A stretch of DNA of 64,000 nucleotides from Sisyra terminalis (taxonomy: Eukaryota; Arthropoda; Insecta; Neuroptera; Sisyridae), in NCBI GenBank assembly GCA_958496175.1, contig OY292277.1, positions 23,888,282 to 23,952,281 on the forward strand, in the 5' to 3' direction. The notes beneath the pieces were generated by a model. It had not been told where the DNA came from and did no database searches. It saw only the letters and a list, made by a program, of their open reading frames with translations. Within the stretch, counting starts at the first letter, position 1; each line of letters opens with the position of its first letter. This document shows positions 1-64,000 of this stretch, in pieces. A program made the translations under genes and the position numbers.

Positions 1-782
1 CATTGTTGTTCAATTAAACAATTTTGACTATGACGTTAAAAATTCTTTTAAAAAAACATTGAAATATAAAGGGAGACAATAAAGAATGTAATAAATTAAA
101 GAAATAAAAAAATATACAAGTTACCTGTATTCAACTTTATTTTAATTAAAAATGTGTTGAAATGAAAACACGATTTTTTTAGGTCAATAATTAATTAAGA
201 ATCCAACTTTAGTATAAATATTTTTTTATAATTTTTAGTCATGGAATGCAATTATTAAATTTTAAAACTTATTGTTATCAAAACGAGTTATCAACATAGG
301 ATATTAAATTTTAAATCAAGGTTAAATGTTTATGACTTTTTAGTTGAAAAAAATCAATAAAAGAAACAATAAATATAACTCAGAATTTTGAATATTTTTT
401 TGCAAAAATGAAATTAATATGGTTACACTAAATATTTTATATTGATCTCGGTTATAATTATGAACTAAAATGCGCTATAATGCATAATTGTAATAAGTTA
501 AAATTTATTTAAACCAGATTTTTTAAGATTTTTCAACTTTCTATTAGATTTTTTGTACAGTTTTACTGTTCTTGTTTGAAGTATAGCAGGTGATAATTAT
601 GGTTTGCGTTCAGAATTTACTTATGTTCTAGTTTACCCGGATTTGTACCCATTTTGAGGGTGGAATTAAAAGTAGTAATAATTATTTAGATGAAACTTAG
701 TTGCTTTAGTTCAAGTTAATCTAAAGAAGATATTATCTTTCCACGAATAAAAAAAAATATAAAAAAAAAAAATTATTATGAA

Positions 783-1610
783 AAAATAGTTCGGAGTATT
801 GCGATTCTTCCAGCGCCATGATTTGACGACGGATTTTTATAGATTTCGATGAAATAAAACGAAAATGAAGAATGCAATTTTTCGATATCTTGTTTAGTTT
901 ATGAGAAATCGATATTTTGCTAAAAAGCTACAAACATGGGGCCCAAGGACGAACCCTCTGGTGGGGGTTGGATGGGGTGGCAATACCATGTTTTTTATTA
1001 TACCCTGATTTATGCGCAAATTAAGTTAAAAACAAAATTGAAAATGCAATGTTGCCAGATATTGATGCTGCTAAAAGAGATATGACATGACATAGGCTTT
1101 GCCCCTGGACTTCTTGTTTATAGTTTTTCTGGCTCAAGTCCCTTTTAGAACAGTCAAATTTGGCAACGTTGCATTTTCTAATTTGTTTTTAATTTAATTC
1201 GCGAATCATAATTAGCGCGAAACAGTCCATAATGAAAATATAACCACAAAACAGAAAATTAAACCATATTAGATTTGAATTAACAAAAAAAATCGCGAAT
1301 AGAATAAAAAAAAATAGAAAATGCAATGTTACCAGATTTGACTGTTCTAAAAGGGACTTGAGCCGTTTTTTTTTACAAAAAAAAGGTTAAGCTGTGGTTG
1401 TAAGTATTTACTTTCTTTTTCATGAAAATCTGGAGAAATCTGCCCAAGAAAAAGGAAAAAAATAAGTTTTAAGTATCGATTTCTTGTAAACTAAGCAAGA
1501 TATTGATAAATTTTATTCTTCATTTTCGTTTAACTTCGTAAAGATCTATAAAAAACTGACATCAAATCGTGGCATCGGAAAAATCGTTGTCTTGCCAATA
1601 GTTCTTTCAT
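783..1610. repeat. Composite foldback element with an inserted MITE
   Basis: The arm at about 815-935 and the arm at about 1470-1590 are imperfect reverse complements. Shared blocks include ACGAAAATGAAGAAT and TTTATAGAT. Between them sit a complete GGCTCAAGT-type MITE (1131-1364) and a fragment of the same MITE end at about 1020-1075. Confidence 0.75.
1131..1364. mobile_element. GGCTCAAGT-family MITE, copy 1 (hAT-like)
   Basis: It has long terminal inverted repeats starting GGCTCAAGTCCCTTTTAGAA at the left and ending in the complement at the right, then a TTGGCAACGTTGCATTTT block and its inverse. It is flanked by GTTTTTCT (1123-1130) and GTTTTTTT (1365-1372), a near-perfect 8-bp duplication. 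It has no coding capacity. Related copies lie near 20.7, 40.4, 56.7 and 61.9 kb. Confidence 0.85.
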
Positions 1611-3843
1611 GTCACCGATTAGTAGAATAGTCTGATTTTAAATATTGAAACTTCTATGGAATATTTTTTTAATAAGTTAAATACTAGCTTTCTAAAATTT
1701 TCTATTCAGATAGGTTTTTCCTCTAATTGAGAGTTCAAATGTTTGTTATATTCAAAAATAATAATCATTATAATTTTTGACATTGAAATATGTAATTTCA
1801 AATAACATAATCAGCTAACCATATACCATAACTAGCTTAAATTTTGAAATAATACGGTGGTGGTTTCAACAGTAATTGACGGTAACTTAAAAAATAAAAA
1901 ACACTTTAAGATACCATATGTTTGGTGGGGCTTTTACCCTCCAGAAGGAGTTGAATAATGAGACAGGGCAACTCTATATCGACCTTTTACGATGATTTAC
2001 ATAGCATTTTTCACATAGTATGTGATCAAAACCATAACTTAACGACAAAATTTAATGGCAATATTTTTCAACACCCTCCGGGCATTCTTCAACAGCATGC
2101 TAGTAGAAAAAAACTATGTAGACTCGCAAACCGTACTAAACAATGATTCCAACGAAGTCCGAAAAAAAGTTTCTACAAAATTCGATTTTCCAACCGTTTT
2201 ATTAAAACAGTACCGAAACTGTTGAGAAATTTAGAAAATCGAAATTCAGGGTCTTATATGGATTCATATGGATTTAGCGATTCTTTGAAAGAATATTTTT
2301 TCTCAGGTTTCAATTGAAAGACTTATTCCATTATCTACAAATTTTTATCATTGGAAAACATTTTCTAGTATATACGGTGAGAAACAAGGCCGTAAAACGT
2401 CGATATACAATACCTGACAACTTTAATTTTCAACATCTTTTGAAAGGAAAAAGTTATCGTTTAGAAATATGCTGCTAATGGTATTTTTGATCCTTAACTC
2501 ATAGAGAATCACTACTTAAATCATCGAAATGTTGTGTATTTTTGACAAAATTTAACTTTATCGATTGTACCAAAAATAATTATCCAAATTTTTGATATCT
2601 TTGCACCCCTTATATAATTACTGTGACGTTGAGTACTTATAGCTAAGAAAATGGGAAAATTGTCAATTTTGTGTGACACTCTTATCTTAACTACTTGTAC
2701 CAGAAATAACCAAAATTTATAGAAAAAAGTACGCGCATTAAAACTTTAGGGAACACACTGGTTCCAAATAATTGGTTTTCGAACTACAGTATAATATTAA
2801 TACACCAAATTTTGATATACCGTCATTTGGAATAAGCAGAGTCATCATAAAAGGCATCAAAACAAGAGAATATAAATAATACTTTGTAATTCAATACACC
2901 GTTTTCCAACTACTATAAAAGATATAACCAAAAATTGATCTGATCATGGAGGTTTTTCTGAATTTGTTAGAAACATGTTTACGAAATACGAAGGGTTTTG
3001 CGGAAAGTATTCGAAGTAAAGTTGAAATTGCAATAAAAAATATGCAAGGGTATGATTTATAAAACTTGTTAAATTAAAAGAAGTAAAACTTCAGAAAACA
3101 ACTAGAAACAAAACTTCAGAACCATCGTATTCATCTTCATCATAAAGTCAAATTTTAAGCTCGAAATGAAACTGAAGGTAGTGAATTTTCTAAAACTCTT
3201 TCAATTAAAACCAGATTAAGTAATCATCTCATAAATTTCACTGCAATCATAATTTTTATTAAAAATTAATTTAAAAAGGTTAGCAAATCGCACCATTTAT
3301 ACCGAGGCCCCTATTTAAGTACCAAGCGCTAAGTGATTCGAAGTGAGAAGTAGAACCTTCTAGTAAAGAATAAAAAAATTAAAGCTTCACACTATAAATA
3401 GTCTTTAGCTTCAGAAATATAGAACAACGATTTTTCCATATTTTTCATAAATATTATTTTTTGATGGCAATATAATGTTCCAGTAGAGTAAGACGCTACT
3501 TTAAATAAATTTTAGAAAAAAGAAAATTTGAATTTGAGAATGTAAAATTAAATAAGTAATTACCTACATTATTTAACTAATTTTATATACGTAATACTAA
3601 CATTATCTAAGTCTATTGAATTTTTTACTGAAAACTTGTTCTATCGTTGGGAAGCTTTTAAGTATGATTATACATTTTTGTTTTGGGGGAGGGGAGAAGT
3701 TATAAGTATATTTACGGTTTTCTAATTTTGGGTTTGGTTTACATTCAATTTATCTTGTTATTACGAAACTAAAAAATGAAGAATACTTAATTACTAATTT
3801 CGAAAAATTAAAAAAATATAGTAAAGAGAATAAAAAATCGCAC

Positions 3844-4061
3844 TTGTTTTGTGTCAGGTTCCTCAGTTTCTGATGATGAGCCCTCGGATTCGTTATGTCT
3901 CGGACCACTAACTGGAATTTTCAAAATGAATCTATCGTCTTTAGCAGATGGACTTTGTGCACGATGCTCATTAGCTGTACCTTCGCCAGTGTTATTTGCA
4001 CTATCAGCAACACAATCAAAGAATTCATTCTCGTCTTCCTCTTCTTCACTTCCTATTGCAT
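3844..4061 (-). CDS. Osbp: Osbp coding exon 5 (FFAT motif and Ser-rich linker)
   Basis: The acceptor is ATTTTTAG. It encodes an acidic run then [11 protein letters not shown], the FFAT motif, followed by a Ser/Glu-rich linker ending EEPDTKQ. The downstream donor reads CAA|GTGCGA, which is weak, and no better GT lies before in-frame AT-rich sequence. The 3' boundary is therefore less sure than the others. Confidence 0.88.
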
Positions 4062-7000
4062 CTAAAAATAAAACAAAATCAATTACTCGGAAAAATATGG
4101 TACAAGAAACTCGTTTACGGTATTTGAAGCGAAAACAACAAAGTATAAAAAATGATGTCACGGTGATAATGGAAATAGTTTGAGAACTTATGCAATCGCC
4201 ACCAACCCCTAGCGGGTTAGTTGTAAAATTAAATGAATATTCATAGTCAGCAAATTTGAGGGTAGATCAATATTCAACTAAGCTATATTCGTTAGACGGT
4301 CCACTGTTCTTTACATAATCACCATAAATGGAACACAAAAAATTTTGCTCTAACAGGTATAAAATGAACAAAAATGACATTGTTGTTATGTAATAAAAAG
4401 CTTAAAGTAAATAAATTTAATATTGAGATATTAGCCACGTACTTGGTCTTTGAGCATGTTGCGTGGCAGCCTTTTCCAAATTTGAATGTTGTTGAGCCAA
4501 TTGTTCGACAACTTCCTCCAAGCGCAACTTTTGCTCGCGTTCATGTTGTAACATTTTACATAACTTTGTTCCTTGCGTTTCTGCTACAGATAAATATTCA
4601 GAACAGGCCTGAAAAATACAAAATTTCAATAATATAGTAGAGTAATGACACATCCGGGTCTTACAGACCCTGTAATAAATAGGGAGTCGGAAAGAAATTG
4701 TTTTTTTTTTTTTTTAAATCCCCATTAATGGTTACCCCGAAGTAATATACTGTGTCGACGTCCACCTTAAGAGGGGTGAAAGCCTGTAAAGTGTGACAAT
4801 ATCGAACAATGGGGGAAGAAGTAAAAAATCCGAAAAATAGGGTATTTTTTACTCATGTGTCCTTATAAAAATATAGAGAAGAGTTTTGAATAATCTAAAT
4901 TTATAATTTATTATTAGTTTTAGCACGCCTGCAAATGCTATGAGGAACTTTGAATTTATTATAGTTCTGGCAGTTATTAGTCTGGAATATTAAAAATTAA
5001 AATCGAAAAATGGATACAATGTTGAGTTTATTTAAAATAATACACAGAAAAGTACTGATGATAAATTATAAATAATGATGGAAAAGAATGATGGGTTATA
5101 AGAGTAAACCAAGTTAAGATTTCACAAAAAAATTCACCACATGTTTGTATACTATGCACAGTATGCGCAGCGGTAAATTTAAGCCTAGGCCCGTGGGGCC
5201 CGAGCCTACGGCGGCACAACTTTAGGGGCAGTAAAATTTTCAAAACGCTAACATTTTAGAAGCGAAATAATGTACGGGTAATTCAAATTTAAAAATTGAT
5301 TTGAGCTAGTTTTGCTATGAATGTACGAAACACCTTAAATAAAATATGTAAAATATTTATTTTATCGAATTTACTTTTCAATTTATCTCATCATATATTT
5401 CAATTGTTTAACCACTAGTAATTAGAGGACTGTCATTTCGGGATTATTCAGACTTCAGAGCAATTTAAAGATCCTTATAATGGTAGTTTTTTAGGAACCA
5501 TGGAACATCTTTTACTAAATTCAATCCATTTTTGTCAGAGCATTTAAAGTCCGATGCAAATCATGGTAATTGCAATACGTCATAGTCATCTAAAACATTA
5601 CAGTATCCTGGCAATTTAGGAGAGATCTTAATAGATGAATATACTCACAAATATTATCTACTTAAAGATTATAAAATAGTAAAGATATTCGTTTCGCGCT
5701 AAATAAATGGAATACATTACATTCATGGAATCTTAGAGATGAGAATTCCAATGTTGACATTCCTTTGCGTATTTTTTTTAAGTCTAAACTCTAAACGACA
5801 AATTATCCAGTAGAAAAATATTTTTCCATTCTGAAACGGATAGACAGCTATTAACGTGCAAGTATTAGCCAAGATAGACTTGATACTTTGAATTTATTAA
5901 TTATTGAAGTTTAATTAGTGCAAAAAAACGATTACGATGATATAATCGATATTTTTGCGTAAATTAAAGCTAGGAAGAGGAGGTTAATATCTTAAGTAAA
6001 GTTAGAAAAAAGCTGTGAGTTATATTAAACTTTGAAAAAAATTATTGGAATTAAGAAGTTGTCTTTAAAAAATTATATGTAAATTCATAAAAAGTTTTGT
6101 AAAAACTAATAAAAATTAAATCATAATTTGAGTATTTGATTTCAAAATTACAAATTTTATCTTGATAGCCTACTTATTATGAAGCAAAATGGGCGGAATA
6201 TTGAATGGGGCCTAGGGCGGTTTCGGACTTAAATCCGCTACTGGATATGCGATATCGGGTTTTGGTCTATACTTCTCACTTTACCCAATGTATTTTTGAA
6301 ATATTAAATAGATATAAATTCACAATTTCTTAACAGAGTGTTTTTTCCAAAGGAACAATATTTTTTTTCAAACAATTGAGAAAAAATGGTACATTTACTG
6401 TTACCCAATAAGAATTATGCACACTTATTATAATTATATGGAATTAATTATATTGATTTTTTTAATTTGTACAGTTGTTTTACTAAAGCAGGGGTAGCCA
6501 AACAAGTTGGGCCGATTCACTTCAACAAACACCATAAAAATTCGTTGGCTTTCGTTAATGTTTTGAATTAAGTCTTTTATAAGTTCCCAGTTTGAAATTT
6601 AGTGCCAGTCCGGGCCTGTATTAAAGTTTTTTTTTAGTTTAGTTGGGATTTCCAGGATGCGGTTAATTTTGTCTCAATATTGCTGCCTTTAGGCTTATAG
6701 TGTTTCCTGGGTCCTTGTTTCACTTAGTAAATGTCGAGTAGCTGGACGAATCTCAGCAATTGGTGTACTATAGGTTTTCGATTATTTGAGTTCCAGGGTT
6801 TATTATCCGTGTACTAACGGTAGATACAATTTTGTAAATTAAAAAATGTTCTTATGTTCCCCCGAGAATTAATTGAGATAATTTTCGCAAATTCTCGTGT
6901 TTCTTTTTTCATTATCCTAAGAAAATATCTTGTAGATAAACGCTGATTATCAGCTTGATGATAAGCAATTTCTAAATTTTACTTAAATTTTTGTATGCTG

Positions 7001-10000
7001 CTTTTGAAGTCAACCTATGGTGAATCAATAGTGGACATTAGTTTCTTTTTTGAGTGGGATTAGTATATTTTAAATGTTAATGTCTTTTGACCATTTTACA
7101 TTGTTGTTTTTATTTTAATATGCAACGCACTCATGTTATTGAACCTTCTTAAGCTACATACCGTAGTATGCAAATATTATAAACTAGAAAAGTTAGTGGG
7201 CTTATATAAAAGAGAAATTTTCTATTTTAATCTTAAAAGAATACTTAACACTTAAGTACAGCAATATACCAACACTTAATTAAAACATTGATGTTTCCTT
7301 GTAATTTTATGTTTTCGTAAAAGTTCCTAAAACTCTGTTTTTGAAAGGATTATTTTAATTAGATCAAGTGAATATTTTTATTAAAATTTTAAGTTTCATT
7401 ACTAATAACGACCGGACTTAATACTACAGAGGATTACAGACTGTATCAGTGGTGGAGGCCAGGCTTTTTAAATAAAAGGTTTGTCTAAAAATTTTTTCAA
7501 TTTTATCGAGATTGAAAATCAATGGTAAAATTTTATAATTTTTAAATGTTATTGAGTAAATAAGTGGTGGAGGGCTGTACGATGCAGCTAACTTAACCTA
7601 GTCTGTAAATTCAGCGCTATCAACCAAAAGTGTATTTAAGAAATTTCTTTGTTGTTTGAGTTGAAAACTATGAAACCTTAGTAAATTTTAATATTAACCT
7701 AATAATATTGCCAAATATTGTTACCAAAGTTACGAGTGACCCCAGAAAGTTGTTCCGTTACTGGTTTGATCGTGTATGATCTTATATGATAATTGCAAAT
7801 TGGTTTGATAAGTTTGAAACAAATCGGTTGGGATGTCAAATCTTACCTAACTAGGCTATGCCACTTTACAAAAAATAAGATGAAATATTTTATCTTGTTT
7901 TTTACGAAATCTAAGATTTTCAGGGCATCGACTTACTCAAATGAGATGCAAATAATGAAGTTCGATATTTACCGAAATCATTATTATATAACAAAGTCTG
8001 AAATAATTAAAAATGATTGTTTGCCTTATTGCTGGTCAGAAAATTTAAACTATATATCAAAACAAATGATTTTCAAGTAAGACATATTCATCACATTCCT
8101 CGTGTAGTTCATATCAAGTTGTAATTGATCATTATTCATGCATAAGAAATACTCTTCTTATAAATTGAGGCATTTGATACTAATGTAGGAAAATGCATTT
8201 ATCGTAGCACTTTTACTCAATTGAAAAGCAATTCCTCAGACTTAAAAAGCTCATGAAAGTTTCTAGTTATCTTGATAAGGGTACCATAGTAGCTATGGTG
8301 ACGAACAAGTTAAAAATTGTACCTATATAATTGTTGATTGAAAGTATATATCCAGAAACACTTACCACGAAGAAAACAACATTAAATTCGAAATCAATGA
8401 TACGAGTTAATTAAACCATTTAATTACTTTCCAAAAATATTTATTTTGCTCAGCTGTATTTACCAATTGATTTAACCTTGAAATTTACTATGAAACATTT
8501 TTGATTTCTAAATAAATAAATGATATAAAACTCAAGATTTTATCTAATTATAACCAAAGTAAAAAATTTTTTAAATTATAAATAAGTGAATAAAATGTAA
8601 GGAACTGTCTATAACAGTGGTTCTTCACCTGGGTTCGATCGAACCCCAGGGGTTCGATGAGCCAGTCTCGCGAGTTCGGCGGAGATCAAAACACATCTCC
8701 GACTTATATAACCTATGTATAAATACATACCTTTGTTTTGAATTAGAAAAAAATCTTATTTTATTTTTCCAATAAAGATGGGTTCGGTGAATGCGCATAT
8801 GAAACTGAAGGGGTTCGATACCCCCATCAAGGTACAGAACCACTAGTTTATAATATATAACTACGGTGGTTATATGCAAACAAGTTTTTTTAGATTAAAC
8901 ATATTTAGTAAATATTATTATTTGGGTGGATATTTTTCAATCTAGATAGTGGTATTTATTTACCAGATCAAGTTAAGTCCAGATAGAGAACAAATGTGTA
9001 TTTCGCCCACGAATAGTAATATGTGAATGATAAATGTGTAGAAATTTTAAACAAATAATTTTTTATCTAATACAGTGTTCCGTAATCTTTTAAATAGGCC
9101 GCACCCTTTGGTGCTGGAAATAAGTCCCCGCACTACATTGAAAAATGCGCTTCGATTTTTTAGCTTAGAAAAATACAGTTTTGCCATATTTGTCAAAAAT
9201 TAAAGTAAATTATACTGTTAGAGGCTTCTCCCGCACTCCCAACAATATATATTTTATCTTTTTATATCTGGGGACCCCCGATTAAGAATCAATAATCTAA
9301 TAAAAATGAATCTTATAGATCCTATAAGGATATGGTCTATCTCTTCATGAGTGAAAATAGCAGCCCTTAAAATAATTGCTTTCAGTAGTATCTCATGACA
9401 CAAACTTTTGCGGTGCCAAATTTTTTCCTTTATAACTATATACTGTTGGGTAAAATTCAAATTAAGTAAGAATTTTTTTCAATAATCTGTTGCTTAATAA
9501 AAACGCTAAGAAATGGTATTTAAAATTTGTATTCTCGATATATGAAAGATTTTTTTTACATGGAGGAGAAATCTTTTTTCAAAAATATTGCTGAAAGTAT
9601 GATGGTCGATAGCAACAGGCGATCACAGCATTCAATACTTCATAGATACATTCATATACACATAATTACTAATATTTTAGTGTTTTCACTAATGGTATTT
9701 GCTAGAGGTTAACCGCATTTTAGCTTTTCTCACTTACATCCATGATGCAAAGAATATCTAGTATTTTAGTCAATAAGCATAAATGTTAAATTTTGTGTGT
9801 AGTTTTTTATATTTGTTAATTATCGTAGTTGTGTAACTACTATGGTCTTAAGTGGTTAATAAAATCTGTAATCGAAAAATTTCGAAAGTTTGTTCGATAC
9901 GAGGATCGAATCCAATATCTACCAGTTTTGGAGTGGGCACCTTGACCACTCAGCCACCAGTACTGCTCTCATTAGTTAAATTGTCCTAACTGCAAAAATT

Positions 10001-13000
10001 AAGATTTTCGTTTTCTTACATAAAACTGAAGATTATGGCATTATCTTAACAAATCCAAAACAACTTCAAATAATAAATAAGGATGACATTAATAATTACA
10101 AAAATTTTGAAACCGCAGTAAGAAAAAATAACGAAGATAGAAACGGAAGTAGTTTTTCCTCTAATTTCTGGAAATAATCTAATTGTGAGTTAGGACAATA
10201 TGACTAAGGAGAGCAGAGCAGGCTTAGGTGTCTAGTTTTTCTTTAACATAAATTTTCTAACTGCCCAGACAAAAGTTCAGTTTTTCCCGGCCTTACGTAT
10301 AGCTTCTCGAAGCTATTATTATGAAATAAATTAAAATAACGATGTGGTTTTCATTTATCAGTATATTCAATTGAACTTATCATTCAACGTACATACTCTG
10401 TACATTAAATATGTATGTTTATTTACGATAATTTCTATATTTTTTCCGGTTTACAAACTAATCAAATATGAATAAAATAAAGAAAAAATTGTAGTTTTCT
10501 TCTAACATAGATAATGAAATTCTCTGACTTCGAAACAACATTAAAAGCTTCTAAACTTTCCAATAATTTTTAAATTATTTCAGACATGTTAAGAAATATA
10601 TAAAAATTAATATTAAATTCAAATAAATAATTAATCAATATGGAATATAAGCCTATTATGGATACCCAAGTTCCTGCTGCTTAAGTCCAAATTAGCATAA
10701 GAAGACTAAATGATCAAACCATTCCAAAAAGATATCCTATTTCAAGGATAGAAGATTTCAGATCAAATTTAGAATCAACAACAATATTTTCAAAATTAGA
10801 CTTAATTAAAGCATATTATAGGATTCCAATTGCCGAAGAACACAAACCAAAAACGGCAATCACTACTTATTATTTCGGCCTTTATGAGTTTAATGTAATG
10901 AGTTTTGGGCTTAGGAATGCTCCTTCAACATTTTAACGTTTTATATCGGAAGTATTAAGAGGATTACAAATTGTTTTCCCTAACATGGTATTTTATCGCA
11001 TATTAGTTTACAACAACAAAAAATGACGTTATATTTTTATTTTAATTTTGTTGAAGATTGAGAGATTTACCTAATTATTATATTATTCTGCAAATTTATT
11101 TGTAAATCATTGCTGTACGGTGTAGAAGAAGATTTTGTGCCTCTATACAGAAGATGTACCTACTTAATTTATTAAATTATCTTATCAAGTCTAAATAAAA
11201 TCTTATTCAATCAATTGAAATAAGTAATTGACAATATTTTATTTTCAAGGATAAAACTTCCAGACGACGTCTCGGATGTGATTGTTGAAATTTTTAAAAC
11301 TTTTATAAGGTAAGAACAAAGTAAAACCGCTAAACAAAATAGGTAAATACTAGCTCAAAGTTACAATATGAGAGATGTTGAAACATATTCATGATGAAAT
11401 GGTTTTTAAGAGTAATATTGAAGGAAAATTTGGAAATATTTTGTATTGAGGTAGATTTATATGAATGGTTAGTTAGTGAATGTTTAGAATTGAACTTACG
11501 TTAATCATTGCGTTACTGGCAATCCGAAATAAACTTGCACGTTCACTAATTTGTTTACTTTTCATTTTCACTTCCTCCAACTGTTCCAATTCTGTAAGTG
11601 CACGTTGCAAAGCAGCACCATGTTTTGCTAATGCCTCCGAACAAGTTTGCAAATCTTCAAGACGAGCACTCAATTCGCGGACGACGGCGTTGATATCTTC
11701 CCGTGGACTTTCCCCACTGGCTGCTACGTCCTCGTCTTCAGACTCCGTCGCTTGTCTAAATTATTTATCAAGACAAGTAAAAAAATCAATTAAACAACAC
11801 CAATAATCATAATTTAATTGATTAAATTAATAACGGCTGTAAGGAATTTATATATCCTATTCAGAAGGACAGATAACTTAATAGAGGCAATAAAACTTTA
11901 GATTCGAATGATTTTTTTTATTAATAGGTTGAAAAGTTGGAAAACTATATACAGCCAAGATATATTTCTCATTTAATTATGAAAAATTTATAAAAAAAAA
12001 ATGCAATCAAATAACACAGGCCTGCGATGGTAAAATTGTCTTAAATAAAATAACATATTTTTGTTGTAATTTTTGCCCTGATTATGGAAAAAATATTGAA
12101 AAAAGTTCATCACGTAAGATTTTGTTGCAACCCACAATTAAAAAGTATTTTTTTTGGCTAAAATCGGAGGCCCAAATCGAACCACTTTTTCTGTATCGAA
12201 AATGGTAGTACCGGACTTCTCACTACTACCGCTGGTGTCGTTTTATTTTCCGTTGGTAAGGGAAACAAACCGATTCAAAGTTTAAAAGTGAAGGCGAAAT
12301 AACACCAATCATTTCTGTTATCTCGCTTTCATTTATAAACTTCGTATAGGTTAATTTTTTTTACCAACGGAAGATAAAACGACGCCAGCTCTAGTAGTGA
12401 GAGGTCCGGTACTACCATTTTCGATACAGAAAAAGTGGTTTACTTCGGGCCCCTGGCTTCTTCCGAAAAAACTTATAGATATTACTCTTGTTGATAATTA
12501 TGTTAAATATAATATCTATGTTTTATTAAATTTAATATCACAAATTTGTCGTGTTACTTAACATATTTATTCCATGGAATTTAAGAATTTTTTTTTTAAA
12601 CTTGCGTTATTTGCTACTTATTCCTAATATATTTTCTCATTTTGTGAGAAAACCTTACGTGATGGAAGAAAATGGATTTCATATTTGAAATAAGCACAAA
12701 AAATACATTGAAATCACCAATTACAGTCAAGACAATTTTTAAAAAGTATTTTTTTGCAGGCCTGTATAATTTATCATTTTTAATACAAATACGATAAAAT
12801 TAATTCTTTATGATAGTTTTGTTTTTAAGTACCAAAAATGTTGTTCAATAACGACATTGAAATTAAATTAACACTTTTCGTTAAATTAAACTAAAACCTA
12901 AATTGACAAAATGCTAATAGATAAGCTAAATTTTCCTGTAAAACCAGGCAAATATTGAACATTATTTTCATGTACAATACAAACAAAAGAGGCTAACCAT

Positions 13001-16000
13001 TAAAGTTATTACCAGGGTATAACAGTTAAGAAGACTATAAAATTTGCTAATTACGATTTTAGCATAATGCAGTTAAAATCAGTTAAAATGCTAATAGCTA
13101 GTTTAAATCTAATTAGAATATATGTAATAGTTCATACTTTATAGGGTGGGTCTTCAAACCATTAAAACTGGAAATATCTGGGATTTTTTTTTAAATTAAA
13201 TACTATTAACACTTATTTTTTAAAAAATCTTGTTAAGAGATTGATGTATCTCATGTTCTTATTCCAAAAGCCGATTAAAGGAACCTTGATTCATGTACTA
13301 AGTGAAACAGGGAGGAGAAAGAAATAAAAACGGTTTGAATCATAAATGTAGTAGAATTCAATAGTCATCGAAAATAAAAAAAAAAAAACAATAACCACTA
13401 ATATAATAATTAGAAGAAAAATTAATTAAAAGAGAACAAATTTTAGAAGTGATATCTATAAAAATAAAACTGAAACCATCCAAATTAAAAATATTAAAAG
13501 AAATAATTAAAAATTTCGCTTCTATTGATAAAATGCACTAAAAAGGTAAAAAAAAATTATGAGCTGAATCTTAGTACTGATGGCACCATCGATATTAAGG
13601 CGATATTAGCAAATTAATGAGAACTGTAAGCTATTTAGTTGTGCATCAAAGCAAGGGATGCAATTTTGTTTACAATTTGGTAATATGGAACACCCCGCGT
13701 TTTGATGTATAACTAGATAGCTTACGATTCTCACTAATTGGCTAACATCGTTTTAATTTTTTACCATTTTAGTGCATTTTATCAATAGAAGTGAAGTTTT
13801 TAAAACCTTTTTTAAACATTTTTTTATTTTCTCCTTTTTAATTTTTCATTGTATTTTTAATATCAATTTTGTTAATCATGGTCTCAAATTTGAACTAACT
13901 GGTTGTTGTCATTAGTTTCAACTGTCTTTTCGATTTCATTCAATTGTCAATTTTTGTCAGTTGTGTAAGTGTTGACTGTGAGTAGTATTTCATGGGTAGC
14001 TACTAGCAAAAAGGAATAGTCTAATATATAAATTTAACACATAATACAACTTACATATGAGTTAATTTCAACTAAGGCAAAATTGAATAGTTCTGGAGAC
14101 TATCTGAAACTGGTTCTAATTTTTCTGTGTTAATTTCTACTAAGATGTATTTATAATAAGAATTTGGAAAGTTTTAATAAATTTTAAACTCATAACATTT
14201 TGGAAATGTTATTAATTCGGTAATTCTACTCAAGACTTGGGATGAATTCGCGGGGCGTAAAAATGGTAAAGATACCCTCGGTAACCCGCGGGTTGGCCAT
14301 CCCGATCTAGGGTCTCCCTGAAGCTTTAACTTTAGATTCGGCAAAAAATCAGTCAAGCTACAGATTTGCCAATAAAAACATAAGAATTTGTACAGGTACG
14401 GGTGAATTGTTTATAGTTAATTAAGAAGTAGATGTAGGGGTTGTTTCTATTACTACTATAGAATCTATTTTTAATTTTCGTTTTTTTTTCTTTTTAATTG
14501 AAATTTTGATAAATTTTTGCTGCGGTTGATATGCCTTCTATAGACCATGAATTTTTCATATGTTAATTATGTTACATTTGTCGTAATTTTTAAGATATTT
14601 TACTTAAAATTAGCAAACTTAAGGAATCTTTAACTTCGGTCGAAGACTTAAGTTAAAGCTGAACATTAAACATTAAATTAATTCACTTAGTTTTTAATAA
14701 AAATTCCCTGGTTCATTAATGAAATTTGATATTTCCAATTTTTGTAATCTGAGGACCACCCTGTAAAGAGAAAAATATCACACAATAATAGTCTTACATG
14801 TTTCAACTTTTAACGTTTCTTAATAGCACTTCCTAATATATACTAACTAACTTCAATATTGTACATCAAGGTATTAAATGTAATAACACTAAAAAAACAA
14901 AGTTAAAACTATAAAAACAAAATTATGCTATTAAAAGTTCAAAAATAAATCAAATTAAAACCTGTATAACGTTAAAACGATGGTATATTAAGTAAACTGA
15001 TTATCTTAAATTAAATCATTTATAATATAAAATTTCGATACCTATTTATATTTTCTACTTACATCGCTTTTACTTTGGCCAATTCCAGCTCCGTCACCCA
15101 CCAATTTCGATCGATTTCACTCGATGCACGTAAATGAAAAGTTTGAGTACCGCCATTGGATATTACGAACGTACAAGAATCCACAGTATAGATAAAAGCC
15201 CCTTGTAATGAAATTGTACCACGACACGTGTGCGTCATTTCAACTTTATTTCTGCAAAAAATAAATCCACGTTACAACGATTTCCAATAGTAAAAACAGC
15301 ATTTTTCACAAAACAACCAAAACCAAGCTCTGAATATTTGGTGACAAAAAAATTGAAAACGCTAAAAGTGCACATGAAGCATTTCAAAATTCTCAGTTTA
15401 ATTTTTCTTTCTTTGGAAGCTTAAAGCTTCCGTAAACAATGGAACTACGATGATGAAATGCGCAGGATCAAAAGAAAATTCTTTTAGTTTTTCTTTGTTA
15501 AATTGACAAATGCAATGCCCGCGAAAATAATGATAAACTTGATATTGCAAACAAATTATGAAGGTACAATTGTATATATCAAACATCGAAATATAAAATA
15601 GTGAAGCTTTAAAAAATCTATAAATTTGAATGAAGAAAGCATGTATGTTTCATGAACTTGACGAGTACATGAGGCATAAAGTAATGCTATAATTTTCAAT
15701 ACTATAAGTAACATTGAAGAATAATAAAATCATTATAAATTCAATTAATCAAACATGTTATAATGAAATAGTTCAAATCAAAGGGGTTAATTGTCCTAAA
15801 TGGAAAAATAAGATTGAAATTCATTCGTATTTGCACCGCCGCTGACCCTGACATTTAAAATTTGGAAAAAGGGTAATAAAGTAAAGAAAAAATGCTAAAA
15901 AACTTGTTATTCCAGTGCCTTATCATGGCTTTTTAAGAAATTAAAAAAAAATCACTGGTATCTATTTAAAAATTCAAAGAATTTTGATATTCAATGAATA

Positions 16001-19000
16001 TTAATTCAACGATTGTCATTGATTTGATAAAACCATACTAACTCGACTGTTATAAGTCAATGCTTTTACAAATAATATGTAAAATTCCTAAAAAAACATA
16101 ATGCAAAATATTTTTATAAATTAAAATAAATATATGACATTTCAAAGATTCTTATACAAAATTTCAAACCGAAACAATGTCAACACTCTTTCTGTGTTTT
16201 AAAAGTTTCAAAAGATTATAAAAATTATCATAAAAAGATAAAAGATAAAAATTGCAAACGATTAAACAAGTTAGACTTCCAAAAATAATCAACTTAGTAT
16301 TAGTTCTTCAATATATCAGTATTGTTTTAGAATTGCTCAAAATTTATTAGCTTAAGAAAGTAGTTGTTCAGTTCAACTTAAAAAAATCGATTAATCGAAA
16401 TTGTTATTTACTAAAATTTCATAAACACTATTACATAACGAACACAATAAAAATGATTAAGTTTATGGATTTTAATCGAATTTGTATGTTTCAAAATTCA
16501 ATATTCAAATGTTATTGATGAGTATTCAATATAATGTGAAAAAAACGATACTGGCGAATATTAGAGCTAAAATAGAAATAGAAATAGTTTAAAATATAAT
16601 AAACTATTGAAGCAAAACTATATTATGCAACTCTTATTGTATGGTATTTTTCAGGCACTCAGTTGTTTTTCTTTGTAACGAGAAATCAAGCGAAAAATCC
16701 TTTTAAAACCAATTTTAGTTGAGAATATTTTTTGAATTCTAAAACGTTAAATTTAATTAATACAAATTTTCAGAGGACTTGGATCAAAATAAACAGTTAA
16801 AACTTGATTTTTACTCGCAACGTTTCGGCCCCTTTATTGAGCCTTCTCCAGGCGTTCATAGACAATCGCCTTAACTTTGTCAACAATAATCCTTATTATG
16901 ATTCATTTTTATAGATACGGTACAGTTAATAAAAGTAATAATAAAAGCTTCCAGGAGACATAAAAATTCAATAAAAAATTAGTTAAAAATAATACTTTTT
17001 AAACCTAACCGCTCAGCATTGCTGAGTCTCTGTTAGTCTAGTCTCTGCTATGCTAAACGCTTAAGTTTAAAGAGTATAATGTTCAACTACTTTTTAATTA
17101 TTTTTTATTGAATTGTTATGTATCCTAGAAGTTTTTATTATTACTTTTATCAACTGTACCGTATATATAAAAATGAATCATAACAAGGATTATTGTCGAC
17201 AAAGTTAAGACCATTGTTTATGAACGCCTGAGGAAGGCTCAATAAAGGAGCCAAAACGTCGCGAGTATAAATCAAATTTTAACTGCTTATTTTGATCCTA
17301 GTCCTCTGAGAATTTGTATTAATCCGTTATCATCAAGGATCTGAAATTTTACCATAATGTTAAATTTAATCGAATATTTCTGCGGTTTAATTGAAAAGTT
17401 AGAGCAAGAAGACTTTTTACGACGATATTCGACCAAATATAAGACGAAATAAAAATGTAGATCTTAAAAATTTTCAAGATATATAATTATAAGAGTTAGC
17501 AACTCTGAAAAAATTTTTTATTAAAGCTGATTTTTAGATATAGTCATTCTATCGGCCTTTCAATCAACATAAGGGTAGATAGGCTGCCGGTACAAGTTAC
17601 AGTTATTTATAGGCATTTTATTTGTACATTTAATAGAATAAATTTAAAAAAATTATCACAAGAAAGTCTTCTTTTTTTTTTCTTGACATAGTTGCAGCTT
17701 TATGCAGCTTTTATTGCTTTCGACACCCATATTTATCTATAGATTAAAAGAGGCGTTTAAAGAAACTATGTTACAGTAAACTAAGATCAGAATAGTAGCA
17801 TATGACAAATTGAATATTGAAATACTTTGAAAAAATATTTTTTTCTTATAAAACTGCATCTGACACATTGTTAACAACAATGAAAACGTCTGGCATTCAT
17901 ACATTTATGATTGTAAAATCAAATTTATTTCAATAAAAAAAAAACTTTCTTATAAACATTTTAAAGTTTATTTATTTACCTGTACAAATAAAATGCGTAT
18001 AAATAAATGCAATTTATACCGGCAGCCTAACTACCCTTAAGCTGATCGAAAGACCGATGAGTGGCTATATCCAAAAATCAGCTTTTTTAAAAATCAGCAT
18101 TATTCACGTTCTTATCCATGGTTTTTTAGATTTTAAATACTTGCTGTTGTTATTTAATCTTCGTACAGCGTTTCGCTACTTTCGTAGCTTCAACAAGTAC
18201 TCAATTACAAAACATCAATTGTTAAATTCATATATAAGTATAATAATTTCGGTATTAATACAATTAATATTAATTGTAATTGAGTACCTGATGAAGCTAC
18301 GAAAGTAGCGAAACGTTGTACGAAGATTAAATACAAACATCAAGCATTTAGTATCCAATAAAAGAGATTCATTTCCTGTTATATTTCTTAAAAATCTTTT
18401 TTTTTTCAATGTCGCTAGCTCTCGGACTATATGTACCTAATTTTTGTTGAAACCTCATACACTTATGTACCCTGAAATATTTTTTCATACTGTAGTTACA
18501 TGTGCCACTCTTTTTCGTAGTTTCTCTACAATCAACACTACATCATTGTACAAATCCATAGGATACCTAAGCGATTCATGGAAACTGGAAATTTTCTTTC
18601 AAATTTCACTTGTAGTGCTAATATAGTTTCCTCTTTAAATATCTAGTATGAACAAAATAAAATTTTATGAACTCTCTCTTTCTATCAAAAATTGAATTTT
18701 GAATAACTGTAGTTAAAGTGAAGAAATTTAGTGTTTAAGTAATCTATTGTCATCGTTTTTGTAAGAACTTTCATAAGTTCACCAGACCAATATAAGATCT
18801 CAACGAAATCGATATCGTACGATATCATTACTCTGGCCCTAGTGTTTCCTAATACGTGGTACGCGTACCCCGAAACATAGTTCTCCCGCTTTTTATTCTT
18901 TCCCGAATACATATGAAAAACGTCATTAGAAATGGATTAGTAAGGTTGGATGGCGAGATATTTTTTTTAAAGTATGCAAATTTTTTTTTTTAAATTTCTG

Positions 19001-22000
19001 AAATCTATACTAAAAACAAACCTATTACTTTACTCTAGGATATCATATTTCATACCCCCCCCCAACGTGTGACATAATTTATGGATGGTCCCTAAAAATA
19101 AAAGTTTAATAAAATATTCAAGTTTAAACTAAAATTGATTAATTGAGTGGTTGAGATTTCCTGTTTAAACAAGATTAACATTAATCGAGTTTATGAAGTT
19201 GTGAAAATGAGCTTTTATCTGTGTATATTTTTGTAATATTTTAAAATTATCTAATATTAATAAAATTACCTTTTTATTTTTACAAAAGCTAAGAAGATAC
19301 ATTCAAAAAGCTGAAACGCATAGAATAAGATGAAGGTAAACTTAATATTTATGCAATTACTTATAATGATCCAAATGAAAATGAAGTACAAACGGAAAGT
19401 GAAAAACATATCGGGGGGCATTACTTACTCATTACAAGGGTGCTGACGACGTCTGCGGATTGACAGTTTGGGCCCCCCGCTATGTTCCGCCCTATATACA
19501 TAGTAACAACACCTCAGAAAAGATTGGAAAAGAGAAAAGTTCAAAAAAATACAAGCCCAAACGTAAAACGAAAAAAAGACGGATTTAGGTCTCAAGTTGC
19601 AATCCGTTTAAAAGTTTAATAATGTTCAAGCAAATATTATAAAAATCTAAAAAGAAAATGGAGAAATAGAACTCTTAATTTTCAACTCGATCAAGCAAAA
19701 AATTAATAGCGTAAAAATGTAGCAATTTCTAACACTATGTTGGAAATTCTAAGCATACCTAATTATAAAAAAAGAAATTATCTAAATTGTTATTTTTATA
19801 CTCTAAAATAAGGATACCATAAATCATGGAAATTTTAATTACCAAATAAACAGTATTAAGTATTGTGTGTTATTTGGGGACACCGTTTTCAACAATTAAT
19901 TAAAGAAGACTACAGTAAGATGGATAGAAAATACATTAAGTATTATGCAATAACTGTGCAACGTTTCGTATGGAATTTAAACTTCCTTAAGCATCTTCAA
20001 TGGAAATTACTTTCGTTTACATTTGAGAGGCAAATTATAGAGAGAAACGACAAATTATAAATATTTTAGCACTATACAAATTTTCAATATGAAAAATTCA
20101 AAGATAAACGGAGTGAAAATTTAAAAAGTTTAAGTACTAGGCTATGATTTAAGTGTTTAAATGATTATTTTGTCATTTAGTAATAGTTTCGTTACATTAT
20201 TTTATCGTATGTTGAGAATTATTTCCTTACAGCACCTGAGAAAGTTGGAATTCTAGACGAAACGTTAACAAAGAGTTTCGTATTTTTTTTGTCTTTCAAG
20301 GGGGATGCTATATGATCTTCATAGTTTAAAATAAACATTTTATATTCGCCCAGTTGGTGCACAGATCTAAAATGAGCTCTGGAAAAATTGGAATAGACTT
20401 TTTTAATTTAAAAATAACCCTAAATGACCTATTTTAAAAAATCGTAGGAACAAACGTACTTAATTCTTGGCACATCAAATCATTTTAGGTAGGAATGTAG
20501 AAAATATATCGAAAGATAGATATTTTTGAGCAATATTCAATGTTTCGATATATCGATATTAATTTCTTAGCTTTACTATGAAGTATAAGTTATAATAATA
20601 ATCTTAACAACATTCTCAATCTATTTGATTTAAAAAATAAGAGGTTATAGGGCTTAGAAAAATTGGCTCAAGTATACTTTAGCACACCCACAATCTGACA
20701 ACGTTGCATTTTCGACTTTGTTTTTAATTCAATTCGCGATTAAATCGGTTTATAATGAAAATTTAGCCACAAAAGAGAGAATTATACCATATTAGAATTG
20801 AATAAACAAAAATATCGAGAATTAAATTTAAAAAAAAGTCGAAAATGCAACGTTGCCGGATTGTGGGTGTGCTAAAATACACTTGAGCCGAAAAATTTCA
20901 TAAGATGAAATAGTTACTCGTGACTTTTCGACTATTTATTTACTTAGTCTTCCTCAGGCATTCGTAATTTCTTATCTTCACATACAATATTGACTTTGCT
21001 AGATAAGAAACTACAAGAACCTAAGGAAGACTAAATCAATAGTCGAAACGTCGCGAATAATTATTTCATCTTAATGCATTGTTTGAGATCCTATAATCTC
21101 TTATTTTTTAAATTAATTAGCCTTTTGAAGCCTAGATTTAAATAACTAGCAGTATAATAATATTTTCCTTTAAATCGCACCGAAAATTGATTTGTTGATT
21201 TGAATAATAGATATTAATTCAATAATATTGCAATATATCGAAATATATTCAGATCTTTTAACACTTCTTACATCCTTTATTCTACATTTGTATCAAAAAT
21301 ATATGATTATAATTTAAACTGAAAAAAATCCAAAATGCAAGTTTCCAGAAAATCAATTTTCCCATTATAATTAAGTTAATTGTCAGTTCAAATAATTGGC
21401 TACTCTTATAAAAGTCAAACATCTAGCAGTGTTATTTACCATATCTGATTTCATGAATTTAAAATTCTATTTGTCAATTTTTTATGAGTAAAAAAGCATT
21501 AAGAATTAATAATTCATTCAATTAAAAGTTTCTACTTCGATTATTTTCCATATTTCAATTAATCGCTAATTTTTAGGAGTGAATTCAAATGAAAAATCAC
21601 AGCAGGAGAATGGTGGAATAAATTCAATTAGTTTTTGTAAAGTTAGATTTATGAGTAGATATTTTTGTGTTTAATAAAATTAAAAATAAATGTAATAACA
21701 AATTTTTAATTCAGATAATATTTTTATCAAAGCATTGAGGACTGCTTTTCTATTGAATCAAATATGAGTGGTATATGTATTAAATTCGCTTCGGTATATA
21801 ATGAGCATAGTATAACATTTAATTTCCATCAAAAATATTTTAAATTAAAAAAAGGACAATAAAATTTGACAGATGGTTTTAAATATAATTGTTCAGTAAT
21901 ATTTTAATTGTTCTTTTCTATAGTTAATTTATAATTGTTTGTATTCTCTTTTTTAAGTTTTTTTTTATTTTTGTGCATCACGTTTTTTTAGTTCACAGTT

Positions 22001-25000
22001 GAATTGTGATATTAAGTATTATATTAGTACCTGAAGAAGTTGGGAAACCGATGTTGTTAAAAAAAATTTAAAAAAAATCGAATATCAAAAACGCAAACAG
22101 AATTCTAAAAAGGATAAAAGTATTTTTATTTCTAAATATTAAACATGTATTATTTTTCAAAGTCGATGAAACGATGAAATCATAAGTTAAATTTTTTTTT
22201 GTAGGTATATTCTCTATCATCATTTAACTTATGGAGTTCCTTAGATAATTTATTACTGACCCCTAGTCCTTACGGCTTCCACACATTGAGGCGGTATATT
22301 CCTAGTATAAATGCCAGTATATTGGTACAGGTAATAACCTAGAATAAACGTCGACTATCTGTGGGTCGCGAACTTTCGAAACACATGCGGCTTAGTAAAA
22401 TCATACCTGTGCTTCTTGAGTAATATAATAGCACATATTAAAAAATTAATTACATTATTTTCTCTAATACATATTACAGATGTATAATATTTGACAATTA
22501 AATAGGACCGAATCACAGTTCTTTAGATATTATTATATTTGAAGTTTATTAGAATCTTCATACTTCTTTCGTTGGTTTCCCAACTTCTTCCTTAGATTCA
22601 TCATCCTTACATGTTAAATAATTGAGTACTAGAAGAAGTGGGAAAACCAACAAAACGTAGTACAAAGATTTAAATAAACATTATAACATCCTAAGAACCG
22701 CGATTCCTTTTTATACTACCGATGTATGTTTCTTTAAAAAAATAAATTATCACATCGGGGAAAAATGGCTCTTAACTGTATAGAAAGGTTGCCAAACATA
22801 CATATAATTGTTATTTTAACCACATATTGGTCAAAATTCTAGGAACTAAACTATAACTTCAAACTTAATGCGGCGGTCATTATTCTACAAATATGCCGCC
22901 AAAAACTGTATGATGTGAACTGAAAAAACCGACAACTCCCAGATTTTGGATCAATGTTCCAATAATTTCAACTCATCAAGGTCTTCTTATATATACACCT
23001 AATTCTGTTTTTACATGATTTCATTCGATTTAGCACGATTAAAAAAAGGCTATTTGATTTAAATTTTAAAAAAAATATTTATATTAACCGTACATTTTTA
23101 GAAATTTAGTTAAGAAAATTACCCTTTCTAGTATATTTTCAAAGCAGGTCAAGTATATATTTTATTCTTCTGTTTAGTTTCAATAATAAAGTTGGGCTTC
23201 AGAATAGGTACTAACGTATTCTTCTAACATATATGAGATGTTGACTAGGTAATATAAAACAAGTGTGTGTAGGTACTTATGAACGCAGAATTTCCACCAA
23301 AATTTTCCAAAATAATTGCCGATGGTGGGTACCGTCCAGATTAGGTCTTTAATGCGGGCGGAACTGGTCTCTCTTGAAAAAAAAAATGCCAAGCTACTAT
23401 GCTACATATGTAGCAAAATCTCGTATGTATCAAAAAAGAGAGATAGTGTTTTTAAGGGGTTACATAGGTTTAAATAGGGAAAAAACCGCCTATTTTTAAC
23501 ATTTTTTTTCCGTATAAAAAGTGAAATATTAAAATTAAACTTTTCATTATCTTGAACATACATGCTTGACAAATAATTTTTGAAATTTTCGTAGAAAAAT
23601 ATTTAAACTCCGCCATAGCGACGGTATTTCCGGTGACCCGTTGGAGAAAAGTGTCCGCGATGAAAGCAAAACTCATGACAGGTTCATTCGAAGTGAAAAA
23701 ATAATAATACGTATTTTGTATTTTAGTTAAGACCATAAACTAGAACTTGAACGAAGGAAAAGAAAAAAAAGTACCTAAAAATGGATTTTTGGTAAACTGG
23801 TTTTACAAAAAAAAAAAAACAATTTCGGTGAAATTTGCTCTACATTCTTTTCTTTTTTTAAATAGTTATAATTGATAAAACAATCTCCGTCCAAATCCTT
23901 GTGAATTGTATCCCGAAAACCAGAGTAAAATTTCATCAAAATCGGTTGAGTAGTTCCCAAAAAATCTTGACAACCGACTTTGAAAACACAGTTTTGAGGT
24001 TACGCGACAATAGACAATAGAGTAGCTGCAACGATATACCGGCGACGCGCTGAACTTTTTAAGGCTGTACTTCCAAAACTATTAATCGGATCAACTTGAA
24101 AACTTACTAAAATATTCTAAAGATGCATAAATTCATAAAACAATAAAAAATCAATTTTTTGAAGCCGTGAAACCCATGTAACCTCTTAAGGTAGCAAAGG
24201 GATCCAGCCGCATTTTATTGCAATGATTCAGGATTTTATCGCATTTGTTCTAATCGCATATTTAAGCCTCGATCAAAGGGGTTGACTTTAATTAATTATC
24301 GATTTATTGGATGACGAACGAAAAGGCATGAGTAACAACTGCTAATTTGGTTTAATAAATGTTTTGTCCCAGAAGTTAGAAGATATATGCATGAAAAACG
24401 TCAGGTCTTCTAAGTTCTTCTGATTGTTGACAACGGAACAACGGACATCCAGATTTGAAGCTCGAAAATATACAAGTTTTGTTCTTGCCATTAAATACGA
24501 TATCCTGATTCAATCACTTGACCAGAATATGGAAGAATTTAGAATTAATCTCCTTTTTTATACGGTTTTGCCTGGAACGTATCAACCATGTAAAACAGAA
24601 TTAGGTGTACTATTGCTATACATACTGGTCATTCATTGGTTCAATGTGTGGATGAGTCAATATAGTTGGGTAGCGCAGGATTATTACTACCACTTCTATA
24701 GTACCTTCACGATTAATTATTAATGAAAATAACCTAATTTTCTAATGTTTAACTTACATCTTTCTAACAATCCTAATGTTCAACTTACCTCATTTTAATA
24801 GCATCTTTTGGTAAAGTTGAGTAACTAGTAAAGTTTTTTTTTTTGGTAAACGTTAACGATCTGAATTACAATACATCTAAACATGTATAATTTTCTAAGG
24901 AAGATTTTAGCGGAGAAAAATACAATACATTTATTCTTCTTTAAGCAAAAATATAAAATAATTCTAATGCATTGTATAGGAGGTATAACAGAAAATATTG

Positions 25001-28000
25001 CCAAAGCCTCGCCCCATCGCTATTAACGACAAAAAATGTACAAACTTTTATTGTAGAACATTATTTTGGTTTTTGAAAATTGTAACCACAGAAATAAAAT
25101 TATGATTGGATAATTCAGTATTTTAAATTATAAGCGCTTCGAAATAACACCCACATATTTGTATTATAATTTATTTCGCTAGTTATAAAAATAAAACAAG
25201 ACAAATTTATTTAGTAATATAATATATTAAGTGCTCAAATTCCATTTATCATTAGCAAGGAAGTGTGAAATAAAAAATTCTTCTATGATATCTGAACTAG
25301 ATAAAAATTATATATATGTACGTTTAGCGGTGAACATTCTTCATAAAATTGAAATTCTTTATATATTCAAAAGACTAACAAAAACTGACATTAAAATATT
25401 TTTAGCTAAACTGATTGAATCATCAAATATTTAATATTTTATATGTAAACGCAAAATATTTGTGTTTAGAAGTTCTGTTTCTTCATTATATATCTACTTT
25501 ATACACTCGGAATCATATCAAAATAGCATTGTTTATTTTCTTTCATCAAAAATTTGAAAATTAGTAAGAATATTGAAAAAATTCTTTCAAAATTATTGCT
25601 CAAAATATTTAGGAAACATAAACAACTCTACCGATAAACATTGGAAAACATTTAGCAGACTTTTGTAGATAAGTATAAAGCATAAAAAATCTAAGTTATT
25701 TTTTTAATGTCTGAAAAAAATGTGCTGATAAAATTTTTTCGGTTTCAAGGTGATTTATTAAAGACTTTTGTAAGAAACGTTTTGATGAAATTTAGAAATG
25801 ATAAAGTTGTTAATTAAATATATTAACATTTGACTTTCAATAATGGTTGTAGAACAACAATAGCCTTTTGTAACTAGCGAAAAACGATTACTTATAGTCA
25901 AAACTATAAAAATTGCTGATACTAATTTGTGTTATATTTTACGAAATTTATGTATAGGATTTTTTCAATAAAATTTTGTTTGGTGAATTCTTCGAATTGT
26001 ACGAGGAATAGGGACAGAGACTGAGTATAAATGAGAACTATAATAGTTAAATTGTGGTTATTTGTATTTTCCTTGTGCAATTTCAAAGAATTTAATATCT
26101 GCATTTGAAATTATCAAATAATCCGAAATATCTTAATATCTATTACAGTAATTGAAACCGCTATAACATTATGCACATGCTTGTATGTATGTACATAGTA
26201 ACAAATTCGAATTCCGTATATATCTACGGTCACCAAAGTGGTGGTCCCCGAGAATATTTCTGTGGTTTGCAACGAAATGTGGAATATACTTTTATAAATA
26301 TATTAAACATTCAAAAAATCCTATTAGTGGTTTGCGGGATTAAAATTATGAATTATGAAATTATGAATCCGTGAGGTCAAAAAGTTTGAAAGTTGAAATA
26401 AATATAACCTCCCTGATTTAAATGTAGCAAGGATATTAATTCTATAAGAAAGAGCCAGAAAAATAATAAATTTGCAACTATAGTTACTTAAAATATACTA
26501 TATAAAAGTTCATAATCTGTGTCCAGTTGTTTAACATAAAATCTTTGACTTTCTGTACTAAATTTCACCCTTTTTCTCTGACCTTATTTATAAGAAGCTT
26601 TTAACTAGAGATTTGGATCAATTCGGCTTTGAAAAGTTGTGAAAATAAAAACAAATTAAGTCTTCTGGTGGCCGAGTGGTCTAGGAGGTCGCTCCAAAAC
26701 TGGTAGGTATTGGGTTCAAATCTTGTATTGTTTTCGATATTTTATGTACATATTTATTTGATTGTGTTGTTTTCTATAGTTCTCAACTGATCTTGATTAA
26801 GCTTGGTACACTTATTCTTCGGAAGTTTACCTTGAACGAGTTTAAAGATGAACAAAATCGGATCCCTAGTTTATAAATGTATTAAAGTTCTTATAATTTC
26901 CTGACTTTTTTAAATTTCCTGTTATTTCAGGATTGAAGAATTAAATTTCTTGATAATTCCAGCTTTTCCAGGTCTGTGGCCACTCTGTTTACGTAATTTT
27001 CCAATTTCATGTCCAGGTGGTCCAAGAGAGTTGAAAATACTTTGAATTTCAGCTGGGCAATTGACTCAGTATTTATTCCTATAGTTTGGGAATGTTTTCT
27101 CAAATCACAGTGTCCTGTTAATAGACTTTCCAGTATTATGATATCCTTCCTTCTTAAGTATAGAATTCTTTCATTATGTTATTTCAGATTTTTTTTTACC
27201 TTAAACTAATTATTTCAGGATTTTATTTTCTCATTTTGAGTCCATTTAATTATTTGATTTAGTACACATCGGCACACCTATTGCTGGGTTTAGACTCATA
27301 AATTATTTCTTGAACTAAGGAACTTGATTTTCCTTTGTAAGTATCTACCTTTATATCTATATAAATAATCATAAGAAGATGCTTTGATTTGTGAAGTTTT
27401 GAAGGATTGCCAAAACTTTAACAGTTCTCATTAATAAATTATTTTGGTAGTTTATAACGGGTAGATTCAAACAGTTTATGAATAGTTTATAAATACTAAT
27501 TTTGCTTAAATTCAATATTTTCGTTTGGTAACAATAAAATATCACAAATTAAATATTTATATATAATTCAAGAGACTATTAGCTATGTATATAAATCTCA
27601 ATCCCACACTATCTTACTTCATAACATAAAAACGTAAATTGTTGCAAGTCCCCTTGTTTATATTTGCATTAAGAAGCATAATATATTCGAGTAAACAATA
27701 ATTCAATTTACAGAAGTATTGATACAATTCCAAGTTTTTAAAGAAGAAAAATGATGGCATTCATTCTCATAAATTGTTAAAAAGATATATACAAATGCAC
27801 AAAGCATGGCAAACATTAAGACATATGTAACGAAAACATGCGAAATTTCACAAAGAACATGCAAAAGATACAAATAAGTGGTATGCAATACTGCAGAAGT
27901 GCATCTTGCAGCAAAACCTATTAATAATTTCTCGTCTTTTTTTGCGAATAAAAAACTGCCACATAGATAGAAACTCAATTCTTGCTAAATATGTATATTA

Positions 28001-31000
28001 TAAATCGAACAACTTGAATTATTTAAATATTGATTTTTGTATTAAAAATGACTGATGAGTATTGAGAATAAAGTTAAATCGATTGACTAATTAAAGTTTT
28101 GTAAGTGTAACATAATTTGTTACGAGTGAAAACTTTCTTAGGCTTCAGTTGAGTTTCGGTGTATATGTTGGTTTTAATCAATATATTATCACGTTGTTTT
28201 AAAATTATTGAGCCAATTAAGTAGTCATAAAATAAAATCCAAGAATTGTAACCGTTTCTTGTTTCCTTGATAAGTAGCCAATATACGAGTATAACTAAAT
28301 TCTAGGATATGGGCATTGAGGGATATTTGTCGGGGTCATTACTTTGAACATGATTTGATTAAAAAAATAAATAAATTGAAAATAATTATTGCCATCTAGC
28401 ATTTTTTTCAAAGGCATTCTCGGTACCACCGAACGATTAAAAATTCATATGGAAATAGCATTGATTTTTTCGATATTTATTTATTTATCCATTATTTAAA
28501 AATAGTTAAAAAAAACAATGTATACCATATCCATTATATCAAATTTTGGAAAATAAACAGAAAAAAATCCAAGATTATGTTCTTTAAATTAATTTTTATT
28601 CTTTGAATTTATCATTTACTAGCTGATCCTTGCGACTTCGTCTGCGTAACGTAGGTGTAGATTATATTTTCTTTTTAAATTTGCCATTTGTAGTGGTATA
28701 TGAAAATTATTATTTTTCTTATTTCTTTTACGAAAAACATAATCATACTTAAAACACTATTTTCTCATCTTTAAAAAGACACATTTAATAAACTGTTACT
28801 TAGAATAAAATAGTTGTATATAATGATCAATTAATTTTCAAAAAAATATTTATAAATATCTAAAAAGAGTTATGGTCTATTCCGTAAACCTACGGTAGGT
28901 ATACCTACCGTGAACCAATTAATCCGTAAATCAATCATTATCTATACATAAATAAAAACTATCATTAAGTTCAATAAAGTCAGTCATAATTATGACTGAA
29001 AACAATCAAAACTTATCAAAACACTCGCCTAGATATTTAGAATATTAGTAGAAATCCAATTACATTGTCTCGACTCTTGAATGAACCTTTTTCTCAAAAC
29101 TATTACACTATTGCAATGTACAAAACTACCGCGAAATTAGTATTTGTTCAAATGTACGAAACCCAGTTCCTCCATTATCAAGTATAACCATTGTGTATCT
29201 ATGCACTTATTATTAAAATATCTGAATTTCAACTATATAATTAAACCATTTTCTTTTAGTTCGCCGAATTTCTCGCTATTCGATATTCGCTCACTAATGT
29301 ATTTATTTGTGATTACGTATATCGGATTTTCAGGTTTACAATATGTGAAAGACAAAAAACTTACATGCTCACTTATGAACTTAACTTTTTTCAGATATTA
29401 GAGTTCAACTTTTTTAGCAGATCCTACGTTTTTTATAAACCAACATTGTTTTATTTTAAGCGATAAAACGTTTCGTCTATAACGAACATACTTTGATAAT
29501 TTGAAAAAAATTGAAATTTCGATTGTTTATTAGACGTTATGCCGTACAAACTTTGCCACCATTTTTCACTCTTTTAGGGAAGGAATAATAAAAAACCCTT
29601 TCTTACTATATTTCTGCATCGTATAAGAAAAACATTTTCCAAATTTCATCGACACAAATATGCATTTATATTGGAAAATACAATGTAAAACGAAAAAAAT
29701 TATGACCTTTATTTTGATTATCATGACTAAAAAGCAATTCGATTTTGGACATTGTACATACAAAATTGTTGGAAACTGGTAGAAAACGTGGAAGCAAATT
29801 AGAATATTTTATATATTTTCAATAACAATAATTGATTTTCAAATTTTTCTAAATACCGAAAAAAAGTTAGTATGGAAGATTTTATATTTTGATTGATAAT
29901 GAAATATATGACAAAAATTGCTCCCTTAATGTTTTTCAGCAGAATAAATAATTGCTGCAGGTCACCATCATTGGTTGATAAAAATTAGATTTTAAAAAGT
30001 TTGATTGTTGAAAAACAAACAAGAATTAAAAATCGCTTTTTTAGAATAAGTACTACATAAACTTTCATACTAATTTAGTGAAATAACGTTATTTAAAACG
30101 TTGTTATTGAAATGATATAACAGAAACAGAAACTTATTATTAATTAATTATTTATTTATTAATTAAACTTATTAAGTTCAAAATTTCGATTGTTGATTAA
30201 CTACATTTTCTCATACAAATTTATGGTAGTTACCCCTTTTACTCTTTTAGAGTATGAATTTTCAAAAAAAAATCTTATCAGATGTCTACTTCTTATAAGG
30301 AATACATCGAATTTTAAAATTTCATCAGTCAGAGGGGATATATAAATACAGGATTTTATGTATGCACGGTTTTAAAAACTTATTTACTTTAAGTTTTATT
30401 ACTATTACTATTATTACTACTACTATTACTTTTTTTCGTTAATATTTCCTTATTGAGCAACTCTAAGGGTTTATTTACAACAATTTTGCAAAAATAAAAA
30501 AAAAGCTTACTGTAAGATTCGAACCTTTCGTCTTTATAATTAGGAGGATCAGAATGTCAGATACGTAATCCATTACGCTATTAACATCAACTATGTGTTT
30601 TACTTATATAAAGATTTATATTTCAGAGGCAATTTTTTAAAATTTAAATTGAATTTACTGTGATTTTTTATCAGTTCAACTAGAAATATTTTTACTAATT
30701 ATTTTCTAACTTTTAATTACCTTTCCAATGATATATAACTCACCTGTCTAAAATAAAAATTTCTGTTTTCATCCCTTTTCATCTCTTATTAGTTTTAAGG
30801 AATGATAAGTAGCCTTACATGTGAAGGAAATGGTGTTGTATCATAATACCAAATTTCATTAAATTCGGTTGTTCCGTTCTTTAGTTCAATCGGGACACAC
30901 AGACAGACAAAAATTTTAAAAATGTTAAATTTGGAATAAGGGCCTCTTGAAACAAATATTTACCCTAAAATTGGGTTCAAAATCGAAATGTACAGACAGA

Positions 31001-34000
31001 CGTAAGAATTTTATATATTAGTGCAGTATAGATAATAATCGTCTTAAGAAAAAACCTTTGTTTTATTTTCTAATGTTTATTTTTACTAAACAATGTTTCA
31101 TGGTCTAAAATCCTGCTGCGAAATTAGTAGTACTTGAATAATGTAGATAATAAAAATCTAATTTTTAAGAATTTTTACAATTGGGAAAATTCATTTTTCA
31201 TCAGGTGCTATTTAAAAATTGCCCGCCAGTGTGATTAATTAAAAAATTATTTATTGACTTTTAGAGAAACATTTTTGTTTACATCTTATAGAAATAAACC
31301 CTACACCACTTCACAACAGTATATTTAAAAAAATTGAAAAGTCACAGTAGCTGCTAATTGCTTAGCCGCAACCTCTACGCACCCAAGTGTTAACAGGTAT
31401 GATTTCATGTAAACTTTTCGTTCATAACGTATATTTATTTCGTTTTTTAAATATACTGTTTTGAAGTGGTGTAGGCTTTATTTCTATAAGATGTAAACAA
31501 AATGTTTCATTAAAAGTCAATTAATAATATTTTAATTAATAGGACTGGTAGGCAATTTTTAATTAGCGCCTTATGAAAAAAGAATTCCCCCACTTGTAAA
31601 AATATTTAAAAATTAGATTTTGACTATCTACATTATTCATGTACTAATTTCGCAGTCGAATCTTGGACTATGGTTAACATAATAAAAGAAAATAAGCCAA
31701 CATTGAAAAATTGCATGTATTTGGCACGAATGAAATTTTAATCGCTCGGTGGTATCGAATCTGTTGACGTTATCGAAAAAGATTATAATTTGATAAATAA
31801 AATCGAAAAACCCCCAAACAAGGAACGTCCTAGTGGCTAATCATATAATTTCAAATATACAGCGATTTAAAACTTAATGCATATATTTTAATAGTATTTT
31901 TTTGAAACCAAATTAACACTTTTCACGTATAAGTGTGCATCTTAAAATGAACGTTATTCAAGCAATATTTTTTTTTAGAGTTTCCTCAATTTTCCTAAAA
32001 TTATAGCTTTTAATAGGAAAATTTTTGACAATTTTCGTCTTTATCGATACGCAGTTAAACTAAATATTATTTTGTTAAAAAAGAAATCGTGGGTATTAGC
32101 TAGTTTTACTCAACTCTAATTAGAAAAAAAATACTTTAATAAAATTGAGAAAATACATTAATTTGGACTTTAAACCAACTATTGAAAAAAAATAATTGAA
32201 ATTTAATTGCGACTAAAATTGACTAATTACTGAAAATAAAAACGAAACCCAATAGTTTATAGATCATATTCGTTTCAATTTTTAATAAAACCAACATATA
32301 GACTGAAATAAAGCTGCAAGCTATGTTTTAATTTTAATTTTTATGAGACTATTAATAATTTCTAATTTGCAATGACGAATGATTGTAGTACTTAAAATTG
32401 TCCAAGGATAAATTTTAAAGTTGGATTTTTTTCAAAACCGAAATTTAATAGTCCATTTATTTATTGCTGTAATAATTTTAAATAATCAAATTTAGAACTG
32501 ATGGAATGTAATAATTACATACTGTTATTCTTAGATTAGAGTTATAAAATTTACAATTGAAAATCTGAAAAAAATTGAGTAAAACCATCTAAAATTTGTC
32601 AACTTCTTTATGACTTATCGTTTTCTAATTGGCTACAGAAATTCCGTTGTCATTTTATTACAGAAACTGGATATTAAATTTCCATAATATTTGCCCTTTC
32701 TCTTTCGTAAAACTTGACTTGAAAAAAAAAATAACTCGCCATTTTTTGCACGTGTTACAAATTTATAGGAGTACTAGCAAAAAAAAAAATATTCCACGTG
32801 AATCATTTAAAACATTAAGAATTTAATCATTAGTATAATTCAATAGAAGAACAAAATGTAAAGGTTTCTTTTTGCAAAATTGGCTCCCATTCACCAAATT
32901 AAAAATAAACTGCAAATTTCATCACCGTCTGATTGTGAAAGATTACTACGATGTTATCATTCTATAATTTTTTTCTATACGAAAGTTGAAGTATTCAAAA
33001 TAATATTTTTCTTATCGAATAGAATAATAATTCATTATAATATATATTCAACTAAAATTTAATCAACTATCTCAAAGCAATTATCAATGCTTATTTTGTT
33101 TGAAAATTAATTATGGAAAACATTTATAAAAAAAATATTAAATAAACTTTGTATGTATAACCTTATATACCATTAGTAATATTTTTATCTTTCGCCCATG
33201 AACTTAATAAAATATTTTATACAATAACACAGACTGACAAAGACTGTGTATGTAATTTAAAATTAAACTAAATATTTACCTTCAAAATTAAACTATAAAT
33301 TATGCTTACGTACTTTGTTAATCTACTGAATTTCAATAAAAAATGTTTTCTTTTTTATTTGATGTGTTATAATTATATAGTCAGTAATTAATAAATTAAA
33401 AGGTCCTGATTAATTTTTTTAGTCATCTTATGTAAATGAACCTTAATGGCATTAAAACTCAAAAGATATAAGCTGCAACATTTATGCCATAATGTGCAAA
33501 ATTATTTCCCGATAATTTGTTTTTTATGGAGTAACTACGTTACAACCGGTTAGAAAAAACCGTTGCAAAGATATTTTCGAAGGAATGTGGACGAAATAAA
33601 AACAATAAGAGGTGCTATTTTCCTATCTAGATAGTGAGATTTATCTTTCAGATAAAATTGTATTCAGAGGATAGAGAAAACATGCGTATTTTCATCTAAG
33701 AATAGTGCTTTGTATAGGATGAATATGTAGGGTTTAACTAACAGATAATTTTTATCTATTGAACAGCTATTTTGAGGATATGGATTATCTATAAGTGAAA
33801 ATACTTGCCATAAGTGTTAATTCTGTGAAGCGCGACATTTTAGTACTAAGGGTCGGTATTTTAACATCGAGATTCTAGATATTAAATTTTAGCAAATTAT
33901 ATCAAATTTTATCTAGAGGATAGAGAACAAATGCGTATTTTGAGCTAAGAATAATGATATGTGTACGATTTACCTAATAGTTGATTTGTTATTTATTAAA

Positions 34001-36264
34001 TAGTTATCCTAAGTATATAATCTATTTATTCATTAGTGAAAATACCAAGCCTTATTCTACTGTTTTACGTGTTCGATTCATAAATATTAAATTAAGGGCC
34101 GGTATTTTCATTCGTGGGCAAATAAACTATATCCTCAAGATATCTGTTAGAGGTCGGTGTTTTCACATTTAGATAAAGAGCTTTATCGTTTAGATAAATT
34201 ATTCGCAGGATAAAGAAAACATGCGTATTTTCACTTACGAATAGTGATATGGGTAAGATTTATCTTAAGAATCGTTTTAATCGATTAAATAGCTATGTAA
34301 AGGGTATAGTTTATCAATCCATGAGTGAAAATACGGGTCCTTAAAGAATCGAATCTTAAAAACGTAAGACTCTTGTAAAAGTCAAATGTGTTTACCAGAA
34401 AGGCAGTTAGTATCGTATAGAAACTTTGTATCAGATTCAAAATTTCTATGGTAGGTTTCTATAACTTATGTTTTTTTTATTAAGTTTCATATTTTCAATT
34501 ATCTTTATGATTCTGTTCTGATATATTACTCAAAAAAAATTGTAGAATTGTATTTTCTTTAGGAAGGAATATTGTTATGAACGAAGTTCCTTATCACACC
34601 CGAAATTCCAGGCACTTAATAAATAAAAGGCTGAATAAAGTGTAAGACTCCAATCGTTACGTCACTTTTCTATAGTACGTTACAACTATAGTACAGGGAT
34701 TTTTGTTAGGTATTCGTTTGCGAATTTACAAGCATTTTTTTGTATATTCCAAGTGTTTTAGTATAAGTATAATACTACAATATATGACTGTGCTGCTTAT
34801 GATAAAATAGAGACAATACATGTTGGAAGGGCCAGAACAACATGTTTTTTCAATACGCATAGTATATAATTATGCATTTTTTATTATTTTTCACTTTTAA
34901 ATAATTTTAACTTTTTGTATTATATACTAATATTATTGTATTATATATAATAGATATATAGCGAAAGGAACTTCCTTCCATCCTGTGGAACCTCTCGTTT
35001 TACCAATATTTTTTCTTTTAAAGTCTAAACCTTTTTAACTAGTTGTTAACTTCTAGATATTTCAATCTTCTTTTTGAGGATAGTAAAAGATGAAGTTAAA
35101 CAAATGTTGTAGGAGTAAGAGGTATGAGAATGACGAAGAAGGTAAAAACGAAATATTTTTGGTTTAAAAGTCTAGAACAGCTCTAATATCATCTAATTCC
35201 TACAAAAATCAATATGTTATAAAAGGCAGGCACCTGAGGAGTTAATATTACTTGTTAGCATAATTACTTTAAAATTACCGAATTCGTTAATTTTGAGATT
35301 TAAAAATGTACAATCTGTAAGTGCTTTTGTATAAGGTGTATCAATGGAGTAAAATAAAGTTATAACTTAATGTAATCTTCAAGTTTCAGACTGGCCACCT
35401 TAATCACTCGTCCACCTATGGGTATTTACATTTTATGACGAAGAGATTTCCTTACTCAAGTTACAATTTTTTAGCATTTTTCTAACTTTTAATCAAGAAA
35501 GTTGGCTTTTCCATGTTTTAAACTTCTAGAAATCTAGAAAATCAACGTAACTATGTAAGAACTTTGACACATGAAATCTATGCCTTAAGATTAAAACATG
35601 GATATCGATTATTGCTCGTTTTCTAATTGCTCAGCGGTTAATAATCAGTTTAATTCATATTAAATAAAAATTCAACTATAAAAATGGGAAGAATATCCTA
35701 GAATGCATGTATACCGGTGATTGGTGAATGTAAGCTATCCTTAATGCTTTAAAAACGTCCTCATCTCTAAGGAAAAATCTTCCGTTCAATTATATTAAAA
35801 CCGAACTATAGTTTTAAAATATATGAATAAGTTCTAAAACAAGGCAATTTTAATGACTAAGTGTTATTTATACTAATAATAAATAAAGTAAAAAATCGAA
35901 ACCAAAATAACTCAAATGAATAACGCTAGTTATGTCTTTTATTGCTGTGATTTTTAATAGAATCTCGATGATGATAAATATAATGTATGATTAGTACTTT
36001 CATATAGCATTAATTATGCGACCTTGAAAATTTGCATAAATATAATTTTTTGCTCTTTTTATTATAAAAATTATATGTGGTGAAAATTGAAAAACTTTAC
36101 CTGTAGTAAGAAAGTAAGCCATTAGAAATCACAAACCAACGTCGTTGATATCCCTTAAGATAGTTTGTCCATTTAAGTAACCATCCTTGAGTTTCACGGT
36201 CCCCTTGGCTAGAATGTGATGGAGTTTTGGCAACGGTAACCGCTCCTGCCGCTGTTTCAGCCAT
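3844..36264 (-). CDS. Osbp: Oxysterol-binding protein, 5' part (five coding exons, 3' end outside window)
   Basis: OSBP transfers sterol and PI4P at ER-Golgi contacts. The spliced exons give 331 codons in frame. Residues 26-117 form the PH domain, starting [20 protein letters not shown] (27-46) and closing with the conserved Trp pair at 105-106; it binds PI4P at the Golgi. Residues about 119-130 are an acidic linker and about 135-258 a predicted coiled coil. Residues 264-278 contain an acidic tract followed by EFFDCVA, a match to the FFAT motif that binds VAP in the ER. Exon order, spacing and sequence follow animal OSBP closely. The ORD sterol-binding domain was not found in 1-3843 and should lie further left. 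The start is the first ATG of exon 1. Introns are 20.8, 3.3, 6.9 and 0.4 kb. The gene is divergent from Tmem134. The family assignment is very secure. Confidence 0.95.
4443..4608 (-). CDS. Osbp: Osbp coding exon 4 (end of coiled coil)
   Basis: The acceptor is TTTTTCAG. It encodes [13 protein letters not shown] through to [20 protein letters not shown]. The donor was chosen as A|GTACGT, because this keeps the frame into exon 5 (Asn codon split 1+2). Confidence 0.92.
5168..6243 (+). pseudogene. hAT transposon relic with decayed transposase
   Basis: The termini are inverted: CAGCGGTAAATTTAAGCC at the left, and AAATCCGCTACTG ending the right. The flanks AGTATGCG (5160-5167) and GATATGCG (6244-6251) agree at 6 of 8 positions, as expected for an old hAT target duplication. 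Inside, at about 5840-5930, the frame reads [10 protein letters not shown], a stop, then [19 protein letters not shown]. This resembles the C-terminal dimerisation region of ZMYM1-like hAT transposases. An upstream block at about 5490-5570 ([20 protein letters not shown]) also resembles that family. Several stops and the short length show it is dead and internally deleted. Confidence 0.75.
8615..8845. mobile_element. hAT-type MITE (CAGTGGTTCT termini)
   Basis: It starts CAGTGGTTCTTCACCTGGGT and ends with the complement AGAACCACTA. Flanks GTCTATAA (8607-8614) and GTTTATAA (8846-8853) match at 7 of 8 positions, the target-duplication length of hAT elements. Subterminal palindromes around GGTTCGATCGAACC and GGGGTTCGAT are typical of this widespread type. 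It is non-coding. Confidence 0.85.
8923..9369. mobile_element. TIR element related to the 33.6-34.3 kb array, interrupted
   Basis: It shares a TTTTCAATCTAGATAGTGGT start, the AGATAGAGAACAAATG and ACGAATAGTAATATGTG blocks, and the end TCATGAGTGAAAATAGCAGC with the three copies at 33603-34348. It is split by the MITE at 9073-9294. Confidence 0.65.
9073..9294. mobile_element. hAT-type MITE with perfect 8-bp target duplication
   Basis: Its left end is CAGTGTTCCGTAATC and its right end GATTAAGAATCAATA. It is flanked on both sides by ATCTAATA (9065-9072 and 9295-9302). The insertion lies inside an older repeat (8923-9369), which dates the two relative to each other. Confidence 0.8.
9898..9962 (-). 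repeat. tRNA-derived SINE-like fragment, family 1
   Basis: On the minus strand TGGCTGAGTGGTC resembles a tRNA-Leu A box and GGATTCGATCC a B box, about 35 bases apart. The segment CCAAAACTGGTAG is shared with the copy at 26667. It cannot fold as a functional tRNA and is flanked by repeat sequence. Confidence 0.6.
10650..10975 (+). pseudogene. Gypsy-type (Ty3) reverse transcriptase relic
   Basis: The frame from about 10701 reads [20 protein letters not shown], then [27 protein letters not shown] and [18 protein letters not shown], the conserved RT fingers/palm blocks of Ty3/gypsy retrotransposons. It has a stop after the STF block (about 10935), a stop near 10681 and a short insertion (YY) before FGLYEF. 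The catalytic YxDD block is not recognisable downstream. It is a dead fragment with no LTRs seen. Confidence 0.85.
11500..11755 (-). CDS. Osbp: Osbp coding exon 3 (acidic linker and coiled coil)
   Basis: The acceptor is TTTAG and the donor AAC|GTAAGT. It encodes QATESEDED, then the [20 protein letters not shown] stretch typical of OSBP, and ends with SNAMIN at a phase-0 boundary. Confidence 0.95.
12168..12453. repeat. Foldback MITE, about 286 bp
   Basis: Arms of about 110 bp are reverse complements, for example CTGTATCGAAAATGGTAGTA at the left and TACTACCATTTTCGATACAG at the right. The middle is also symmetric (AGTGAAGGCGAAATAACA against TGTTATCTCGCTTTCATT). The ends carry GGCCC and GGGCC. 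The whole element can fold into one hairpin. It is non-coding. Confidence 0.85.
13510..13804. repeat. Foldback MITE, about 295 bp
   Basis: TTCTATTGATAAAATGCACT at the left is repeated inverted as AGTGCATTTTATCAATAGAA at the right. AATGAGAACTGTAAGCTAT pairs with ATAGCTTACGATTCTCACT nearer the centre. It is non-coding. Confidence 0.85.
15063..15251 (-). CDS. Osbp: Osbp coding exon 2 (second half of PH domain)
   Basis: The acceptor TTTTGCAG and donor AT|GTAAGT are both good. It encodes [19 protein letters not shown] through to ELELAKVKA, the rest of the PH domain including the C-terminal helix with WW. It ends two bases into an Ile codon. Confidence 0.95.
16816..16863 (-). ncRNA. Hammerhead-like motif, minus arm of element A (degenerate)
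   Basis: On the minus strand: CGC (stem I), CUGGAGA where CUGANGA is required, stem II GGCUC/GGGCC with a UAAA-containing loop, GAAAC intact, GUU, then GCG pairing back to CGC. The single core fault is A to G in CUGANGA, so cleavage is not expected. Confidence 0.5.
17217..17271 (+). ncRNA. Hammerhead-like motif, plus arm of element A (one core change)
   Basis: Outer stem I UUUAU (17217-17221) pairs with AUAAA (17267-17271). Inner stem I CGC pairs with GCG (17261-17263). CUGAGGA at 17228-17234 is intact. Stem II GGCUC/GAGCC is perfect, and GUC is the cleavage triplet (17258-17260). The GAAAC block reads AAAAC, a G12-type change that should abolish cleavage. The layout is type I with a 2-bp ACGU stem III. 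Confidence 0.65.
17521..18087. repeat. Foldback element B
   Basis: Arms of about 150 bp are reverse complements: GGGTAGATAGGCTGCCGGTA at the left and TACCGGCAGCCTAACTACCC at the right, with AAAGCTGATTTTTAGATATA against the TATATCCAAAAATCAGC block outside them. The symmetry continues inward through ACAAGAAAGT and ACTTTCTTAT. No hammerhead motif was seen. Confidence 0.85.
18168..18220 (-). ncRNA. Hammerhead-like motif, minus arm of element C (degenerate)
   Basis: Stem I GUAC/GUAC, stem II GCUAC-GAAA-GUAGC and GAAAC are kept. The CUGAUGA block reads UUGUUGA, and the cleavage triplet position reads GCU. It is a decayed copy on the opposite strand. Confidence 0.5.
18277..18329 (+). ncRNA. Hammerhead ribozyme candidate (best preserved)
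   Basis: A self-cleaving RNA motif of type I layout. Outer stem I UAAU (18277-18280) pairs with AUUA (18326-18329). Inner stem I GUAC (18284-18287) pairs with GUAC (18318-18321). CUGAUGA is exact at 18288-18294. Stem II GCUAC/GUAGC is perfect with a GAAA tetraloop (18301-18304). GAAAC is exact at 18310-18314, and the cleavage triplet is GUU (18315-18317). Stem III is only AC/GU without a loop, so efficient folding would need two molecules sharing an ACGU duplex, as known for minimal hammerheads. GUU is allowed by the NUH rule but is slower than GUC. Activity is inferred, not shown. Confidence 0.75.
19955..20010 (-). ncRNA. Degenerate hammerhead-like motif (element D)
   Basis: On the minus strand the order is UUAAGGA, an AT-rich helix II region, then a clean GAAACGUUGCAC. 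The CUGANGA box is damaged. It is paired with a plus-strand relative at about 20230-20275. Confidence 0.35.
20230..20278 (+). ncRNA. Degenerate hammerhead-like motif (element D, plus arm)
   Basis: CACCUGAGAAAG, then GUUGGAAUUCUAGAC, then GAAACGUUAACAAAG: the order of a hammerhead with the CUGANGA box damaged by one base. It resembles the minus-strand copy at 19955-20010. Confidence 0.4.
20665..20889. mobile_element. GGCTCAAGT-family MITE, copy 2, with perfect target duplication
   Basis: It begins GGCTCAAGT and ends ACTTGAGCC, with GACAACGTTGCATTTTCGAC and its inverse inside. GAAAAATT is duplicated exactly at 20657-20664 and 20890-20897. An 8-bp duplication indicates hAT-type transposition. 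Confidence 0.9.
20912..20975 (-). ncRNA. Hammerhead-like motif, minus arm of element E
   Basis: CUGAGGA is exact (complement of 20951-20957). Stem II GACUA/UAGUC is perfect. GAAA is followed by A instead of C, which spoils the ACGU stem III, and then GUC. Stem I pairing (UGC with ACG) is weakened. Confidence 0.55.
21012..21064 (+). ncRNA. Hammerhead-like motif, plus arm of element E (one core change)
   Basis: CUAAGGA (21021-21027) replaces CUGAGGA. Stem II GACUA/UAGUC, GAAAC (21045-21049) and GUC (21050-21052) followed by GCG are intact. The G5-type change and the weak stem I should block cleavage. Confidence 0.55.
22024..22062 (+). ncRNA. Partial hammerhead-like motif (5' half only)
   Basis: GUAC then an exact CUGAAGA (22031-22037), then GUUGGGAAACC of the same stem II type as element F. 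The 3' half (GAAAC and cleavage site) is not recognisable. Confidence 0.35.
22531..22688. repeat. Foldback element F with hammerhead-like motifs in both arms
   Basis: The left arm carries, on the minus strand, a perfect stem II GUUGG-GAAA-CCAAC followed by GAAAG. The right arm carries GUAC, UAGAAGA, GUGGG..CCAAC, AAAACGUA and GUAC. Outer arms TTTATTAGAATCTTC and AAAGATTTAAATAAA pair. The CUGANGA box is damaged in both. Confidence 0.7.
23456..24185. mobile_element. TTAA-flanked TIR element (piggyBac-like), 730 bp
   Basis: The termini GGGGTTACATAGGTTT and AAACCCATGTAACCTC are inverted. TTAA lies directly outside both ends (23452-23455 and 24186-24189), the piggyBac target duplication. No transposase frame remains. 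The block CAAAATCGGTTGAGTAGTTC at about 23938 is a common motif in insect repeats. Confidence 0.75.
26667..26726 (+). repeat. tRNA-derived SINE-like sequence, family 1
   Basis: TGGCCGAGTGGTC (A box, tRNA-Leu-like) is followed 30 bases on by GGGTTCAAATC (B box), with CTCCAAAACTGGTAG between them as in the copy at 9898. The tail after it (to about 26890) may be the SINE body. Arms do not pair as a functional tRNA. Confidence 0.65.
28618..28700. repeat. Dispersed-repeat end (ACTAGCTGATCC type)
   Basis: The sequence ACTAGCTGATCCTTGCGACT followed by TCGTCTGCGT resembles the start of a dispersed arthropod repeat whose other end typically shows CAGACAGAC before a TATTAGT tail. Such an end occurs at about 30840-31022. 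Confidence 0.4.
30397..30431. repeat. Simple repeat (TTA/ACT trinucleotides)
   Basis: An uninterrupted run of TTA, CTA and ACT units. Confidence 0.8.
30513..30590 (-). repeat. tRNA-derived SINE-like sequence, family 2
   Basis: On the minus strand: TAGCGTAATGGATTACGTAT, CTGACATTCTGATCC, then the B box AGGTTCGAATC. It shares this order with the plus-strand copy at 63130-63196. It does not form a cloverleaf acceptor stem. Confidence 0.6.
30840..31025. repeat. Dispersed-repeat end (CAGACAGAC type)
   Basis: CCAAATTTCATTAAATTCGG, then ACACACAGACAGACAAAAAT, a second ACAGACAGACG, and ATTTTATATATTAGT. This is the usual terminal signature of a common insect repeat, possibly non-LTR or SINE derived. 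Confidence 0.5.
31056..31700. repeat. Large foldback element, about 645 bp
   Basis: Arms of about 280 bp: CTGCGAAATTAGTAGTACTT pairs with CATGTACTAATTTCGCAG, and TCTTATAGAAATAAACCCTA with AGGCTTTATTTCTATAAG. TATATTTAAAAAA and TTTTTTAAATATA are near the centre. It is non-coding. Confidence 0.85.
33603..34348. repeat. Three tandem diverged TIR elements
   Basis: Units at about 33603-33820, 33849-34060 and 34096-34348 share, in order, GGATAGAGAA, ATGCGTATTTT, AAGAATA or ACGAATAGTG, and an end GTGAAAATAC. The starts (GGTCGGTATTTT, GGCCGGTATTTTCA) mirror the ends (GTGAAAATACGGGTCC), so each unit is a short TIR element. A fourth, interrupted copy is at 8923-9369. Confidence 0.7.
35379..35422 (-). 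repeat. tRNA-derived SINE-like fragment, family 1 (A-box half)
   Basis: On the minus strand GTGGACGAGTGATTAAGGTG resembles the A-box half of the family-1 copies at 26667 and 51763. No B box follows. Confidence 0.45.
36101..36264 (-). CDS. Osbp: Osbp coding exon 1 (start codon, first half of PH domain)
   Basis: Begins at ATG ([13 protein letters not shown]). It has a 25-residue low-complexity N-terminus, then PH strands 1-3. The donor is CAG|GTAAAG. It ends two bases into an Arg codon that exon 2 completes. Confidence 0.95.
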
Positions 36265-37114
36265 TATTTCTTTTAAAATTGTAACACTTATCTATAGAAT
36301 TTATCAACAACTATATCAATTATATACTAAGTAAAAGTCACTCGTTCGCGACAGGGTTTCACAGTATTTAACCCTTAAAAACTAATTCGGCTGATTTAAA
36401 AAAAAAAGAATAATTCTTCATTCATTGGATGATTAAAATTTATAGCACTTTATTACACATTTACATTGTAATCCTTCATTATTTGCACTAAATCTATTGA
36501 AATTTAAGATACACACTTGACAACAGTAAAATGTAATAATGTGACATGTTGGCAGAAAAATGTATGTCAACGAAATGTTTTCGATTATCACAAATGTAAT
36601 GACTTTAGAAAAACTTTGACAAAAATATCGCTATATTATATCGAAAAGAGTTATTGACTTGAAAAATATTCACTTATCAATTCAATATTTTATGCGATTA
36701 TCAAGAAAAATGTATTTATATCAAGTTATGTCAAGTATCGATACTAGCGCACTCTAGAAATAGAAAATCGTATACTAATTCTTAACCATTATAAACTATG
36801 CGAAATTATCAAAAAAGTAAATTTAAAAATAATATATAGAAAACGTTAAGTTATTTTCCATATACTTTATTTATAACAGTTATATTCATTTATTGATTAT
36901 TTGTACGTATTGGTATACGTACTGTTTTTCTTTTGCGAATTTTAATGCATATTAAGTTATTTTAATTCATTGTTGGAAAATTGGAAGCAACAGTGCTGCA
37001 CCCTACACGATTGACATTTAAACTATTTATATTATGACAGACATTTTCAGTGTTTTTAGAGGTTAGATGTGTAAAGATTATTTTCTTTTAATTTAACAAA
37101 GAAAACTTTATGAC
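36265..37114. promoter_or_regulatory. Divergent promoter interval between Osbp and Tmem134
   Basis: The two start codons point away from each other across 850 bp, so both promoters and 5' UTRs should lie here. A TATCGATA octamer, the Drosophila DREF site, is at about 36737-36744. The same octamer occurs by chance elsewhere in this AT-rich window, so it is weak evidence. No TATA box can be assigned. Confidence 0.6.
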
Positions 37115-37260
37115 ATGTCTCGCAACTTTGGGACGCAACGTAATCGTGAGAAACGATTCTCTATAGATGATGCGTTCGAAGAAGAAACGGACGATGTGGA
37201 ACAAGGTGAACGCCCACCGACGTCCCGAAACATATCTGGAAACCCTGCAGATGTAATGAG
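37115..37260 (+). CDS. Tmem134: Tmem134 coding exon 1
   Basis: Encodes MSRNFGTQRNREKRFSIDDA and the acidic N-terminus. The donor AG|GTAAAA splits an Arg codon 2+1. Confidence 0.92.
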
Positions 37261-37663
37261 GTAAAAATAAACGCTTCAGTAATATTTCCGCGAAATATTG
37301 CATATGATTATTGTTTGCAGAACGTATCGGTTGACACATGAAATGTCACGGGATAGTGATTCGTTAATTCACGATGGCTCAATTACGGATTTATCAACAG
37401 CCAGCAGTTGCTGTACACATCCAAAAGTGCGAGAAAATTGGCGAATGGTTCTTGCAGCAGTTACGCTTTTAGTGATTGGGGTTGGTTTGTTGGCAACAGG
37501 AGCAATGGCGTTAGCTGATCCTGAAGCAGGGTTGCAAGGAGCCGTATTTTTATTAGCAGGCCTTATATGCTTCGTACCTGGCGCTTATCACGTAGTTTTT
37601 ATTTACATGGCTGCCCGAGGACACCGAGGATACAGTTTTCATCAATTACCCTTGTTTACTTAA
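37115..37663 (+). CDS. Tmem134: Transmembrane protein 134 (two exons, complete)
   Basis: A small membrane protein of the TMEM134/TMEM230 (DUF872) family; its molecular role is not well defined. Joining 37115-37260 and 37321-37663 gives 162 aa. An N-terminal FSIDDAFE (15-22) is the TMEM134 hallmark, and CCTHPKVREN (79-88) precedes the membrane part. Membrane segments are predicted at about 91-113 and 122-143. The C-terminus has PGAYHVVFIY and ARGHRGYSF, as in vertebrate TMEM134. The N-terminal half is polar and probably cytosolic. The intron is only 60 bp. AATAAA at 37942 and 37978 may serve as poly(A) signals. The start is the first ATG in frame with the FSIDDAFE block. Confidence 0.93.
37321..37663 (+). 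CDS. Tmem134: Tmem134 coding exon 2 (both membrane segments, stop)
   Basis: The acceptor is TTGTTTGCAG. It encodes TYRLTHEMSRDSDS, the CC motif, two hydrophobic segments and the conserved C-terminus ending LPLFT. Confidence 0.94.
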
Positions 37664-37941
37664 TTATAAGTCGCAAAAAATGCATAATATGGTTGTGAAT
37701 TCGAAGATAAATTATGCATTTATAAGCTTTTATTATATATTTTCAAATTACTTTCCTTATTGAAATCGAACGGTTAGCGAAAAATTGTGATTGATTTTTA
37801 AGAAAAAACTTCGAAAAATTGATTTTTTACATTATTATTTGAAGGCTGTCTTTCATTCAAATTATGTAACCATTTTTGATTAAGACTTTACCAATATGTA
37901 TATATTGAATATAAGTAATATTTTTTTTTGCTCTCTTTAAG

Positions 37942-37983
37942 AATAAAAATACAATAAGTAAAAAGTAAAACCAGTGCAATAAA
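37942..37983 (+). terminator. Likely Tmem134 poly(A) signals
   Basis: AATAAA at 37942-37947 and again at 37978-37983, about 280-320 bases after the stop codon. AT-rich context makes chance matches possible. Confidence 0.4.
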
Positions 37984-38978
37984 ATTGAAATAATAAAAAT
38001 CAAACATTAAATACTAATAATTAAGAGAATCGCAAAAAAATTTCCAATAATTTACATTGTACCCGTGAATTAAGCCATCGCTATTCTTAAAATATTTAGA
38101 TCGTATATTTATTGTATAGTATAAAAAGTTATAGAAAATTGAATTAAAATAAAACTTTTTCTAACGAGTGCACTACTAATAAAATATATTAACCATATGC
38201 TTTTATTACCAATTAATAAGAACAATGAAATCAAGCCATGCAATAATCTGCTTTTGAATAATTGAAACGAATACAAATTGTTAAAAATTTTTGAATCAAA
38301 TTAAGTGATAAATTGTAAAATTTAAGAACTAGTCAAAAAAAATTAGAATATGACCCCAAATTTTCATTATCAAATTTAATAGGTAAATATAAAAATGGAT
38401 AGGATGATAACAAAATTATACATTCTGCATTTAAAAATCAGATATAAAATGGAAGAAAATAAAAACATCATTGTCTATTTGTAGGGGCAGAGGACTGAAT
38501 TTTTATATATAATATATATTTATATAATACAATTTTTAATTTTAAAATTGAATGAATAATAGATATTTAATTCATAAATGAGGTTGATGTGATTTCGGAT
38601 CAAATTTTAGTGGCCTTAAAGTATTAATTAACAATTTCTATGTAATATTTTGCTAAGCAGTAGCCTCAAAATCAAAATTGTCAACGGTCTTTTCTGTACA
38701 GAAAAAAAAGCTTACGTTCACCATTTAATGATTTTTAAATCTCAGTTGTAATTAAATGTCTATGTAAGATAAGTTTATAAGTTCTATCTAAACTAATTAA
38801 GATTGGTATTTTATACAATACAAACTATTTGTTAATTAAATACTTTAGTTATTTAAATTGCCATAAATAAAACAAAAAATAACCAAAAGTTTTTTTTATT
38901 TTAAAAATTTCGTATTTTTGTAGAAATTTGTAGCGACAGGTTTCAGACTGAAAAAAAAATAAATACAACTCAAATTTA

Positions 38979-39504
38979 GGGGGTTCTCCCGTCTGATACT
39001 AAAATCGTAAACTAAAAAAAATAGAATTTATTGTTTTTTTTTTGGGAGCTAATGAAAAAAATAAAAGTTTGAATTTTTTGTCATTTGTTTATATTTATTT
39101 TAAGTCAATGCGTATAAATTTTGTATCAAAAATTTCCATTAGAACGTGAATTATAGCGCCCCGAAGACACCTGTCTCAAAAAAAAATCACTCATAGCCTC
39201 TACGATTTTAGTTAATTGGCTTATCTCAATTAAAAAAAATCGACGTTTTAATCTGTATGCTCATAAGTATAGAATGAATTGAAAATCATTGACTCAACTG
39301 AAATATTAATCAAAATATCAATTGAAAATATGATTTTTGGCAGATTTCTGAAGAAAAAGTTGCAATTTCAGTCTTTTTTTGTATGTTTGTTATTAAAAAT
39401 ATATAAATATTCTGAATTTGTCGATGATATTCATTCATTCTGTGAATGTTAAGCAATTTCTGCAAAAAAAAACGATTTTTAACCTAGCACACTGGAAAAC
39501 CCCC
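38979..39504. mobile_element. TTAA-family TIR element, copy 1 (piggyBac-like)
   Basis: Starts GGGGGTTCTCCCG after TTTA (a decayed TTAA) and ends GGAAAACCCCC before TTAA (39505-39508). The interior, including GGCAGATTTCTGAAGAAAAA and TTAGTTAATTGGCTTAT, is shared in inverse orientation with 51971-52582. It is non-coding. Confidence 0.75.
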
Positions 39505-40248
39505 TTAAGAAAGTATTAGATATTGGATATTAATGGTAAACCTTTTCAATAAGATAACTTAGGAAGGAACACAGTCGTATCTCATCATACATATCTTCAA
39601 GTCCTCAGGTAATATATCAAAACAAATGATCGTCAATGTATGTTAAGAGTTAACAAATTAGAAACTTCTTTTTTTAAGCACAAATTGAATTAAATCATAA
39701 ACAGAAAGTACTACACATAAAATATAAAACATTAAATCTAATTTGATTATTTGTGACCTTTGTGGCTCATGGTTGTTATGTTTATAATCTTATTTATTTA
39801 GAGTTAATTTTATAGATTATACTCCATAAAATTTGGACTGCAATATATAATTACTTGTTTAAGAAATAAATAATAAATTTGATTGGACGCGATTTTTAGG
39901 AAATTAATATAAATGATTTAAAACTATAAAACAAAAAAAAAACTTAATTGAATAATCATAAGCTTTTCGAAATTATTCTTTCGCTTATGTATCATAATTT
40001 TTGTTAGTTGGCTAAAAATTATCACCGCAAAAAAGATTTTGTTGTACATCCATAAAACTAAGGACATGAAGAGCTACTTGAAGATTAGAAGATATTAATC
40101 TTTAATTATGGATTTGGAGGATTAAAGAAGTTCTTTTTGTCACTTCTACAACGTCTAGGCTAGTCCTTCTCAAACTTTTTCATACTACGTCACCCTAATG
40201 TGGGAAAAAACCGAGACTCCCTTTCCCAAAAATTTTTAAACTTTAGTG

Positions 40249-40582
40249 AGCTCCTGTTCCATTCAGGTTGGTCAAAATTTGGCACCGTTGTATTTTCTAC
40301 TCTTTTTAATTAATTAATAAATTTTGTTTTTAATTAAATTTGCGAATAAATCAGCCCATAATGAAAATTTAGGTATAAGCTTGGATCAGGAACATCGAAA
40401 CCATTCAAAAACAATTCTAAAATTTCAATGTTCCTGATCCAAGCTTATACCAAAATTTAGCCGCAAAAGAGATAATTATACCATATTAGAATTTAATTTT
40501 AAAAAGAAATGACGAATAGAATAAAAAACAAAGTAAAAATGCAACATTGCCAAAGTTAACCGACATAAAAGGGACATAAGCC
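40249..40582. mobile_element. GGCTCAAGT-family MITE, copy 3 (nested, diverged)
   Basis: The left end AGCTCCTGTTCCATTCAGGT is degraded and the right end AAAAGGGACATAAGCC clearer. TTTGGCACCGTTG and GCAACATTGCCAAA blocks match the family. Flanks CTTTAGTG (40241-40248) and TTTTAGTA (40583-40590) agree at 6 of 8 positions. Confidence 0.75.
40372..40451. mobile_element. 80-bp micro-MITE with perfect inverted repeats
   Basis: Perfect 24-bp inverted termini begin GGTATAAGCTTGGATCAGGA and end with the exact complement. AAAATTTA is duplicated exactly at 40364-40371 and 40452-40459. The paralogous MITE near 20.76 kb shows the uninterrupted sequence ATGAAAATTTAGCC, confirming the insertion. Confidence 0.9.
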
Positions 40583-43500
40583 TTTTAGTAACTTAAAGTA
40601 CTTTATTACCATTATTATTAAAGAAATTGCTTTAGAATCCCTTAGGGAGCCGCGCCATCCAGTTTAAGAAGCACTGATCTAGTATACTGGTCTGTATAGA
40701 ATATACTTAATTTCCAATCACAAGAAAAATTACTTTTAGGCAACACTTTTGAATTTTTACCGTGCAATAAGATACTATTGAAAAAATGCAGTCCCATTTG
40801 AAATTAAGTGACCTTGAAAAGTTTGTCAAGGTCAAAAATAGATATCATAATTATTTTAGCTGCAACATTTCTTAAATTTTAATTTTTTCATATCTTTGCT
40901 CTTACTGCTTCGGAAATTATTTTCATTCATACTTCTATCTATTTTCTTTGGATTGTAGAATTCAGAATTAAAATTAAATTTTATAGTATTCTTTAAGTTT
41001 TTGTACGTTGGAAATTTTACTTTTCGTTGACTTATTTCGAACAAAAAGCAACTGCAATTAAATTTTAATGCAATAATTACGATTTGTCTTTGTTCTGTTT
41101 CGTCATGGAACCATTTTCAATTATTTAGGATTTTGACTTTTCAAAGTTTTATAAAGAAAAGATAATTGTCCATCATGATTATATTACAAAACGAAACATA
41201 ACAAAAATGTTATACTTATGTCGTTGAAATTCAATTACAATTAGATTTTGTTTGATATTAATATTTCTGAACGGTAATTATTCAATTTTTCTAGTTTCAA
41301 AGTAAATGGTATGCGTAATTTGAGTTTTGTTAGTAATGTTTGATTGATATTAATCTTATTTTCTTCCAATATACATTTAAAGTCAAAAACTCAAATAGTA
41401 GAAAAATTAAACGGACACAACTGAGGAATACGTGAAATTTTGGTAAATTAAGTTGATACAAGTTATTAATCTTAAGATTACATAAAAACGCATTAATATT
41501 TATTTCATAATATTATAATTCACAGATTTTTACAACTGTACAAAAGTAAATTACAATTTACTTGTGTTAAATTTAAATTATTTATATGCACATTATTTCC
41601 TTCTAAAGCATTTTAAAATATATATTTTTTATTTAAATAACAATAATTTGTTACATTATATGAAAAATCGATGTAAAAAGTTTAACAAGTTTCGTTTTAT
41701 AAAACAATTAAATTATTACACAATTTGTATTTTTACAATCATATCTCTTTTAATTGTATGATGTTTTCTTTCAAAATAAGATTTAACGATATGTTCCAAT
41801 TCAAAATTATACTTACAATTAAAATAAAATTTTCAGAATTTATGCAAATTACGCCTCAATTGCTTGCTACAAAATCTTGCTTTTTTGAATAATGTGAGTA
41901 GAGACTAAAGAAAAAAAGTTAGTTAAAAATTGGCGTTTTAAGTAGAAATTGGAACACACACATTTTTTTCGGGTTATTTAAACAACATATTATGTGCATT
42001 TAGTTATAATTGTTACAAAAAAAAATATAAGAAAGAAGAGCATAAAGGCTTCGATAATAAATAGAATACGTTTAAAAAGAGTAAATTGCACAGCCAAACA
42101 TGCAAAAACATGTGTGCGTTCATAAAGGCACCATTAGGAAATATATTTTTATTATTTTAAATCACTAAAATTAATAATGAAAGTCATTAAAATTGATTCG
42201 TTTAAAATAATATGAGCAATTACTTATGCTTAATCGAAAAACATTATCTATAAAATAAAGAAAATTTCCAATTTTTAAGGCACCTTTTGATTTTTATTTG
42301 CCTTAAATTAAATGTCCCAATACTTTATAAGGTTAAACTTAACAATTTATTGTATTAATTTAAACCAAAAGTGGCAATCTTTCAATGTAGCTTGCGCCAG
42401 TATTTATTCAAACAAATCCAGACGTTACTACTAAAAGGATTATTTTTTTTCATTTTAATGTTTATAGTAGGGGCTGGATGAATAAATACAAATATGAAAA
42501 TACGTTTCAATTAAATATTAAGTAGGGATCAATGCTCCATTCGTAAACTAATGCGCTACGTTTGGCAGTAGTATAGTCAACCACGTTGCCTCATTTGATT
42601 TAAACTAATTTCAAATGCAATTTTTTTTTTAATTTCGTACACAAACATAATTAAGTTTATTGTAAAAATATGATTATTTCAACAATTTGTCTCCAAAACT
42701 GAGACTTATGAATTATAACTTCCAAAATACTAAAACGCAACAAAGTGATAACACAAATTCGTGATACAAATATCTTGTTCCATTCTTTGATATTTTTTGT
42801 AAAAGAATGAGAAACATGAAGGATAAAGATTTGGTAATTACAAAATAAAATCATAGTCTTTAATAAAACATTTCATAACAGTTGTAAAATTAGTGTAATT
42901 ATTTAATTTTCATTAAAAATAAAGTTGTAAATATATGTATAATTTATATATAATAGTCTATAAATATTTTCTTCTTTCGACTTCTTTCTAAAAGTATGTA
43001 TTATCAATTATTTACTTTTTCTTTTCTATTAACGTTTAAATAAATAATATTATTGCTAATAAATGTATGAAAAATTAAAAGCCAGTTGTCGTTTTCATCA
43101 ATGTAAAATTTATTCTAAAATGTTATTTGTCATACTTTAGACGTTTTGCAATTATTGTTACTTATATTTTTGTAAAAGATTTTATACTACCAATATTGGA
43201 AACGAATAGAAACATTTTAAACAAAGACTTTTATTTTTATTTTTAATGAATTCAATAAATTAAATTAAAATGATTGACTAAATCGACTAAATATTGCAAG
43301 ATTTTGAAAAATATTTTAACAAAACAAAATTTTCTTTTTTAATGGCTTTCGTATACCATAGAATTACTATATTAATTATTTACAGTACGGTATTGCCATT
43401 TAAGTGAGTAATATGTAAACTTGTTCGAAGAATAAGTTATAAGATATATTTTTTTATAACTAATTAGCCTTCATTGCGCATTTTACGCATATAACCCTAA

Positions 43501-44707
43501 AAATAAAAATACTCTGAAACGATTGAAAAGAACCACTGGCCTACGCTGGGTTTTGTACTAGAAAACTGTGCCATTTATCTTAATAAAATCTAAACATTTT
43601 TGGATTTTGTGACTGAAAAATTGTGTAATTCTTTTGTAAATAGTATAATATTAAGTCATATTAGTATATCTTAAAAAATTTCTACCACCTAGTACCTAGG
43701 AAGTTCTCGGATTTATAGGTTCCAGAACATTCTCAAAATGGGCCTGAGTTCTTATATAAGAAGGTTGACGGCCAAGTATAGTAGTTTTGTATATTAAATT
43801 GAATAGTAAATATAGAGAAAAAAAACCAACAAAACAGTTACTTTAGTTGCATTGTAAATAAATATATGTTTTACTCATATAAATGACACGTGTGTATAAA
43901 ATACATTATTGTTGTATATCTTAAACACAAATACAACGAACCCAGTCATCATAAATAGTAAAAACGTAACAATACTATAAATACTTAGTGTTCTATATTT
44001 TTCTTTTGTCTTCAGAAACCCAATAATTTTTTTTTCAACTATACCGAATAAAAAAGGAAAAATAATGTACAGTATACACATTTGAAGTTAATTAACGACC
44101 TTTTTGAAACGATATTTAAGTAACACATACTTAATGTATTATTTTCCAATATTTGGTAGATAAGTAATTATATTATTGTTATGATACTCGAAGTCAAAGA
44201 GACGCCTTACTTCGAGAGTTTACTTCAGTTAGTACACTTTCTAGTATCGAAAAAAAAACATATTAAATACAAGAGGGGGTTAATAAATATTAATTGTGAG
44301 CAGTTTTTCGTCAAATGTTAGTTTTAAATTACATTGATGAAAAAATAATCCTATAATGAAATATTCAACATGTTTGTAAGTTTCAAAAGACGCAATATTA
44401 AAGTGCGAATGTATGATAAAATTAATGTTTGTCAAGAATAATACTTTGTTAAATACTGATTTAAATGGTTAATAAATTTTAAATCATAAAATATCATCAT
44501 ACATTCATCGGCGATTTGTAAAGAAAACAATGTTATAAAATCACGGTCGAGAAGAGAGCATTTCTTTCGTCTTTTCTTGTGTTAAATGACAATATAATGG
44601 AAGATGATAATTTAAAATAATTTCTTTGGAAGATGATTTTCATTCAATCCTTTAAAAATCATTTTCCACAGAGATCATCTTGCCCATATGAGATAAAGAT
44701 AGAGAGA

Positions 44708-54961
<10,254 letters not shown>

Positions 54962-55195
54962 CTAAAAAGCAAAAATTTTCAATTAAATTCAGCAAACCCA
55001 AAGCTCGCATAACCTCAAAAAATTGTTGCCACTTAAAAATATTAATAACTAAGTAAATATAATTTCCAAGAACTTGACTGAGTTTCATTAATTTATTTTA
55101 ATGCAACTTTAATTTATAAAAAATAAGTATATCAAAACATAACCTCAGTTTATTTTCGGTTTTATTTAAAATTGTTAGGACAAAAATGTATTTAC

Positions 55196-55430
55196 CTTGC
55201 AATTGAAAAACGAATTTTGTTGTTGATTTTATTTGTTTAGTTAAATCACTAATTAAAAAATTAAAACGATAAATTAAAACATTTGAGAAGAAAACGAGAC
55301 GTGCTACGTACGATAAAAGTACATGAAAAATAAATTACGGGCCGTGCGCCTTCTCGAACACGACCACAGCCAGTGATGGACAAACGCCATATTAGGCAAT
55401 GCACGATGGCCTCGTGTTTACGCTTGACAA
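55196..55430 (-). promoter_or_regulatory. Likely coro 5' UTR exon and promoter
   Basis: GCAAG|GTAAAT at 55196 is a good minus-strand donor, and the coding exon 1 acceptor abuts its ATG, so an upstream non-coding exon is required. A less AT-rich patch at about 55330-55430 (including CGTGTTCGAGAAGGCGCACG, minus) is the likely transcription start region. TATCGATA octamers lie further up at about 55568 and 55702. The exact start site is unknown. Confidence 0.55.
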
Positions 55431-56611
55431 CTAATGACATCTAGACGAAAATGTTTGTATTTTAATTTGAGAGGATAATTTAAAAAATTATCAAAAGTAT
55501 TACAAACTTATTAAATGTAAAAGAAAAACCAAAGAAAAAATCTCCCATTTTCAATTTAATAAATAGTATCGATAATATCATTTATCTTCATAGAGTTTCC
55601 ATATGCAATCTTCAGTTTAGAAACTTTTTGATAAATCGAACCAAATGAATCATGTCTTAGTAATTAAATTTGTTTTTAACTTATAATTTGTATAGTTTTA
55701 TATCGATAATTCCTAATTTAGTTTAAGAATGTATACCCCTGGAGCCAAAAGAAAATTTATTTCCTGCTAGTACAATCAGTAAAATGACATTTAATAAGTC
55801 ATTCATATTATGTCGCGGATGTTTAAAGAATGATTGTCGATGAATTAATAGTTAAAAAACTATAAGTCTAGCAAGTAATTTTCTCCCTCCAGAAGGTGTA
55901 AAGAATTGAAAGTATTAGAAATATAAAAACCTCCTATATTTTTGAAATATGAGTAATAAATGTATACTGTTTTTCATAGCGATCGGATTAAATGAATTGC
56001 TTTCATGCTCACATAACTAAAATTTTAGTAGTGGAACATATCTTTTAGAATAACAGGAAGACAGGATTTAAAAGAGATCAAAGAACACTCCTAATTTCCG
56101 TTGACTAACCTTTCTGTTGTTTATATATAAGTTTGGTCTAGCTCCTCTTGAATTCTTCGTAGGGCTTTAGATTGCTAAAGAACTAATTATCGGTACTATC
56201 TCAACTCCAATCAACCTTTGAGTTGGGTCTTATTGTATCGATGTTTTACGGTGCGTGATAGGAATTGGTTTTTGATATTTGACGTTCGAAAACTGTTTAA
56301 AACTTTCAACTCTTCCCTTTTTCCAACACATACTAATTGAAAAAATCACGTTAAAATAGAAAAAAAAATAAACCATCATGGCCGAGAAAAAGATCTTTAT
56401 AAAAAAAATTGATATTATTTAATAGTTTTAACGATACGGCATCGAAACCGCTGGAAAACCTTTCAAAATAGCAGTCATAAATGTCGATAAACGATTATTT
56501 TGATAGGTTTTCCTACAGAGTATTTACCGATTGACCCACTATATTTTACTAAAAACTAGCATTTTTAGACGGAATAAACAGCTATTTTAGAAATTTGAAA
56601 GTAAAGATATT

Positions 56612-56834
56612 GGCTCAAGTCCTTTTTCGAACAGTCAAATCTGACAACGTTGCATTTTTGACTTTGTTTTTCATTCTTTTCGTGAATAAATAGTTCCATA
56701 ATGAAAATTTAGTCATAAAAGAGAAAAGTTTACCATACTAGATTTGAATTAACAAGAAAATAGCGAAAAATATAAAAAACAAATTCGAAAATGCAACGTT
56801 GTCAGATTTGATTGTTTTAAAACGGACTTGAGGC
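56612..56834. mobile_element. GGCTCAAGT-family MITE, copy 4
   Basis: Starts GGCTCAAGTCCTTTTTCGAA and ends AAAACGGACTTGAGGC, with GACAACGTTGCATTTTTGAC and its inverse inside. The target duplication is no longer clear. Confidence 0.85.
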
Positions 56835-58031
56835 AAAAAATCTATCATCTTCTACTGCCAATATAATGATGTTGTAAATATTTCAAGAAAAAAACAATAA
56901 TTTTATGACTACCAAAACAATTTTATAAGGAAGACATAGCAAAAATTTTTCTCAAAAAGTAAATTGAAATAGGGAAAATTTTAAATAAAAGAGATTATAA
57001 ATGTTAAAACCAGCTCTATATAATACTTCAAAAAAATATAAATACATAAGTTTGGCTAAGTAAGTAAAACAAAATTATTTTCAAAAAATCATTTAGTAGA
57101 CAATCCTTATGGAATGTTTTTCTTTTCGATGCATAAATTAATTTATATCTAATTTTTTCATGTAAGTACGTAATCTCAATTATGTCTTCACACTTAAGTA
57201 AAATATTAAAGAGTATTCGCTTCAATCGATATTAAATTGAAGTATTATCCATCAAATAAAATAATTTTAAAATTTTTGCAACTATTCGATTAAAATAAAA
57301 GACAAAACTAATGTAATTAGTGATTCTTTTTGTGCGATAATGGTTTAATAGAAAAATTGTAATTGAAATTATTTTTAAATCATTTCATAAAATAAATGCA
57401 TTAAGCTATGACCCTAGTTTTTGATTATACAAATTGAATGTTAATATATAAAAAAGAGCGAATACTCTTTCAAGTCCTTACGCCACTCATTTAACTTTGT
57501 TAATTATTATTATTTCTTAATCTGGCATATTATTTTGAGTGGGAATGATCCTAGAAAAATCCTTAACACAATGCATCATCCAAAAATAATCGTGGATTTT
57601 TCAAAAATAACCAAATTTAAATGGGCGGCGTTCGGTCTTTGTAAGTAAAATAAACTAATTTTTTAAAATACTGAATTGCCAATTAAGTAGTACAAACTTT
57701 ATGCAAAATTGCACATTCAGATCAAAATAAAAAAAAAAAACACTAATCATTAGAATAAAAAGGCACATTTAGCAATCATTTTACTATATCTATGTCTATC
57801 AAAAATTGGAATTTAGGTAAATAAATGTAATAATCAAGTAATAAACGCCATAATGGAATAAATAAATTAAATCATTGAAAATTATTGACTAAAACATAAA
57901 CTAAAAATAACTAGTAGGCCGTTTGAGTTGAACTAAATCAACTGTTTACAATAAAACTATCAGAATTAGTTATTTTTGTTATTTTAGTTAATTAAGTACC
58001 AGTTACCCTGATGATAAAATAATCTTCGTCT

Positions 58032-58037
58032 TTTATT
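58032..58037 (-). terminator. Possible poly(A) signal of the TLDc gene
   Basis: AATAAA on the minus strand, 16 bases after the stop codon at 58054. It would give a very short 3' UTR; signals further down may be used instead. Confidence 0.35.
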
Positions 58038-58053
58038 AGCCAACATAATATTT

Positions 58054-58236
58054 CTAATTTGAATTTGAATTATTATAGTTTTGCCGTCCCGCTAATTGTA
58101 ACAAATACCGATCGGGATGATCAAGCCAATCAGATGCGGTTAGTTTTACTTCTCGACGACGTTCAGCTTCTTTAAACTGCCAATTTTTGATGTCCAATTG
58201 TTTTTCACGGCTAGCTTGATCTCCACAACCCCAAAC
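58054..58236 (-). CDS. TLDc gene coding exon 8 (domain end and tail, stop)
   Basis: 60 codons, VWGCGDQASREKQ, then KEAERRREVKL and DWLDHPDRYLLQLAGRQNY, ending in an Asn/Ser run. The acceptor TTTTTAG follows a 62-bp intron. Confidence 0.92.
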   Translation of the reverse strand, partial: VWGCGDQASREKQLDIKNWQFKEAERRREVKLTASDWLDHPDRYLLQLAGRQNYNNSNSN

Positions 58237-61200
58237 CTAAAAAGAAGAACATAGAATAGCAATAAACACAAAATTATAATCGAAATTTTTAAAATTACCT
58301 CTATTCCTAACAAATTGTACGGTATACTTTTAAATTCAATTTTTTCAAAAGTTCCGTCAATGGAAATAATAGGTTTTCTTGGATCTTTTCCAGCACGCAG
58401 CCCTTTTGGGTATCCGCGAATAGTTGTATTAAGGTATAACATTTTTGGCCCCTTTTCAATAACAGCAAATCTAAACAAAAAGTAATACTTCAAAATATTT
58501 TAATTTCATTTTAGTCCTATTAAATTTTGCCAGTTTGCACCTTGCAAAATTATTCTTATGACGACTTCTTTGCCTTTTAAATATCTAAAATAATATTTTT
58601 ATTAGATGGTAATGTTCAATGTATTTCTTTGTGGAATGTTATTACATTAAAAGATAAAGAAGGCACAAAAATATTAATATTTTATGATGAAAACGTAGAT
58701 TTCAGTAAACTACAGAAGATATGAAAATATTTCAAAAGTTTTTTTAAATAACTTTTTAGGGAGCATCCATTAATTGCGTGAGGAGGAGGGAGTGTTTAAC
58801 AAAGTCTTACACAATCTCACGTGGGGGAAGAGGATGGTCTCGGCAAATATCACGTATTTTTTAAAAATTGTTTATTTTTTCTTTTAATTAATCTAAGGTA
58901 ATCGAAGTACAGATAAACTCATTTACAGTGCAAATACGTATTTTGAAAAATCTCACCTGATATTAGGGGACGGAGGATCGAGCAAAACCTCACGAAATCT
59001 TACCAAGGAGGGAGGGCGAGTCGAAAAATAGCTAAAATTTTCTCACGCGATTAATGAATGCTCCCTTAATGAGTTTGAAAAATCCTCAATTTATTCATTA
59101 GTGTCCGACCAACCCTAGTTTTATAACTAAATTCAAATTTCAAATTAGCTGTTATTAGCGAAAATAGATAAAATCCACTTTTTAATACAATTCATTTCGG
59201 TATTTAAAAAAATTTATAATTCACAGAAATTGTTATTCCACCGATCATTACCAAAAGTTAAACGAAAGTTTACGAACATAGTATCGGTTTCGGTTATAGT
59301 TTTCGATACTTTTTAGCAGTTTAATGCCGAAGTCGAAAGATCGGTCAGACACTACTTTTAATATTATATAATGAAATAATTTACGTAGGTAATAATTGAA
59401 CTATAGCAGCTTCCTCAGTGCCCCAATACAAATGAGTTTCACGCCATTCATTTGGGGATGCTATACAAAAATGATTTCCATTTTCAGCACGTAAAATGAC
59501 TAAAGTGGGTCCTCTATAGGCAAGAACATGGTGTAAGAAACGGTTGACGCCATTTCCATGCGTATCTGAATTATACAAAAGCACCCAGTGGGAAGGCACA
59601 TTAGAGACTAGTTTCATCAAAAAATTTTGTATCGAAATTCCCATTTCAAGACCGCCATTAGAACTAGATGGCATATTTGGTATATTTTGTGGTCGTGAAT
59701 ATAACGGTGGAAGGGTAGCAGCTAAAAGCCACGCTTGAGACACAGGCATTAAACGATCACTTTTAACAGAACCTGAAAATAAAAAAAAGTTATATTTGTC
59801 TGATTTGGGTATATTTTTATCTACCTTGGGGAAAAGGTGGTGGTTTGTCAAGCACAGGTGTTGCAAGTTCAATTCCAGCGACTGCTGTCGGACCTTCTGT
59901 TTCCGTGTTTCGGTAAGCTGTTGTTAAGCAATGCACTGCGAAACGATGAAGAGGATGAATCAAGCGAGGACAATGCACTTCGAGCCAATGAGTCACGAAT
60001 TGTTTAGAAAGCGATTGTTTGGCATGAAAACATGACTCTATCACAGCATGTAACGTTCTGTGTATCTAATAAAGTTTTAAAGATGTTTTAATAAGTGCAC
60101 TGACAAGAGAACACGCAATAATTAAACATGCGATACTTAAACATATACGGTTAATCACGGGATATTAAAAAATTAACTAACTAGAAACCTATTCATTTAA
60201 ACAATACGACACATATTGGAATCTCACATATGTGGATCGAAAAGCTGGAAACCGGTGTATTTTTCACCGAAACTTTAAATGATTAAGGGTTTAAGTGTCG
60301 TATGATTAAGTGTCTGTCCATATTTAAGTATCGTATGTTTAATTGTTGCGCTTATTCTTATGTCGGGTACATTGATATGTATATATGGATAGACCGTGTA
60401 TATAGCGCCAAATAGAAATAAGAAAAATCAAATGAGGCTTACGAAGCGCCGTCTACAGAGGCACAGTTTGTATGGTAACTAAAAACAATCGCGGCTAGTA
60501 AGTGCCGACGAGCACCAGTCTACACAAATTACGGTTTTAAGTAGGCACTTGTATTTCATTTGCTTCGATTGTTTCAGTTGCCCACACTAAAAAAGACTTT
60601 TCTATACAGTAATCCCTCCAACTTGCGCGATAGTTCCGTTTTCCAAAAACAGCGCATAATACAAAACCGCGCAATGTGAGCCCTATTTTGTAAGAAAATG
60701 GAGAGAGGGGGGTTAGACTCCAAATATTAGTTTTCAAAAAAAAAAAAATGTATAAAAACAAAAATCAACATTGTACATATCACACCTGCCGCAGAATAGA
60801 GGTACTCAAAAATTGCAAGTTTTGAATTAGCAACGGTTTATGAAGAAACCGCCTATTTTGTACGTAGCAGTACGCCCAGTGAGAGAGATTATTGCACATA
60901 GAAGTCTCTCTTCCAAGCGCTTCCAACACAAGCGCTGTCGCATTTTGCTTAGTTCACTCCAAATTTGTGCCTACGTAGACGGCGCTAGTAATTGCTTCTA
61001 GTGCAGTTTGTCGTTTACTGCGACGTGCGCTATCCATTTATACAAATCAATGGTCGGGTAAGATTTTAATTAACTCCTTTACGTTTACCTCTTCCTCACT
61101 TTCATCTTTCTGATTGCATTAAATCAGTATTTAAATCTTAATTAGGAAAAAAATATAATATCCGTAGTAAGTAAATTACATATTTACCAAAATACAAGTT

Positions 61201-62911
61201 TGAGGCCCTTCGCAGTAGTAATCCATAGCTAATTTGTAACAAGTCATAAGCAAGCTATTAAATCCAGATTGGCGAATTTCTTGATGTTCAGCATCTTCAT
61301 CTTTCAAAGGTTCAGCAAACATACGAACGTAGATATCTCGAATAACATCGTCATCTAAGATCTGAAAAAAGGAATCTATTTAATTATTTTAGAACAGTTA
61401 CTATGATACCAAAATCAGATGACGGATTCAAAAATATTGATTGAAATTTGTCCTATTCTGGAGATCTGTTATTCTAAACTATATGTGTAATATACGTTCA
61501 TGTAATGTAATATACGTGTAATATAGGTAATTATGTTTAGAGGATTTAACAGTAACTGAAATACTAAATCTGGGAGAGAAAATGTTGATATTTTTTATTA
61601 TTTTTTTATTACTCCTTAAATTTCAGAATATCAAATTTCAAAGAGGAAAATATTGGGAGGTAATTTTTTTGCCAAAAAATAAAAGATACGACAAAATGAA
61701 AATAAAAATAAGGGTTTCTCGACCCCTGTGAATTAAAATTGTGCAATTACGAGTTACCTATACAGCGGCTTACTGAAACTAGGAAAATAAACATGCGTAT
61801 ATTGCACGTACGGCTCAAGTACCTTTTAGGTCGGCCAATATCTGACAACGTTGCATTTTATACTTTTTTTTTTAATTTAAATCGCAAATAAATCGACCCA
61901 TAAAAATTGCGAATAGAATAAAAAATTAAGTTCAAAATGTAACGTTGCCAGATATTGACCGACCTAAAAGGAACTTGAGCTGTACGTGCAATAACGGATG
62001 TTTATTTTCCTATTATAAGTAAGCCGTTGTATAGGTAACTGCTATTATTGCACAATTTAAATTCACAGGGGTCGAGAGACCCAAATTTTTTGCTTTCATT
62101 TTATCGCATCTTATTTTTTTAAGCAAAGAAATTATATCACAATATTTTCATCTTTAAAATTTGAAATCGTGAAATTTAAAAGATAATAAAAGTTCCAATG
62201 TTTTCCTTTTATTTTTGAGGAATTTTACAAAAATGCATTGCCAGATTTAACATTGCAGTGACTGTTAAATCCTCAAAACATAATTTTATTAATAGAAACC
62301 AAAATTACCGCAAGAAACTTTTCGCATTGTTGTTTGAAGGCCGTTACTCCTAGATGTTTGGTTTTGGCATGGGCTTGAGTTCGTAAATAGTTGAATACTT
62401 TTTCCCCAAAATCTGCATGTCGAGGAAAAACAAAACGCTGAAAATGTTAAAATATAAATACTGTTATCTTTCAGAATAACAATTTTTTTGAAAAAAAAAA
62501 CATACACAAAAAGCACCCTTTGTGATTCCATGAATTGTGTCTTCTTCTTGAGATTTTCTTAACAATATCTAAAAAGAAAGTTTATAAAAGTTTATGACGT
62601 ACGTCTCATTATAATAGGACAGCAGAGTAGTTATAGTTTCTAAAAATTGTAGTTTCCAAATGCTTTATGAAGCTTTTGTATTTGGAAACAATTCAGTAGT
62701 TGAGATATTTTTCTTAAGATAGTACCTGTGCAAGACTATCAATTGGCTTCAACTGCAGTACACTTTTGTCTTGAATGTCGGACCCTGAAGGACTTCTCGA
62801 CATATCTGTTTTGGGTGTCGTCGTATTCGAATCATTTCCGAAGGATGGTAGGGATGATACTCGACAATCCACAGAATGAAAAGCCGTCCTATGGAAATGA
62901 CTGTTCCCCAT
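58054..62911 (-). CDS. TLDc-domain protein (eight exons, complete)
   Basis: TLDc proteins include OXR1, NCOA7, TBC1D24 and MEAK7; several bind or disassemble the V-ATPase. The eight exons join in frame to 511 aa. The N-terminus MGNSHFHRTAF fits N-myristoylation (Gly2, Ser at position 4), and MEAK7 also starts MGNS. Residues 1-62 are Ser/Thr-rich; 84-264 are mostly helical. The TLDc domain spans about 268-456: LMPVSQAWLLAATLPPLY, HWVLLYNSDTHG (323-337), GPTLVILRAENG (352-363), and GIEVWGCGD, the usual TLDc end. A polar tail follows (KNWQFKEAERRR, DWLDHPDRYLLQLAG). No TBC, LysM or GRAM domain is seen. MEAK7-like is my best guess at subfamily but is unproven. An in-frame stop lies upstream of the chosen ATG. 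Confidence 0.88.
58299..58470 (-). CDS. TLDc gene coding exon 7 (middle of TLDc domain)
   Basis: Residues 395-451, FAVIEKGPKMLYLNTTIRGY to YNLLGIE. Acceptor TTTGTTTAG, donor GAG|GTAATT. Confidence 0.92.
58759..59065. mobile_element. PIF/Harbinger-like MITE in TLDc gene intron 6, 307 bp
   Basis: GGGAGCATCCATTAATTGCG at the left and CGCGATTAATGAATGCTCCC at the right are inverted. TTA lies directly outside both ends (58756-58758 and 59066-59068), a 3-bp duplication fitting PIF/Harbinger. The interior holds GGAGGGAG-type runs in both arms. Confidence 0.8.
59385..59772 (-). CDS. TLDc gene coding exon 6 (start of TLDc domain)
   Basis: Residues 265-394. It contains LMPVSQAWLLAATLPPLY, HWVLLYNSDTHG and GPTLVILRAENGNHF, the first half of TLDc. 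The acceptor TTTTCAG follows a 52-bp intron. Donor CCTAC|GTAAAT. Confidence 0.92.
59825..60065 (-). CDS. TLDc gene coding exon 5
   Basis: 80 codons plus one base, IHRTLHAVIESCFHAKQSLS to LDKPPPFPQ. Donor CAAG|GTAGAT splits a Gly codon. Confidence 0.88.
60092..60358. repeat. Foldback element in TLDc gene intron 4
   Basis: CAATAATTAAACATGCGATA and TATCGTATGTTTAATTGTTG pair, followed by ACTTAAACATA and TATTTAAGT. The arms then weaken toward a centre near 60225. Confidence 0.7.
60443..60990. repeat. Foldback region in TLDc gene intron 4 with pogo-like end
   Basis: GCGCCGTCTACAGAGGCACA at the left and TGTGCCTACGTAGACGGCGC at the right are inverted. Inside, TATACAGTAATCCCTCCAAC at about 60604 resembles one terminal repeat of a pogo/Tc1-type element; no matching right end was found. 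It is more GC-rich than the surroundings. Confidence 0.55.
61188..61361 (-). CDS. TLDc gene coding exon 4
   Basis: 58 codons, ILDDDVIRDIYVRMFAEP to EGPQTCIL, mostly helical. Acceptor TTTTTTCAG, donor TTG|GTAAAT. Confidence 0.88.
61529..62285. repeat. Large palindrome filling TLDc gene intron 3, about 757 bp
   Basis: From AATTATGTTTAGAGGATTTA at the left to its complement at the right. Paired blocks include GGTTTCTCGACCCC with GGGGTCGAGAGACCC, and GCACGTACGGCTCAAGT with ACTTGAGCTGTACGTGC. It occupies most of the 947-bp intron. Its centre is a GGCTCAAGT-family core (61812-61980). Confidence 0.88.
61812..61980. mobile_element. GGCTCAAGT-family MITE-like core, copy 5 (centre of a palindrome)
   Basis: Starts GGCTCAAGTACCTTTTAGGT and ends GGAACTTGAGC, with GACAACGTTGCATTTTATAC and its inverse inside. 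No target duplication is visible, because the symmetry continues outward into the larger palindrome. Confidence 0.75.
62309..62437 (-). CDS. TLDc gene coding exon 3
   Basis: 43 codons, RFVFPRHADFGEKVFNYLRT to KQQCEKFLA. Acceptor ATTTTCAG, donor GCG|GTAATT, phase 0. Confidence 0.85.
62506..62568 (-). CDS. TLDc gene coding exon 2
   Basis: 21 codons, ILLRKSQEEDTIHGITKGAF plus Cys. Acceptor TTTTTAG. The donor was taken as TGT|GTATGT, which keeps phase 0. Confidence 0.75.
62726..62911 (-). CDS. TLDc gene coding exon 1 (myristoylation start)
   Basis: 62 codons, MGNSHF to IDSLAQ, with Ser/Thr-rich low-complexity sequence. Donor CACAG|GTACTA, phase 0. The first ATG after an in-frame TGA. Confidence 0.85.
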
Positions 62912-64000
62912 TGCCCGTGACAGCAGGACGCAGTGAACCCAGTGAACTTCAAAACGAAGCCATCAACCTAGGGATTTTGCGTTTCCAGTTTTACCACTTT
63001 TACCACCACAAATATTGGCAACAATAAAATTATTTGATTTAAATATTTGAGCGGTTTGCAACTGATTCTTGTAAATAATAATTATATTGTAATAAATATT
63101 AATTGCATAATAAAAGTATTCAATACGGTAATAGCACATTCGCTTACGTATCTGATATTCTAATGCTCACAATAAAGAGACGTGGGTTCGAATCCTAAAA
63201 AGTATTTTTAGGATTTAAAAATATAATTAAAATATAATATAATTAAAATTTAAAAAAATGTTTTATGAATTCCGAAATGTATTATGATACATAATGAGAT
63301 AAGAAGTATAAGGAATAAGTACCATAAATTCACAAAATATACCCACATAAAAATTCGGCACAACAATATTAATAATGTTGATATTGTTCAAGTCCGTAAG
63401 AACCGTAAATAGTAAACACAAAATAATAACAAAATAAATAACATAAATATTTCTAAAAAACCAATTATGTATTTCCAATTGGTCATTATTTAAAATTTGG
63501 CCATTATATATCAATAATGCGGACCATTATGTTTGTAGAATAATACAAAGGAAATAGCGGGGACAGAGCTCATTTTATTTTATCGTAAATCCGTAAAGTT
63601 TGCGAAATGAAGTATTATTTGGGTAATTATTTGGGCAATTCCCCCGAAATATCGAAGTTCTTATGATGGTATTTTATTCTCCTGAAAAGAACCTTATTTG
63701 GGTTAATGGTGTTGGTTATAATTTTTGAACCATATGAATATCTTTATAGAATAATAAAGAAATAGTACCCTGAAAATCATCCCTTTACTATGTTCCAAAC
63801 TTGAGGTTTGCACATTTTTGACAATTTTTGCAATTTTTTCAAAAAAATTGTTTTCGAATTTGATTAATCAATAAAAAACAAAATAGATTTTTAAAAATCT
63901 TTTGAGTTTGGAATGAAAAGTAAAGAAAACTTTTTTAATTATATTTTTATTTGTGTCCCATGAAAGAAAATCATTCCCTCACACCTTTACTAACAGTCGA
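62912..64000. other. Upstream of the TLDc gene
   Basis: The 5' UTR and promoter of the minus-strand TLDc gene should start here. It holds a tRNA-derived fragment (63130-63196). No further gene was recognised. Confidence 0.5.
63130..63196 (+). repeat. tRNA-derived SINE-like sequence, family 2
   Basis: TAATAGCACATTCGCTTACG, TATCTGATATTCTAATGCTC, then the B box GGGTTCGAATCC. It matches the minus-strand copy at 30513-30590 in order and spacing. The ends do not form an acceptor stem, so a working tRNA is unlikely. Confidence 0.6.

Follow-up and report, generated by a model that had tools for sequence, protein, structure and literature searches.

What kind of element places hammerhead-like motifs in opposing pairs within a few kilobases of insect DNA, and how do its two arms arise? 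This question is raised by a 64,000-nucleotide stretch of the Sisyra terminalis genome (hereafter the window), which has a GC content of 28%. Foldbacks unrelated to the hammerhead elements are common in the window, which has 40 inverted pairs of at least 45 nt. The initial annotation placed the motifs in intron 1 of Osbp, a location that holds in part. A PH-domain exon on the minus strand lies near by, at 15065–15328 (28.1 bits against a cut-off of 25.1 for this stretch tested alone; 20.6 bits, under that cut-off, in the whole frame), and its best solved relatives are OSBP-related protein 11 (E = 0.0016) and collagen IV alpha-3-binding protein (E = 0.0037). However, Pfam returned no oxysterol-binding domain in the parts scanned (1–6.1 kb on the minus strand only, 6.1–16.0, 16.0–23.5 and 23.5–33.4 kb); beyond 33.4 kb, and on the plus strand of 1–6.1 kb, the domain scan covered single ORFs only.

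Hammerhead-like motifs in inverted pairs

A covariance model, R1, detected 11 hammerhead-like motifs in the window with E < 1e-4, all within 16.8–22.7 kb (Table 1). Ten of them form five inverted pairs that face outward, the 5′ end of each motif lying towards the centre, and one is single. The next-best R1 match (E = 0.053) lies at 22216–22254 and is followed by the best match outside 16.8–22.7 kb, at 4800–4849 (E = 0.085). Because R1 was built from ten of the 11 motifs, with 22021–22065 left out of training, these ten score high by construction. A mechanical core scan, compared with 60 dinucleotide shuffles, served as the independent test. With at most one core mismatch, it gave four matches in the window and none in the 60 shuffles; with three mismatches, the window had five matches and the shuffles averaged 0.08 (maximum 2), and with four the figures were five and 0.67 (maximum 3). 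The proposal that the foldbacks carry hammerhead-like cores, one per arm on opposite strands, is confirmed, and the elements named in that proposal (A, C, E, F, the degenerate D and a half-motif) all carry R1 matches at E < 1e-4. Chance similarity arising from AT-rich palindromes might be expected in a window so poor in GC and so rich in foldbacks, but no shuffle produced a match at one mismatch, and the strict core pattern matches exactly at 8,263 genomic places, its reversed form at 0. These two controls refute a chance origin, the probability of which we consider negligible.

Table 1. Positions of the hammerhead-bearing elements, their motifs and flanking target-site duplications (TSDs) in the window
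Feature	Position	Strand	Evidence
Left TSD of element A, GTTAAATTTAAT, 12 bp	16746–16757		exact match to 17359–17370
Element A, head-to-head PLE terminal-repeat arms	16758–17358		inverted arms, duplication, 35-nt tail
Motif A-	16809–16861	-	R1 53.0 bits
Motif A+	17218–17270	+	R1 55.3 bits
Right TSD of element A	17359–17370		exact match to left copy
Element C, head-to-head arms, ends tentative	18096–18383		candidate duplication 18083–18095/18384–18396
Motif C-	18157–18206	-	R1 53.4 bits
Motif C+, mismatch-free core	18278–18327	+	R1 59.5 bits
Element D, degenerate inverted pair	19950–20276		R1 motifs and weak arms
Motif D-	19950–20000	-	R1 41.8 bits
Motif D+	20226–20276	+	R1 32.7 bits
Element E, inverted pair, left arm interrupted	20621–21120		outer and inner arms by repeat scan
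Motif E-	20912–20967	-	R1 43.9 bits
Motif E+	21011–21062	+	R1 48.5 bits
Single decayed half-motif	22021–22065	+	R1 26.2 bits, E = 5.1e-5, outside training set
Motif F-, damaged core	22554–22602	-	R1 36.1 bits
Motif F+	22620–22669	+	R1 53.2 bits

No Rfam family reached its gathering score in the window, and a permissive Rfam search of 16.0–23.5 kb returned no hammerhead family; it gave weak matches to RAGATH-12 and, because of the hairpins, to plant-type miRNAs. The genome search with an Rfam hammerhead model that the initial annotation had recommended found no match; 14 control genomes gave none either, and the search is hence uninformative. A foldback at 31.1–31.6 kb with a weak inverted R1 pair (E = 3.4 and 9.8) was dropped when the GAAAC half proved absent on inspection, and in foldback B (17.5–18.1 kb) inspection by eye revealed no hammerhead core and R1 gave no match at E ≤ 10.

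The core order in the window is CUGANGA-A-stem II-GAA-ACGU-H. The succession of CUGANGA, stem II and GAAAC described previously therefore stands, with the amendment that one extra A separates CUGANGA from stem II; an extra base before stem II is also present in the three coding types of Penelope-like element (PLE) that were read in this genome. Only C+ matches CUGANGA/GAAA exactly; A-, A+ and E+ have one change each, and the right arm of F keeps four of the five stem II pairs. Stem II is paired in 92% of cells, with four of five pairs changed on both sides. That it varies in step across foldbacks, as had been claimed, is borne out by a covariation score exceeding 500 of 500 shuffles and every slid control, although, of five covariation measures, the counts of pairs changed on both sides (271/500) and of further pair types (245/500) lie within the shuffle range, and the arms inside one foldback are not independent in these counts. 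Stem I, in decayed arms, is paired in 60% of cells, with two of four pairs changed on both sides. The division of the motifs into two sub-families is supported. In intact arms, stem III is reduced to a loopless palindromic ACGU; in other PLEs of the genome it reads, by eye, AUACGUAU and ACGCGU, palindromic too. Minimum-energy dimer folding returned long duplexes only and is uninformative on a stem III formed between molecules. By its core, its varying stem II and its lost stem III, the motif in the window is, as judged from sequence, a PLE-type minimal hammerhead.

The elements differ in preservation. In the repeat scan, the arms of element A span 16756–16991 and 17088–17323 (89%), the right arm being longer by its tail; the length of its duplication was reached by 0 of 300 random window pairs, and a relative at another locus (L022) aligns over 16754–17358 at 79.6%. 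The arms of element C (18122–18210 and 18274–18362, 88%) lie inside a candidate duplication of 13 bp with one mismatch, which was matched by 6 of 300 random pairs. By the automatic measure, the distances from the aligned arms to this duplication are 26 and 25 nt, so that no one-sided tail is shown; CCATGGAT, near the left end of the element, is common to the tails of L006 and L012. Element D retains weak arms of 28 nt (19960–19987 and 20239–20266, 82%). Element E has outer arms at 20621–20651 and 21090–21120 (90%) and inner arms at 20901–20942 and 21032–21073, plus 20937–20977 and 21001–21041; it reaches out to its full extent because a separate MITE-like element (about 20652–20900), a repeat also found in L016/L017, interrupts the left arm. 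The arms of element F were found by local alignment. Within the window, an exact duplication with a one-sided tail is shown for element A only, not for C, D, E or F. Pfam found no PLE coding fragment in the six frames of 16.0–23.5 kb and five PLE proteins had no match in the window, which agrees with the earlier remark that no Penelope coding region was recognised. In the absence of a PLE reverse transcriptase (RT), they are at most non-autonomous PLE derivatives.

Penelope-like relatives across the genome

The strict core matches are numerous and their neighbours are mostly head-to-head, so that many copies in inverted pairs exist, as anticipated in the initial annotation; the refuting outcome that the annotation had named did not arise. 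Among the matches listed, 23 of 26 neighbours within 1 kb are head-to-head and 25 of the same 26 are inverted (0 ‘++’, one ‘--’); in one family, again among the matches listed, 20 of 20 neighbours within 2 kb are head-to-head. The head-to-head fraction within 2 kb is 14/15 for family A, whose core pattern occurs at 340 places in the genome, and 2/2 for family C; the C+ core pattern has 47 genome matches, C+ among them. Thirty loci were sampled from the core-pattern matches, and six were dropped as second pair members. In ten of the remaining 24 no inverted arm was found, two of the ten (L023 and L024) being one pair 1.8 kb apart.

A search for RT gave 150 scored matches out of 879 candidates, 19 of the 150 in open frames of at least 800 residues, and the RVT_1 domain was detected in L049, L063 and L070. 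The scan found a hammerhead in nine of 20 PLE loci and none in the other 11. L049 carries one at the start of its ORF and a second, direct copy behind it, and two more coding types, L063 and L070, have one by eye. Inverted motif copies are present in L048 and L058; the coding PLE L048 has an inverted terminal repeat (pLTR), a 14-bp duplication and a 23-nt tail, and L068 consists of two PLEs head to head (6.3 kb, 99.3%). The suspected link to Penelope is thus strengthened: coding PLEs of the same genome bear such motifs, and L048 has the same insertion signature. With the GIY-YIG model, L063 scored 16.1 bits against a cut-off of 22.6 and L049 and L070 were not listed; the C-terminal stretches of L049 and L063 look GIY-YIG-like by eye. 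A GIY-YIG search of the genome gave a single match, outside any PLE, which from its sequence we take to be SLX1-like. For families A and C/F, no coding parent was found.

Exact duplications of at least 10 bp bound nine of 14 foldbacks in a first set and three of 11 in a further set (12/25), compared with 5.5% and 3.7%, respectively, in the mismatched-pairing control; the other 13 foldbacks have no exact 10-bp duplication. The duplications measure 10–14 bp, and in all 12 foldbacks one arm has an excess of 23–35 nt and the duplication directly abuts the other. The 12 comprise element A of the window and 11 of 24 others, coding L048 included. The inverted motif pairs, the PLE motifs, the duplications and the one-sided tails together lead us to read the elements, with a probability of about 90%, as old, decayed, coding-less head-to-head insertions of endonuclease-type PLEs. 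At the level of the DNA letters, what is present is head-to-head arms, a core with a paired and varying stem II, a predicted stem III that is palindromic and loopless and, in 12 of the 25 foldbacks, a duplication with a tail. A separate, non-autonomous family of hammerhead-bearing foldbacks, previously thought possible, is not supported in that form, because head-to-head repeats, one tail and a 10–14-bp duplication are the signature of PLEs themselves.

Formation of the two arms

Each element would consist of two 5′-truncated copies of the pLTR end; because these are joined head to head, the two minimal hammerheads point outward. In the source RNA, the hammerhead would cut tandem PLE transcripts into units, best when two ribozymes share stem III. 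The PLE protein would cut both strands at an AT-rich site, each DNA end would prime copying of PLE RNA, one from an inner and one from an outer start site, and the two incomplete cDNAs would be joined at their 5′-truncated ends. The one-sided tails and the dimer-type stem III suggest such two-template, two-strand priming. In work with the purified protein of an Anolis PLE, both strands were cut and extended, and the tail was bounded by two RT start sites (PMC11167929). Alternatively, the first cDNA might fold back on itself and prime synthesis of the second arm (snap-back), a route suggested for Adineta Penelope (PMC3846280); the difference would concern mechanism only, the elements still being PLE insertions. 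Arms of one insertion are indeed more alike than arms across insertions (all 13 pairings, drawn from eight insertions, show a positive excess divergence, which is below 0.01 in three of them), loops can be as short as 8–10 nt (L016, L019, L020 and L030), and the candidate ends of element C are equally long. However, arm likeness is equally expected if both templates stem from one source locus, the purified protein extends both strands (PMC11167929), and snap-back should copy the tail into both arms, whereas in all 12 foldbacks that have a clear duplication it is confined to one arm. We therefore consider snap-back doubtful, although it deserves serious attention.

Two other kinds of element share features with the foldbacks. 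A MITE-like DNA transposon (foldback/TIR) that had captured a PLE hammerhead and was moved by a transposase would have long, near-symmetric terminal inverted repeats and no coding sequence; TTAA-like letters bound element A, and unrelated foldbacks abound in the window. Such a transposon should have a duplication of fixed length and symmetric ends, but the duplication length varies and one arm is longer in 12 of 12. Moreover, the arms may be unequal, even to the point of lacking a hammerhead (the left arm of L006; the last 56 bp of L012 are present as a right arm only), and the coding L048 has the same signature. This origin was rejected as very improbable. Retrozymes, which are non-autonomous retroelements and spread through circular RNA, are likewise non-coding, hammerhead-bearing repeats in animals and plants (PMC7229834; reportedly also PMC4918200), and the elements here are similarly short, coding-less and repetitive. 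Yet animal retrozymes are direct tandem arrays of repeats of ~300 bp with canonical (classical type I) hammerheads and circular RNA (PMC7229834), whereas here, among the matches listed, 25 of the 26 neighbours at distances up to 1 kb are inverted, stem III is lost and no Rfam hammerhead reaches its gathering score in the window. We rejected a retrozyme origin, for which the odds are extremely small.

Relation to known systems and implications

Minimal hammerhead variants of PLEs were reportedly described by Cervera and de la Pena in 2014, and hammerhead variants of PLE type, termed HH-vars, are said to have been reported by Lunse et al. in 2017. The minimal PLE hammerhead (PMC6155905) shares with the window motifs the core, a short stem I, a stem II of 4–5 bp, the lack of helix III and the location in terminal repeats; here, by contrast, many copies stand in coding-less inverted pairs, and ribozyme function is predicted. 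The extra base before stem II may be a further difference, unless published motifs share it. In Adineta vaga Penelope (PMC3846280), the pLTRs are inverted and head to head, truncation is variable, duplications are 8–10 bp long and one inverted pLTR may carry a 31-bp tail, an arrangement resembling the present one. Unlike those elements, the insertions read here are mostly pLTR-only, their motifs number in the thousands, just one arm carries the tail in each of the 12 foldbacks and the duplications are 10–14 bp. PAc, the Poseidon PLE of Anolis carolinensis (PMC11167929), resembles L049 in that its hammerhead overlaps the ORF start, and shares the tail bounded by two RT start sites and AT-rich targets. 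PAc is known as tandem copies, however, with foldback insertions absent from the main text of PMC11167929, and in vitro it uses the same start sites on top and bottom strands, whereas in the present insertions one end differs from the other. The elements thus belong to a kind already known, PLE insertions with head-to-head pLTRs, as new members.

The copies in the window are decayed relics without a function that can be pointed to, and the practical meaning for the window itself is modest, since they lie in an intron-like region. The genome is a large natural experiment, with its 8,263 core matches, several families, coding PLEs and duplications and tails that can be read base by base, and the one-tailed head-to-head structure yields concrete, testable predictions on two-strand priming. 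To our knowledge, PLE insertion is poorly known and the retention of a weak, dimer-type hammerhead is unexplained. One speculative proposal, which we consider unlikely, is that the degenerate hammerhead of PLEs is mainly a template-pairing device. Two PLE RNAs would be held together by the loopless, self-complementary stem III and delivered to a single target by a dimeric PLE protein. There, each of the two DNA ends would serve for copying one of the RNAs, the inner start site being used at one end and the outer at the other. If true, a single mechanism would account for the dimer-type ribozyme, head-to-head insertion and the combination of one long and one short tail, and the thousands of coding-less foldbacks would be a normal by-product of PLE mobility.

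Hammerhead-bearing foldbacks in the window

An inverted-repeat scan of the window (28% GC) recovered the head-to-head foldback elements A, C and E together with the short D, and F was recovered by pairwise alignment. The hammerhead core proposed in the initial annotation is present in the arms, but one added A sits between CUGANGA and stem II. The motifs point outward in each pair. A mechanical scan of the window, allowing at most one core mismatch and a stem II of 5 bp, gave four hits; 60 dinucleotide-preserving shuffles produced no hit. When the arms were used to build a covariance model, it identified 11 places with E < 1e-4, 10 of them belonging to its training set, and all lie inside 16.8–22.7 kb.

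Across ten arms, 92% of stem II cells are paired, with changes on both sides in four of the five pairs; stem I pairing is weaker (60%). None of 500 shuffles attained the observed covariation score (0.625), pairing percentage (77.8) or count of cells changed on both sides (23), and slid controls all fell below these values. Covarying stem II sequences had been offered as a strong argument for RNA-level selection. The score exceeds every shuffle, but two other measures are unremarkable: the six pairs with change on both sides were reached by 271 of 500 shuffles, and the 14 further pair types by 245 of 500. Moreover, arms within one foldback copy each other, leaving effectively five foldbacks, and the structure tested was itself read from the same sequences; the covariation is therefore supporting rather than decisive.

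Element A is near-palindromic from end to end; pairwise alignment puts its arms at roughly 271 and 281 nt. On either side of it stands the 12-bp sequence GTTAAATTTAAT, duplicated exactly (at 16746 and 17359), a length reached by 0 of 300 random pairs of segments. The right arm of A exceeds the left by 35 nt, an extra length that we call a tail. Among loci fetched from the same assembly, L022 holds a copy of A aligning over 16754–17358, and L012 has one arm in full but only the final 56 bp of the other, with an identical tail end. For element C, the candidate duplication is 13 bp long and contains one mismatch; 6 of 300 random pairs do as well. Because this candidate sits 26 and 25 nt outside the two aligned arms, C shows no one-sided tail; its ends are tentative, and it may have no tail or two. 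The sequence CCATGGAT, near its left end, is common to the tailed arms of L006 and L012. No convincing target-site duplication was found for D, E or F. The left arm of E is split by a different, MITE-like repeat (20652–20900), which has a near copy (93%) in the overlapping loci L016/L017.

No RT (reverse transcriptase), endonuclease or other domain was detected by Pfam in six frames of 16.0–23.5 kb, and five Penelope-like element (PLE) proteins gave no match to the window at E ≤ 1e-3, bearing out the earlier failure to recognise a Penelope coding region. An RT fragment elsewhere in the window, with no match to the PLE proteins used, is probably a LINE remnant. The PH-domain exon agrees with the earlier Osbp label as far as its best solved relative goes. 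The host is an insect: where names are given among the best 120 of 2,544 coronin matches, they are those of insects, beetles being among the top ones.

Other features of the window
Feature	Position	Strand	Remark
MITE-like foldback family, ends like GGCTCAAGT, inner TGACAACGTTGCATTTTC	20652-20900; 1131-1364; 56610-56836; 61800-61993		repeat scan
Palindrome, 161-nt arms, 1-nt gap, 81%	12149-12471		covariance-model hits there weak only
Reverse transcriptase fragment	about 10727-10990	+	RVT_1 E=5.2e-12
PH-domain exon	15065-15328	-	best solved relative OSBP-related protein 11
TMEM230/134 gene	37283-37660	+
WD40 protein, coronin matches	44962-46137	-
TLDc-domain protein	59384-59923	-

Genomic copies and their insertion ends

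The assembly (376.6 Mb, 11 contigs) contains 4,076 + 4,187 matches to the strict pattern CTGANGAAGN{12,17}CGAAACGT, and its reversed control has none. The plus-strand motif of C is one of 47 matches to its own core pattern, the A-type pattern has 340, and an exact 30-mer of another hammerhead family has 1,301. Orientation was scored among 100 listed places per pattern (all 47 for C), which are the first by coordinate rather than a random sample. Strict-pattern neighbours within 1 kb form 26 pairs: 23 head to head (-+), two +-, one -- and no ++. Such -+ pairs include 46 of the 100 places; only exact cores are detected, so that a partner with a damaged core is scored as unpaired. Pairs were -+ in 20 of 20 cases within 2 kb for the 1,301-copy family, 14 of 15 for the A family and two of two for the C family. 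The expectation that further copies would occur in inverted pairs held among these listed places. On one contig (C1), the listed places of the 1,301-copy family are concentrated in the first 20 Mb, with few from ~20 to 45 Mb.

From a first set of 30 loci (L002–L031), 24 were kept, the other six being partners of a locus already included; by the threshold used, 14 of the 24 have an inverted arm and 10 have none. An exact direct repeat of at least 10 bp is present at the ends of nine of the 14 foldbacks, compared with 5.5% of mismatched pairings. Three more such repeats, in L035, L048 and element A, came from a second set of 17, in which six foldbacks were repeated and eleven were new, five of the latter from the window (mismatched pairings, 3.7%). 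By chance, about one would be expected among the 25 unique foldbacks. All 12 foldbacks with a repeat are lopsided: the shorter arm stops no more than 7 nt from the duplication, and its partner exceeds it by 23–35 nt; none has equal-ended arms. Were the ends of the arms chosen freely, the probability of 12 out of 12 would be no higher than about 1 in 4,000 (0.5 to the power 12). One of the 12, L028, is weak, having a T-rich 10-bp repeat. L002, with a 9-bp repeat, has the same one-long, one-short pattern, and element C, with its imperfect repeat, departs from it.

Origin of the second arm

Inverted PLE terminal repeats (pLTRs) were already known: Adineta Penelope has head-to-head pLTRs, one of them tailed (PMC3846280). 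The PLE protein cuts and extends both DNA strands and has two internal start sites on the RNA, the stretch between them being the optional tail (PMC11167929). Two separate starts, one per strand, would give head-to-head arms, and the single tail per insertion favours such starts. The Adineta authors proposed instead that self-priming makes the second arm (PMC3846280). Arms within one insertion are indeed more alike, the excess being positive in all 13 pairings of eight insertions and <0.01 in three, but this likeness equally fits a common source locus. We consider two-strand priming more likely than self-priming. The two strands may use the two start sites in an ordered way, but the start sites of PAc, the PLE of Anolis carolinensis, did not differ between strands in vitro (PMC11167929), so that this order is our inference.

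Hammerhead cleavage may form part of the PLE cycle. A required role is disfavoured because PAc ribozyme mutants left insertion in vitro unchanged, cleavage depended on protein, and RNA reads with an end at the cut site were absent (PMC11167929). Two reports already describe PLE hammerheads of minimal type, lacking helix III, as well as hammerheads with a short helix III that act as dimers in newts and axolotl (PMC6155905; PMC7229834). Among the papers that our searches listed, we recognised no description of coding-less, hammerhead-bearing head-to-head PLE foldbacks in insects; our coverage of the literature was incomplete, and absence from print is not claimed.

Coding Penelope-like relatives

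A generic PLE RT seed was used to fetch genuine PLE RTs. With that of the beetle Cylas formicarius as query, 150 of 879 candidates in the genome were scored as matches, 19 of which lie in open frames of at least 800 residues. No coding parent turned up in the genome searches made for the element families of the window. In L019 (728–875), no more than 0.6 kb from a hammerhead foldback, a fragment matches the C-terminus of an 839-residue PLE (72% over 36 residues). L033 (2592–4557) has head-to-head arms (96.5%) flanking roughly 1.6 kb with no similarity to PLE proteins, possibly captured DNA or a longer family; another listed pair of its family is similarly spaced (1,775 vs 1,799 nt).

The scan found a hammerhead in nine of 20 fetched PLE loci and none in the other 11. 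In L049, which has an 822-residue frame (RVT_1 found in the 816 residues tested), the hammerhead overlaps the ORF's start codon, and a second copy in direct orientation lies 3′ of the ORF, a placement that matches PAc (PMC11167929). In L048 and L058 the ORF is truncated and preceded by an inverted pLTR; L048 also shows a duplication of 14 bp, with a tail of 23 nt. By eye, the 839-residue PLE family, missed by the scan, has a hammerhead with a palindromic stem III, AUACGUAU, and L070, a third PLE type, has one with ACGCGU. The 839-residue PLE occurs twice, head to head, at L068 (G000:C1:32190500-32197100), forming a 6.3-kb palindrome (99.3%), which suggests recent activity. From these loci we conclude that the PLEs of this genome carry predicted hammerheads and, as their arrangement indicates, insert head to head.
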